DNA from: Chloranthus sessilifolius
Lineage: Eukaryota > Streptophyta > Magnoliopsida > Chloranthales > Chloranthaceae
Assembly: GCA_021018995.1 (NCBI GenBank)
Contig: CM037584.1
Coordinates: 172,254,317-172,318,316 of the forward strand
DNA length: 64,000 nucleotides
Direction: 5' to 3'
Below the pieces are notes generated by a model. It made no database searches. It was not told the origin of the DNA and saw only the letters and a list, made by a program, of their open reading frames with translations. Shown here piece by piece: positions 1 through 64,000 of this stretch (position 1 is its first letter; each line of letters opens with the position of its first letter). The translations under genes were made by a program, and so were the position numbers.

Positions 1-228
1 AGAGGAAAAATAGGGACATGCTCATAAAAGGTAACATCAAGGAAAGTAAAAAAGTTGCGAGATTTAGGAACATATCACCAATATCCGTTAGATGTCTTAG
101 AGTAGCCAATGAAGACGCATAACGGATCGACCATCTAACTTTTATCAATTAGAATGGATATCTTGAACAAAGCAAATACACCGAAACATCCGAAGTTCAA
201 TGGTAAACATAGAATCGGTAAGACGAAG
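1..228 (-). pseudogene. Copia C1 integrase remnant, distal part
   Basis: Read on the minus strand this stretch encodes the end of a Ty1/copia integrase core: a degraded version of the family's F-G-C-x-C-F-V-Q-D segment, followed by matches to the K-L-D-G-R and Y-F-S segments that precede the reverse transcriptase linker. Several stops interrupt it. It continues the integrase seen at 6572-7500. The two parts were one coding region before chromovirus A inserted between them, shown by the duplicated CGAAG at 224-228 and 6567-6571. The reverse transcriptase half of C1 should lie left of the window. The assignment to copia is firm; the element is clearly dead. Confidence 0.8.
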
Positions 229-1093
229 TGACGGGGACGCCACATACATGGACATTGGATTCGGACTACATCAGTTTTACCAACGACGGAAGAAGCGTAG
301 AGAAAGCTCGGAGGAGAGAGGGGAGAAAAGGACACAAAGAACAGTGTCGCAGCGCTGTGACAGCCCGCAGCGCGCCGTCAACAACGATCTCAACTGGCAG
401 AATTTTAAAACTGCCATTTTTCGTTTTATTTCTATTAGGACTCTTTTCTATTTCGAATTAATTATTGATGGCCTATATATAGAGGCTTGTAAACACCTTT
501 TAATTTAGTTATTGAATATTTTGAATGCTTTTATGCTTGAATATTCTTTGCCTGAGATGGGTTTGGTTTGAGGCCAAGAGAGTGATTCCAAAGCCATTGT
601 CATTTTCTCTATTTTATTTGTTGTTTCTCGATCTGTGATTGCTTTCTAAAACCTTAGCCTAATAGTTTCCTTGCTTTCCCAAAACCTAAACCCTTTTGAA
701 ACCCTAAATCAAATATAGCCAACACCCCCTTTTTAAATCACAAACCGATCCGAAAACCCTAAACCTGTTACAAAACCAAAACCTATTACAAAACCCATAA
801 TCTAATTCCGCAACCCCGGTTCGAGTCGTGAATCTACATCGGATCGAAGATGAGCGCCTAAACCTGGAAAAACTAGAGTCCTATCTCTAGGCCCGATCCC
901 GCCTCAAATCTAACGGGACTTGCGTTTCGAATTGGACACCCTATTCGGATCTTGCGTGATTTACTTACCGAAATTCTACGAACCCGAAGATATCGTGATA
1001 ATTTTGAAATTACTCTTGAATTAATTTTATTTAATTTCGGCAAATCGCATTAAAAATCATATTCACGCATTCTAGGGTTTCCGTCCCGCGTAA
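229..1093 (+). repeat. 5' LTR of chromovirus A
   Basis: Begins TGACGGGGAC and ends CGTAA where the 3' copy has TGTCA, so the terminal CA is mutated. The first 75 bases encode the conserved pol tail (D-G-D-A, D-I-G-F, then a run of R and K). A GC-rich palindromic stretch follows at about 345-395. A TATA box (TATATATA) is at 474-481, so the transcript should start near 505-515. A leader motif conserved in all LTRs of the family (G-G-G-T-T-T-G-G then G-A-G-G-C-C-A-A) is at about 559-580. It is nearly identical to 5707-6566 except for the palindromic stretch. Confidence 0.93.
345..395 (+). repeat. GC-rich palindromic cassette in A 5' LTR
   Basis: Contains AGCGCT and CAGCCCGCAGCGCG-type short palindromes, CpG-rich. 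The homologous place in the 3' LTR (5826-5872) is AT-richer and hardly alignable, although the flanks on both sides match closely. Confidence 0.6.
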
Positions 1094-1097
1094 GTTT

Positions 1098-1110
1098 TGG
1101 TATCAGAGCC
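1098..1110 (+). other. Primer binding site, initiator tRNA-Met
   Basis: TGGTATCAGAGCC, the standard complement to the 3' end of plant initiator tRNA-Met, starting 5 bases after the 5' LTR of A. It primes minus-strand cDNA synthesis in this class of element. Confidence 0.93.
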
Positions 1111-1220
1111 CTAGGTTTTCTAGGTTAGGGCATCTTTGCTTGTCATATTTATTTTATTGCATTGTTTTGTGGGTCCATATTGTATTCCATATTAGAACCC
1201 TAATAGACCTTGTGATCACC

Positions 1221-2207
1221 ATAGACTCGAGTGCAATTCTCAATGCCCTTAATGGTATGCGAGAAGAATTGGGTGCGATTAGTGCACGTTTGAGTACCAT
1301 AGAGCAAGCCCAAACATCCCTACGAGTTGGTAATGATAGATTACGTGATCGAATCAACCAACTGGAAGTGATGGGTGCGCTGAAAAATCAGCACCAAGAG
1401 CGTGAATGTTCTCATTTTGAACGTAATGGTCGCCAAGACAATCGGACGTTCAACTCCTTAAGAACGTCCGAGTTGAGATTCCGACTTTCGATGGAAGAAT
1501 GGACCCTACCGTCTTCCTCGATTGGCTTTCTGACATGGACCAACACTTTGATTGGTATGCTATGAATGACGACCGTTGCGTTAGACTTGTGAAAATGAAA
1601 TTGGTTGGTCAAGCTCAACTTTTCTGGCTCAATGTTGAGCGCGTTAGGGTGAACGCGAGTTGTCCTCCCATTATCCGTTGGGACGACATGAAGGAACGAC
1701 TTACTGAGAAGTATGTTCCTTTATCATACCACTAACGCCTCCTCGACCAGTGGCAAAATTTATGTCAAGGTGGTATGCCCGTGACCGATTACATTGCCAA
1801 ATTCGAAGAGTTCATGATGAGGGCAAAAGTATCGGAAGACCCTGAAATCACTCTCTAGATTTCGCACCGGATTGCGACTTGATTTGCAAAAAGAGTTGAT
1901 TTCTCACCCCGTAGAAACTCTTGAAAGATGTTATGCTGTTGTGCAAGATCTCGAACGGTATTTGAAAACAATAGTGGTGAAGAGAACTGAGCCACAATAT
2001 AGTAACCAACGATCTGGTGAGGGACGATTCAAGCCTCCTCCCAAACCTACACAACCTGCCCCTACCAATTCTAGGTTTGAAAAGGGAAAAGGTGTAGTCG
2101 GGGAATCCTTAAGGGTTAATTCTCAAATAAAGTGCTATAAATGTCATGGGATGAGACACTTTGCCGCCCAATGCCCTACGAAAGAACCCCAAAGGACTCT
2201 TCATTGA
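1221..2207 (+). pseudogene. gag of chromovirus A
   Basis: Broken gag. The initiator is ATA at 1221, where related element J has ATG in the same sequence context (34659). An N-terminal coiled-coil-like region (about 1240-1400) is followed by the retrotransposon gag core with F-D-G-R-M-D-P-x-V-F-L-D-W-L-like spacing (1480-1850), then a CCHC zinc knuckle at about 2129-2178 (C-Y-K-C, H-F-A-A-Q-C). About 30 codons are missing at 1443 relative to J. A stop replaces Gln at 1732, there is a frameshift near 1857, and a 4-base loss near 2200 ends the frame. Confidence 0.9.
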
Positions 2208-2630
2208 GAGAGGAGGATGATGATGAGGTAGTGGTTGAAGAGGAGGATGATGATGTTATTGGTCATGCTTTAGTTGTGAGGTGTGCCTTTGCACAGCCTC
2301 AACAGGATGAAAAGGATGACTGGCTTAGGGAAAACATCATCATCCTCCTTATAAAGTTGCACTAATGTTATATCAACTCATGCCGTACGCCGCTTAGGGC
2401 TTACACCTGAAGCCCACTCGAGACCTTATAAAGTAGCATGGGTCAATTCTTCATCCATTCCCGTGTCGAAAAGGTTTCTTGTATCGATTCAGTTAGGTTC
2501 TTATTCGGACACCTTATGGTGCGATGTGGTGCCGATGGATGTGGGCCATATCATTTTGGGAAGGCCGTGGCTCTACGACATGGACGTGACTCTTTCTGGT
2601 CGAACAAACATATGAACGTTCATGCATAAG
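2208..2630 (+). pseudogene. Protease region of chromovirus A, active site deleted
   Basis: Homologous to the J protease at 35690-36180. The acidic linker (D-D-D-E-V-V-V-E-E) and the downstream flap region (G-A-D-G-C-G-P in a shifted frame, V-P-M-D-V-G-H in the right one) are recognisable. Around 2330-2362 some 50 bases present in J are missing, including the V-I-V-D-S-G-S catalytic loop. The aspartic protease could not work. Confidence 0.8.
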
Positions 2631-4165
2631 GGCAAAAAAATCACTTTACACCCTTTGCCTCCCAAAACACCATCGACCAACACCGTCGAAAAGAAGGGTG
2701 AGTCTTCTAAATCTATTAATATTGTGAGCCCTTCTGAGTTCGAGAAAGCATCGAAAGATGAGAGTGTCGTGTACGTAGTTGTCACCGTAGAGAGTGCTCC
2801 CGAGTCGGTGAGTGAGTGTCCCCAGGAGGTTGAGCCGATTTTAAAAGAGTTTACGGAAGTCTTTCCTGAAGACTTACCAAACGAACTCCCTCCCCTGCGT
2901 GATATCCAAGTCGCAATAGACTTGGTTCCTGGATCTACCTTACCCAACCTGCCCCACTATAGGTTGAATCCAGTGGAGCACGCTGAGTTGACTTGGCAAG
3001 TCAATGAGCTCCTTCAGAAGGGGTTCATCTAAGAGAGTCTGAGCCCGTGTGCCGTACCTGCCCTACTCACTCCTAAGAAAGATGGTACGTGGCTCATGTG
3101 TGTGGATAGCCGTGCGATCAATAAGATTACTGTTAAATATCAGTTTCCCATACCAAGGCTCGATGACATGCTTGATATGATAGTTGGTGCCACTATGTTT
3201 TCAAAGATAGACCTTAAGAGTGGCTACCATCAAGTCTGCATCCGCCCCGATGATGAGTGGAAAATCGCCTTTAAGACTAAGGATGGTCTTTATGAGTGGA
3301 TAGTCATGCCATTTGAGCTTTTTAATGCCCTGAGTACTTTCATGCGACTCATGACCCAAGTGTTGAGGCCGTTTCTAGGCAAATTCCTTGTTGTTTATTT
3401 CGATGACATCTTGATCTATAGTCACGACAAGGATCAACACTTGACCCACCTTAGGCTGGTTTGTCAAACCCTCAAGGGCGAGAAGTTGTTTGCCAATCTC
3501 AAGAAGTGCACTTTCATGCAATCTTCCGTTGTCTTCTTGGGATTCATTATCTCGGCCAATGGAATGGTCGCAGACCCCGAAAAGGTTAGAGCCATTGTGG
3601 AGTGGCCCGAGCCTAAGAACATACATGATGTCCGCAGCTTTCATGGCTTGGCTACTTTCTATCGTCGCTTCATCAGAAGCTTTAGCACTATTATGGCCCC
3701 AATTACTGATTGCATGAAAAAGGGGGACTTTAAATGGGGCAAAGCGGCGACAAAAGCCTTTGTTGAGATCAAACAAAGAATGAGTAGTGCACCTGTCATG
3801 CGATTGCCGGACTTTTCCAAAGTCTTTGAAGTTGTATGCGATGCATCGGGTGTAGGCATAGGAGGAGTGCTTAGCCAAGAGGGTCACCCCGTGGCCTATT
3901 TTAGTGAAAAACTTAATGAGGCAAAACAAAAATACTCCACCTATGACAAGGAGTTCTATGCGGTCGTTTGATCTCTTTAGTATTAGAAACATTACCTTAG
4001 ACCGCATGAATTTATGCTATTCTCTGACCATGAAGCCTTACGCTTTCTTGCTTCACAGAAGAAGTTGAACCCAAGGCACGCGAAGTGGGTTGAGTACCTT
4101 CAAGGGTTCACATTCGTGTTAAAGCATAGGCCGGTGCTGAAAATAGGGCTGCTGATGCACTTAGT
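2622..4165 (+). pseudogene. Reverse transcriptase and RNase H of chromovirus A
   Basis: RT fingers and palm: K-x-D-G-T-W-x-M-C-V-D-S-R near 3075-3110, I-D-L-K-S-G-Y-H-Q near 3208, and the catalytic box Y-F-D-D near 3398-3409. RNase H follows with the first Asp in C-D-A-S (near 3838), K-E-F-Y-A (3949) and S-D-H-E-A-L (4022). Stops at 3030 (Gln to TAA), 3969 and 3983 split the frame. The 291-codon open stretch 3096-3971 is what remains intact. Confidence 0.93.
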
Positions 4166-4171
4166 CGGCGA

Positions 4172-5706
4172 GTGGTGACTTTGCGCACAATGAGCACCGA
4201 GGTTGTTGGGTTCGAAAAGTTAAAGGATGAGTACCCCGAGTGCCCAAATTTTGGGGTTGAGTACACTGCTATCCTTAGTGACCTGACCAGCACACACCCC
4301 ATGTACACCATCCACAATGGGTGCTTGTTCAAAGGCAATCGCCTTTGCATCCCTCGCACTTCATTGCGCGACTTTCTCATTTGGGAGTTACATGTTGGAG
4401 GGATGACCGAACATTTTGGGCGTAATAAAACTGTTGCGCTCGTAGATGATAGGTTCTTTTGGCCTAACCTAATGAGAGATGTCGCCCAGGTCGTTAAACA
4501 TTGTCGTACTTGCCAAGTGTCAAAACAGACCAAACAAAATACCGGCTTGTACACCCCATTACCTGTGCTACACACACCGTGGCAAGACCTCTCAATGGAT
4601 TTCGTGCTTGGACTTCCTAAGACCCCTAGGAAGCACGATTCTATCTATGTCGTAGTGGACCAATTTTCCAAGATGGCCCACTTCATTCCTTGTTCCAAAA
4701 CCTCCGATGCATCTCATATTGCTAAACTATTTTTCGCGGAGGTAGTGCGTCTTCATGAGTTGCCTAAAACCATTGTGTCTAATAGGGATGTTAAATTTAC
4801 GAGTTACTTTTGGAAGACCCTTTGACACATGATGGGCACATTGCTCCAATTCTCTACAGCTTACCACCTTCAAACGGATGGCCAAATCGAAAGCACCAAT
4901 AGGAGCCTTGGGAATCTCCTTCGTAGTCTTGTCGGCAATCATGTTAGGACCTGGGATACCATCTTACCCACAGCTGAGTTTGCCTATAATAATTCTGTCA
5001 ATAGGTCCATAGGCATGAGTCCTTTTGAGGTAGTACAAGGTCATAGGCCTAGGACCCCATTAGATTTGATCCCCATGTCTGCATCCCATAGAGTGTCAGA
5101 GTCTGCCGATGCATTTGCACAACATATTCATAGCTTGCATGCCGAAATTAAACAGAAAATTAATTCAACCAACAATCAATATAAATTATCTGCAGACGCT
5201 CACAGGCGTTCTAAAGAATTTAATGTGGGTGATTATGTGATGGTCCGAGTTAGGCCTGAGTGGTTCCCATCGGGATCCGCAAAGAAACTACAATCTCGAG
5301 ATGCTAGACCTTTTAGAATTTTGGCTAAGAGTGGTCCTAATGCATACGTGCTCGAACTTCCTCCATGTATGGGAGTTAGTTCAACATTCAATGTGGAGGA
5401 CTTGGTTCCTTACTTGGGTTTCACCCCACCTCCTGAAAACCCACTCTAGCCACCTCCTAGTCCCAGCCCCAATCCAACTTTGCAACCTATACCTCTTCCT
5501 TTCCCAAGCAGACAGAGATCAGATGAGATAGAGGATATAATCAACGATCATGCCGTCTCTACACATGACGGGGGATTCCAGAAGTACTTGGTTAAATGGG
5601 TCGGAAAATCGGAGTCCGAAAACACTTGGATCCACGAGAATGAAGTTCGCCGATTGAACCCCAATTTGATGCTGCTTGTGATGAAACGTTTTTGGTCTAG
5701 GGGAAT
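4172..5706 (+). pseudogene. Integrase and chromodomain of chromovirus A
   Basis: HHCC zinc domain (E-L-H, H-F-G, then C-R-T-C near 4503-4514). Core with M-D-F-V near 4596, S-N-R-D near 4780 where the family has S-D-R-D, so the second catalytic Asp is changed to Asn, and the Glu in G-Q-I-E-S near 4880. A TGA at 4822 interrupts the core. The C-terminal barrel ends with F-N-V-E-D-L-V-P near 5390. A TAG at 5447 and a shift lead into the chromodomain (I-E-D-I-I near 5527, K-Y-L-V-K-W near 5582, W-I-H-E-N-E near 5629). The frame continues into the 3' LTR. Confidence 0.92.
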
Positions 5707-6566
5707 TGACGGGGACGCCACATACATGGACATTGGATTCGACCACATCGCTTTTAATTTCACGGAAGAAGCGTAGAGGAAGGTCGGAGGAGAGAGGGGA
5801 GAAAAGGACACAAAGAATAGTGCCACAATGTGATATCCACAGTAGCCACAATCTATTTATCTCAAATTTACAGAATTTTAAAACTGCTCTTTTTCATTTT
5901 ATTTCTATTAGGACTCTTTTCTATTTCGAATTAATTATTGATGGCCTATATATAGAGGCTTGTAAACACCTTTTAATTTAATTATTGAATATTTTGAATG
6001 CTTTTATGCTTGAATATTCTTTGCCTGAGATGGGTTTGGTGTGAGGCCAAGGGAGTGATTCCCAAAGCCATTGTCATCTTCTCTATTCTATCTGTTGTTT
6101 CTCGATTTGTGATTGCTTTCTAAAACCTTAGCCTAATTGTTTCCTTGCTTTCGCAAAACCAAAATCCTTTTGAAACCCTAAATCAAACATAGCCAACACC
6201 CCCTTTTTAAACCACAAACCGATCCGAAAACCCTAAACCTGTTACAAAACCAAAACCTATTACAAACCCATAATCTAATTCCGCAACCCCGGTTCGAGCC
6301 GTGAATCTACATCAGATTGAAGACGAGCGCCTAAATCTGGAAAAGCTAGAGTCCTATCTCTAGGCCCGATCCTGCCTCAAATCTAACGGGACTTGCGCTT
6401 CGGATTGGACACCCTATTCGGATCTCGCGTGATTTACTTCCCGAAATTCTACGAACCCGAAGGTATCGTGATAGTTTTGAGATAACTCTTGAATTAATTT
6501 TATTTAATTTCGACAAATCGCATTAAAAATCATGTTCACGCATTCTAGGGTTTCCGTCCTGTGTCA
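5707..6566 (+). repeat. 3' LTR of chromovirus A
   Basis: TG at 5707, CA at 6565-6566, preceded by a purine tract (CTAGGGGAAT). TATA box at 5947-5954. Very similar to 229-1093 outside 5826-5872, where the palindromic cassette is replaced by an AT-richer sequence. The pol frame enters the LTR and stops near 5774 after small changes relative to the other copies. Confidence 0.93.
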
Positions 6567-6571
6567 CGAAG

Positions 6572-7500
6572 AACCAGAAGGGGAGTATGACCATAAGAAA
6601 CCCTTAAAGGAGTACGATTAATTAAAAATATACAATAAGGCCATTGACAAATAGGTCTTAGGTACAAACATACCCCTCAATATAGAACGCGTAGCCCTAA
6701 TAACATGCCTACGTTTGGGTTCAGCTACTCCATTTTGTTGAGGAGTGTAGGAACACAAACACTGATGGACAATGTCATGCTCCCAAATAAACTGAGTGAA
6801 AGAATGAGAGGTAGACTCTCCACCATATCTGATTAGAATATTTTAATAGATGAACCGTATTGAGTTTGAACCTTTGGAATGGAATTCCTGAAATTTAGCA
6901 AATACTGTATCTTTTGATTTCATGAGTTAGATCCAAGTGATGCAGGTGTAATCATCAATAAAAATAACATAGTAACCCTTCTAGAAAAGTAATCAGGGAA
7001 GGACCACAAACATCCAAATGAATCAACTCAAAAGGACCACTGCATCTGTGCATACGGGTAGGATAGACACTTCTGACTTGTTTGAAAAGGGTATAGACCT
7101 CTCATCGAAATCTAAACGACATACAAGCAGTTTGAAATGAAGGCATCAATGAGCACAAGGTTTAAACTCAATGCTATCATGGTTGAAAGTGAGTGGAAAG
7201 ATCAAGAGAAGAATTGACAGCAACAGTAGCAGTATCAAAACACTTATGGTCAACATCCAAATAGTATAAACCTCCTTTCTCAATGCCCTTACCAATACCT
7301 TCTTAGTCGTAAGATTTTGAACAATGCAATCAGAGGGATAACATGTGATGGAGCAATTTCAATGTATAGTAAGACTACTACCTGAAAGCAAATTTGTAGC
7401 TAAGTGAGGAACATGAAGAACATGAGAAAAAAAGAAAGGGAAGATGATACTGAAATGGTGCCAACACCCAGTGAATGAAATCGGCCAGCCAAACCTGTGC
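6572..7500 (-). pseudogene. Copia C1 protease, GAG-pre-integrase and integrase
   Basis: On the minus strand, from high to low coordinates: a protease C-terminal part with V-L-H-V-P-H-L-A-T-N-L-L-S near 7390, a degraded GAG-pre-integrase domain with H-H-C-C remnants (about 7090-7330), then the integrase core with F-I-D-D-Y (near 6960), H-Q-C-L-C-S-Y-T-P-Q-Q-N-G-V-A-E near 6740 and N-R-T-P-L-R-V near 6610. These are hallmarks of Ty1/copia. Many stops and frameshifts. The reading resumes at 228 on the far side of element A. Confidence 0.88.
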
Positions 7501-8682
7501 TCATGAGGCTAGAAGAGGATATGAGAAGCCCTAAATGTCACCTGCTTATGTGAACAATCGCACCGAAATCAATGAGCCAACAATAGGTAGGTGAGACAGT
7601 CACAGCGTAAGCAAAAGTTCTCGAAGGAGTACAAAGAACAGCAATCCTAGCAGCCACACTACTGAATAACCTATCTGACAATCCTATGCACCCTCATTCG
7701 AGGAAATATGGGAATCGCAACCCTGTCCACTGAGTTCATGTAACAACCCATACGGAAGATTCCGACACAACAGTAAGCAACCCTCTATTTTCACTGAAGA
7801 CAATATATCTCAGCTTTCAACAGCATTAGTGGAACTCAGCTAGCAAATATCAACCACAAAAACCAGAGAAGGGGCTTTGGGGGGGGGATTTAGATTTCAA
7901 AAAACCAAGTACTAGTCCACCAATTTCTAAGAGAAAATTGCATCTCCGTCTTGAACAACAACCATATAAGCACAACGTTCCTAGATTATGATGAATATCA
8001 TGTGGACAACAAGAGAACCCAAAAATTACTCTAGAAAAGAGATAAAAAAGAGGTACAAAATACCTCCAAAAAATCTTTCGAAATCTCTCAAAGTATATGT
8101 CCAAAACTTGATCACTTTTGGATGAAGAAATGAAAAAAAAACAACCAATTATTTTCAGTCTCATCCAAATTTGTGGACTGGATAAAGAGATTCACATAGG
8201 AAAAATGAGAACAGGTTTCACAGCTGAAACTGTAAAATCAAACACGGCCAAAAACAGCTCAGAAACACAGTAAATAAGTTTCTATAATCAAAGATCATCT
8301 TATGATGTTTCCATTAAGTGTTGCAGAGATTAGAAGTCAACAAAATACCATATCATCTTATGGGTCGAGAATTTGTTATCAAAATCTAACGATTTACAAT
8401 GTGAATCCTCGATTCAAATCAATCCCAAGCTCAACGATTCGATTTATATGATAAATCTTAAATGCATATAAATCTTAAGATTCATATATTGAATCATTTA
8501 ATTTGATTCAAATCCTATGATACATACGAATGTTACAATTTAAATCATATGGGATTTCATGGTCACAGTGAATCCTATTTTTCGATTTTTCTTCACTTTT
8601 TGTCTTTTTTATGAATAAATATATTTTAAAAGTTCTTTTAGTTCACTCTATAAAAAGTTTCTAGGATTTTTTCGTCTTCAAA

Positions 8683-8757
<75 letters not shown>

Positions 8758-9511
8758 CGGTATGAACATAGATTCAATTCCCATTGTTGTGAAAGTTCTC
8801 TTATGCCGAGGGCTATCAAATGGATGCATGGTTTTGGAGTTTGAAGGCCTCTGGTGGATAACCTATCGCAACCAATTTTTTTCATGTTTCAAGTAAAGGA
8901 AATATTATTTATTTTTCAATCAATTGGCCTCTGAAAACCTTGACGATTGAGCTTTTATATATACAGTATAGTTTTATATCAGTAAATGCTATTCTAATGA
9001 CTAATAAGTGATGATTAATGTTGAGGAGGAAGTGGAGAGTTCAATTATGGTTTCATACATTTGTATTAGTACATACTTCTTTGATATACTTCGACCCATT
9101 TTATAATTGATCTTCAATCAGGCATACTTGATTTACATTTATATACTTTGTGAATAAAATATCATGTTGTATAAATGATTCTGAGGCAAATTTGTATACA
9201 ATTCAAAATTTTAGATTTATTGGATATTTTTTCGTTTTTTTTTTTTCTTATTTAACAAAAAAATGTCATGAATCTTACGATTCAACAATTCGATTCCCAA
9301 AATCCAAAACGATATTGCGATACGATTCGATATTGACAACACAAGATGGACAACTGGGGAAGAAAGTTGTAAAAAACACTCCGAACGCGATTTCGAAATT
9401 GCACAATGGTGCAGTTTTGTTCGTCTTCTAAGGTCAAATGTTGACCTGCCAATATCAGCGTGACATCATGCTGACATCAGCAGGGTGACGTGGCAGGACA
9501 ACCAGTGATAA
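7501..9511 (-). other. Upstream part of copia C1, gag not recognisable, AT-rich stretch
   Basis: Between the protease remnant and the primer binding site of C1 there should be gag. I could not read a gag or zinc knuckle here. From about 8330 to 9340 the sequence is AT-rich with many ATTC/GAAT repeats (AATCTTAAGATTC-type motifs) and a long CA/TA microsatellite. It may be a later insertion, but I could not fix its ends. Confidence 0.4.
8683..8754. repeat. (CA)n(TA)n microsatellite
   Basis: About 7 CA units run into roughly 29 TA units. Apparent open frames here (runs of Tyr-Ile) are artefacts of the repeat. Confidence 0.95.
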
Positions 9512-9525
9512 CCTGCTCTGATACC
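9512..9525 (-). other. Primer binding site of copia C1
   Basis: Reverse complement reads GGTATCAGAGCAGG, matching the initiator tRNA-Met site. It marks the 5' end of the C1 internal region, so C1 runs leftwards. Confidence 0.8.
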
Positions 9526-9788
9526 GAGTAGATTTTAGGTTTAGGGTTACAACAGTAGAGAACAGAGAAGGAGAGAGAGATGGGAGTAATCAGAAGGCTT
9601 AGTGAGAAGAGTGGTCCTCACTAGCATTTATATTAAGTTGATAATATTACATATACAACCCCAACCCCCCCAAAAGATACTAGATGCACACCATACTAAT
9701 GTACTAAGCATATACTAAGTCCGTCTTTCTTCACCATTTATACCTATAATACCCTGGGTTAGCCTTAGAGCGCAGGTTGGACTATACA
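9526..9788 (-). repeat. Probable 5' LTR of copia C1
   Basis: The sequence just upstream of the C1 primer site on the minus strand has the usual short copia LTR make-up: possible start TGTATAGTCC at 9788, a pyrimidine-rich leader (CTCTCTCTCC) and an end near the primer site. No second LTR or target duplication is visible, so the ends are approximate. From 9789 to 10241 lies gene intron with no recognisable feature. Confidence 0.5.
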
Positions 9789-10241
9789 TCAACCAAATTG
9801 TTGGATCTTTGAAGTTCGATATATGTGCAAATGTTATGTGTTTTTTATTGTTAGTGGTGCTGTTCAATATTTTCGAGGCACACCTGGAATGATATGGTCA
9901 TTTACAAACACATTAGAGGACTCAAAATAAGAAAGACCAATCTTAAATGACAGAAAAAATGTGGCATCAAGTAGTAAACCCGATGCATACGCATACAGAC
10001 ATCCATATGACAAATCATATAATCTTTATAACACAAACCATCTGTTTTTAATGAGGTAAATGTGTTGAAGCTATAAAAAAACTTGCTTTTTTTCAAAAGC
10101 ATATTTGCAATGAACAATAGTACATCACCCTTGCAACCGTAGAGAAATATTTCCTTCATAAACATGCAAAATAAGTCAAACTTTTCATATAGATGGTTCT
10201 AAGCCAGAATTCAAACATGTAAGAAACTTAAAAAACCTTAC

Positions 10242-10387
10242 CAAGTCCTTAGTTCATCATGTAACATATTGAGCATCATTTCCTTACTGAGTTCAGACGC
10301 ATGGGAATTTATAATGGATAAGGTTTTTGCTCTCACTAAAATCTCTTCCTTGTTTGGAACAATTAAAGCACCAAGTCGTCGTTTATC
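10242..10387 (-). CDS. AAE15/AAE16: AAE15/16 exon h (last in window)
   Basis: 146 bp: 48 codons plus two bases, [13 protein letters not shown] to H-D-E-L-R-T, then TG of a split codon. Acceptor CTACAG, donor GTAAGG. The following exon(s) with the terminal P-T-x-K motif must lie left of the window, because the intron here contains all of copia C1. Confidence 0.93.
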
Positions 10388-13300
10388 CTGTAGGAGAATC
10401 AACTAATTGTAGTATTCATCTCATGAATGAAAAACATTTCTGTCTTATGCCTAATTGTAACACCCAAAGTACCTAAGAAAACATTAGACAAAAGGAATGA
10501 TTCTAGTAGTCCATTTGAGATAAAGGTATTCAAATATTACCTGGCCAATAACAACAATTTGTTGAATTAGACTACTACGCATGGCAGCTTCCTCAATTTC
10601 AGATGGCTCCACATTTTCACCTAAACTCACACCAAAAGTTACGATGAGGAATGGAAGAAATTCTTGAAAATATTGAGGGGATATTGACCATAAGTTACAT
10701 TAGGAAAGGAATTTTCAGCAAGGTTGTAACCATGTAAGTTCATCAAAAGGGCCCCCCCTTTAGCTCATCACTAAAAACCTGTAAATTATGATAATCCTAC
10801 ATGCACCTTTGAAGCAATCCGCAACATGGATCAAAATCTCGGTTTTTCGATACGTATTGTCCAACCCCAAAACCGATACGTATCGGACGATACGTATCGG
10901 TTCCAGATGATGCTTTCTGATTTTTTCCCAAAAAAAGAAAACAAAAAACATCAAAACTGATAATTTGAAATTATCGGACGATAATTTCATATTATCGTCC
11001 GATATGAATGATACGGACGATACATTGAACGATAATTTGACTGTTTTTTAAGGGGGGCGATAAAAACCCAATGTATCGTATCGTTCAAGTCCAAAACCGA
11101 TACGTATCAGAATCGAACGATATTTTGATCCATGATCCGCAATGTGGACAACGAAAGTTCATACAAATTAACAGAATATAGTGATACCCACTCTAGTCAT
11201 ACAGGATACACATTAAACAAATATTTAATCTCTATTGTCAGCAAGGCAATAAGTCAATGCACTGTCGGTTAGTAATGGCTTAGGACGTAAGCTATGCTGC
11301 TTCGTTTCCATCACCAGTTAAGCCACTATATTCTGTCACTGGTGCAGAGTTAAACTATCTTTTAAGCTAAAGTTTTTATTTTTTGGTATCTTCTTGTGTT
11401 GCGGGCCCACAACACCCACCCTTGCAGACATGCACCAACACAAGAACAATCCCAATTCACAAATATGTGAATGATATTTGTAAAAACATACATTGTTATT
11501 TACTAGATCATAGTTTCACCACAATAACATCTCCAAAACATGTGTGCTTCACAGTTCTACCAAGTGTTGTCTTTGACACCCATGTCTGTTGCAAAGAACT
11601 AGCTACCAAAAGTCTCATATACAAACTTCTTAAATGTGTTATTGTTCATTACACTTCCACTCAGAAGGAAATGGGTTAATCCTACAACACATCCTTGTAC
11701 AATGCCCAAGGCTCTAGGCTGAGTAGCAAAAGCAATTTTTAATTTGTTATGAGCCCAAACGGTGGGTTCAGTAAGTTCTTGCTAATAAAAATAGTCATAA
11801 GACTGAATTACCTAAGATGTTTGCGCCCATCAATGATCCCGGAGCCACCTATTAATAGTAATGGAACTCTGAGTTTCCTCCCATGATGACTCACCACGCC
11901 TTGACTACTTATATTACTCAAAACTTTCGACTGGAATTTCCAACTGAAATTGAGAATGAGCACCGAAATTGCATTGCACATGCAGAAATAGACCTAAGAA
12001 GACATGAACCCAGGCAGATACTTGACATGTCCCAACTCTCACCTCTTCCAGGTCCATGACAAGGGAAATAAAAACCAAGAATTTCTTTATCAGGAATTAA
12101 ACAAGAGCTATGAACAAAGAGAACACCTTTCAGTAGTGTCAACATAATCACATAGATCATAAATGCATGAATATGATGTACCAAAAGATCTGCAGTTCTT
12201 AATGGAATAGGTAATGAAGTGATTAGTCGCTTATTGTCACTAAATTATGATAATCCTACATGCATCTTTGTAGCAATCTACAATGTGGAAACAGATGAGG
12301 ACATTCAAGCTACTCGCCCAAGCGAGTCTCAAATCGCCCAAGCGAGCCGACATGGAGAAGTGAGAAACTCGCCCAGGCCAATCTCAAATCGCCCAGGTGA
12401 CCCAAGATAGAATTTTGGTAGAACAAGGGAACTCGCCCAGGCGACTTTGAAATTGCCCAAGCAAGTAGAACATGAAATTTGGCAAAAGGCTCCTCGCTCG
12501 GGCGAATCCCAAATCGCCCGAGCGACTTTCGTGATGGATTAGTCTTAAATTTGTGTTTTCTTTTATTTGACGAGTTTTCTAGGTCTAGCTTCCTTTTTAC
12601 AATAGAAGTTTTTCTATTTTCGATTAGTTAGGGTGTTTGTTTGCCTATATAAGGCTTTGTAAAGAAAAATTACGGAGAGTTGATTGATTAATGAATTGAC
12701 AGCATGCTTTTGTGCAAACCCTAGAGAACTTGTGAAAGGTTTCACCCGAAAGAGAGTTTCTCTCAAACTCAGAGAGCGAATCTTCATTTTTCCGTGCGGA
12801 TTGGTGTGAAGTGGACGTACCTCCTTGGTGTGAAGCGTTGGAACCCTTATCTTTCTTATCTTCTTTTTTTAATTATTGTAAGGTAAATTATCCCTTTTAT
12901 TTCTTTGATAGATATACAAAATCCAAAGTCCCTAGTTGGTTAGTTGCTGGAATTTTTGCTGATTTTCTGATTTTATACATCCTATGTTTTTTCCTTTGAT
13001 TAAATTAAACCCGTTGGGACTTTGATTTCTTCAAACCCTAGAGGAGTCAAGAGACGATACCGAAATTGTTGCTTGGTGCCCTAGAGTAGGTTGAAACTCA
13101 AGTTCCCTCATCGCAGTCGTTTTTCTAGATCGGGAAACTTCAATTACAAACGAATGCTATAACCGAATTAATACAATTTTATGTGGTTGGATAATTTTGA
13201 ATATTTCCGCTATTCAATTTAATCTCCAAGTAATCCAAATTTGCATAATTAGGGTTTTAGTGTTTGTCTTGCATCAGAAACATAACGAAAGTTCGTACAA

Positions 13301-16300
13301 GTTCACAAGATAAAGTGACACACTCTAGGCATACAAGATACACACTACACAAATATCTAAATCTCTGCTGTCAGCAAGACAAATAAGTCGATCAATGGCT
13401 TAGGAGGTAAACTATGCTGCTTCATTTCCATCACTAGTTAAGCCACTATAGCGTATCACTATAGGTAAAGTTGTTATTTATTGTAGCTTCTTGTGTTGTG
13501 CACCCACAACACCCACCTTTGCAGAAACGCGCCAACGCAAGAACAATCCCAATTTACAAATATGTGAAGAATATATGCAAAATTAAACTTCTTTATTTAA
13601 TATGTTATAGTTTGAACAATAATAGTCTCCAAAACACGTGTGCTTCACAGTTCTACCAATTGCTGTTGCTTTGACACCCAATCTATTGCAAAGAACCAGC
13701 ACCGAAATCTCATATACCAACGTCTTAAAAGTGTTATTGGTCATATTCAATTCCACTTAGAAGGTAATATGTTACTCCTACATCACATCCTTGTACAATG
13801 CTCTAGGCTGATAGTAGGCACAACTTTTAATTTGTTATGAGCCTAAACGATGGATGCAATAAATTCTTGCTCGACATAAGACTGAAATACCTGAAATGGC
13901 TGCGCTCATCAATAATCCCGGAGTCACCTATTAATAATGGAACTTTGTGCAAAGTTGCCTACCATGATGAGTTGCCACACCTTGCTCACTTTTACTACTC
14001 AAAACATCTGACTGGAATTTCCAACCGAAATGGAACATGTCTATCAAAACAGTATTGCACATCCATAAATAGACCTAAGAAATGATCTCAGACGAATAGT
14101 TGACATATCCAATCTCTTCCAGGTCCGTCACAAGGGAAACCAAAACCAAGATTTGCTTTATCAGGAATCAAGCGGGAGCTATTAGCAAATAGAACGCCTT
14201 TAATAGTATCAACACAGTCACATAGATCGTAGTGCGTGAATTTCAAAAGAGGTAACAAATCAATTTTGCCACTCAATGTCACTAAATCAACCTCCCTCCC
14301 CCCACAAACACACACACACAGACAAATTGTTGCACCAGGTGCTAAAGAACGAGTGTCTTACACCCATTGAGCAAAGATGGGTTGTAATTGGGCAGCGAAA
14401 TTTGAAAGGATAAATGGGAAATGACTGCCTCTTTAATATTGTCGCTTGACCATCATAATTTGTGGCCAAGTGGCATATAATTTTAGCAATCCAATTTGTC
14501 AAACCAGTAGATCTATATTTTGTGACTTCTAAAGCCCTTTTGATGTAACTGATCTCTATTTGATCAATCCCTATACCCCTTTTGATTGTGGGATTGTGAT
14601 TTTAACCCTTGCACTGTGTCTGCATTTTGGACGCACTGGACGTGTTCCTTATGATACCTATTCATACATAGCTGGTGCTAGTCCGAATCTCGGTTTATGT
14701 AATAGGGGCTACAATCAGAATTAGTACCTTACCTTGGGTTGCCGGTGGTGATATTGTTGTCAGCTTCCCATTGCTTACCTTACATGTGAAACCATGAGGA
14801 ATTTCGTACCTGAAGTCGGTGTACAACTTCTCACGTGATCCGTGTTCTCCCCTACATGGGCAGATTGAATCTTTTATAGCAAGTGGGAGACTGCACCTTT
14901 TATTCGATATTGTCGAACCACAGTTTCTACAGTTATTTTTCACATTGCGCATATGGTCTTGATCTTTCGATTCTAGACCTCATTATAGCCTTAAGAATAT
15001 GGAGTCTGGGGGTTTGGCTGAGAATTAAACTGTTGCTTTGATTCAGTGCACAGAGTTACATTTTGATGAGCGCAACCGCCTTCTGTTTTGGATAATCGGG
15101 AGATGTTACAGGGATGCTTTCCAGATGTGACGGGCAATTTACGACCCTACCTTCTCAAGGGATTAATGTGTGCATTCTAAATTCATGTGTCAAAATTATT
15201 TTAGTAAGCCCTAAAATGCGAATATCAATTTGCTTGGGTCCCTATTGACATTCTATAACTTGCAATTTTTTTTAGAAATTAAAATAAAATTCTAAAAATA
15301 GTATTTTTCACCAAAATGATAGTGTGATAATTTTTATTGCATAGACATAATGCCAAGAGTGACCAAGTTTTTTGTCAAAATTAATTTGCATTACTTTAAC
15401 TTTTAAGTTATATTTTTAATTAATTAGTAGAGAATTAAAAAAAATATTGTGTGGGGGACAGGGTGTCAAAATAAGGATTTTTGAGATTTTTTATGTGCCC
15501 TATAAATAATGGTTCATCAATTTGATGCATGCGAGAAGTCACCCACACAACATAACATTATTGTGCACATGCGATCTAGGCTATTGACTGTTCTCAGAAG
15601 CATTAAGGGTAAGAACGTGGTAGATCATACCATAACAAGTTACTGAGGATGTCACTTATGTGGACAAGTGTGCTCCCTTAGTATGATGGCTTACTTGAGA
15701 AAGCACTAGTTAGTATTAGAGTCATGCAGTTGGGTCCTGACCGAACAATGGCTCTAAGGTGCATATGTTGTTTACTGGATCGTAAGGTTTTCTAATTTGA
15801 TTAGAAACCTATCGTAATGTCTTTATATAATCCTCAAAAGCAACAAAACGTTCACACTTCTGGAGAGATTATATCATTGAAAGAGAGGTGGAAAAAGTTT
15901 AAACTTTACAGAAGAGAATTGAAGATCAAGAGATAAGATCAAAACCTCTTTATCAAAATTATCAACCATCAACTAAACGGTTTGTTTATCAAAGGAAAAA
16001 ATGTACAGATTGTTTTTTTTTGTTAAATTAAAGTTTAAAATTAACTAAAATCAGGTTGTGAAACTTGAGTTTAATAAAATTGACTCTTTTCTATTTACAG
16101 TTCTTAAGTAAACATTTTTTTTAATTAATATTTTTAATCAATCCAAATCAATTTTTTGTAAATCAATTAAAATCAAATTTTGAAAATTGGTTTTCAATAA
16201 ATTGCTTGTGTTCCAAGAAGCCTTCGTTTTATTAAATTAGTGATAGTCAATTTTTGAAATTGGGCTTTAAAATTGATTGTGTTGTAATTAGTTTTTAAGT

Positions 16301-18630
16301 AAACCCTCCAAATAAATTATTCAAATCTACTAGAGTCAATTTTATGAAAATTGGGTTTCATAAAAGAGTTATTGCTGTAAAAGCTTATGTGCATAAAAAT
16401 TCATGCAAAAGCATACTCAGAATTATGTGTATGTCAAAATCCATATGCACAAAATCCACGTGCATAGATTTCGTGCACAAGTAAAGTACACAAACTTTTT
16501 GTGCATATAAATTCATGCAACCAGAAATTTGTGAAACCGGAAGTTTTTGTCCAAAATTACTTTTGCATAGAAATTCATGAGCAAAAAAATCTGTGTAAAC
16601 AAAATCTCGTGCATAGAAATTAGTGTAAAACTCATAAAAAAAATTAGCGTCCATAGACTACAATCAGAATTTCGCACCCGAAATTTTTTGCACAGAAACT
16701 CACAGGCATAGAAATTTGTGCAGCAAGAAATAGGTGAAAATAGAAATCCATGTACAGAAAACAGTGTCACCAGAATTTGTTATTTTGATTCACCAAACTT
16801 TAAGTCTGAATTTTGTTTTCATGGGTTCACCAAAATATGAATTATAGCTTATGAATATTATTCATTGAGTTTGTTGCATAATAATATGCACGAGAAGGGA
16901 AACAATTTCAGTAGGAATCCAAGAGCCGGAAAAGGGACTCACCGATGAGAGATGAATCAGTGAGGCAATATATGTGAGGATTGGAGAAGTGATTTCAGTA
17001 GGAAAATGAGAGGTGACCCTGGAAGGCTGTCTGGAAATAGCTTCGAAAGAGATAAGGGAGAGCCTGAGTGAGGGTGAGGGGGACAAAAAAAGGCCCCCTC
17101 GTCGTCCGGTGGTGGTTAGGGCGGGGGACTAGATCTATAATCGATGTAATGATATCAACTTTGCTCAGAGGACGGCGTGCCACGGATGGGATGCTCTAGG
17201 ATTCGTAGGGAGGGGACACTGCTTAAAAGTGAAAGAGTTAGACCCTTGTATGCTAAGCATAGAGGCCGGGCGGTTCTGTCAAAGCAACACGCTTGTGACA
17301 TTGACGAGGGCTGACAGATTTTGGGAAGAATACAGAGACATGGTGGCTGGATGTAAGGGACGGGATGAAGGTGTGGAGACTTTCACAGATGTGCACACCA
17401 GAGGTCAAGATAAGTCACAGGCAGGTCTCGGTGTCCAACTGATCCCACTCCCCGAACATATCTTTTGTTATTGGAGTTGTTAGTCAGTACAAGCATGAGC
17501 CATGAAAAATTCATTTAGACATGGTAAAATGAATTCTTAAATTCCCAAGTCATTGCCAAGAAAAAGGATTCTCTTTGCTAGACATAGGAATCTCACTATC
17601 CAAGGGTACTCAGATGTTGATTGAGCTAGATCCAAGGAAGACTGTAGACCTAAAATGGGTCTTGTTCATTCGTGCGTGGAAACTTGGTCACATGGAAAAG
17701 TATGAAGCAAAATCTGGTTGCCAAGGCGAGCGCTGAAGCCAATTGTAGGGCCATTGCTCATACTGCATGTAACTTCATTTGGCTGAAAGAAAATATGTTT
17801 GACCTTAGATTTATTGTATCTATGCAAACGAAGATGCTTTGTGAAAATCAGGGGAGCTACTTATAGAGCTTCCAATCCAATCATTCATGCATATTAAGGT
17901 TGATTGTCACTTTATCAGAAAGAAGATCACGTTTGGTCAGACTTGTACTCCTTTTGGCGAGTCTTCTAGGCAACTAGTAGATGTTCTTACCATGTCTCTG
18001 GGAAGCCATGAGATTTATAATATTTTGGACAAGTTAGACATGATGGATATCTTTGCTCCAACTTGAAGGGGAGTGTTAGCTGTATATGTAAATATGGTTA
18101 GATTAGTACCTTGTTGCAGTGTAGTGTTTGTATTTCAGTAAGTAGAGGGAGAAATTGATCATGTAAATTGTTTTTATCTATAACAAAAGAATACAACCTA
18201 ATCTAGGGCTAACTGTTCCTTCTAATTTCCTTCAATCTTGTTCTCTCTCTCTCTCTCTCTCTTCCTCTTTTCCTCCAAAACATACGCCTTAATCACTCTA
18301 TGTCTCACACAATCTCATCTCCTTGACACTTAACAACCCCAAACTTCTCTTCGAGTTATTTTTGTCACGAATGAACAAATCATAGTGCAATTGATTGCCA
18401 ATATATTGGGAGAAAGATAGTCTAAAGAAATAGAAATCTCAAACTTAGTATGGTAGCACAGTAGGCCGATGTGTTTATAAAGGCACTTTGAAGAAGCAAG
18501 TTACAAGAGATGCAAACAAATTGGGAATGATAGATATCTTTGCGCTAGTTTGATAGTGTATTTATAGAAATACATGCATACACGCATGCCCACACGCGCG
18601 GCACGCACGAACGCGCACACGCACGCACGC

Positions 18631-18692
<62 letters not shown>

Positions 18693-21600
18693 ACGCATGA
18701 CAGGACCCTAAATTACGTGAATGATATGATTGATTTTGCCGAAATTAAATTGGAATTAAATTAAACAAAAAAACTTGCAAAATATAATGAATACCTCAGG
18801 TTTTCGTAGTATTCCATGGGAGAATCACGCATAATTTAGGCAGGGTTCAGTCCGGGCGCTAGATCCGTTAGGTTGCAGTGCAGATCGATCCTAGAGATAG
18901 AACTCTAGGTTTTCCCAGATTAGGGCGCTTTCAATTCAATGATGGGATCACTGATTTCTCTTGATTATTTGATGTGGAAGGTTTAATAACTCTGCTGGGA
19001 TCTACGGTTGTTGAATCGGATCGATTCACGGTGTAGGAAAAATTAGGATTTAGGGTGTTAAAAGGGATGATGGCTGATGGCTGATTTAGGATTGTAAGGA
19101 TCAACACACAAACAGAGAAGATGAAATAGGTAGATAGATAGATTGATTGGCAGGCTTCACACCCTTGGCTTCGCACCAAACCCTTCTCGGGAAGAAGATT
19201 CACTCTTCGTAGAGGCTCATCTCAAGCACACATAAGCAAAAGCTCTTTTCATTCATAATCAATAATCAATCCTAATTACATTGTTTAAGGACCTTATATA
19301 GGAGGTCTTACAATAAAAGAAAACCCTAAAACGAATATTAATTAAAAGACAATTAAACCCTTAACACAAAAGTTCGAAATTAGACTTTTAAAACGACTAA
19401 GACTATTCGGCTCGATTTCGAAACGATCGAAATTGAATTTCGTTCGATTGAAATTTTCGATCGCAATTTCGATCACACTTTCGTTCGATCGAAATTGAAA
19501 ATCGTTTGATCGAAATTAAAATTCGTTCAATTGAAATTCTCAAATACATAAAATATCGAAATATCGCCGTTGTCATTTCGATCGATCGAATTGAAATTCG
19601 ATCGATCGAATTTCCAAAATTTCATCTTTTGCCTAGTTTTGATTTCCATTTTTCTTCTTCCGACGTCGGTATACACGAAAGGGTCCATATCCAATGTTCA
19701 CGATGTCGGCGTCCCCGTCAATTCTCCCCGACTCAAAATGTTTCATCACCGATGAAACACGCATGAAATGAATCCTGACACTAGGTGACGTATGAGTGTC
19801 ATCTCAGTCCATTGTAGAGGGACGTACCCAGTAACCCGGCTCACCTTGATGAGCCCAATAACCCGGCTCACCAAGCCACGCTACCAAACACTTTTGAAGT
19901 TTCGCATTGACTCGCTCGGACCTGAAGGAATTCATCTCCGATGAAGTGTGATCCCGATATTGACCAGAAATACGGGAATTCAAGCGACGAACTCTCTCAT
20001 GATTGGCTCATGCACTCTCGGAAGTCGACTCACCAACCCTTTGTATCTCGTAAACCAGAAATTTTCTGCCGCAGGTGAATGCCACAAAACTATCCCAAAT
20101 TTCCTCCATTATCTCTTGTTTCTGCCTGCTTGGATAGGGAAGTGGTATTGGTTGCAAAGTTGGTATGGGATCGTGAATAAGAGGCGGTCGGAAAGGATTG
20201 CAAGGTGGTGGGGTTGAGCCCAGAGAAGGAACTAGGTCTTCCACATTGAACGTAGAGCTGACCCCTATATCCAATGTAAGCTCGAGAACATATGCAGTAG
20301 GTCCGCTTCTTGCTAGAATTCTAAAAGGTCCAGCACCTTGGGCCTGGAGTTCCTTTACGACTCCCGATGGGAATCGTTCAGGCCTAACCCGAACCATCAC
20401 ATAATCATTCAATTGAAATTCTATAAAAGCCTTAGGTAACTGCATCGATATTTTGAGAGTTTCATTGCATAAATTAATTTCAAGCTTAATTTCGACATGC
20501 AATGCGAAATGAGACTCAAAAGATGACTTACAATAAGACTTGGAATGTATAGAAGTATGCAACTTGAGACTATGATGTGCATGCGTGTCTATGGACTCGA
20601 TACTCTCATGTGCATGTGACGCGAATGACTCACATGTAACCGACTCAAGTACTCTTGACTCTACTACCAACAAGAACTTGTGCACAATGGGCTCTACGGG
20701 CACTAACAAATCGTGTGTAGGTGACTCGGTTGAATCGTGCGTGGGTGACTCAATGACTCACGTGTGGGCGACTCAATATCACTACTCACAAGGGAAATGG
20801 TAGTCTCTTTGACACAAGTTAGGCTCTCATCAGCTTCGTTCATCTCCTCTTCACTCATCACGGTACGAGGGTCATACACCTCTTCTACTCTCAAATTTTC
20901 CTGCTCCTTAGAACTCTCCATTTTAATCAATAAATTCGGAGTGGAAAGTTCTGTGGAACATTGGTAAGCAAAATGTCCAAATCTGTGACACTTGGAGCAA
21001 TCAGGACACTTGTCTGTCTTTGATTTTAAAAATCATAAAAGATGATGGTGTGTGAGAGGAACATAATTCTCGATAAGTCGCTCCCTCATGTCTTCCCATT
21101 ATGTGATGGGCTTACGATTAGCTAAGTCGCGTAGAAGCTCAACATTGGTCCAATAGGTTTTAGCACTACCCTCCAACTTTATTTTCACTAACCTGACTTT
21201 GTACTCATTTAGTACGCCATACCAATCAAAATACTCTTCCACACTAGACAACCACTCCACAAAGGTTTTAGGATTTGCCGTACCCTCAAAATTTGGAACC
21301 TCATTCCCAATAGATTTTAGAAACCTCTCGGCAGGGTCGTACTTAGGTTCACAATGGTAAAGGTATCCCCTAACTCTAGTCTCGTCACAAATTTTGAGAT
21401 TTTGCCCATAATTTGATATGTAGCGGCCCCTATTATTAATTGCACACATTTGGGCTTTGACGTCCCTAAGGGCATCAACAATCTCGCTCATGCTCAAGGT
21501 GAACACGGCTTACTAACACGAATGCTAAATGTCATGCAAACATGAACCACAATGGATGAGGAATTTTGTCAAACAGTAGATATGCATACTTTTGAACAAA

Positions 21601-24311
21601 AATGACATGGCATCAAAGACATCGAAATGACATACACATGTGACTCAAGATGAATAAGGACTTTTGTCGAACACAAGACGTGCGCAATGATGAATACAAA
21701 TGACATGAGATTCCATTAAATTAAAATGACATGCCATATGCCCTAACCTAGAACCTAGGGCTCTGATACCAAAACTGACGCAGGACAAGACCTTAAATTA
21801 CGGGAATGATATGATTGATTTTGCCGAAATTAAATTGGAATTAAATTAAACAATAAAACTTGCAAAATATAACGAATACCTCAGGTTTTTGTAGTATTCC
21901 ATGGGAGAATCACGCATAATTTAGGCAGGGTTCAGTATGGGTGCTAGATTCGTTAGGTTGCAGTGCAGATCGATCTTAGAGATAGAACTCTAGGTTTTCC
22001 CAAATTAGGGCGCTTTCAATTCAATGATGGGATCACTGATTTCTCTTGATTATTTGATGCCGAAGGTTTAATAACTCTGCTGGGATCTACAGTTGTTGAA
22101 TCGGATCGATTCATGGTGTAGGGAAAATTAGGATTTAGGGTGTTAAAAGGGATGATGGCTGATTTAGGATTGTAAGTATCAACACACAAACAGAGAAGAT
22201 GAAATAGATAGATAGATAGATTGATTGGCAGGCTTCAGGAAGAAGATTCACTCTTCGTAGAGGCTCATCTCAAGCACACATAAGCAAAAGCTCTTTTCAT
22301 TCATAATCTATAATCAATCTTAATTACATTGTTTAAGGACCTTATATAGGAGGTCTTACAATAAAAGAAAACCCTAAAACGAATATTAATTAAAAGACAA
22401 TTAAACCCTTAACACAAAAGTTTGAAATTAGACTTCTAAAACGACTGAGACTACTCAGCTCGATTTCGATCGCACGAAATTGAAAATCGTTCGATCGAAA
22501 TTGAATTTCGTTCGATCGAAATTTTTGATCGCAATTTCGATCACACTTTCGTTCGATCGAAATTGAAAATCGTTCGATCGAACTTCTCAAATACATAAAA
22601 TATCGAAATATCGCCGTTGTCATTTCGATCGATCGAATTTCCAGAATTTCATCTTTTGCCAAGTTTTGATTTCCATTCCGCTTCTTCCGACGTCGGTATA
22701 CACGAAAGGGTCCACATCCAATGTCCACGACGTCGGCGTCCCCGTCATATATATACTGAAAGAAGCATGGTCCATAGGACCAGGTTCAGGCCCCAAAATG
22801 TGACACGTGGCGCTATGAACATTGGTTTGGTGCCACGTTTAACAAGCGGCCGGCCATTGTATAGAACACATACAAGGAAACAAAGTAAAAAAGAAAAAGA
22901 CATTGCGTGATTTTGGCATCAGAAAATCAATAGTGACAACAATCTGTTTCAACTGTCCAATTTCCGATGAAAAAAATCACCGTTTTTTCAAGTGATACCC
23001 CAAAAAAGGTTTTTCAAGGTTTTCAATCATGTTGGCATTAAAGTAGCTGTAATTATTTGAGTTATTAAACTTATATCTTCAAAGGTAACATATTAATAAA
23101 AACACAGTAACCATTATGACAAGTGCAAATAATCATTCTTAGCAGCTTAGAGAGTGAACTAATATATTCTTCCCTCCAAATTCTAAACTAGAGTGGGTCA
23201 TACCTTTCTACAGTAGTTTGGCAATTTTCAAGTATACCTGTTGTCAGAACTATTGTATCCTTGGCACGTCCTTCAAGAACAAGCATTCCTCCACAATGAC
23301 GACTCCTTCCAGTAGAATTGTTTGGAACAATCCAACCTATATCACCAGTGTTGAGCCATCTGTCCTCATCTATAGCTGCATTTGTAGCAGCCAGATTCTA
23401 TCTCAAGAAACAAAAGGAAATATCAAGTCACCAAGAGGAAACAATTCAAGCTTTAAGAATCCTATTATCATATCCACATTCACGTTAAAATAGGTTTAGA
23501 ACACAAACTTGATTGGGGAGATAGTTTAATTCCCAGGAGTTTCACTGAGACAGTCACAGCTCCCTTGGTATATCCATTTTCTAGTCAAAGGAGTTTATCG
23601 TATTTTTATATATATACTTCACTTATATTAAACTATATTACATTATACATAATACATAGTATATTAAATCCAATGTTTGAAACCTTGACCTATTCTGATA
23701 AGTATCAGTACTTGGTCTGATTGATACAATACTTAAGTTGGCATACGGGCCTTTACAAAGTCCCATTTTTTTTGTTTAGTTCGTTCTTCTACCTATCTAT
23801 CTATCTATCTATCGATTGATCTATCTATCTATCAAGGTTAAAATAGGTTTAGAACATAAACTTGATTGGGGAGGTAGTTTAATTCCCAGGAGTTTCACTG
23901 AGACAGTCACAGCTCCCTTGGTATATCCATTTTCTAGACAAAGGAGTTTATCGTGTTTATATATATATATATATACTTTACTTATATTAAACTATATTAC
24001 ATTATACATAATACATAGTATATTAAATCCAATGTTTGAAACCTTGACCTATTCTGATAAGTATCAGTACTTGGTCTAATTGATACAATACTTAAGTTGG
24101 CATACGGGCCTCTACAAATTCCCATTTTTTTGTTTAGTTCGTTCGTTCGTTCGTCTACCTACCTATCTATCTAATCTATCTATCCATCTATCTATCTATC
24201 TATTTATCTAATCTAATCTAATCTAATCTAACCTAATCTATCTAATCTATCTATCTATCTATCTATCTATCTAATCTACCTACCTACCTACCTACCTACC
24301 TATTCTATCGT

Positions 24312-24359
<48 letters not shown>

Positions 24360-27300
24360 TTCACTTATATTAAACTATATTACATTATACATAATACATA
24401 GTATATTAAATCCAATGTTTGAAACCTTGACCTGTTCTGATAAGTATCAGTACTTGGTCTAATTGATACAATACTTAAGTTGGCATACGGGCCTCTACAA
24501 ATTCCCATTTTTTTGTTTAGTTCGTTCGTTCGTTCGTCTACCTACCTATCTATCTAATCTATCTATCCATCTATCTATCTATCTATCCATCTATCTAATC
24601 TATCTATCTAATCTAATCTAATCTAACCTAATCTATCTAATCTATCTATCTATCTATCTATCTATCTAATCTATCTATCTAATCTACCTACCTGCCTACC
24701 TACCTATTCTATCTATCTATCTATCTAATATATATATATCTGAAAAATTGAATGCATATATTAAATTATATACCTTTATGTTGAAATTACATATATACAC
24801 TTCGGGACCCCCCGGATCTTGGGACGCCCGCCTAAACGCTGCCTGGCCCGATCCTCCCGAAAATCCACCCGACCACCCAAACCCACCCACCGACTTTAGG
24901 AACATTGAGTGCTAGAATTGATTCAACCTAATTGTTTTAATTAAATTTATTAAATTATTTTATGTGGTTGGGTAATTTGAATATTTCCGCTATTCAATTT
25001 AATATGAAGTTAATCCCAAATTCGCATAATTAAGGTTTTAGCGTTTATCCTGCATCAAGTTTCTTTTTAGATAGTGAAAAATTGGAATAGTTTAGAACTT
25101 TGCGACTATGGATTCTTGTACAACACACTTAGTGTCATATTTTGTTCAATTTATTTTATGTAAATTTTAATTTCGAATGCTACATATGATGGAATGAATG
25201 TCTTTAACCAATTAGTATTATAAGGAAACAATCATTGATTGTTATATATATTTCATTTTTTATTTTTTTGTATGTTTCTCTATCCCCTCTATCTATATTT
25301 ATAAAAATATAATTGTATCGTACGATACAAGATATACACCATTTGAAAACCTTGGATACAAGAAACATACCTTTCTACACGTGCTTTTATATTGTTTGGT
25401 GGTGTTAAAATTCTGTGATAATTTATGCTGAAAATATATTTGCTCGCACATAGAACTTGGATCATAAATGGATAATTTTTTCTATACTTCTTCAAAACAA
25501 GCATTTGTTCATGAGTTGTGAATGCAGCGTATGATAAGATTACTAGTCTAAGCCGAGGTCCGACAGAGACTCAGCTCAGTATTATTGTTAAAATGCAACA
25601 ACGACACATAAGGAGATACATGCTGGATGGCATGTGCACATCATCCCATAATAAACTTGCAGATAAACTCCAGAATAAGAAAAAAAATTACACTGCAATC
25701 TGTTTTCTCATATCATTTGTGATTCTCTGAAGACTTATATGTTAATGAAGATTTATCATGTAATGATGAGGCAGTTTTATTTCATGCATATTCTATGTGA
25801 ATTTGACTAAATAAAACCCAAGCAGATTAAGACAGCTTATTTATATGGTTGACAATCAATCAAATTTCATGGTATTCCAGTGACTCGAATAGAAATCCAT
25901 TACCTTGTAGTAACCCTTCATCACCTGTGGCCCTCTAACTTTGACAATGCCCTTCGAACCAGCTGGGAGATCTTTGGCAGTTTCTGAATCTACAATTTTA
26001 ATTTCCGTATGTCGAACTGGATGGCCAACGGTGCCAAGAACCTTGAATAATTAAATCTGTCAAACTAAAGCACACTATACCGTTCTAACTTCAACTTGGA
26101 CTGATAATTTTGGAAGTCAAAACTAAAAGCAAAACAAAAGAAGCAGCCTATAAAGGGATTAAAGAAGCAACATGAAATGGGTTTCCGTTTCAAATTTAAG
26201 ATAAATTTCATTACTGAGGTACCAAAAAACATCTAAAAAGTAGAATGGCATTATAGTTTCTACTTAAGACGAATTTTGGAATTTAGTATATTCGTGCATC
26301 ATCTATATGGATCCTTACCAATAATATAGTGGGCTGAATTGAACCTAACATATGTTGGCATCTGAAAAACCTCAAATTACACAAATTAGCTAGTTGCTCA
26401 TTATCATATTAGCATAAAAAGCTTTTTCTTTCTAGTGAGTTTGACATGACAGAGGTAAAATAGCAGTTGCACACCGGGGATCTGGTTAAAATTTAAGTTG
26501 TTCAATGTTACTCTTTTATATAATATTTCAAATGTAGGAGACACACTAAATGATCAATTTAAACTGGTAAAATATGCAGTAGGAAAAAGATTGAACCTAA
26601 AGTAGTTATCTTACTCAAATTATTAAGTGGAACAACTATAGAGGATACATAATCCTGATAATGTATTCTAGCTGTGAACAAAACTTGCAGTTATCCTCAG
26701 TTTATTTACAGATTAACATCAGTGAAAGAAGAAAGAGCAGGAGATAGGGTTTCAGACCAATTTTATTTTACCCTTTCTTTATGATATATTTCAAAAATAC
26801 CCTTAAGAACTAGGAATGATCAAGCTGCGCTTATGCTAAAGAAACCCAAGTAATTCTGTTGCCCACTATGCCTTAAAAGCATAAGTAACACTCAAGCTGT
26901 AACATAGATGTCAATAATGCACAAGTTGCATATGATGCTATCTAGATGTTTCTGTCCGAGTGGTTTATTAAAAACACTAGCTGATTCTCAGAGCTTACAT
27001 GAGTTATAGATATTTCTTACGCAAATTATACACAACGAAAAATTGACAATAAACTTTAATATCTTTAGGAACTCCAAGAAGTGACGAAATATGTTCTGCA
27101 ACCAGATTCTTACAGTCCATCTGACGCGGGACGATAACCCTAAAATGCGGAATATGATTTTAATGCGATTTGCCGAAATTAATTAGAATTTAATCAAGCG
27201 TAATCTCAAAACTATCTTAAATACCTTAGGGTTCAGAGAATTCAGGTTGGTAGATCACACGAGATCCAGTTAGGGTCCAGTCCGATGCGCGAGTACTATT

Positions 27301-30300
27301 AGATTTGAGGCAAGATCGGCCTAGAGATAGAACTCTAGCTTTTCCAGGCTTAGGCGCTCGTCTTCGATCCGATGTAGATTCACGGTTCGAACCAGGGTGG
27401 CGGAATTAGGTTATGGGTTTGTAATAGGTTTTGGTTTTGTAACAGGTTTATGGTTTGGAAAAAAGGGTGTTGGCTATGTTTGATTTAGGGTTTCAAATAG
27501 GCTTAGGGTTTTGGGATCGAAAGGAAACAATTAGGCTACGGTGTAGGGGAAGCAAACACAGATCGAGAGATAACCAATATAATAGAGAAGATAACAATGG
27601 CTTTTAGGAATCACTCCCTTGGCCTCACACCAAACCCATCTCAGGCAAAGAATATTCAAGCATAAAAGCATTCAAAATATTCAATAACTAATTAAAAAGT
27701 CTTTACAAGCCTCTATATATAGGCCACCAATAATTAAAATTCGAAATAAAGAGTTCTAATAGAAATAAAACACAAAAAGGCAAGTTTTCGCTAAAAAAAA
27801 CTCAAATTTCGGAAGCCCGTCACGACGTCCACGGACGTCCGTAGTGCCCCACGGACGTCCGTGACCTACGGACAGTGAAGGGGCAAAATCACGGACGTCC
27901 GTCACTGTTCACATGAACAGTAATTTTTTTTTTTTTTCTTTTTTGAAGTTGAAATTCTATTGCGGTTCAACTTCAATACTTTCAATCTTGACGTTCCCCG
28001 TCACCATCACTATTGTAACATCATACTACAATTACATAGCAAATGTTCCCTACCAGTTCAACTCTCATGCTCTATATACTGCTGTTCAGTGTTCAGCCAG
28101 TAGGAGATGTGACGCCTTTCTAGTCTCCAATATTTATCTGTTATGATGTAATGGATTTTATTGAAATAAATGACTTTTTATTTTGAGCCACTCTATTTTT
28201 TATTGTTGTCAATGTGTCTTTATTTTCATCCCTAATGCGCTTCATATTCATTTATGTGCTTTGTAGATGTTTTGCTAAATCCATACCCAGAATAGCTGGT
28301 GCTAGTCCGAAACTCTGTTCTCTCCCACACAGGCATATTAATTTTTTGTTAAGGCGAAGACTGCACCTTTATTAGGTACTTCTTTCATTGTGCACCATTC
28401 TGTCATGCAGTCTCATGGATTCTTAATGCTAGATGTTATTACAAATAACAATCTTATGAAGTCTGAGAATTTGACCAGGACGTCAATATATTAATTTGAT
28501 TTAGTGTGAAGGTTGCAACATTTTGATGAGTGTAAAAGTCTCGTACTTTGGGTAAAATTTAGATGTCACTGGGAAAGTTGTCAGATGTGACCAGAGTAGT
28601 TTATGATCCTACCTCATAGAAAATTGATGTTATGTACAGGGACATATATTAGTTTGGTATAGTGGTGTGTCTTGTAATGATTGGCTTGCAAACACCATAA
28701 TATGGATGTACTGGTAATTTCCTTTTCTCTTACTCATAAGGCTAGCTGAGCAGCCATTCACTCTATTCACTTTCTCTCCTCTATTCTTTATCCTCACAAA
28801 CCTAACACTAAATCCATTAAACTTAAGTTGGTACAGAGCCAGACAAGAGTTACCCTTTGCTGATACCATGAGGTCAAACTTCTGTCCTCGGATCACGACA
28901 TAATCCATATCTTCTGAGAGAGATTGATTTATGGTATTTTGTGATTTTTTTTTCCGACTATGATTGATTTTCTGTCATGGTGGAATTTTATGGGATTCGG
29001 CTCAATAATTAAATCAAGGGTTCACTAGGCACCTATTTTTGAAAACCACCCAAATTCCCTCAACTGATTTTATGCCCTGAATCTCCTGGTGAAGTATCGT
29101 TTTGAATCTGACAGCTGCATTTTATTTGGTGACGAGGAATGTCATGGCACGTTTTGACCCCTTCATCTATTGATCTTCCTCAGATCTATTTTGACAGATC
29201 TCTCTGGCATGATACTAAGGTATGGTTTATTGTTGTTTAATCTTGATTGGAACTTTATTAGAGACATTTGAGCCGTGATTTATGATTTGTGGTGTTGTTA
29301 GGGATTTTTGGTGCTTGGATGACGCACGACAAAACCCGAAACTACGTGCGTGCGATGAATTAATTACTTGCCGAAATTAATTTAAATTATATTGAACAAT
29401 GTGTTTGAAAATAAAGCAAATAACTTAGGGCTTCTTTGTTTCCCATTTGAGAGATCGCGTTCAGGTTCAGGAAAGGTCTAGTCCATACGCTAGATCCGTT
29501 ACGTCAGTAGTGTAGATAAGTTCTAGAGGTAGAACTCTAGATTCCCAGATTAGGGCGCTCACAATTCAATGATGGGATCACTGGTTTTCTCCGGATATTT
29601 GATGCGAAAGGGTTTAATAGCTCTGATGGGATCTACGGTGGTTGAATCGGGTCGGTTCAATGATTTAGAGAAAAGCTAGGGTTTATGATTTCGGGTTTAT
29701 GCAAATATTTAGAAGCTGAGAAAGAAAATAAAGTAAGAGATAAATAGAAGATAGATGTTGTGGGTTTCACACCCTTGGCTTCACACCAAACCCATCTCGG
29801 GAAACGAAGAATCACTCTTCGGAATTGCTCATCTCAAACAAGGAAGCAAAAATTCTTTTATTCAATAATAAAAAACTAATTACATTGTTTATTAAAAGAC
29901 CTTATATAGGAGGTCTCTAAAACATAAGAAAACCCTAAAAAAAAAAGAAAAAAGACAAGTATGCCCTTAAAACTTAAATTCTTCAAAATTCGCACTGTTG
30001 CTCGATCAATCGAGGTACTGTAGCACTGTCGCTCGATCAATCGAGTTACTGTAGCAATTTAAAAAAAAAAAAAACTGACTACAATCGATCAATCAATTGA
30101 ATGGTCGATCAATCGACTGAGCATTGCTCCAACATACTAATTCTGCTCCTTTAAGCCTGGTTCTGCTTTCCGTTCCGCTTCTTCCGACGTCGGTACACAC
30201 GATATAGTCCGTATCCAATGTCTATGATGTCGGCGTTCCCGTCATTGGATATCCGAGGTTTCTTCTTTATTTAAAGGGTTTTTGCAGTTCTATTTGGGAT

Positions 30301-33300
30301 TTTATGATCTGTGGTGTTGCCTCAAGAGATTTTTATGATACTCATGGGCTGTTCCACCTCGTTTGCTGCCTGACTCTAAGTGGTTGGGTTGTCTTTGTGA
30401 ACGTGGACGTCTTCCCACATTGATAGACCCTTGGGAATGCTTTTCCCACAATTTGGGTTGGAAGCTACGTGGTTTGTCTCCGAATTCGAGCCATATTTTT
30501 TGAATGAATATGGAATCTGAGTTGAATACTGGTGTGGGTCACACTCATAGTATTATAACTGTGAAACTTAATGGAGATAAGTTCCATGCATTTGCTTGAT
30601 TCGCGAATATATGGGCAGCTGTAGGAATATAGGTTACTATCTCGGCCCCAATAAAGTCCCATCCAAAGCCGATGACATCTACACAGTGGGAGATCAATAA
30701 TTGTACTGTGTAGGGTTGGCCCTACAACTCCATGGAAGAGCACAATTTAATATGTTGCAAAGATCCATGAAACTGTTGATCAATTTTGGAATGCTCCCAC
30801 ATAGACGTATGCACATGAAAACAATGACCCTAGGTATCTTAGTTGCATGGTGAAATCTCACGAGCCAAGTAGGATGATGAAGGTGTTTAAGAGTATTATG
30901 GTTATCTTCAGCAGAGATGAGATGAGATGAGTTGAGTCAGGATGAGCCTCTATCTGAGTTCCCTGGTGATGGTCCGAAGATTGTTGCCCGTCAATCAGAG
31001 TACTACTAGATTTATGCATTTTTGGTTGGGCTACACCTTGATTATGAGTAGCTCCATGCCTAAATTTTTGCTACATCTATGCTTCCTTCTCTTTGATCTG
31101 CTTCTCCACTTCTCGATCATATTGGCCTTGCTTCATTTACTCGAGGCAGGGGGAGTGATCATGTTCGTGGTTATGGAAGTAATTTTACATGCACCATCTA
31201 TAACAAAGCGGGCCATAACAGATCCACATGCTTCAAGCTCCAAGGCTATCCACCTTGTTCAGGACCTACATCCTTAACCATTGCTGACAGCGACGTCGAC
31301 ATCGTGGACATAAGCTATGGACCATATCGAGTGCACCGGCGATGGAAGAAACGGGACGGAAATCAGAACCGGGTGTAAAAGCAACCAGAGTCGAGCATAA
31401 AGGGGGACACGAAAGAATGCACAGTCGATCGATCGATTAGTGACTCGAGACTCATATATGATTATATATATATATATACTTGATCAATCAACCTTAGTAC
31501 TCGATCGATAGAATTTTAGTGAAAGAGAGCTTTGCCAAAATACGGAAATCGTTTTGAGGGGCATACTTGTCCTTTTTGATTATTTGTTTTAGGGTTTTAT
31601 TTTGTTTTAGAGACCTCATATATAAGGTCATTAAGAAAAACATTGTAATTAGTTTTTGATTAATGAAAAGAGCTTATGCTTTCTGTTTGAGATGAGCAAC
31701 TACGAAGAGTGAATCTTCTTCCCGAGAAGGGTTTGGCGTGAACCCAAGGGTGGAAAGCCCACACTCTATCATCTTCCATCTCTTTGATTTATCTTTCTCT
31801 ACTTTTATTTTATCCCCATAACCCTAAATTCAGCCATTACTCTTTCAAATACCCCAAAATCATAAACCCTAGCTTTCATTTGAATCGTTGAATCGATCTG
31901 ATTCCCTAGATCTCATTTGAGCCATTAAATCATTCAACATTAAAACATCCTGAGAAAGCTACGATCCCATTTTGATCGAAGAGCAATGCCCTAATCTGGA
32001 AGCGGCTAGAGTTCTATCTCTAGGATCTTCCTTCCGCGAGGCTAACGGATCTAGCTAATGGACTGGACCCTACAAACCTACTCGATCTTCTAAGCGGTAA
32101 ACCATGAACCTTAAGGTATTGCGATTATGTATTAATTTTTGCTTAATTAATTTAGTTTGATTTCGACAAAATATTCATTTCATTATCCTTCATGTAATCT
32201 AGGGTCTTGTCCCGTGTCAGTTTTGGTATCAAAGCTTAGGTTCTAGGTTAGGGGATATTTGTGTGACATTTTAATTTTATTGCATTTTATTTCAATTGTG
32301 ATAAAAAGTGTGCATGTCAAGTGTTTGTTAAAATTCCTCTTTTATTGTTGGTTCATCTTTGCATGCCACTTTAGAACCCATACTAGTAGTCGTGCTCACC
32401 ATGGATATGAGCGAGGTTGCCGATGCCCTTAAAAGCATCAAGGCTGAGTTGAATGCAATCAATGATCAAATGGCTGCCATGGAGCAAGCCCAAATAAACC
32501 TTGCGACTTCCAATGGAAGGTTGCTAAACCAAGTCAATCGGTTAGAAAGGGTTGATGAGCACCTTGAGCAGCACCGTGAGCGTGATGGCCGATGGCCCAT
32601 GCTTCGAGCGCGGTGGTCATCAGAATGATCAAAATTGGAACCATCGGGTAGATCATCGTGGAGATCCTGATAGGAAACTCTTAAAAAATGTTCGAGTTGA
32701 GTTTTCAACCTTTGATGGAAGAATGAACCCTAAAGTCTTCCTCAATTGGTTATCCGATATGGATCATTACTTTGAGTGGTATAACATGAGCGATGCGTTA
32801 GGCTCACCAAAATGAAACTCATTGGTCAGCCTCAACTCTTTTGGGTCAATGTCGAGCATGTAAGAATGATTGCAGGTTGTGCTCCCATTACCCGTTGGGA
32901 GGACACGAAGGTATGACTTACAGAGAAGTACGTACCTTCATCATACTACCATTGCCTCCTTGATCAATGGCAAAATTTACGCCAAGATAGTATGCCCGTG
33001 GCCGAGTACATTGACAAATTTGAGGAATACATGATGAGAGCCAAGGTATCGGAAGATCCTCAAGTCTCTCTCTCTCGATTTCACACCGGATTGCGATTTG
33101 ACTTACAAAAAGTGTTGGTCTCTCATCCCGTTGAAAACCTCGATCAGTGTTACACCGCCGTTCAGGGCCTTGAACGATATTTGAAAATGATGGTGGTGAG
33201 ACGATCTGAATCTCATACCGGTCAACATCGTACCGGAGAGGTGAGACTTAATGCTGGAAACCCACACAATCCACTTCTACTAATGTGCGGTTTGACAAGG

Positions 33301-36300
33301 GAAAGGGTGTGGTAGGAGAATCCTCGAGGGCCGGTTCGCAAGTCAAGTGTTATAAATGTCGAAGATTAGGACACTTTGCCGCTCAATGCCCTATGAGAGA
33401 TCCCCAATGGAATCTCTTCATTAAAGGAGAGGGAGATGAAGAGGGTGGAAATTTTGAAGAAATCTTCGAGCCCGATGTCACACCTAGTGATGAAGAGGGT
33501 GATGACCGTGGTCGTGCTCTAGTTGTGAGGTGTGCCCTTGCACAACCTCAACGAGATGAAAATGAGGATTGGCGTAGGGAGAATATCTTCCACACCTTCG
33601 CCACTTGTGGAAAGAAGAGTGGTAGGGTTATCGTGGACAGTGGGAGTTGCACCAATGTGGTGCTGACACACATTGTCACCAGCTTAGGATTTACACCTGA
33701 AGCTGACGGGGAACGTCACGAAAAAAAAAAAAAAAAATAAATTTTTTTACTGTTCATGTGAACAGTGACGGACGTCCGTGATTTTGCCCCTTCACTGTCC
33801 GTAGGTCACGGACGTCCGTGGGGCACTACGGACGTCCGTGGACGTCGTGACGGGCTTCCAAAATTTGAGTTTTTTTAGCGAAAACTTGCCTTTTTGTATT
33901 TTATTTCTATTAGAACTCTTTATTTCGAATTTTAATTATTGGTGGCCTGTATATAGAGGCTTGTAAAGACTTTTTAATTAGTTATTGAATATTTTGAATG
34001 CTTTTATGCTTGAATATTCTTTGCCTAAGATGGGTTTGGTGTGAGGCCAAGGGAGTGATTCCTAAAAGCCATTGTTATCTTCTCTATTATATTGGTTATC
34101 TCTCGATCTGTGTTTGCTTCCCCTACACCGTAGCCTAATTGTTTCCTTTCGATCCCAAAACCCTAAGCCTTTTGAAACCCTAAATCAAACATAGCCAACA
34201 CCCTTTTTCTAAACCATAAACCTGTTACAAAACCAAAACCTATTACAAACCCATAACCTATTTCCGCCACCCTGGTTCGAACCGTGAATCTACATCGGAT
34301 CGAAGATGAGCGCCTAAGCCTAGAAAAGCTAGAGTTCTATCTCAGCCGATCTACTCAAATCTAATAGTACTCAAGAAGAGGATCTTGTGTGATCTACCAA
34401 CCTGAATTCTCTGAACCCTAAGGTATTTAAGATAGTTTTGAGATTACGCTTGATTAAATTCTAATTAATTTCGGCAAATCACATTAAAATCATATTCCGC
34501 ATTTTAGGGTTATCGTCCCGCGTCAGTTTTGGTATCAGAGACCTAGGTATTCTAGGTTAGGGCATTTTATTTGTCATATTTATTTTATTGCATTATTTTT
34601 TCGTTTGTGAGTCCATATTGCATGCCATATTAGAACCCTAATAGACCTTGTGATCACCATGGCTTCGGATGAGGTTCTTAATACTCTTAGATCTATGCGA
34701 GAAGAATTGGGTGCAATTAGTGCACGTTTGAATACCATTGAGCAAGCCCAAACATCCCTAGGAGTTGGTAATGATAGATTACGTGATCGAATCAACCAAC
34801 TGGAAGCAATGGATGGGCTGGAAAATCAGCACCAAGAGCGTGAATGTCCCCACTTGGAACGTAATGGTCGCCAAGACAACCGGAACCGTAGGAATCATCG
34901 TAGAGATGACTATGACCCCGAAGTTCAACTCCTTAAGAATGTCCGAGTTGAGATTCTGACTTTCGATGGAAGAATGGACCCTACCGTCTTCCTCGATTGG
35001 CTTTCTGACATGGACCAACACTTTGATTGGTATGCCATGAATGACGACCGTTGCGTTAGACTCGCAAAAATGAAGTTGGTTGGCCAAGCTCGGCTTTTCT
35101 GGCTCAATGTTGAGCGCATTAGGGTGAACGCGGGTTGTCCTCCCATTACCCGTTGGGACGACATGAAGGAACGACTTACTGAGAAGTATGTTCCTTTATC
35201 ATACCACCAACGCCTCCTCGACCAGTGGCAAAACTTACGCCAAGGTGGTATGCCCGTGACCGATTACATTGCCAAATTCGAAGAATTCATGATGAGGGCA
35301 AAAGTATCGGAAGACCCTGAAATCACTCTCTCTAGATTCCGCACTGGATTGCGACTTGATTTGCAGAAAGAGTTGATTTCTCACCCCGTAGAAACTCTTG
35401 AAAGATGCTATGCCGTTGTGCAAGATCTCGAACGGTATCTGAAAACTACGGTGGTGAAGAGGACCGAGTCCCAATATAGTAGCCAACGATCCGGAGGGGA
35501 TTTATCAATCCTCCTCCCAAACCTACACAACCCACCCCTACCAATTCTAGGTTTGAAAAGGGAAAAGGCGTAGGCGGAGAATCCTCAAGGGTTAATTCTC
35601 AAGTAAAATGCTATAAATGTCATGGGATGGGACACTTTGCCGCCCAATGCCCTACGAAAGAACCCCAAAGGACTCTCTTCATTGAGGGAGAGGAGGATGA
35701 TGATGAGGTAGTGGTTGAAGAGGAAGTATTTGAACCGGTTAGCACACCCAATGATGAGGAGGGTGATGCTATTGGTCATGCTTTAGTTGTGAGATGTGCT
35801 CTTGCACAGCCTCAACGAGATGAAAAGGATGACTGGCGTAGGGAGAACATCTTCCACACCTATGCCAGATTCGGTGAAAAGAATTGTAGGGTCATCGTGG
35901 ATAGCGGTAGTTGCACTAATGTTATATCAACTCATGCCGTACGCCGCTTAGGGCTTACACCTGAAGCCCACCCGAGACCTTATAAAGTCGCATGAGTCAA
36001 TTCTTCATCCATTCCCGTGTCGAAAAGGTGTCGTGTACCAATTCAGTTAGGTTCTTATTCGGACACCTTATGGTGCGACGTGGTGCCGATGGATGTGGGC
36101 CATATTATTTTGGGAAGGCCGTGGCTCTACGACATGGACGTGACTCTTTCTGGTCGAACAAACATATGCACGTTCATGCATAAGGGCAAAAAGATCACTT
36201 TACACCCTTTGCCTCCCAAAACACCATCGACCAACACCGTTGAAAAGAAGGGCGAATCTTCTAAATCCATTAATATTGTGAGCCCTTCTGAGTTCGAGAA

Positions 36301-39300
36301 AACATCGAAAGATGAGAGTGTGGTGTACGTAGTTGTCACCGTAGAGAGTGCTCTCGAGTCGGTGAGCGAGTGTCCCCAGGAGGTTGAGCCGATTTTAAAA
36401 GAGTTTACGGATGTCTTCCCTGAAGACTTACCAAACGAACTCTCTCCTCTGCGTGATATCCAACACGCAATAGATTTGGTTCCGGATCTACCTTACCGAA
36501 CCTGCCCCACTATAGGTTGAATCCGGTTGAGCATGCCGAGTTAACTCGCCAAGTCAATGAGCTCCTTCAGAAGGGGTTCATCCAAGAGAGTTTGAGCCCG
36601 TGTGCCGTACCTGCCCTACTCACTCCTAAGAAAGATGGTACATGGCGCATGTGTGTGGATAGCCGTGCGATCAATAAGATTACCGTTAAGTATCGGTTTG
36701 CCGTACCAAGGCTCGATGATATGCTCGACATGATGGTTGGTGCCACTATCTTTTCAAAGATAGACCTTAAAAGTGGCTACCATCAAGTCCGCATCCGCCC
36801 CGGTGATGAGTGAAAAACCGCCTTTAAGACTAAGGATGGTCTTTACGAGTGGATGGTCATGCCTTTTGGGCTTTCTAATGCCCCGAGTACTTTCATGCGA
36901 CTCATGACCCAAGTGTTGAAGCCGTTTCTAGGCAAATTCCTTGTTTATTTCGATGACATCTTAATCTATAGTCACGACAAGGATCAACACTTGACCCACC
37001 TTAGGCTGGTTTGTGAAACCCTCAAGGGCGAGAAGTTGTTTGCCAATTTCAAGAAGTGTACTTTCATGCAGCATTCCGTTGTCTTCTTGGGATTCATTAT
37101 CTCGGCCAATGGAATGGTCGGACTCAAAAGGTGAAAGCCATTGTGGAGTGGCCCAACCAAAGAACATACACGATGTCCGCACTTCCATGGCGCTACTTTC
37201 TATCGTCTTCATCGTAAGCTTTAGCACCATTATGGCCCCAATTCATTGCATGAAAAAGGATTTTAAATGGAAATGACGGCGACAAAAGCCTTTGCCAAAC
37301 AACGAATGAGTAGCGAATGCGCCTTTTCCAAAGTCTTTGAAGTTGCATGTGATGCATCGGGTGTAGGCATAGGAGGAGTGCTTAGCCAAGAGGGTCACCC
37401 TGTGGCCTATTTTAGCGAAAAACTTAACGAGGCGAAGCAAAAATACTCCACCTATGACAAGGAATTCTATGCGGTCGTTCGATCTCTTTGGTATTGGAAA
37501 CATTACCTTAGACCGCAGGAATTTGTGCTGTTCTCTGACCATGAAGCCTTACGCTTTCTTGCTTCAGAGAAGAAGTTGAACCCAAGGCACGCGAAGTGGG
37601 GGGAGTACCTTCAAGGGTTCACATTCGTGTTAAAGCGTAAGGCTGGTGCTGAAAATAGGGCCGCTGATGCACTTAGTCGGCGAGTGGTGACTTTGCGCAC
37701 AATGAGCACTGAGGTTGTCAGGTTCGAAAAGTTAAAGGATGAGTACCCCGAGTGCCCAGATTTTGGGGTTGAGTACACTGCTCTCCTTAGTAACCCGATC
37801 AGTACACACTCTGTGTACACCATCCATGATGGGTACTTGTTTAAAGGCAATCGCCTTTGCATCCCTCGCACTTCATTGCGTGACTTTCTCATTTGGGAGT
37901 TACATGCTGGAGGGATGGCCAGACATTTCGGACGTAATAAAACTGTTGCGCTCGTAGAGGATAGGTTCTTTTGGCCTAGCCTGATGAGAGATGTCGCTCG
38001 AGTTGTCAAATATTATCGTACTTGCCAAGTGTCAAAACAGACCAAACAAAATACCCAGTACACTCCTTTACCCGTACACACACAGTGGCAAGACCTCTCT
38101 ATGGATTTCGTGCTTGGACTTCCTAAGACCCCTAGGAAGCACGACTCCATCTATGTCGTAGTGGACCGATTTTCCAAAATGGCCCACTTCATTCCTTGTT
38201 CCAAAACCTCCGATGCATCTCATATTGCTAAACTATTTTTCATGAGGTAGGCCTTCATGGCTTGGCCAAAACTATCGTGGTCTCGATAGGGATGTTAAAT
38301 TCACGAGTTATTTTGGAAAACCCTTTGGCACATGATGGGCACATTGCTCCAATTCTCAACAAACTTACCACCCTCAAACGGATGGCCAAACCGAAAGCAC
38401 CAATAGGAGCCTTGGGAATCTCCTTCGTAGTCTTGTCGGTGATCATGTTGGGACACAGGATACCATCTTACCCACTGAGTTTGCATATAATAATAATTAT
38501 CAATAGGTCCATAGGCATGAGTCCTTTTGAGGTAGTGCATGGTCATAGGCCTAGGACCCCATTAGATTTGATCCCCATGTCTGTATCCCATAGAGTGCCA
38601 GAGTCTGCCGATGCATTTGCACAACATATTCATAGCTTGCATGCCGAAATTAAATAGAAAATTAATTCAAGCAACAATCAATATAAATTATCTGCAGATG
38701 CTCACAGGCATTCTAAAGAATTTAACGTGGGTGATTATGTGATGGTGCAGGTTAGGCTGGCGGTTCCGTGGATCGCAAAGAAGCTCAATCTCGGTATTTG
38801 GGCCTTTTAGAATTTTGGCTAAGAGTGGTCTTAATGCATACGTGCTCGAGCTTCCTCCAGGTACGGGGGTTAGTTCAACGTTCAATGTGGAGGACCTGGT
38901 TCCTTACTTGGGTTTCACCCCACCTCCTGAAAACCCACTCCAGCCACCCTCTAGTCCCAGCCCTAATCCAACCTTGCAACCTATACCTCTTCCTTCCCCA
39001 CGCAGACAGAGATCATATGAGATAGAAGATATAATTAACGATCATGCCGTCTCTACACAGACGGGATTAAAATACTTGGTTAAATGGGCTCAAACCGAGT
39101 CCAAACACTTGGGTCCAAGAAAATGAAGTTCGCCGCTTGAACCCTGACCTGCTAGATATCTACCACGAGCGTGTTTCATCGGTGATGAAACCTTTTTGGT
39201 CCAGGGGAATTGATGGGGACGCCACATATATGGACATTGGATTCGGACCACATCGTTTCTACCGGCGTCGAAAGAAGAGGAGAGCGAACCTGAGTACATG

Positions 39301-42300
39301 ATGCGTGTTTCATCGGTGATGAAATATTTTGAGTGGAGGAGAATGACGGGGAACGTCACGAAAAAAAAAAAAAAGAATTTTTTTTTTACTGTTCATGTGA
39401 ACAGTGACGGACGTCCGTGATGAACAGTGACGGATGTCCGTGAAACACTGACGGACGTTCGTGATTTTGCCCCTTCACTGTCCGTAGGTCACGGACGTCC
39501 GTACTCTGGACGTCCGTGAACGTCGTGAAATATGAGAAATATGAGTTTTTTTTTGTGTTTTATTTCTATTAGAACTCTTTATTTCGAATTTTAATTATTG
39601 GTGGCCTATATATAGAGGCTTGTAAAGACTTTTTAATTAGTTATTGAATATTTTGAATGCTTTTATGCTTGAATATTCTTTGCCTGAGATGGGTTTGGTG
39701 TGAGGCCAAGGGAGTGATTCCTAAAAGCCATTGTTATCTTCTCTATTATATTGGTTATCTCTCAATCTGTGTTTGCTTCCCCTACACCGTAGCCTTATTG
39801 TTTCCTTTCGATCCCAAAACCCTAAGCCTTTTGAAACCCTAAATCAAACATAGCCAACACCCTTTTTCTAAACCATAAACCGATCCGAAAACCATAAACC
39901 TGTTACAAAACCAAAACCTATCACAAACCCATAACCTATTTCTGCCACCCTGGTTCGAACCGTGAATCTACATCGGATCGAAGACGAGCGCCTAAGCCTG
40001 GAAAAGCTAGAGTTCTATCTCTAGGCCGATCTCGCCTCAAATTTAATAGTACTCGCGCATCGGACTGGACCCTAACTGGATCTCGTGTGATCTACCAACC
40101 TGAATTCTCTGAACCCTAAGGTATTTAAGATAGTTTTGAGATTACGCTTGATTAAATTCTAATTAATTTCGGCAAATCGCATTAAAATCATATTCTGCAT
40201 TTTAGGGTTATCGTTCCGCATCAGAAGCTCACCTGAGACCATAATCTGGAAGCGGCTAGAGTTTTATCGCTAAGAACTTCTTTCCGCGAGGCTGACGGAT
40301 CTAGCACACAGACTGGACCTTACCCAAACCTACACAATCATTCATGCGGAAAACCATGAACCTTAAGGTATCGTGATTATGTATTGATTTTTGCTTAATT
40401 AATTTAGTTTAATTTCCGCATAATATCCATTTCATTATCATTCATGTAGTCTAGGGACTTGTCTCGCGTCAATTGCACATTCTAGAACTATTGTCGTCGA
40501 GTCCTCTAGTGACCTTCGAGTAGTATTGTGAGGTATGATGGTGCATATGATTGATTTCTATATGTGTCAAGGTTGTTGATCTTCGTGAGAAACTATAGGC
40601 TACCTTGTCTGCTCCTTTGGATTAGACCCCATGTACTTCTGCATCATCAACATTCCATACTAGGTCTTCTGCATAGACTTCTATTTGGGTCACTGACTCG
40701 TGTTTTTGACCACATGTCCGATGAGTCATAATTGTTTTCATTTCATGCACCATTAAGTATCGGTTGAAAGGTACGTTTGCCAAATGGTTCAACTACTCCG
40801 ATCACCAGTATAGGTAGTGCTCCCCTATCAGCTAGCCACTCTCTTTCTCATGTTCTACATGTTTAGAAGCTTAGTACTAATTTAATATCTGTTAGTCGCC
40901 TCACAAAATCTTTGAACTAGTTTGTCACAATTTTCTCCTCTTCATTGAGTTTTTAGGACTTGACTACAAGGCAAATTTTTTTGTATGGGGCAAGAACGGG
41001 ATGATCTCCTCCTCTTCGATGATGCTCGACCAGCCGCTTTTTCCTCCATATAGATAGGATTACCTTTTTCCTGTCATAGCTTGTTTATGGGAGATGTAGT
41101 GTCTAGTGGTTGCATAAGCTTTAATTTTTTAGTTTTTTAGAGTGCCAAAACTTTTTGTTACTAGTAACATATTTTGTTGCTTTTGCTTCGTTTTGGAGTT
41201 TTAGTTTTCTTTACAATTCCGGAAACACCTTCTCTTGATAACTCTAGTTGATAAGGTGGAAATATGTTGTTATCCTATGTTTTTAGTAATTCCTATTATC
41301 TTATAATTGACAATTCGTTTTCATAGTCAACTGTTATTATAGGAAGATTATTTTACTCGTTGTGTATGTTCAGGCAAATAAAACTTAAAACACGTAAATA
41401 TGTCAAATTAGATGAAAAGACGACGGTCTCTGCTTAATTTGCTATCAAGAGCTTGAACATGTATACCCCGGAGGGGCTTAGGTGCCACTAGCCAAATATG
41501 AGGTCACCACCCGATTTTTTCAGTAAAGCTGGGAAACCAAAATCTCCTAAGATTTGACTCCCGCTACCGGTCTAACGAATAACTAAGTCAGGGGCTCCGT
41601 TACACAAAGGGGAAGTGTGTTGGACACCCCTTGCGCCCGCGCGAATGCAGTCACCTCTTAGGCTCGTTTAATGGCTATGCGATCAAAAGTAAAACAATGA
41701 CAATGTAAGGGAATGTAAAGGAAAATGAGAGGAAAATAATTTTTTTTGAAAATGATTCTCTCTTGTTTGTAGGCTTCTCCATGCACATGCTCTAACTGAT
41801 ATCAAGGACACTATCAAGGCCGCTACAATGCTTTTTGAGCAGAGTAACAACGATGATAAAGGAAGTGTATGTGTAAATATCAAAACTAAATTGAGCAGAG
41901 TCTCCTCTTGCCCGAAGGCAAGGATCCACAAAGCTAAGCCCCAAACTCGCAATGGTTTCAGCAGAGGGCAAGGAGAGACTGAAAAAGGAAAATAGAATTG
42001 CAATAAGAAAATAAAGATTAGAGAAGGAGTAGATGAAGAGAGCTTTTGCTCTTGACTGGAACTTGAACCAAGAGGATGTTTCAAGGGTGTAAGGGTGAGG
42101 GGTATGGTAGATCTAAGGATCTAGGGTTTGGCTACGGTTAGGGATGAAGGATTAGGGTTTTGGAATGGAGCAGGAGATGAATGTGGAGGAATTAAGGTAG
42201 AGTCTCACTTAAAGTTTTCATCCCTTTGAGAGGAAAAATTATCATAATTTATAGCAAAATAGGCCAATGGGGGCTTGATAAGTGTCAAGCACTCATTGGC

Positions 42301-45031
42301 TCAATTCAAGGCACAAGGATTATGGTTTTTCTCCTCTAGATCCATCCTTGGACATGAAAAATTTCACAAATCCATGAGTAATTGTAGAAAGGGCAAAGGG
42401 TTATTCTGAGTGAGGGTTGTTTAGCAATTTTTTAAATTCTACGGTTCCTAATGGATTAGGGTTTACTAATTGGATATATTTAGCTAGGCTAAAAGGGATC
42501 TAATCGGCGCTTATGAGAGATTTGCATGGAGATGAGGGAATTTCAAAGGTTCCAGAATTTGAATGGGAAATGGATGGTGTGGGGCCCACTAGGGGTGACC
42601 GATATTAAAATTAACAAGGGGGTAATTGAGTAGGTTTAGGATAGGTCAAGGAAATTTTTGAGGTCAAAGGATCAACCAGGATGGACATTGGGATTCGGAC
42701 CTGTACCCAATGTTCATCCAAGTTGGTGTCTGTATTACAGACACTAGGAAAAACTGGCATTTTTAATATAAATGCCAGGAAAACTGGTGTCTCTAATATA
42801 GACACCAAGAAGTCGTAACAAAAAATAAAAGGGATGCCTTGGGTCACCTCTTAGTTCTTGCACCAGGGTCCATGAATGCCATCATCTCTCAACTCCAACA
42901 TTTGACTTCAATGGTGCCAAATTGTGGTGTCTACAATGTTGAAACAAACACACCCTTCATACAACATGCAACTAAGATAATGATTAATATGGATTAGATT
43001 AGTACGATGGAAAGAAACTATTGAGTACTATAGCATCCTTAACCCAGTATTTGGAGGGGCAATGTTTCTGTGGTAAATGGTTATAAGAATAAATCTCATT
43101 TTGATATAAAATTGCTGCTTACATTACATTCAGGGCGTCGAACGGCTACAGCGGGAGAGGACTCTGTTAGACCATACCCATTCTGGATCTTCACACCAAT
43201 AGCCTACAAGCAAATACATCTACATATATAATGTGACTGCAGGATGTCCTAAAAAATCCTAGCGATAAAAAACTAGAAGCCTCTAACCTCAAAAAACTTG
43301 TCAATATGCAAAGGCAGGCTTCCCCCGCCACTTATACCAGCCTGCATGGTCAGACAAAACTAACATTAAATCCCTTTTATGTACAACATAATGTGAGCAC
43401 TTCTGATTAAGTTCGCCAGATATAAAGACTCGAAGAAGCTAAAAACCTTTGATATTCCAATTCCTGAGTGAATTTTACTGTATACAAACTTCATTCCCAG
43501 TATATGCAATGGCGATAAAATCGCAGCAAGAATTCGTCCCTGTAACCAGTCGAACATGGCAAGCAAAGGCCTCTGTTGCTCCTGTTTTCTTGTTAGGAAC
43601 TTCCCCTACAAAAGAAGCTCAAATCATTTCATGAATAAATTCCTACCCTAACATGTTACTTAGAAAAGGAAAGTTAAATATGGCTGAGGAGACAACATCA
43701 ATACAGATAATCAACCAAGATACTCTGATTAGTGTCCAGGAGAAGATTAAATCAACGAAATCCAGAATAAACTGATTTCAGTAGTAGAAGATTTAAGTAT
43801 AAGTGGGGAATTGTAATTTACAGTATTGATTATTGTTTACTTTACTGATTATAATATGGACAAATTGTTATAATACGTTTTATGCATTGAAAATTATATA
43901 TAGTTTGTTCTATATCATATGTGCTATACGCGGTATAATAATCCTCTCACGTCCTGTCACATTAAGTCGTGGTACAAGAAATCTTATAGAATGTAGTCAT
44001 TCTCTCGTTACGCATATTAAACCTATATGGTCATGTGATAACAAGTCATGTTTCTCACTCTAGTGCTGAGGTAGAGTATTGGTTGATTACACATGGTGCC
44101 TGTGAGCTTATGTGGATTCTGTTTCAAGTTGGGAATTCCTATTAGGAGCTCTATGTCTCTTTGTTAACGAAGCAGCTGAGAAGATTGCTTCTGACTCTTT
44201 ATCGCATGTTAGAAATTACATCTTGGACATCATTGATGTATCCTCCTCTCATCAGCTGGCTAATATATTTAACAAGGTGTATACCTTCTCTTCTTGAAGA
44301 CATTTTTGTCAAGTTGGACATGCATGATATATTTATGCTCAAGCTTGATGGGGAGGGTTTCCATGTGTGTATTTGATGTACAACGGTGTATATAGTAGTT
44401 TAGTGTGTGTGTGTAGTTAAGAGTTATACTTGTAATATTTTGTCTTTAGGTTTAATATATCAGCTAGTGGGTTCCTCTAAACCCAACTAAGCTATTATTC
44501 TCCACTTTACCTCCCTCTTAAATTCCTCTCTTTCTCTAACCTAATTTCTTCCCCCGAAACTCTAATACCAGTCTTACCTAAACCTAATACCACTCCAACC
44601 TAAAACTCTCCTCTACTATTCTATGCTGCCCGAATAAGGAGTTTTAACAACTCTCATATTAGGCATTATGTTCTTTGTTTTTCACTGTTTTGATAGCCTT
44701 TGGCATTAGTGTTATCTAAGCAAGTCAGCTATCCTTTTAAAAATGGCATCCAGCCACTATTATTGCTGCTTTTCAAATCAGGGATCATATAACTGTTTAT
44801 TACTATCATAACAGAATTTTAAACGAGTTTAGCAATTATAAATTTTTGTTATAGCAGTTTTTCAAATAGCTTTTTAAAAGGCTTTTTATACAATTATAGC
44901 TGTTGTAGAACAGTTTTGAAAGGCTTTTTATACAATTTGTACTGTATTTTAATAGTCGAGTGAACCTATTTGCAAATAGTGATGCAATTTTTTCAACAGT
45001 CCATTGATTTTTTTTTTTCAAGAATTAGAAA

Positions 45032-45068
<37 letters not shown>

Positions 45069-47082
45069 TTGAAACGGTCACAAATATATTTCTATTAAAA
45101 AGTATAAAAGAAAGCATACAAGGACAAAACGTACCTTGACGGGTAGTAAGGAACTACCCAAACAAGGAAACGAAAAAGAAAATAAATCTGCCTAAAAACT
45201 ACCAAAATCCGGACCTCGGAAGAGGAGTAAAAACCATAGCTAACGGCAACAGTCTTCCCACAGTCTTAAGAAATGTCGAAGACCTTGATTGAAAGACCCC
45301 AGCTTACAAGCCTTCCAGCTGATGATCAAGTCCCTCGCGTCTCTGATAATCAACGGGACAGGTTTCTCCTTGCGATTAAAGATTCTGTTGTTTCTCTCGA
45401 GCCAAATTGCCTAAAAAACCGCATAAACAGTGAGCGGCCAAAATTCATTTCTCTGGTCCCCAAACTTGATTTCCTTCCACCCTTCCATGAGCTGCAAAGG
45501 CCATTGCGGAAGCACCCATTGTATGTTGAAAATCTGAAATATCTGGTTCCAGATCGCGCGTGCAAAAAGACAATGCAGAAAAATATGATCCGCCGATTCG
45601 GACCCCGTCGTACAAAACGTACAATTGTTGATGACCGGGATATTTTTCCTGATTAGTTGGTCCCTAGTTAGAATCTTCCTTCTGGCGACCAGCCACGCAA
45701 AAAATTTGATCTTCGGTGGCATTCTGATTTTCCAGAAACCAGTCCATAAGCTGTTTCCCGAAGCCGATCTTTCTCGTTCTTTGAGGCTATTGTAGCAAGA
45801 CTTAACCGAGAATCGACCATTAGCGTTGTACCTCCATTCCCTCGCATCAGTCCGACCTGGGAGAGGTGCCATGTCGCCCACAACCTTTAGCAGTTCCTGG
45901 TATTCCTCCGTTTCCCAATCCCACAAGCGTCTCAGCAACGGGATGTTCCACACCCACTTCCCGTCGGCCCCCTGCGAGTGAGCATAGCTTCTCACGACCG
46001 CCTCTTTACTCATCGCAAGCCCAAAAATGATGGGGAATTTCTCACTCAAAGGTCGTTCCCCAGCCTAAACGTCTTTCCAAAATCTGATTCTTCGCCCGTC
46101 TCCCCATTTGAAAACCGTCCCTTGAATGACTTCCTGCGTACATCCTTTGATCGCCTTCCACTACGCCGATCTTTGATTGGGGTGAGATGTATCCTGAATG
46201 ATAGTGCCGTATTTAGCCCTAGCAATTTGATACCACAGATTGTGACTCTCGCCATCGTCGCCCATCCTCCAAGCCCACTTAGCTAACAAAGCGTTGTTAA
46301 CTAACCGTAGATCCCTGATTCCGAGCCCACCATGTTCCTTTGATTCGCAGCATTGGTCCCATCCGACCAGATGGAATTTCTTCCTGTCCCCTGCCCCCTC
46401 CCACCAGATGTAACAGCTCAATTGAAATCTGGTTTTGTGTTCAATAGCGTTTAAGGTTAGACTAAATGAAATCAGTCTTTGTGCAGAAGTATTTTCTCTA
46501 TAATAGGTGTCCTGAAATCTGTTCTATCAATTTTCCTCTGTTTTTAACAGTCCCAATTGAATTAGAAATTTGGATTTTATAAATGTAGTTGGGTTCATAT
46601 ATGCTTATATTGATATCATGATGCATGAATTGTTTTTATGCACCAGGGTTTACATATATGGACATACCTGCTAGAAAGTTAGAACTTATGTCTTATACAA
46701 TGATATGCCTATGAATGCGACAGATGTTTGAACACAATGAATAAACTGTGGATGATCATCGCGGTGTGATTGCATTTTAACAACATATCAAATGGGGTCA
46801 TAGGTTCATTACTTAGTCTGCACCTTCTAGGGCCTATCTGTAACCTTCAGTATGTAGTGCAGAATTTTTCCGTCATAGAATTTCTTCATTTATCCTTCTT
46901 TCATTATCTTATCATTATTTGATATAGTATTCATCACAAACAACATCTACAAAAAAACTATGATCAAGGTTCAAACCTCATAAATCCTCTTAAACTCCAT
47001 GTACAACAAGCTGATCTTGATTAAAGTAAGCGCAACAAATCTTCGAGCAGCAGAACTTCTAGAAATCTGTTTCTGAATTCCA
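10242..47082 (-). CDS. AAE15/AAE16: Acyl-activating enzyme 15/16-like (plastid acyl-ACP synthetase), eight internal exons
   Basis: Split plant gene of the AMP-binding superfamily. Family members activate fatty acids with ATP and load them onto acyl carrier protein in plastids; this role is inferred from similarity. Exons: 47082-46977, 43605-43447, 43341-43288, 43203-43123, 26041-25904, 23397-23238, 10620-10541, 10387-10242 (924 bp, 307 full codons, no stop or frameshift, all introns GT-AG). Motifs in order: [14 protein letters not shown] (adenylation core), [25 protein letters not shown]. The N-terminal part with transit peptide and P-loop-like motif lies beyond 64000, and the last segment with the catalytic Lys lies left of position 1. 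A functional gene is likely, as the frame is clean despite introns of 12.6 and 17.1 kb. Confidence 0.92.
10541..10620 (-). CDS. AAE15/AAE16: AAE15/16 exon g
   Basis: 80 bp: two bases completing Gly, then 26 codons [10 protein letters not shown] to V-V-V-I-G-Q. Acceptor TTTAG, donor GTAATA. It carries the family's E-N-V-E-P motif that starts the C-terminal subdomain. Confidence 0.94.
10777..12237. repeat. Tandem duplication, copy 1 (with MITE)
   Basis: About 1.1 kb of intron sequence repeated next to itself. Copy 1 begins near TAAATTATGATAATCC and ends before the same words at 12238. It carries the hAT-type MITE at 10825-11134, which copy 2 lacks. No coding potential recognised. Confidence 0.75.
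10825..11134. mobile_element. hAT-type MITE
   Basis: 310 bp with terminal inverted repeats CATGGATCAAAATCTCG (left) and the inverse of CATGGATCAAAATATCG (right), one mismatch, flanked by a perfect 8-bp duplication ATCCGCAA (10817-10824 and 11135-11142). An 8-bp duplication points to the hAT superfamily. The interior is made of many copies of CGATACGTATCG-like and ATTATCGTCCGAT-like palindromes, as in subterminal transposase-binding repeats. No coding sequence, so it depends on a transposase supplied elsewhere. The second copy of the tandem duplication shows the empty site. Confidence 0.85.
12293..13276 (+). repeat. Solo LTR of an unassigned retrotransposon family
   Basis: Ends CTTGCATCA and is flanked by GAAAC on both sides (12288-12292 and 13277-13281). 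Comparison with copy 1 of the duplication shows the uninterrupted site. The start (AGATGAGG) suggests TGATGAGG with the first bases altered. It holds a hairpin-repeat cassette at 12312-12528, a TATA-like CCTATATAAGG near 12643-12653 and a pyrimidine-rich downstream part. A truncated relative is at 24905-25057. There is no internal region, hence a solo LTR. The family lineage cannot be told from the LTR alone. Confidence 0.8.
12312..12528 (+). repeat. Array of CTCGCCC..GCGAG hairpins
   Basis: Eight units of the type ACTCGC-CCAA-GCGAGT arranged as four pairs. Within each pair the second unit is introduced by TC(A)AAATCGCCC or a near variant. Several units keep a 5-6 bp stem with a 4-base loop; others have decayed by C-to-T or G-to-A changes. 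Confidence 0.8.
14660..15175 (+). repeat. Unknown dispersed repeat, copy 1
   Basis: Shares an ordered series of segments with 28278-28630: AGCTGGTGCTAGTCCGAA, GACTGCACCTTT, a GAGTCTG segment, and ACATTTTGATGAG with the following text. This copy is longer. I do not recognise the family and saw no protein domain. The stretch 14287-14659 before it shows nothing recognisable. Confidence 0.55.
15176..16387. other. AT-rich intron sequence, no gene seen
   Basis: AT-rich sequence with no open frame of note and no recognised repeat. A CCTATAAATAATGG at 15499-15512 looks like a TATA box and may belong to an old LTR, but I found no ends or partner. Confidence 0.4.
16388..16775. repeat. Degenerate ~22-bp minisatellite
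   Basis: About 15 loose repeats of GTGCATAGAAATTCRTGCA with spacing near 20-25 bp. TGCATAGAAATT recurs at about 16565, 16611 and 16707 and in variants in between. Open frames on the minus strand are by-products of the repeat. Not coding as far as I can see. Confidence 0.65.
16776..17560. other. Unassigned intron sequence
   Basis: No recognisable gene. A GC-richer part at about 16900-17420 stands out against its AT-rich surroundings and could be a captured gene fragment, but no domain or splice pattern was recognisable. Confidence 0.3.
17561..18066 (+). pseudogene. Copia C5 RNase H and 3' end of pol
   Basis: Plus-strand remnant of a Ty1/copia RNase H: G-Y-S-D-V-D near 17610, N-L-V-T-W-K-S near 17682, A-K-A-S-A-E-A then H-T-A-C near 17719-17770, L-C-E-N-Q near 17840, D-C-H-F near 17905, and the closing [10 protein letters not shown] ending at TGA about 18064. 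One frameshift near 17655 and one near 17868. The rest of the element upstream is missing. Confidence 0.85.
18074..18340 (+). repeat. 3' LTR of copia C5, right end approximate
   Basis: Follows the purine tract GAAGGGGAG directly and starts TGTTAGC, typical of copia 3' LTRs. It contains a CT-microsatellite (18241-18263) that lies in the leader of related copia LTRs. The right end is not fixed. Confidence 0.6.
18480..18560 (+). pseudogene. Tiny remnant of another copia pol 3' end
   Basis: Reads [14 protein letters not shown] with a stop (about 18515-18555), a second copy of the copia pol end found at 18040-18065. Too short to say more. Confidence 0.45.
18572..18690. repeat. Compound microsatellite, target of element F
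   Basis: CACG/CGCA repeats, then CATA, then about 25 TA units, running to the left end of F. The TA run resumes for a few bases at 22748 on the other side of F, so the insertion went into a TA microsatellite. Confidence 0.9.
18691..19720 (-). repeat. 3' LTR of F
   Basis: 1030 bp. In element orientation it starts at 19720 with TGACGGGGACG and ends at 18691. The first 70 bases encode the pol tail; the palindromic cassette is at 19400-19615; the TATA-like CCTTATATAGG is at about 19292-19302. It is longer than the 5' LTR because of cassette length and because the 5' copy lost about 31 bases of the leader. Confidence 0.93.
19400..19615 (-). repeat. CGATCGATCG palindromic cassette, F 3' LTR
   Basis: Many units of TTCGATCGAAATTG and TCGATCGATCGA. 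Unit number and order differ from the 5' LTR cassette at 22455-22640, while sequence on both sides of the cassette matches closely. Confidence 0.8.
20008..20709 (-). pseudogene. F: Ser/His-rich segment fused to integrase C-terminus
   Basis: A 233-codon open frame. The N-terminal ~90 codons are rich in Ser, His and Glu and unlike the rest of the family. From about 20420 downward it reads as the chromovirus integrase C-terminal barrel ([32 protein letters not shown]) and a proline-rich linker. The chromodomain that should follow is degraded (I-M-E-E-I-W, K-F-L-V-Y). The catalytic core is missing. Confidence 0.75.
20710..20985 (-). pseudogene. F: acidic gag C-terminus
   Basis: Downstream of the zinc knuckle the frame runs through M-E-S-S-K-E-Q-E and E-E-E-M-N-E-A-D-E, a Glu/Ser-rich stretch as in the gag-protease linker of the family. 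It then enters direct repeats built on GTGACTC / GACTCA (about 20640-20780). No protease motif is present. Confidence 0.6.
20986..21506 (-). pseudogene. F: gag N-terminal half and zinc knuckle
   Basis: 136-codon frame from 21506 with the family's start (M-S-E-I-V-D-A-L) and core ([16 protein letters not shown], then V-R-L-V-K-I-K-L). A stop follows R-K-P-I-T near 21100. After a deletion of the second half of the gag core, a CCHC knuckle C-S-K-C-x4-H-x4-C is read near 20965-21005. Confidence 0.85.
21759..21771 (-). other. Primer binding site of F
   Basis: Reverse complement TGGTATCAGAGCC, four bases inside the 5' LTR end. Intact, as needed for movement in trans. Confidence 0.92.
21776..22747 (-). 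repeat. 5' LTR of F
   Basis: 972 bp. In element orientation it starts at 22747 (TGACGGGGACG) and ends at 21776 (CTGCGTCA). Cassette at 22455-22640. The conserved leader segment (TTGGTGTGARGCCAAGG) is deleted here but present in the other LTR at about 19163-19185. Confidence 0.93.
22753..23237. other. Intron sequence, nothing recognised
   Basis: Between F and exon f. It begins with the rest of the TA microsatellite, then unique-looking sequence without coding potential. Confidence 0.5.
23238..23397 (-). CDS. AAE15/AAE16: AAE15/16 exon f
   Basis: 160 bp: 53 codons plus one base. Holds W-L-N-T-G-D-I-G-W with the ribose-binding Asp, the [10 protein letters not shown] segment typical of this subgroup, and G-R-A-K-D-T-I-V, the hinge motif. 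Acceptor GATAG, donor GTATAC. The split Gly codon (G|GT) is completed in exon g. Confidence 0.95.
23483..24536. repeat. Three tandem copies of a ~300-bp intron unit
   Basis: Unit with GTTAAAATAGGTTTAGAAC at its start and AAGTTGGCATACGGGCCT near its end occurs at 23483-23785, 23836-24138 and, without its first 140 bp, 24307-24522. Copies are nearly identical, so the duplications are recent. Each copy is followed by a tetranucleotide array. Confidence 0.85.
23786..24737. repeat. (TCTA)n / (CCTA)n / (TAATC)n / (TA)n microsatellites
   Basis: Arrays at about 23786-23831, 24139-24304, 24315-24358 (TA) and 24523-24737, separated by the tandem unit described above. The mix of ATCT, ACCT and AATCT blocks is repeated in the same order after units 2 and 3, so the arrays were copied along with the unit. 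Confidence 0.9.
24905..25057 (+). repeat. Truncated LTR related to 12293-13276
   Basis: The last ~110 bases match the end of the LTR at 13160-13276 (TATGTGGTTGG, ATATTTCCGCTATTCAATTTAAT, GCATAATTA-GGTTTTAG and terminal TGCATCA). The left part is lost or replaced by a C-rich segment (24800-24895). From 25058 to 25903 and from 26042 to 27116 I see only intron sequence. Confidence 0.7.
25904..26041 (-). CDS. AAE15/AAE16: AAE15/16 exon e
   Basis: 138 bp, 46 codons from V-L-G-T-V-G-H-P to V-M-K-G-Y-Y-K, phase 0 on both sides. Acceptor TTCAAG, donor [19 protein letters not shown] is the conserved segment before the ribose-binding Asp. Confidence 0.95.
27122..28003 (-). repeat. Solo LTR G (J-type chromovirus LTR)
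   Basis: 882 bp. In element orientation from 28003 (TGACGGGGAACGTC) to 27122 (CCCGCGTCA). Perfect TSD CCATC at 27117-27121 and 28004-28008. No internal region: a solo LTR left by recombination between two LTRs. The palindromic cassette is at 27821-27923. It is very close to the LTRs of J and shares their altered start, in which the pol-tail coding sequence has been replaced by an A-rich run. It lies in the same direction as the host gene. Confidence 0.93.
27821..27923 (-). repeat. ACGGACGTCCGT palindromic cassette, LTR G
   Basis: Three perfect 12-bp palindromes ACGGACGTCCGT, separated by spacers with further GGAC/GTCC halves, and an ACTGTTCA-TGTGAACAGT-type palindrome at one edge. It holds ACGT cores (GACGTC) of the kind bound by plant bZIP factors; that role is inference. 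Confidence 0.85.
28278..28630 (+). repeat. Unknown dispersed repeat, copy 2
   Basis: Shorter copy of the repeat at 14660-15175. Shared words include AGCTGGTGCTAGTCCGAA, AGACTGCACCTTT and ACATTTTGATGAG. It directly precedes the putative copia C2 LTR, so it could also be upstream flanking sequence common to both sites. Confidence 0.5.
28628..28840 (+). repeat. Probable 5' LTR and primer site of copia C2
   Basis: TGTTATGTACAGGG at 28628 starts a short LTR-like segment with pyrimidine-rich leader (28750-28810). It is followed at 28829-28840 by TGGTACAGAGCC, the initiator tRNA-Met site with one base lost. The ends are approximate. The 5' leader of C2 continues to 29319 and 30245-30490, interrupted by solo LTR H. 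Confidence 0.55.
29320..30244 (-). repeat. Solo LTR H (chromovirus)
   Basis: 925 bp, in element orientation from 30244 (TGACGGGAACGCC) to 29320. Perfect TSD TTGGA at 29315-29319 and 30245-30249. The first ~75 bases encode the conserved pol tail (D-I-I-D-I-G-Y then Y-R-R-R-K-K). The cassette of TCGATCAATCGA units is at 29998-30122. The TATA-like CCTTATATAGG is near 29900. It is inserted into the leader of copia C2. Confidence 0.93.
30496..31284 (+). pseudogene. gag of copia C2
   Basis: Heavily mutated Ty1/copia gag. V-K-L-N-G-D-K-F near 30567 matches the family's L-x-G-x-N-Y segment. Near 31186-31250 a CCHC knuckle is read as [10 protein letters not shown]4-C, where the second Cys has become Tyr, followed by L-Q-G-Y-P-P. 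The frame ends at 31284 where element I inserted, and continues at 40472 with the protease. Confidence 0.8.
31285..32219 (+). repeat. 5' LTR of I
   Basis: 935 bp, TGACAGCGACG to CGTGTCA. The beginning encodes the pol tail (D-I-V-D-I then R-R-W-K-K-R-D). A cassette of CGATCGATCGAT units lies at 31420-31510, next to a TA run. A TATA-like CATATATAAGG is at 31616-31626. The conserved leader block is at about 31725-31748. Confidence 0.93.
32224..32235 (+). other. Primer binding site of I
   Basis: TGGTATCAAAGC, one base different from the usual TGGTATCAGAGC, five bases after the LTR. Confidence 0.85.
32401..33703 (+). pseudogene. gag and protease start of I
   Basis: ATG at 32401 ([10 protein letters not shown]), N-terminal coiled-coil-like region, gag core ([14 protein letters not shown] near 32711-32750), zinc knuckle C-Y-K-C-x4-H-x4-C near 33348-33390, acidic linker, then the protease loop V-I-V-D-S-G-S near 33629. 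Frameshifts near 32590, 32795 and 33270 break it, and a TGA lies near 32918. J interrupts it 15 codons after the protease active site. Confidence 0.9.
33704..34525 (+). repeat. 5' LTR of J
   Basis: 822 bp, TGACGGGGAACGTC to CGCGTCA. After the first 17 bases comes an A-run, then the cassette at 33750-33852. TATA-like TGTATATAGAGG at 33949-33960. The leader block TTTGGTGTGAGGCCAAGG is at about 34035-34052. A deletion of ~40 bp near 34343-34377 relative to the 3' LTR explains part of the length difference. Confidence 0.93.
33750..33852 (+). repeat. ACGGACGTCCGT cassette, J 5' LTR
   Basis: Three ACGGACGTCCGT palindromes plus one ACTGTTCA-TGTGAACAGT-type palindrome. The same arrangement occurs in solo LTR G. 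The 3' LTR of this same element has five units instead. Confidence 0.88.
34530..34542 (+). other. Primer binding site of J
   Basis: TGGTATCAGAGAC, one base off the initiator tRNA-Met complement, after the 5' LTR. Confidence 0.88.
34659..35626 (+). pseudogene. gag of J
   Basis: Best-preserved gag of the window: ATG at 34659 ([10 protein letters not shown]), predicted coiled coil about codons 10-55, gag core with [14 protein letters not shown] near 34963, L-R-Q-G-G-M-P-V near 35236, F-R-T-G-L-R near 35336, and the knuckle C-Y-K-C-x4-H-x4-C at about 35610-35650. One frameshift near 35500 separates the core from the knuckle. There is no internal stop before that. Confidence 0.92.
35627..36520 (+). 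pseudogene. Protease of J
   Basis: Retropepsin-type protease: acidic linker (E-E-D-D-D-E), active-site loop V-I-V-D-S-G-S near 35894-35914, H-P-R-P-Y-K near 35970, then TGA at 35994. In the next frame [14 protein letters not shown] near 36084. The region up to the RT fingers is open to 36520. The one-base loss near 36484 shifts the frame into RT. Confidence 0.9.
36517..37680 (+). pseudogene. Reverse transcriptase and RNase H of J
   Basis: RT with [25 protein letters not shown] and the box Y-F-D-D near 36946-36957 (one neighbouring Val codon lost). Stop at 36811. The thumb and RT-RNase H connection (37125-37320) has lost many short pieces relative to A. RNase H is then clean: C-D-A-S near 37347, K-E-F-Y-A, S-D-H-E-A-L near 37536, and N-R-A-A-D-A-L-S-R near 37653. 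Confidence 0.92.
37681..39302 (+). pseudogene. Integrase, chromodomain and basic tail of J
   Basis: Zinc domain with H-F-G but K-Y-Y-R-T-C in place of K-H-C-R-T-C, so one Cys is lost. Core starts M-D-F-V near 38102 and is ruined by deletions at 38240-38480. Barrel and linker are at 38520-38990, with A-Y-V-L-E-L-P and F-N-V-E-D-L-V-P. Chromodomain about 39017-39125 (I-E-D-I-I, K-Y-L-V-K-W). The pol tail ([17 protein letters not shown]) is at 39215-39302 and ends in TGA before the LTR, unlike in A and E where it lies inside the LTR. Confidence 0.9.
39344..40223 (+). repeat. 3' LTR of J
   Basis: 880 bp, preceded by the purine tract GTGGAGGAGAA. Cassette at 39390-39528, with five ACGGACGTCCGT-type units against three in the 5' LTR. 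TATA box TATATATAGAGG near 39607-39618. Confidence 0.94.
39390..39528 (+). repeat. ACGGACGTCCGT cassette, J 3' LTR
   Basis: Five units, two of them with one substitution (ACGGATGTCCGT, ACGGACGTTCGT), arranged differently from the 5' LTR of the same element. Confidence 0.88.
40241..40471 (+). repeat. Remnant of the 3' LTR of I
   Basis: Matches the last quarter of 31285-32219 (TAATCTGGAAGCGGCTAGAG through CCATGAACCTTAAGGTAT to CGCGTCA). Its left edge is the deletion junction with the protease text at 40229-40240. Its right end is followed by TSD ATTGC. Confidence 0.92.
40472..41040 (+). pseudogene. Protease region of copia C2
   Basis: Continues the C2 coding region past element I. Degraded copia protease with T-D-S near 40699 and D-H-M-S near 40717, [10 protein letters not shown] near 40781-40812, then V-L-H-V and [16 protein letters not shown] near 40850-40915. 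The V-R-L-P/A-N-G-S-T segment is a copia hallmark. Downstream, 41041-41440 shows nothing recognisable. Confidence 0.75.
41441..42960. repeat. Probable Tat-type gypsy remnant
   Basis: The segment at about 41500-41650 (CACCCGATTTTTTC, GGGGCTCCGTTACAC, GGACACCCCTTGCGCCC) resembles a conserved non-coding block near the 3' end of plant Tat/Ogre-like elements. The following 1.3 kb, including AG-rich leader-like text and the hairpin array at 42679-42807, may be part of its LTR. No coding domain or clean ends. The 134-codon minus-strand frame at 41683-42084 is not convincing. Confidence 0.4.
42679..42807. repeat. Four consecutive hairpins
   Basis: Stem 1: 42679-42692 with 42706-42719 (14 bp, one mismatch). 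Stem 2: GTGTCTGTA 42726-42734 with 42736-42744. Stem 3: CTGGCATTT 42754-42762 with 42770-42778. Stem 4: TGGTGTCT 42785-42792 with 42800-42807. Stems 3 and 4 have nearly the same 7-base loop (TTAATAT, CTAATAT) but different arms that remain complementary. Confidence 0.9.
43123..43203 (-). CDS. AAE15/AAE16: AAE15/16 exon d with adenylation core motif
   Basis: 81 bp, 27 codons: A-I-G-V-K-I-Q-N, then G-Y-G-L-T-E-S-S-P, then V-R-R-P-E-C-N. Y-G-x-T-E is the adenine/acyl-binding core of AMP-forming synthetases. Acceptor TGTAG, donor GTAAGC. The next exon is 17.1 kb away. Confidence 0.95.
43288..43341 (-). CDS. AAE15/AAE16: AAE15/16 exon c
   Basis: 54 bp, 18 codons: [10 protein letters not shown] then H-I-D-K-F-F-E. 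Acceptor GCAG, donor GTTAGA. The G-G-G-S-L-P motif is the conserved loop before the adenylation core. Intron to exon b is 105 bp, intron to exon d 84 bp. Confidence 0.93.
43447..43605 (-). CDS. AAE15/AAE16: AAE15/16 exon b
   Basis: 159 bp, 53 codons, phase 0 on both sides. Starts G-K-F-L-T-R-K after acceptor TGTAG and ends G-I-G-I-S-K before donor GTTTTT. It contains the hydrophobic stretch [12 protein letters not shown] and K-I-H-S-G-I-G typical of the AAE15/16 subgroup. Confidence 0.92.
43830..44360 (+). pseudogene. Copia RNase H remnant (C7) in the 3.4-kb intron
   Basis: Read on the plus strand in shifting frames: S-S-A-E-V-E-Y near 44059, T-H-G-A-C-E-L-M-W near 44090, N-E-A-A-E-K-I-A-S near 44163-44190, [10 protein letters not shown] near 44240-44270 and a degraded end near 44310-44350. 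This is a Ty1/copia RNase H C-terminal half. Several stops. It lies between exons a and b of the host gene, antisense to it. Confidence 0.8.
44361..44620 (+). repeat. Probable 3' LTR of the C7 copia remnant
   Basis: Follows the purine tract TGATGGGGAGGG. GTGTGT-rich start, pyrimidine-rich part at about 44500-44540. The ends are not fixed. Between 44620 and 45028 nothing else is recognised. Confidence 0.45.
45029..46411 (-). mobile_element. 5'-truncated L1-type LINE
   Basis: Minus-strand non-LTR retrotransposon ending in an AAT-repeat tail (45029-45068). Coding remnants: end of the RT domain with [21 protein letters not shown] (46161-46411), then the C-terminal zf-RVT domain in a second frame (45411-46049) with [14 protein letters not shown] and H-I-F-L-H-C. 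The frame changes near 46050-46160. No target duplication could be identified. It sits in the intron between exons a and b, in the direction of the gene. 46412-46976 is plain intron. Confidence 0.88.
46977..47082 (-). CDS. AAE15/AAE16: AAE15/16 exon a (first in window)
   Basis: 106 bp: one base completing a codon, then 35 codons from G-I-Q-K-Q-I-S to K-R-I-Y-E. Acceptor TGCAG before 47082, donor GTTTGA after 46977. It matches the segment between the AMP-binding P-loop region and the G-G-G-S-L-P motif in plant AAE15/16. The exon upstream of it is not visible up to 64000. Confidence 0.88.
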
Positions 47083-47699
47083 CTGCAGCACAAAACTGAA
47101 GGAACATTAGAGAGATAAATTAATGAGAAGCCTACTGAAAAGCAACTGATGAGCACTAAATGATTATTATATATTGCTGATAAAAAATTACAGGGAAACC
47201 TATAAACTGTCTATACAAGTATATGGATGAACACAATTCTAATTTCAACATTTCCCAAGAAATTTAAGATCTAGCTCAATTCCTGGTATTCCAAATAAAT
47301 AATGGTTCTGAACTAGTGAGTAATTGCATGATTTGACACACGTAAAGTGACATTATTTGAGAATTGGACATGTTAATAATGCTATAATTACTGTAATAAG
47401 AAGTTGACCTATAGCCACATTTGCTTTTCTGTGTTTGGAATCGTTATTTTCCATGGAAATAAGTTCGCATTTCACTAAAAAATCACAAAATTGGAAACGT
47501 GTGTACCCCGCCAAATTTGAATCACTGAATCATCAAGGAACAAACTATTATGGAAGGTTTGCCACCTTCACAAATTGATTTATGGGCTGAAGTAGTCCCG
47601 AGAGCTTGATTTCAAGGTCTAGACTATTGTCCTTACTCTGACATTCATCCGATGCCACTCCGATCACACACGCTTTATTCATATTGGATCAGTGGGCCA

Positions 47700-48640
47700 T
47701 TAGGGACTCAAACTAGGTCATTTCACACACACACACTCTCTCTCTCTCTCTCATGTTCAACCTCCAATTAATCCTAATCATAACTCTCAAGCCCTTGAAT
47801 CCATCAATTAAAGTCAAGTTGGTATCAGAGCCAACAGATCTAAGATTAACCTCAGTTCGGTTCACGTCACTTAATCTCTGCTGATGTCAGGATGATGACA
47901 TGCTGATGTTAGCCGAGTCAACCAGTTGACTGGAATGCTTATACAAATTACTTGGATGGCATCAGTTAACATTTGAGGCTCTTTTGTAAAGAGGTTGCCA
48001 TATTTTAACCTCTTCTTCACTGGATTTCGAAGGGATTTTCTTAAATCCCTCTTTCAGGACTTTTTGCGATATCGGACCATGTGAACACATTTATATGGGG
48101 AATCCTCATGCAACTGAATCATTTTCAGTGCTGAAGCTTTGTCTGGTATTGGTTTACTGATTTGTAAAGGATACATGACATTTCGATTTCTTGCATGAAT
48201 AGATTTCTCGTTCTTCATGGTATATGTGGCTGTTTTTTTATCAATTTGAGTGCGCTATCTCCTGATTGCTGGAAGCATATGTCATATTTTTGCTAGCTTC
48301 AGTGGTCAATTACATTTCGTCTGATTGAAGGGACACTGAAGGGGTCCCAATCATTTTTTTTGGAGATTTATAGCTATCGGATATGTTATTTTGTATCTAA
48401 TTTTCCGTGGTCAGTCAAATATCTCAGCCCTCTATCTTGTTTTTCTCTAAAATCTGGTATGTGCTAGCTATTATCTTTTAATACATGGTTGCATCTATAA
48501 ATTTATTTTCCAACTAATAATGTCTTGGGTACAGACGTGTTACCTACTATATTTGATCTTAAAATGTATTGAGCCATTGGTAGACTGGAGAGAGAGATTG
48601 GCACTTGGATTATTAGTTACTGGTTAAGTGCAGGCTGTCT
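47700..48640 (+). mobile_element. 5' end of a copia-like element without gag
   Basis: A CT-microsatellite leader (47722-47751), then at 47820-47832 the primer site TGGTATCAGAGCC, then leader sequence with GATGTCAGGATGATGACATGC-like text, which has an inverted counterpart upstream of C1 gag (9450-9500). No gag follows; the text runs into element D near 48640. The LTR start is not found. 47083-47700 is intron. Confidence 0.5.
47820..47832 (+). other. Primer binding site, initiator tRNA-Met
   Basis: Exact TGGTATCAGAGCC. The only clear landmark of the element at 47700-48640. Confidence 0.85.
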
Positions 48641-50870
48641 TTTACGATAGTGCTTCGGACACTTTTGGAGCACCAACTTTGTGTCAAGTTGAGCAAGTGA
48701 GTTTTGGATGACGAAGGTAGCTTTTCTAGGCCATTGGGTTTCTGAGAAAGGAATTACTGTTGATCCTGCGAAAATCGAGGCGATTGTTCAGTGGGTAAAA
48801 CTGAAGAGCGTGACCAAGATTAGGAGTTTTCTTGGTTTAGCAGGGTATTATAGAAGATTTGTAGAAGGTTTTTCAAAGATTTCTGGACCGCTTACAAATT
48901 TGACAAGGAAGAAGACGAAATTTGTTTGGTCCGATGAATGCGAGCAGAGTTTTCAAGAGCTAAAAAGAAGGTTGACGACCGTACCAATTTTGACGACACC
49001 ATCAGGTAGTGGAGGTTTCCTTATTTTGACAGATGCGTCAAACAAGGGTTTGGGTGGTGTGTTGATGCAGAATGAGTAAGTTATCGCCTACGCTTCAAGG
49101 CAATTGAAAGATCATGAGAGGAACTACTCGACATATGACTTAGAGCTCGCAGCAATTATTTTTGTGTTGAAGTTATGGAAGCATTACCTTTACGGGGAAA
49201 AGTTCATCGTATTAACGGACCATCAGAGTTTAAAGTACTTGTTTACGCAGAAGGATCTGAATTTGAGATAGAGGAGGTGGATGGAGACTCTGATAGACTT
49301 TAACCCTAAGATTAGGTACCACCCTGGGAAGGCTAACGTAGTAGCTGATGCGCTGAGTAGGAATGTTCCAGAGAAGATACTTAGACCAAGGGCTTTGTTA
49401 TCCTACATCGATATTAAGCTGGTACTATTGGATCAAATTAGAGGGAAGCAGTTAGAAGATCCAGTTCTAGTTCGTTTGAAGGAGAGTAAGACTGCAGAAA
49501 TAACATGTAGAGATGGAATAATATTATTCAAGGGAAGATATCGCGTACTAGATGATGTGGAAATGAAGCAGTAACTTCTTTATGATGCTCACACATCAAA
49601 ATTCGCGATACACCCTGGAAGTACAAAGATGTATCAAGATATAAAGGGGAATTATTGGTGGCCAGATATGAAGGAGATTGCGGATTATGTGTCAAAATGC
49701 CTTACTTGTTAGCAAGTGAAGGCTGAGCACAAGAAACCACCAGGATTATTACAGCCGTTACCTGTATCAGGATGGAAATGGGAGAGCATTGGTATGGATT
49801 TATCACAGGATTACCGAGGACGAAAAGAAGGAACGATTCGGTTTGGGTGGTAGTAGACCGACTGACAAAATCAACATACTTTATTCCAGTCAGGACTACT
49901 TTTTCATCTAGGCAACTGGTAGATATCTACATAAGAGAAATTGTACGTTTACATGGAGTGCCAGCGAGTATTATTTCCGATAGAGATTTCAAGTTTACTT
50001 CACGTATGTGGCAGAGTTTTCAGGATGGTATGGGATTAAGATTGGAGTATAGTTCAACTTTTCACCCTCAGACAGATGGTCAGATTGAAAAGTTGAATCA
50101 AATTTTAGAGGACATGTTAAGAGCATGTGCGTTAGATTTTAAGGGAAGTTGGGATGATCACTTAGCATTAGCAGAGTTTTCGTACAACCACAGTTATCAA
50201 GCAACGATTCGAATGGCACCATATGAAGCACTTTACGGAAGGAGCTGCAGAACACTGTTATGCTGGGATGAGGTTGAAGTAAGAAACCTACTTGGACCGT
50301 AGATTGTTGAAGACACGGCGACACCAGTGCAACTAATTTGAGAAAGTATGAAGACGGCTCAAAGCAGGTAGAAAAGTTACGCGGATAAAGAAATGAGAGA
50401 TGCAGAATTTGCTAAGGGAGATTTAGTTTTTATCAAAATCTCACCTATCAAGGGCGTGATGAGATTTGGAAAGAGAGGAAAACTAAGTCCGAGGTATGTT
50501 GGACCTTTTGAAATATTGAAGAGGATTGGAGAGACGGCTTATCGGATTCAGTTGCCACCAAAGTTAGCCGGGATGCACAATGTTTTTCACATATCAATGT
50601 TGAAGAAGTATATCAAGGACCTTTCACATATGATCGATTTGGAGCCATTAGAAATTGAGAAGGATATGACTATCATTGAGGAACCAATTTCAATTCTAGA
50701 AAGAATGGAGAGGACACTGCGTAATAAGAAGATTCCATTGGTTTTGATTAATTGGAAGCACCACTCATGAGAAGAATCTACTTGGGAGCGCGAGGATGAT
50801 ATGAGGAAGGAATATCCACACCTTTTTACTTTAGGTATGATCTAATTTCGAGGACGAAATTTTCAATAAG
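48640..50870 (+). pseudogene. RT end, RNase H, integrase and chromodomain of D
   Basis: RT thumb with V-A-F-L-G-H and [11 protein letters not shown] near 48720-48870. RNase H with L-T-D-A-S-N near 49024 and T-D-H-Q-S-L near 49218, D-A-L-S-R near 49347. Integrase: zinc domain 49590-49715 ([14 protein letters not shown]), core with S-D-R-D-F-K-F near 49975 and G-Q-I-E-K near 50080. Barrel and chromodomain at 50390-50810 (V-F-H-I-S-M-L-K-K-Y, L-I-N-W-K). Stops near 49077, 49268, 49572, 49711, 50300, 50341 and 50768 show it is dead. Confidence 0.93.
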
Positions 50871-51119
50871 GAGGGAAGAATGTAACGGCTGAGATTTTTC
50901 GTTATTTAGTCCTTAATTATTTGCTAGATTTGTAATTATGAGTAGTTTGATTAATTTGATGGGTGTGATTAATTGTTACACATGAATGTAATGTGTACTT
51001 TATTTTATAACGATTCATGATAATTAATTAATTTAATTAACATACCCTAAAAGCTCTTAAATATGTGTTGGTAATAATTGGGGTGCATTTATTAAAGTTT
51101 AATGGACTTTTAAAATGTG

Positions 51120-51345
51120 TTAGTAAATTAACTAAAGACCCATTAAGTAATTAAAGACCCAATAACTAATTAAAGACCCATTAAGTAATTAAAGACCCAA
51201 TAACTAATTAAAGATCCAATAACTAATTAAAGACCCATGAAGTAATTAAAGGCCCATTAAGTAAATAACGAATTAAAGACCCATTAAAGACCCATTAAGT
51301 AATTAAAGACCCATTAAGTAATTAAAGGCCCATAGAATCACTTAA
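51120..51345 (+). repeat. ~19-bp minisatellite TAATTAAAGACCCAWTAA
   Basis: About 11 units of TAATTAAAGACCCATTAAG with variants. The inverted LTR D' has only about four (61480-61570). Confidence 0.9.
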
Positions 51346-51354
51346 GACCCATGT

Positions 51355-51590
51355 AGGAAATTCTAAATAGAGTTAGATCTTAAATAGAAACTTTAAAGTA
51401 CCCTAAATAGAATTTGATATTAAATAGGAAACCTTAAAACATTCTAAATAGAATTAGATCTTAAATAGGAAACTTTAAAGTATTCTAAATAGAGTTAGAT
51501 ATTAAATAGGAAACCTTAAAGCATTCTAAATAGAATTAAAAATAAAATAGGAAATCATAAAGTATTATAAATATAGAGATTAAATTACAG
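51355..51590 (+). repeat. ~45-bp minisatellite in LTR D
   Basis: About five units built on CTAAATAGARTTAGAT, CTTAAATAGGAAAC, CTTTAAAGTATT. D' has about two (61355-61430). Confidence 0.85.
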
Positions 51591-51974
51591 AATTTTATGT
51601 AACTCTTATTACCTAATAACCTTAGAGAGAGAGAGAGAGAGAGAGAGAAAATTCTAGAGAAGGAGAATTAGAAGAGGAATCATAGAGTTTTCGGTTTGAA
51701 GGCTTAAGAAGAACGTGAGAGGAGTTTACGACGCGATCGAATTTCGGATTAGAGCTTCGGATTGAATCAGGGAGAGGAATTACCTCAATTTTACGCGAAG
51801 ACTAGAGGTATGGAGAAATCATGTTGAGATTAATTGGAAACGTAGATAACATAAAAATAAAATAGGAATTAGGGTTTATTTCATTTAATGAATATTCTCC
51901 ATATTAGATTGTTAAATTTTTATACTTAATCGCGAGTTTTCGATGATACACGGGGTTTCGTGATTGATCACGAA

Positions 51975-52235
51975 ATTCTATGCAGAACCCAGAATCTGTA
52001 TAGAATCCAGAATCTGTTCAAAATCCAGAATATGTCCAGAATCTGTTTGGAATCAAGAATTTGTTTAGAATCCAGAATCTGTTTGGGATCCAGGATCTGT
52101 CCAGAATCTGTTCAGAATCTGTCTAGAATCCAGAATCTGTTTAGAATCCAAAATCAGTTCAAAGTCCAAAATCTATCAAGAATCCAAAATCTGTTTGGAA
52201 TCTAGAATTTGTTAGGAATTTGTCTAGGATGCAAG
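51975..52235 (+). repeat. CAGAATCTGTTTAGAATC minisatellite in LTR D
   Basis: About 14-20 short units of (T/C)CAGAATCTGT with spacer, producing a spurious 81-codon frame. The corresponding part of D' (60800-60960) has diverged to GATTCGGTTTC-type repeats. Confidence 0.85.
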
Positions 52236-53150
52236 CAATGAATTTCTATTCAATTATTGTCTATGTTTAATCATCATGCTTAAATGTTTATTTATGTTCA
52301 TCATTATTTTATTGCTTATAATCCATGCAAGCCAGGATGTTTGATTTACACAACATGAAACAAGTAGGAATCGATAGAGATTACATATTTATGATATGTT
52401 AAGCATAAACAAGTGAAAGAGCTACTGCATGATCGATTGATTTCCAGTTTTTCTATGCATGTACATTCATGACATTCATAAAAGTGAAAAGATGCGTGAC
52501 GACATGACACATGGAAACAAAATATTTCTATGATTTTGATAGAATTCCTATGGGCTTATGCTAGAGGAATTAACATGAATAAGAATGACAAGTAATAAAA
52601 GTTATGCATCCATGCATTAATGATAAGACTGAAGAGATGGAGAAGGTCTTTAATTTAAGCTTACTTAACTGAAAAGAAGTTATATGAAGGTTAACGTAGA
52701 TACTAATCGAAGGATCAGAGAAGATTAGGATAATGATTAAGAAAGAGATAACCATGTCCATTATGTATGCCGATTCATAAGCATTAAATGCACAATTAAA
52801 AATAGCCACACATGAAATTAAGGTAGAGGCTCAAGCCATAATGTTTATTTAGATTTAATGCTATGTTTCAGTTTCATTCTATTGCTTTACTTATTCTTTA
52901 TGTCACATGTTATATTTCTGTTATTGTTTGATTTTATGAGATGATTTGAGTTATGGACCTTTTCTATTAGTCTCATAATGTCTGGTCCATACCAGTTTAC
53001 TTGGTAAACTGACCCATTGTTTGGGATTCCAGGGAGTACAGCTATACATGGAGAGGATAAAGTAGATGCGTCAATGATTGATAGAAATCCAGATTTGAGC
53101 GAAGAATGATTTGAAGTTTAGTTTATAGGTTTTTCTTCATGCATTAGTAA

Positions 53151-53255
53151 AGATCTTAAGATGTTTATTTCAGATTATATTTATGAACAAGTTCATGTTA
53201 ATGATGGATTATACTAATGCATCATTAACATGATGATATAAAAATCTTAAGATCT
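53151..53255. repeat. Nested inverted repeats in LTR D
   Basis: Outer arms AGATCTTAAGAT (53151-53162) and its inverse (53244-53255); inner arms CATGTTAATGATG (53194-53206) and its inverse (53220-53232), 13-base loop. The right arms occupy a segment that in D' reads differently, as if short local pieces had been copied in inverse order. Confidence 0.85.
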
Positions 53256-53494
53256 TAAGGAGTAAGCATACAATATGGTATAATAGGTTGTTATCTCATA
53301 ATTTAGTATTGTTCTCATGATGATATTAAAAAAAATAATAATTTATGTGTGCACTTTTAATAGTTATTTTTCCGTTGTGTTTATATGCGGATCTTTATGG
53401 AATAATTGATTTATATAAGATCATGGAGATGTGATGTAGTGTTATGTCTCCAACTGAGCGCATTGATCCGGTGTGTGAAATTGGGGACGCCACA

Positions 53495-53843
53495 ATAGGG
53501 CATAAATCCGAATGAACAAGCTCAAGAGGGTTTGATGCTCTCCAAGCATTCCCAATCGGAAAAAAATTCCTTTGATGCTTTCCGAGTGCACAAGCTTCAC
53601 AAACTTGATCTTGATGGTTGGTGTTAGGCATGCCTCGTACCATATGCACCTTGCACATGAAAGACAAGGTGCAAAAACTCAAGTGGCCGTAGCAGCGATG
53701 CCATAGCAATAAACTATCTTTGATGATGGTACTCAAACATGAAAGTGCTTCACTTTGACTCTTTATGGGAAACATCTTGTTAGATGTCATCATCACCTTT
53801 GCGAGAAGAACGTTGTTCTCGTCCTTGATTTCACATGCTGCTT
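53495..53843 (-). pseudogene. Copia C3 GAG-pre-integrase and integrase start
   Basis: Minus strand: K-D-E-N-N and M-T-S-N-K-M-F-P-I near 53760-53820, L-L-W-H-R-C-Y-G-H-L-S near 53690, C-E-A-C-A-L-G-K near 53605, then N-P-L-E-L-V-H-S-D-L-C at about 53500-53530. The HHCC motif is complete. It follows directly in sense from the protease piece at 61821-62060, so C3 was split by the block 53844-61820. Its continuation is cut by LTR D at 53494. Confidence 0.9.
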
Positions 53844-54826
53844 TGACGCAGGACAAAACTCTCAACTACGTGAATGATGATAAAATGATCATTTTGCCAA
53901 AATTAAACGAAATTAATTAAGCAAAATCAATACGAATAAATGCGAATACCTTAAGGTTCGTAGTTTTCTATTCGGAGGATCACATTTGATTCAGGTAGGG
54001 TCCGATCCGTTGCGCTACATCTGTTAACCTCATAGAAGGAAGATCCTAGAGGTAGAGCTCTAGCCGCTTCCAGATTAGGGCGCTTGCTTGTGGTTCAATG
54101 ATGGAACCTCAGGTTCTTCAAGGGTTTAGAGATCGGGTCGATTCAAGGGTTTAGATTGGTTAGATGGCTGGGATGAGATTTAGGGTTATTGAATCGGATT
54201 GATTCAAGGGTTTGGATGAAAATTAGGGTTTATGGTTTCAGAGTATTTGAAATGGTGATGGCTAGATTTAGGGCTTATGAGAATAAAATAAAAGCAGAGA
54301 ATAAATAAACAAAGATAAAGATAAGAGATAAAATTGTGGGCATCACACCCTTAGCCTCACACCAAACCCATCTCGGGAAGAAGAATCACTCTTCAACAAT
54401 GGCTCATCTCAAGCACACAAGCAATAACTTTCATTCATAATCAATAACTAATTACAATGTCTATTTAGAGACCTTATATAGAAGGTCTCACAAAAGAAAA
54501 TAAAACCCTAAAACAAATACAAAAAAAGACAAGTATGCCCTTAAAACTCAAATTGTAATTCTGACGGATCCCATTCTCGCGAAAATTGATCGATCGACAC
54601 TTGGTACTCGATCGATCGACTTATGTATATATATCGTCAGAATTGAATCCCTCACTAGCCACAGTCGATCGATTGATTCCAGGTGTTGATCGATCGACAG
54701 TGCATTGCTCCAGCACGCTGATTTTGCTCCTTTAAGCCTAAGTTCTAGTTTCCGTTCCACTTCTTCCGACGCCGGTACACACGATATGGTTCATAGCCTA
54801 TGTCCACGATGTCAGCGTCCTCGTCA
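53844..54826 (-). repeat. 3' LTR of E
   Basis: 983 bp, in element orientation 54826 (TGACGAGGACG) to 53844 (CTGCGTCA). Pol tail encoded by 54755-54826. Cassette of CGATCGATCGAC units at 54580-54705. TATA-like CCTTATATAG near 54472-54482. Leader block near 54345-54372. The flank at 53839-53843 is TGCTT; no partner is visible on the other side. Confidence 0.92.
54580..54705 (-). repeat. CGATCGATCG cassette, LTR E
   Basis: Four palindromic blocks (TCGATCGAC twice as TTGATCGATCGACAC-like, ACTCGATCGATCGAC, AGTCGATCGATTGATT, TTGATCGATCGACAG) with spacers unlike those in F, H or I. Confidence 0.82.
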
Positions 54827-55538
54827 ATTCTCCTGGACCGAAAAGGCTTCATCACTGATGAAGTAGAGTCGTGATATCGATCGAGCATGTCAGGGTCTAG
54901 GCGACAAACCTCGTCCTCATGTAGCCACTTGTTTTTAGAATCCGGCTTGCCCATCCATTTGATCAAATACTTTTGATACCCTCCATCGCGGGAGGACACC
55001 ACAAGATCTTGCAATATCCCTTTGATGACATCTTTCTTCTGCCTGCTTGGGGAGGAAAGGGGTAGGGGCTGCAAGGGTGGGGTGGGTGTATGAGTAGTAG
55101 TTTGGAAAGGGTTGCAAGGAGGTGGGGTTGAGCTCAAAGAAGGAACTAGGTCCTCCACATTGAACGCATAGCTGATTCCAATATCCGGAGGAAGGTTGAG
55201 AACGTACGCATTAAGTCCGCTCCTTGCCACAATTATAAATGGCCCAACGCCGCGGGCTTGGAGCTTCCTAGCGATCCCCGATGGGAATCGTTCAGGCCTA
55301 ACTCGAACCATCATATGATCTCCAATATGAAATTCTTTGAAACGCTTATGCGCATCTGCAACTACTTTGTACTGTTCATTGCTCGCATTAATTTTCTGTC
55401 TAATTTCGGCATGCAAATCATGAATATGTTGTGCAAATGGATCAGCGGACTCAGACACTTGATGAGATGCAAACATGGGGATTAAATCAAGGGGTGTTCT
55501 ACGCCTATAACCAAGTACGACTTCAAATGGACTCATGC
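54745..55538 (-). pseudogene. Integrase C-terminus, chromodomain and LTR-encoded tail of E
   Basis: 263-codon open frame. Order: M-S-P-F-E-V-V (end of the core), helix-rich linker (A-Q-H-I-H-D-L-H-A-E-I), barrel ([24 protein letters not shown]), proline/Ser linker, chromodomain (V-I-K-G-I-L, D-G-G-Y-Q-K-Y-L-I-K-W, W-L-H-E-D-E-V), then the tail. The frame crosses the LTR boundary at 54826 and ends in D-I-V-D-I-G-Y and Y-R-R-R-K-K before TGA at 54745. The last 27 codons are LTR sequence. Confidence 0.93.
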
Positions 55539-56430
55539 CTATGGACTTATTACAGAATTATTGCATGCAAACTCGGCTATGGGCAAAGTAGAATCCCAAG
55601 TCCTAGGATGATCACCAACAAGACAACGGAGGAGATTACCTAAGCTCTTATTGGTGGATTCCATTTGGCCATCAGTTTGAGGATGATAGGCCGAAGAGAA
55701 TTGAAGTATGGTACCCATTATGTGCCATAAAGTTTTCCAGAAATAACTGGTGAACTTGACGTCCCTATCCGACACGATAGTTTTGGGTAGACCATGAAGA
55801 CGCACTTCTCCAAAAAATAATTTTGCGATATGAGCAACATTGGAGGTCTTGGAGCAAGGTATGAAGTGGACCATCTTGGAAAAACGGTCCACTACCACAA
55901 ATATGGAGTCGTGATTTCGTTGAGTCTTGGGAAGTCCAAGCACAAAATCCATAGAGATGTTTTGCCACAGAGAGTGTCACGGGTAGCGGGGTGTACAAAC
56001 TGGTATTCTGTTTGCTTTGCTTTGCCACTTGGCATGTGTGGCATTGTCTCACAACCCGAGAGACATCTCTCATAAGGCTAGGCCAATAAAACCTATCCTC
56101 AATGAGCGCAATGGTCTTATTGCGCCCAAAATGTCCGACAATCCCTCTAGCATGTAACTCTCAAATGAGAAAGTCACGCAATGAGGTACGAGGGATGCAC
56201 AGGTGATTTCCTTTAAGCAGATATCCATCCTGCAGGGTATACTTGGAGTTAAGGCTGTTTGGATTATCAAGGAGAGTAGTGTAGTTCGCCGCAAAATCTG
56301 GGCACTTGGGATAATCTTGTTTCAACTGCTCAAATCCAATGGCCTCGGTGCTCATAGTGCGCAAAGTCATCACCCGTCGACTAAGTGCATCAACTGCCTT
56401 GTTTTCAGCACTAGCCTTATGTTTTAACAC
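55539..56430 (-). pseudogene. Integrase of E
   Basis: Zinc domain 56040-56170 (G-H-F-G in a shifted frame, C-H-T-C-Q-V-A-K near 56030). Core from M-D-F-V (55952) with S-D-R-D near 55760 and G-Q-M-E-S near 55665: the D,D,E triad is intact. Frameshifts at about 56160 and 55955, and a stop near 55540 separates it from the C-terminal frame. Confidence 0.92.
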
Positions 56431-57818
56431 GAATGTGAACCCTTAAAGGTACTTAACCCCCTTCGCGTGCCTCAGGTTCAACTTTTTCTGTGAAGCAAGA
56501 AAGCGTAAGGCTTCATGGCCAGAAAATAACACAAACTCCTGCGGTTTAAGGTAATGCTTCCAATACCAAAGAGATCGGACGATCGCATAAAACTCCTTGT
56601 CATAGGTGGAGTATTTTTGCTTTGCCTCATTAAGTTTCTCGCTAAAATAGGCCACAAGATGATCCTCTTGGCTAAGCATTCCGCCTATCCCTACACCCAA
56701 TGCGTCACATGCTACTTCAAAAACTTTAGAAAAGTCAAGTAGCCGCATGACGGGTGTAGTAATCATTTTCTCTTTTATCTCGGCAAAGGCCATTGTCACA
56801 GTTTTGCCCCATTGAAACTCCCCCTTTTTCATGCAATCGGTAATGAGAGTCATGATGGTGCTAAAGTTGCGGATGAAACGACAATCAAACGTGGCCAAGC
56901 CATAGAAGCTACGGACATCATGAATATTCCTAGGCACGGGCCACTCCACAATGACTTTAACCTTCTTGGGATCCGCAACCATCCCATCAGCCGAGACAAT
57001 GAATCCCAAGAATACAACGGATTGTTGCATGAATGTGCATTTCTTGAGATTCACATATAACCTTTCTCCCCTCAAGGTTTCACAAACCAACCTTAGGTGG
57101 ATAGTGTGATGTTCTTTGTCATGGCTATAAATCAAGATGCCGTCAAAGTATACGACAAGAAATTTGCCGAGAAACGGCCTCAACACTTGGGTCATGAGCC
57201 TCATGAATGTGCTCAGGGCATTCAATAGCCTAAAAGGTATGACCATCTACTCATAAAGACCATCCTTGGTCTTGAACGCGGTCTTCCACTCATCACCAGG
57301 GCGAATGTGAACTTGATGGTAACCACTTTTAAGGTCTATCTTGGAAAAGATAGTGGCGCCAACCATCATATCAAGCATATCGTCCAGCCTTGGTATGGGA
57401 AATTGATATTTAACCGTAATCTTGTTGATTGCACGACTATCCACACACATGCGCCATGTATCATCTTTCTTAGGAGTAAGGCGGGTACGACACACGGGCT
57501 CAGACTCTCTTGGATGAACCCTTTCTGAAGGAGTTCATTGACTTGTCGAGTCAATTCGGCTTGCTCAACTAGATTTAACCTGTAATGGGGAAAGTTTGGT
57601 AGGGTAGATCCGGGAACCAAATCGATCGCGTGTTGAATGTCACGCATGGGAGGAAGCTCATTGGGTAAGTCTTCGGGGAAGACATCCGCAAATTCTTTCA
57701 TTATCGGCTCAACCTCCTTGGGGTACTTGATTACTGACTCAGGAGCACTCTCAATGGTGACAACTACGGGCACCACACTCTCATCTAATGCTGCTTTCTC
57801 AAACTCTGAAGGGCTCAC
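56431..57818 (-). pseudogene. Reverse transcriptase and RNase H of E
   Basis: RT fingers at 57818-57366, palm 57495-57050, with one stop at 57246 and a frameshift at about 57480. The catalytic box reads Y-F-D-G near 57150, so the second Asp of the Y-x-D-D motif is lost. RNase H has C-D-A-L in place of C-D-A-S near 56712, K-E-F-Y-A, and S-G-H-E-A-L where the family has S-D-H-E-A-L: another catalytic Asp changed to Gly. Confidence 0.92.
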
Positions 57819-58460
57819 AAGGTAGACTGACCGCCCTTCTTTTCGATTTTGTTGGTCAATGGTGCTTTGGGAGCTAAAGGGTTAAGAGTGATTTTCTTGC
57901 CATTATAATTGAACGTGCAAATGCTAGATCGGCCAAAAATGGTCACGTCCAAGTCGTAAAGCCATGATCTTTCCAAAATGATATGGCCCACATCCATCGG
58001 CACCACATTGCACCGTAAGGTGTCAAAATACGAACCCAATTGTATTAGTACGCGACACCTCTGAGACACGGGAATGGATGAGTCAACCCATGCGACTTTG
58101 TAAGGTCTCGGGTGAGCTTCGGGTGTGAGCCCTAAGCGTGCGACAGTATGTTCTGACACCACATTGGTGCAGCTTCCGCTATCCACGATAACCCTACAAC
58201 TTTTTGTCCCACATGTGGCGAAGTTGTGGAAGATGTTCTCCCTCCGCCAATCCTCCTTTTCATCCCATTGAGGCTGTGCAAAGGCACACTTCAAAACTAG
58301 AGCACGATCCATGTCATCACCTTCCTCATCACTAGGTGTGGCATTCGGCTCAAAGATCTCTTCTTCAAAAAACCCTTCTCCTTCGTCTTCCTCTCCTCCA
58401 AGGAGATTCCTTTGAGGATCACTTGTAGGGCATAGGGTTGCAAAGTGTCCTAACCCATGA
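57815..58460 (-). pseudogene. Protease of E
   Basis: 165-codon frame from 58312: V-I-V-D-S-G-S near 58190-58170, H-P-R-P-Y-K-V-A-W near 58110, [10 protein letters not shown] near 58000-57975. The active-site triad is intact. The upstream acidic linker is at about 58320-58420. Confidence 0.9.
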
Positions 58461-59366
58461 CATTTATAACACTTGATTTGAGAACCGCTCTTCGAGGATT
58501 CTCCGACACACTCTTTCCTTTCGTGAACGTGATTGACCGATATGAGACTTAGATTGCCTCACCACCGTCATTTTCAAATATCGTTCAAGGTCTTGAACGA
58601 CAGTGTAACATTCAGAGAGAGTCTTAACAGGGTAAGAGACTAACTCTTTTTGCAAGTCAAACCTCAATTCGGAGCAAAATCTAGATAGAGTGGCCTGAGG
58701 GTCTTTGGACACTTTGACACTCATCATGTATTCTTCGAATTTGCTAATGTAATCCGCCACGAGCATACTACCTTGGCGTAAATTTTGCCATTGATCGAGG
58801 AGAAGATGGTAGTATGAGGAAGGAACGTACTTCTCTGTAAATCGCTTCTTCATGCCCTCCCAACGGGTAATGGGAGCACAACCCGCATTCATTCTGATGC
58901 GTTCAATGTTGACCCAAAAGAGTCGGGTTTGGCCGATGAGTTTCATATTGGCGAGCCTGACACATCGCTCATCGCTCATGCCAAACTACTCAAAGTGTTG
59001 GTCCATGTCGGATAATCAATTGAGGAAGAGTTTAGGGTCTAAGCTTCCATCGAAGGTTGGGAACTCAACTCGGACATTTTTGAGGAGTTTCCCTTCGGGT
59101 CGTAGTCATCTCCACGATGATCCATTCTATGATTCCGGTCCCGATTATGTTGGTAGTCATTTCGTTGGAAATGGGGACCATCACATTCACAACGTTGCTC
59201 AATGTATTCGTCATCCCCATCTAACTGATTGACTCGCTCTAACAATCTCCCATTGGAAACCTCAAGGTTTCTTTGGGCTTGCTCTATGGCAGCCATTCGA
59301 TCATTGATTGCTTTCAATTCGGCTCTCATGCCTTTAAGAACATTGGCAATCCCATTCATGTCCATG
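58461..59366 (-). pseudogene. gag of E
   Basis: Start M-D-M-N-G-I-A near 59360 (an upstream in-frame ATG at 59374 also exists), coiled-coil-like N-terminus, frameshift near 59070, gag core with stops at about 59017 and 58983, then a 171-codon open frame from 58979 (M-S-D-E-R-C-V-R-L), L-R-Q-G-S-M near 58775. The zinc knuckle C-Y-K-C-x4-H-x4-C lies at 58437-58480 after another frameshift. Confidence 0.9.
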
Positions 59367-59385
59367 GTGATCACAACTACTAATG

Positions 59386-59559
59386 TGAACCCTTGAAGGT
59401 ACTCGACTCATTTCGCGTGCCTTGGGTTCAACTTTTTCTGTGAAGCAAGGAAGCGTAAGACTTCATGGTTAGAGAACAACACAATGTCCTGCGGTCTAAG
59501 GTAATGTTTCTAATACCAAAGAGATTGGACGACCGCATAGAACTCCTTGTCATAGGTGT
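59386..59559 (-). pseudogene. Displaced RNase H fragment of a chromovirus
   Basis: 174 bp closely matching 56440-56612 of E and 3945-4115 of A (text coding Y-D-K-E-F-Y-A-V-V, then H-E-V-L-R-F and Q-K-K-L-N-P-R-H). It is wedged between the leader of E and LTR D' and belongs to neither, so it marks a recombination junction. Confidence 0.88.
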
Positions 59560-61820
59560 TGTGACGTCCCCAAATTCACACACCGGATCAATGTGCTCAC
59601 TTGGAGACATCACACTACGTTATATATCCATGATTTTAAATAAATCAATTATTCCATAAAGATCCGCATATAAACACAACGGAAAAAAAAACAACTATTA
59701 AAAGTGTACGCATAAAATTTTTTTTTCTTCATCATGAGAACAATACTAAATTATGAGATAACAACCTATTATACCCAATTGTATGGTTACTCCTTAAATA
59801 AAATAAAATTGAAATAAAACATAATCCATCATTAGCTTGAACTTGTTCATAAAACAATCTGAATTAAACATCTAAAAATCCTTTCTAATGCATAAAGAAA
59901 ATCCTATAAACTAAACTTCAAATCCATCTTCGCTCAGATCTGGATTTCTGTCAATCATTGAAGCGTCTACTTCATCCACTCCATGTATAGCTGTACTCCC
60001 TGAAATCCCAAGCAATGGGTCAGTTTACCAAGTAAACTGGTAGTATGAGGCTAATAGAAAAGGTCCATAACTCAAATCATCTCATAAAAATCAAACAATA
60101 ACAGAGATATAGCATGTGACATAAAGAATAAGTAAAGCAATAGAATGAAACTGAAACATAGCATTAAATCTAAATAAACATTATGGCTCGGGTCTCTACC
60201 CTAATTTCATGTGTGGTTATTTTTAATTGTGCATTTAATGCTCATGAATTGGCATATATAATGAACATGGTTATCTCTTTCTTAATCATTATCCTAATCT
60301 TCTCTGATCCTTCGATTAGTATCTACGTTAACCTTCACATAACTTCTCTTCAGTTAAGTAGTAAACTTAAAATTAAAGACCTTTTCCATCCCTTCAGTCT
60401 TATCATTAATGCATGTATGCATAACTTTTATTACTTATCATTCTTATTCATGTTAATTCCTCTAGCATAAGCCCATAGGAATTCTATTATAATCATAGAA
60501 ATATTTTATTTTCATTTGTCATGTCGTAAACGTATCTTTTCACTTTTATGAATGTCATGAATGTACATGCATAGAAAAACTTGAAATCAACCGATCATGC
60601 AGTAGCTCTTTCACTTGTTTAGGCTTAACATATCATAAATATGTAATCTCTATCGATTCCTACTTGTTTCATGTTGTGTAAATCAAACATCCTAGCTTGC
60701 ATGGATTCTAAGCAATAAAACAATGATGAACATAAATAAACATTTAAGCATGATGATTAAATATAGACAATATTTGAATAAAAATTCATTGCTTGCATCC
60801 TAGACAAATTCTGAAATTCCTAACAAATTCTGGATTTTGACAGATTACTGATTCGAATGATTCGGTTTCAAACAGATTACGGATTACTGCAATTTTAGAT
60901 TCGAGATGATTTGGATAGATTCGGTTTCAAAGCAGATTTCGATTTTGCATGAATTTGATCAATCACAAAACCCCGTGTACCATCAAAAACCCGTGATTAA
61001 GCATAAAAAATTTATCAATTTAATATGAAGGATATTCATTAAATGAAATAAACTCTAATTTCTATTTTACTTTGTGTAATCTACGTTTCTGATTAATCTC
61101 AACATGATTTTTCCATACCTCTAGTCTTCGCGTAAGATATTTATGTAACTTCTCTCCCTTGATACAATCCGAAGCACTAATCCAAAAACCGGTTCCGTCG
61201 TAGGCTCCTCTTGCGTTCTTCTAAGCCTTCAAACCAAAAATTCTAGGGTTCTTCTAATTCTCCTCCTTCTCTAGAATTTACTCTCTTTCTCTATGAGGTT
61301 ATTAAGTTATAAGAGTTATGTAAAAATTCTGTAAATTAATCTCTATATTTATAATACTTTATGGTTTCCTATTTAAGATCTAATACTATTTAGAATGCTT
61401 TAAGGTTTCCTATTTAAGATCTAACTCTATTTAGAATTTCCTATACGGGTCTTAAGTGATTCTATGGGCCCTTAATTACTTAATGGGTCTTTAATTAGTT
61501 ATTGGGTCTTTAATTACTTAATGGGTCTTTAATTACTTATTGGGTCTTTAATTACTTAATGGGTCTTTAGTTAATTTACTAACATATTTTAAAAGTCCAT
61601 TAAACATTGCTAAACGCACCCCAATTATTACTAACACATATTTAAGGGCTTTTAGGGTATATTAATTAGATTAATTAATTATCATGAGTTATTATAAAAT
61701 AAAGTACGCATTACATTCATGCGTAAAATTAATCACATCCATCAAATCAATTAAACTAATCATAATTACAAATTTAGCAAATAATTAAGGACTAAATAAC
61801 GAGAAATCTCGTTCGTTACA
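59560..61820 (-). repeat. Tekay-like LTR D', inverted relative to D
   Basis: In element orientation from 61820 (TGTAACGAACGAG) to 59560 (GGGGACGTCACA). Homologous to 50881-53494 but in opposite orientation and shorter because its minisatellites have fewer units. No coding region of a Tekay element is attached, so it is a solo LTR or a leftover. Flanks are CACTG at 61821 and GGTGT at 59555; they do not match. Apparent frames such as 60183-60470 are chance. Confidence 0.9.
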
Positions 61821-63060
61821 CACTGTCACGATTCCTTGAAATGAACATTATGACCCTTCAATAGAAGTTGTCCAACACTAAGAAGATTATGTTCGAGTCC
61901 TAGAACATAAAAAATAATTGGAATACGATTAACACCTTTCTTCATCTTGACAATAATATCACCACTTCCCTCAACGGAAAGTCTTTTATCATCTTCGGTT
62001 CGTACTTTACTTTGAATAGATTCAGCCAAAGTAAAAAATGCGCCTTTGTTTCCCATCACGTGGTTATTACAACCATTATCAAGATACCAATCCGTATTGA
62101 GTGCAACTTTTTGAACATTACAAGCAAGAAAGAGAGGATCGTCTTCCTTTCTTCATTTTTGTGCACAAAATGTGATTCTTTTTTCTTTCTTCCACTAATC
62201 GTTTTTAACAAAACTTGATGGTGTGCCCATATTTTTTATAATGGTAACATTGAACATTAGAGAGAGAAGATCGGTCTCTTCCTCTTCATGAAGTAAATGA
62301 CTCGTTCTCATCTCTTTCATTTGCTTGATTTATTCCTCCATTATGTCTGCCTCGTCTGCGATTAAAATGCCTTCCTCTTCCACCTCTAGAATTTTCATTG
62401 AAGGAAACTTGAGTTTGAAAAGCTTGCTCTAGAGGAGAAGAATCAAATTATTTTATGCGAAGTTCATGGGATTAAAGAGATCCCAATAAACTTTCAATAG
62501 ATAACGTAGACAAATCTTTAAATTCTTCAATTGCAACCACAATATACTCGAATTTGCGAGTCAAACTTCTAGGGATTTTCTCTAAAATTCTTTGATCTTC
62601 AAGTTTTTTGCCATTCACCCTTAGTTTAACAAGAGCAAATACATGATTGAAATAATCTTTAATCGTCTCAGAATCTTTCATCCTTAAAGTATCAAACTCA
62701 CTTTGAAGAGTTTGAAGACGAATCATTTTAACTCTATCTTCACCTTTATAGGACATATAAAGAGTGCCCCATGCTTGCTTTGCCATTGTCACATATGATA
62801 TTTGCTCAAAAATGACTTCATCCACCACCTGATAGGTGAAAAATAATACTTTCTTGTCCTTCTTATGATTCTCCTTCAACTCACTGAGTTGTTGTGTAGA
62901 GAGTATCGTTTGATCTTGCGGTTCGACATAACTGGTTTCAACCATATCGCATAGATCTTAGGATCCATATAATACTTTCATTGGATGCTCCATTGGTTGT
63001 AATTTTTTTTCCGTTGAATCGAGGGAGTTGAGATTGCAACAAATTGTTGTTGGAAGCCAT
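61821..63060 (-). pseudogene. gag and protease of copia C3
   Basis: Minus strand. Start M-A-S-N-N at 63060, then a frameshift. UBN2-type gag 62945-62472 (V-E-P-Q-D-Q, A-W-G-T-L-Y, I-R-L-Q-T-L-Q-S-E-F, I-P-R-S-L-T-R-K-F). A zinc knuckle near 62220-62250 read as C-Y-H-Y-x4-H-x4-C with the second Cys lost. Protease 62170-61830: C-N-N-H-V-M-G-N-K-G near 62050, then L-L-S-V-G-Q-L-L near 61880-61860. The frame is cut at 61820 by LTR D' and resumes at 53843. Confidence 0.9.
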
Positions 63061-63072
63061 CGACATGAACAA

Positions 63073-63085
63073 GGCTCTGATACCA
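63073..63085 (-). other. Primer binding site of C3
   Basis: Reverse complement TGGTATCAGAGCC, three bases from the LTR end at 63089, and directly upstream of the gag start at 63060. Confidence 0.93.
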
Positions 63086-63088
63086 CTT

Positions 63089-63555
63089 TGTTGAAAATAA
63101 ATCAAATTCAGATGAAAAATAGATGCAACTTTTCAAGAGAAGAAAATTGTTCTCTTGAGCTCAAAAATCTCAAAAATGAAGTATAATATAAAGTACTAGA
63201 TGGAAGGCTTCAAATTTCACTAAACAACTTCATATATGATGAGATACAAGGGTTCGAAATATATAGCTATGTACAAGAACGAATTTCACATTTCAAGGAA
63301 ACTTTTCACTTTCCTTAAGAAACTTTTCATATTCCTATGTGACCTTTCTTTTCCCTAAGATACTTTTTCATTTTCCAATGAACTCACATAAACCCAAAAC
63401 ATAAAAACATTGCAAAGTTCAAAGCTACAACAACTAAACTCTTAACTACTAAGTCAAACTTCTAAGATGAGGTCAAAGACCCAAAAAGAGTGAGGCTCAA
63501 GAGGCCCACAATCCATGCCCATATAGTAGCCCAAAATGGTCTACTTAATATTTCA
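63089..63555 (-). repeat. 5' LTR of copia C3
   Basis: 467 bp, in element orientation from 63555 (TGAAATATTAAG) to 63089 (TTTTCAACA). The right end abuts the RT of another copia (C4), so C3 inserted into C4. The expected duplication begins GTACC at 63556; the partner is not in view because the 3' end of C3 is missing. Confidence 0.82.
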
Positions 63556-64000
63556 GTACCATGTAGACCTCTTCACCTTAACTTACCGTGATGGAAGGCA
63601 TTCTTAACATCTAATTGGTAATAGAGGCCAATGATGATGAGCAATTAGAGAAATAAGAACTCTGGCAAAAGTGAGCATGGCCACAAGAGCAAACGTGGTT
63701 TGGTGGCTGTGAAGTCCAGGTTAGGTAACTGGGTAAAGCCTTTAGAAACAAGAGGAGCTTTATATCTCTCAACAGAGCCATCCTCCTTGTATTTCAAAGC
63801 AAGTACCAATTCGTTTATCAGGTGGAATATCACCAAGTTTCCAAGTCTTATTCTTCTCAAGAGTAGTCATTTCCCCAGTCATGGCAACAGACCGAGAAGG
63901 CTGTACAAGAGCATTACAAACAGAACGAGAATAGAAGCAGTTGAAGCGGTTTCAAGGGTAGCATGATGAGAATGTGAGATACCATGATAGGAGACAATTG
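63556..64000 (-). pseudogene. Copia C4 reverse transcriptase
   Basis: Minus strand N-terminal half of a Ty1/copia RT: K-Y-K-E-D-G-S-V-E-R-Y-K-A then V-S-K-G-F-T-Q near 63750-63795, L-D-V-K-N-A-F-H-H-G near 63590-63620. The family has A-R-L-V-A-K-G; here A-P-L-V-S-K-G. Frameshifts and stops show it is a relic. It runs out of the window to the right, and its 3' half is cut by C3. Confidence 0.88.

Follow-up and report, generated by a model that had tools for sequence, protein, structure and literature searches.

The closest described counterparts of the repeats studied here are the Sireviruses, Ty1/copia elements whose LTRs carry repeated palindromic motifs (Bousios et al. 2010, PMC2829016). 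That account describes the palindromic motif as specific to Sireviruses, classic Ty1/copia elements lacking it, and the CpG-rich cis region holds at least eight motif copies per element, mostly in the LTR before the TATA box and built on a CGG-CCG core. In maize, Sirevirus LTRs have a palindrome-rich cis region of high sequence variability (PMC5311732, PMC10760457), and the Copia palindrome is found in Helitrons too (PMC10760457). Tnt1, Retrolyc1 and Retrosol are Ty1/copia elements in which a variable U3 defines subfamilies on a conserved rest, with modular evolution (PMC1838419); the word 'palindrome' is absent from the main text of that study. RLG_Cereba and RLG_Quinta of einkorn wheat, gypsy elements of the CRM kind, conserve the part starting near the TATA box, while their upstream halves are partly wholly different (PMC11302176). 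One upstream motif of RLG_Quinta is common to the Copia family RLC_Gisela; the RLG_Quinta motif is a CENH3-nucleosome sequence, with no palindrome array in its description there. In group A of the CRM clade, the pol frame, which encodes the CR motif, extends as far as the 3' LTR (PMC3059260).

We analysed a window of 64,000 nucleotides from the 2.17 Gb genome of Chloranthus sessilifolius (contig CM037584.1, 172,254,317 to 172,318,316) that carries several Ty3/gypsy chromovirus copies, whose LTRs fall into types G (including the solo LTR J), A, F, H, E and I. Like Sireviruses, this family bears several copies of one element-specific, CpG-rich palindrome upstream of the TATA box. The Sirevirus Usier unit GTCGGACGTCCGAC (PMC2829016) includes the CGGACGTCCG core that we see in G, and the Tnd-1 unit ACAATCGATTGT from the same account includes CAATCGATTG, which is present here in 5 of 20 I copies. 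Unlike Sireviruses, those of maize included, the present family belongs to Ty3/gypsy and has a chromodomain. G cassettes do have the CGG-CCG core (CpG observed/expected 1.77), but with 0–6 exact units per LTR (mean 3.1), whereas the F, H, E and I units are palindromic without the CGG-CCG signature. As in Tnt1, subfamilies differ in their U3 blocks, while the rest is conserved; as a difference from CRM elements, a Pfam chromodomain is found here. A similar palindrome arrangement is already known from another retrotransposon group, and literature searches for a palindrome cassette in Ty3/gypsy elements found none among the matches listed. New here are the cassette gaps between paired LTRs, the CpG decay in E, H and I, the cassette swaps and mosaic G LTR, the unit spacing, and the occurrence of ACGGACGTCCGT arrays in a second repeat family.

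The LTRs of the window

Pfam matches on eight ORFs from several family copies, pooled over copies and none forming one intact frame, comprise gag-CCHC, protease, RT-RNaseH 5' of integrase, and a chromodomain at the integrase C-terminus, as in Ty3/gypsy chromoviruses. The terminal features agree: TG...CA LTR ends (TGACGGGG...GCGTCA), the 5-bp target-site duplication (TSD) GAAGC and a tRNA primer site. The A element has RT-RNaseH ahead of integrase and so lacks the Ty1/copia domain order of Sireviruses, in which integrase comes first. The features are, by position:

229..1093, plus strand: A element, 5' LTR; its cassette contains CAGCGCTG and GCAGCGCGC
3033-3971: RVT_1/RNaseH (Pfam)
4130-4825: integrase H2C2/rve (Pfam; rve below the Pfam cut-off)
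5707..6566, plus strand: 3' LTR of the A element, no A-type palindromes in its cassette; TSD CGAAG
18691..19720, minus strand: F-type LTR, TTCGATCGAA units
21776..22747, minus strand: F-type LTR, TTCGATCGAA units
27122..28003, minus strand: solo LTR J, same type as G; palindromes at 27831-27842, 27850-27863 and 27891-27902
29320..30244, minus strand: H-type LTR, TCGATTGATCGA units, CpG-decayed; cassette without a CpG palindrome of at least 10 bp
31285..32219, plus strand: E-type 5' LTR, TCGATCGATCGA units and (TA)n
33699..33703, plus strand: TSD GAAGC, left copy
33704..34525, plus strand: 5' LTR of the G element (TGACGGGGA...CGCGTCA), an element flanked by GAAGC on both sides
33704..33720, plus strand: short LTR head TGACGGGGAACGTCACG
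33750..33765, plus strand: inverted repeat CTGTTCA-TG-TGAACAG opening the G cassette
33768..33779, unstranded: palindrome ACGGACGTCCGT, unit 1
33807..33820, unstranded: palindrome CACGGACGTCCGTG, unit 2 (14 bp including flanks), 40 bp from unit 1
33828..33839, unstranded: palindrome ACGGACGTCCGT, unit 3, 20 bp from unit 2
33950..33955, plus strand: TATATA box, core promoter
34530..34540, plus strand: primer binding site TGGTATCAGAG
34611-35995: gag, CCHC and protease (Pfam; protease below the cut-off)
39344..40223, plus strand: 3' LTR of the G element
40224..40228, plus strand: TSD GAAGC, right copy
53844..54826, minus strand: I-type LTR with TCGATCGATCGA units; in this copy the pol frame extends into the LTR as far as its stop at 54745
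54745-55557, minus strand: SH3_Tf2-1 and Chromo (Pfam; Chromo 26.5 bits, cut-off 25.1)

In copy L015, the inverted repeat at the cassette start is a perfect 16-bp palindrome with CACGTG.

The original prediction had placed a hypervariable palindromic cassette just inside the LTR. Position 33704 is indeed the first base of the 5' LTR, with ACGGACGTCCGT palindromes upstream of the TATATA at 33950. Between LTR head and TATA box we find subfamily-specific units, as anticipated: ACGGACGTCCGT in G and J, TTCGATCGAA in F, and TCGATCGATCGA and its relatives in E, H and I. The cassettes share this one place in all groups read, which rejects unrelated insertions at differing positions. As to the flanks, described as still alignable, the A and G cores are 81.9% identical and those within E/F/H/I 63–72%, but across the two sets identity is only 54–59%.

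Palindrome content and exchange of the cassettes

Twenty-two of the 36 CpG-containing palindromes of at least 10 bp in the window fall in ten U3 regions that make up 4.9% of it, 19 in cassettes and 3 in coding-type LTR heads (F1, F2, H). Compared with 500 shuffles at 10 bp, the window U3s of G5, G3, J, F1, F2 and E are significant (p 0.002–0.012; the E value includes an unmasked (TA)n run), and those of H (0.23), I (0.14) and both A LTRs (1.0) are not. At 8 bp, I (0.006) and the A 5' LTR (0.046) reach significance, and H (0.22) and the A 3' LTR (0.24) do not. Downstream of the TATA box in the window, the excess is nominal and confined to I at 10 bp (p 0.026).

The genomic sample comprised 30 G, 30 A and 20 each of F, H, E and I, taken from the best 40 per query (41 for I), with 2779–4865 first-look candidates for the six queries. 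Most copies come from the list tops, some entries (frequently a neighbouring LTR) being passed over, and those resembling the window's are therefore over-represented; the window's own L009, L039 and L041 are among the 140. Coverage was computed on 138 of these (two A copies, L046 and L058, were too short), with (TA)n and homopolymers masked and shuffles as a simple null. Across the 110 G, F, H, E and I copies, palindromes of at least 10 bp cover 11–18% of the cassette versus 1–5% after shuffling (observed/shuffled: G 17.9/1.3%, F 15.5/4.6%, H 16.1/2.3%, E 11.7/1.6%, I 10.7/1.3%). Palindromes are thus commoner than in shuffled sequence, as predicted, in five of the six sampled groups. The broader statement that all versions consist of palindromes does not hold for the GC-rich A cassette, where coverage is 0.8% versus 1.1% shuffled and CAGCGCGCTG is retained in only 2 of 28 copies.

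Cassette types have been swapped between similar promoter cores. Unlike cassettes sit on the A and G cores, and two cassette types occur on I-type cores 91–95% identical to the window's. The longer head of the related solo LTR matches a second head type of I copies at 76.5%, versus 60.6% for A; head and cassette types were sorted by simple regular expressions. The G LTR is a mosaic. The swaps on similar cores, the mosaic G LTR and a 20–22 bp spacing support the proposal that putative dimeric-factor sites have been replaced. The reading that we favour, and consider somewhat probable, is that the cassette is a U3 enhancer module, an array of dyad-symmetric, CpG-rich putative protein-binding sites that is exchanged as a unit.

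Cassette gaps, unit spacing and CpG decay

The two LTRs of one element commonly differ in the cassette. A 44-bp two-unit block in the 3' LTR of the window's G element is missing from its 5' LTR, and all eight TSD-confirmed pairs show a cassette gap of at least 12 bp. The gap blocks contain palindrome units in five of them (G_win, G_p3, F_p1, F_p4, F_p6); the other three have no clean unit gaps (G_p1, with an odd copy, and A_win and A_p1, with 15- and 12-bp pieces). The TSD check covered 14 pairs, nine with readable flanks, of which seven had a perfect 5-bp TSD, and five with no match; the TSD of A_win was read by eye. Among 22 putative pairs, those of H, E and I being assigned by strand and distance alone, 16 have a gap of at least 10 bp bearing a palindrome core (by our own pattern) and 6 do not. 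Pair G_p4 was dropped from the gap count because its copy L014 looks error-ridden (U3 identity 80.6%). F_p3 and F_p6 had no anchor in the first pair comparison, which invalidates their U3 and core rows; in a repeated core/tail comparison within the LTR, F_p6 again lacked an anchor and F_p3 was disturbed by an insertion.

It is quite possible, if just short of probable, that part of the hypervariability stems from errors of sequencing or assembly where palindromes are methylated and repetitive, and the A copies and about nine G copies may be partly affected. Some odd words turn up in more than one independent copy (AAAGGAT..GACGTC in L016 and L029; CATCGT..GTAGG in L029, L034 and L038; GGCCTTG in 5 of 30 A copies), although words common to several copies could be inherited. 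In A, 12-mer sharing is 0.35 in the cassette and 0.91 in the unselected LTR tail. Over core and tail (560 bp), G_p1 shows 18 gap openings with 22 substitutions and G_p3 shows 20 with 10, compared with 1–6 openings in most other pairs. Yet most G copies are clean (median 12-mer sharing 0.94, computed without L018 and L040), and unit-carrying steps of 21–23 bp are unlike a base-calling pattern.

Adjacent palindromes lie 20–22 bp apart, roughly two helical turns, in 75 of 106 pairs in H/E/I and in 52 of 99 in F, and G has 32 of 70 pairs at 20–21 bp and 20 of 70 at 40 bp. After similar spacers are merged, 17 of 31 in H/E/I keep the preferred spacing (p 2.4e-10 against a simple uniform null of 14–45), and the preference is weak in F (5/16, p 0.013) and G (3/10, p 0.06); three 30-bp spacers are not independent of one another. 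A 10.5-bp phase test is significant for H/E/I only (p 0.003). The spacing preference is firm in H/E/I. Inherited tandem units could be an alternative source of the 20–22 bp step, and 21-bp spacers in H/E/I still share 0.42 identity, versus 0.28 at random.

Spacing of 20–22 or 40 bp speaks for bound dimeric proteins rather than for RNA hairpins, which the original prediction had offered as an alternative and by which the U3 at the transcript's 3' end would fold and either feed small-RNA silencing or mark the RNA. The folding potential itself is real: the window cassette has z-scores of -5.9 (sense) and -5.1 (antisense), matched by none of 200 shuffles, and means over eight copies per group are -5.2 for G, -4.4 for H, -3.8 for F and -3.7 for I. 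Palindromes of maize Sireviruses are, moreover, small-RNA hotspots (PMC5311732, PMC10760457). Good folding is, however, no independent evidence for a hairpin role, because any palindrome array folds well; folding is on average not unusual in E (mean z -1.0) and A (-0.8), where several copies lack it, and hairpins require neither the spacing nor CpG richness. We consider this explanation rather unlikely.

CpG observed/expected is 1.25–3.16 in the five palindromic groups, versus 0.83 (G) and 0.94 (A) downstream. Unit variation within E/H/I is mostly CpG decay, since 181 of 224 mismatches are CpG transitions, and the R in CGATCRATCGA, earlier taken as part of the unit, is accordingly rejected as a separate site type. 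Old age of the copies is rejected as the sole cause, since 0–6 exact units are found in G copies whose cores are 99% identical. The high CpG content and its decay, a mark of methylation, are what a dense CpG methylation platform would produce, serving as a silencing or boundary element with palindromy a by-product of symmetric CG words, and Sirevirus motifs define CpG islands (PMC2829016). We find such a platform distinctly improbable: the palindromes reach beyond CG pairs, their remaining positions are stable, with 24 of the 224 mismatches (in units chosen at no more than two mismatches), and the spacing preference is left unexplained. Functionless neutral turnover, in which short units multiply by slippage and imperfect inverted repeats are repeatedly turned into perfect palindromes by template switching, fits the frequent gaps between LTRs of one element and the (TA)n microsatellites in the same interval, but is very doubtful in view of the array's place, which is before the TATA box in every group read, of a CpG richness kept against decay, spacing held as spacers diverge, and an identical palindrome in a second repeat family.

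Candidate enhancer modules and their possible sharing

If the cassette is an enhancer module, its palindrome array would act from between the LTR head, which codes the pol end where seen, and the core promoter. Sites commonly 20–22 or 40 bp apart would place neighbouring dimers on the same helix face, and subfamilies differ by the palindrome making up the array. Template switching or gene conversion may trade arrays between elements as modules, and arrays may lose or gain length by units. Host dimeric factors would bind the array, this binding would control transcription, and swapping of site types would be under selection.

ACGGACGTCCGT arrays are present in a second repeat family too (L169, L170), paralleling the Copia palindrome in maize Helitrons; in L170, with other flanks, palindromes are spaced 21, 75, 22, 81, 20, 40, 20, 41 and 21 bp apart. 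Genome-wide, CGGACGTCCG triple arrays number 557 (overlapping triplets counted), versus 0 for a backwards control. We tentatively entertain the possibility of a common pool of exchangeable cassettes, with two-turn-phased arrays of the same few palindromes (CGGACGTCCG, CGATCGATCG) shared by plant retrotransposons of either superfamily and by one or more further repeat families. Each palindrome would be read by a conserved dimeric host factor, and cassettes would pass between unrelated elements and be swapped once silencing catches up.

These observations address the open question of how retrotransposon promoters are renewed under host silencing. If phased arrays are an exchangeable module of both LTR superfamilies, host factors could be fished with short DNA words, and spacing mutants would cleanly separate bound proteins from RNA hairpins.

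Elements and cassettes in the window

The window (C1:172254317-172318316 of the 2.17 Gb assembly) holds nested copies of one Ty3/gypsy chromovirus family, and Pfam recognised gag, zinc knuckle, protease, RT-RNase H, integrase and chromodomain in the ORFs of several copies. LTR letters were assigned by the motifs named in the original prediction:

33704-40223, G element, target-site duplication (TSD) GAAGC
33704-34525 and 39344-40223, LTRs of the G element
229-1093 and 5707-6566, A LTRs
27122-28003, J LTR, solo
18691-19720 and 21776-22747, F LTRs
29320-30244, H LTR
31285-32219, E LTR
53844-54826, I LTR

The G element, its TSD intact, is inserted into the gag region of an E element (31285-33703 and 40239-40474) whose interior, as far as the 3' LTR end, had probably been deleted before the insertion. 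Downstream, at about 250 kb from the window, another E element (C1:172567869-172573889) has a counterpart at C15:4309065-4315134. Their LTR starts pair one to one by eye (L110 with L109, L111 with L112), a likeness that reflects either duplication of the segment or an artefact of assembly.

The cassette, that is the variable U3 interval between LTR head and TATA box, carries at 33704-33960 three ACGGACGTCCGT palindromes (33768, 33808 and 33828), the second of which extends to 14 bp. An inverted repeat, CTGTTCA-TG-TGAACAG, occupies 33750-33765, and TATATA follows at 33950. Compared with 500 dinucleotide shuffles of each window U3, coverage by palindromes of at least 10 bp was significant for both G LTRs, J, both F LTRs and E (p 0.002-0.012, with the (TA)n run of E unmasked) and not significant for H (0.23), I (0.14) and both A LTRs (1.0). 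An 8 bp threshold additionally passed I (0.006) and the A 5' LTR (0.046). On the 3' side of the TATA box, only I displayed a nominal 10 bp excess (p 0.026). Further CpG palindromes, CCGATACGTATCGG and TTGTATCGTACGATACAA, occur at 10873-11108 and 25313-25330; a stretch resembling these interrupts the F-type LTR of copy L161.

Palindrome content and spacing across genomic copies

Six genome searches used each type's promoter-proximal core, without its cassette, as query, and 40 candidates of each were scored. We read 140 U3s and, after masking (TA)n and homopolymers, computed coverage on 138.

Palindrome coverage at 10 bp (138 U3s) and CpG observed/expected ratio of the cassettes
Type; coverage observed/shuffled (%); CpG o/e
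G; 17.9/1.3; 1.77
F; 15.5/4.6; 3.16
H; 16.1/2.3; 1.97
E; 11.7/1.6; 1.76
I; 10.7/1.3; 1.25
A; 0.8/1.1; 0.92

The palindrome cassette is real in five of the six sampled versions. The original prediction that every version is palindromic thus holds for G, F, H, E and I, which exceed their shuffles, and fails for A, whose cassettes carry no excess. At least one exact ACGGACGTCCGT was present in 28 of 30 G copies, and CAGCGCGCTG was retained in 2 of 28 A copies. Over the 600 bp downstream, CpG o/e was 0.83 in G and 0.94 in A. Ahead of the G cassette lies a poly-A tract of variable length (L011, L012, L013, L023 and others); some copies have (TA)n or (AAT)n in place of part of it.

Odd words turn up in the cassettes of about nine of 29 G copies and of most A copies. 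They would be explained by errors of base calling or assembly in methylated repeats, as would the indels outside the cassette in two G-type LTR pairs (18 gap openings in G_p1 and 20 in G_p3, in 560 bp); some odd words recur in independent copies. Median 12-mer sharing in cassette versus LTR tail was 0.94 versus 0.98 for G and 0.35 versus 0.91 for A, the tail serving as yardstick because the search had selected for the core and not for the tail.

Between adjacent palindromes at most 45 bp apart, 75 of 106 H/E/I spacings fell at 20-22 bp (50 distinct spacers) and 10 at 31 bp, as did 52 of 99 F spacings at 20-22 bp; the 70 G spacings included 20 at 20, 12 at 21, 13 at 23 and 20 at 40 bp. We merged similar spacers into clusters and tested these against a uniform 14-45 bp null and for 10.5-bp phase. 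In H/E/I, 17 of 31 clusters lay at 20-22 bp (p 2.4e-10; phase p 0.003), in F 5 of 16 (p 0.013; phase p 0.59) and in G 3 of 10 (p 0.06; phase p 0.56), so that by this test the preference is firm for H/E/I only. It may stem from inherited units, since the 21 bp spacers in H/E/I keep a mutual identity of 0.42 versus 0.28 for random ones. That the palindromes function as RNA hairpins is disfavoured: RNA of the window cassette folds strongly (z -5.9 sense, -5.1 antisense), but it does so because the cassette is palindromic, folding is on average weak in E and A copies, and spacing and CpG richness speak rather for DNA binding and methylation.

Module swaps and unit differences between LTRs

In the window's I copy, the chromodomain-bearing frame stops at 54745, within the LTR, and A, F and H have LTR heads that resemble each other. 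The flanks would remain alignable because coding sequence and core promoter border the cassette in I/A/F/H-type LTRs. By BLAST, A-head-like sequence lies at 39194-39284, ahead of the G element's 3' LTR. The A-type head is pol-coding, and the G element's own LTR head now lacks such sequence; the stretch outside the LTR appears to be a sign of LTR exchange. The head of the G-type solo LTR is nearest a second head type, seen in I (76.5%) and E (67.6%) copies, with 60.6% for A, and the G core is nearest the A core (81.9% versus 57-59% for others). These similarities suggest that the G LTR is a mosaic. The cores of 20 I copies are 91-95% identical to the window's, yet they carry two cassette types, with (TA)n or GAGTACC-type spacers in 7 copies and ACAGT-type spacers in 11 (neither in 2); cassette type is therefore not fixed by the core. 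The ACAGT-type cassette is joined to both head types, twice to head 1 and nine times to head 2.

The two LTRs of a single element are initially identical. All eight pairs with a perfect TSD (seven found by script, the window A pair by eye) now display a cassette alignment gap of at least 12 bp. Gap blocks carry palindrome units in five: the window G element (44 bp), G_p3 (23 bp), F_p1 (12 and 21 bp), F_p4 (86 bp) and F_p6 (99 bp). The gaps are not clean units in G_p1 (46 bp, one odd copy), the window A pair (15 bp) and A_p1 (12 bp). Exact 21-bp steps occur in the putative pairs E_110_111, E_116_126, E_117_127 and I_132_136, paired by strand and distance alone. In the 11 pairs that could be validly split, the ratio of U3 substitutions to those of core plus tail ranged from 0.3 to 2.7; in G_p4, where copy L014 seems error-ridden, it was about 10. 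CpG transitions account for 181 of 224 mismatches among 232 H/E/I units and for 68 of 142 in F units, where they equal non-CpG transversions in number, so decay explains only half in F.

The cassette layout fits an array of putative dimer-binding sites that would govern the core promoter and diversify via module exchange and unit turnover. With its ACGT core, the G unit is reminiscent of bZIP sites.

Arrays beyond the LTR family and known systems

Three CGGACGTCCG units with 5-30 bp gaps matched the genome 557 times (overlapping triplets counted), and the backwards-read control of this pattern gave 0 genome matches. In 23 strings from the C1 matches listed, steps measured 20, 21, 23, 33 and 40 bp, the 40 bp steps being built by three dissimilar 30-bp spacers. 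Three arrays were fetched on account of odd spacers. One, L171, is distantly related to the G-type LTRs (about 73%) and has the same palindrome, at spacings of 21, 33, 40 and 21. The others belong to a second dispersed repeat family:

C1:25994900-25995350, L169
C1:156823600-156824060, L170

These two, 71.6% identical over 303 bp, hold 8-10 ACGGACGTCCGT-like units, spaced 41, 40, 20, 80, 20, 75, 21 in L169 and 21, 75, 22, 81, 20, 40, 20, 41, 21 in L170 (at most 3 mismatches per unit). Within the 451 and 461 bp read, they resemble the cassette only, with no similarity to the LTR core. The repeat gave 242 first-look candidates, and no two of the 40 places scored lie within LTR distance. L169 and the G cassette share 71 bp at 76% (E 7e-9), hence a common origin of their arrays is likely. 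As two of the three 30-bp spacers occupy matching places in L169 and L170, and L169 resembles the G cassette, these spacers show a length that was kept despite letter divergence and not one that arose independently.

Palindromic repeated motifs 5' of the TATA box are described for 13 Sireviruses, where the repeated motif is termed Sirevirus-specific; the cores of Usier's GTCGGACGTCCGAC and Tnd-1's ACAATCGATTGT are also present in the cassettes studied here (Bousios et al. 2010, PMC2829016). In contrast to Sireviruses, the host here is a chromovirus, and among the literature matches listed we found no description of palindrome cassettes in a Ty3/gypsy element. Maize Sirevirus palindromes have been linked to small RNAs (PMC5311732, PMC10760457), and the reported occurrence of the Copia palindrome in maize Helitrons (PMC10760457) parallels the G-type array in L169/L170. 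U3 diversification is known from Tnt1 (PMC1838419), and in the Cereba/Quinta pair part of the LTR 5' of the TATA box is completely different (PMC11302176). While palindromic U3 motifs as such were already known, the chromovirus host, the spacing, the module swaps and an array common to another repeat family are new.
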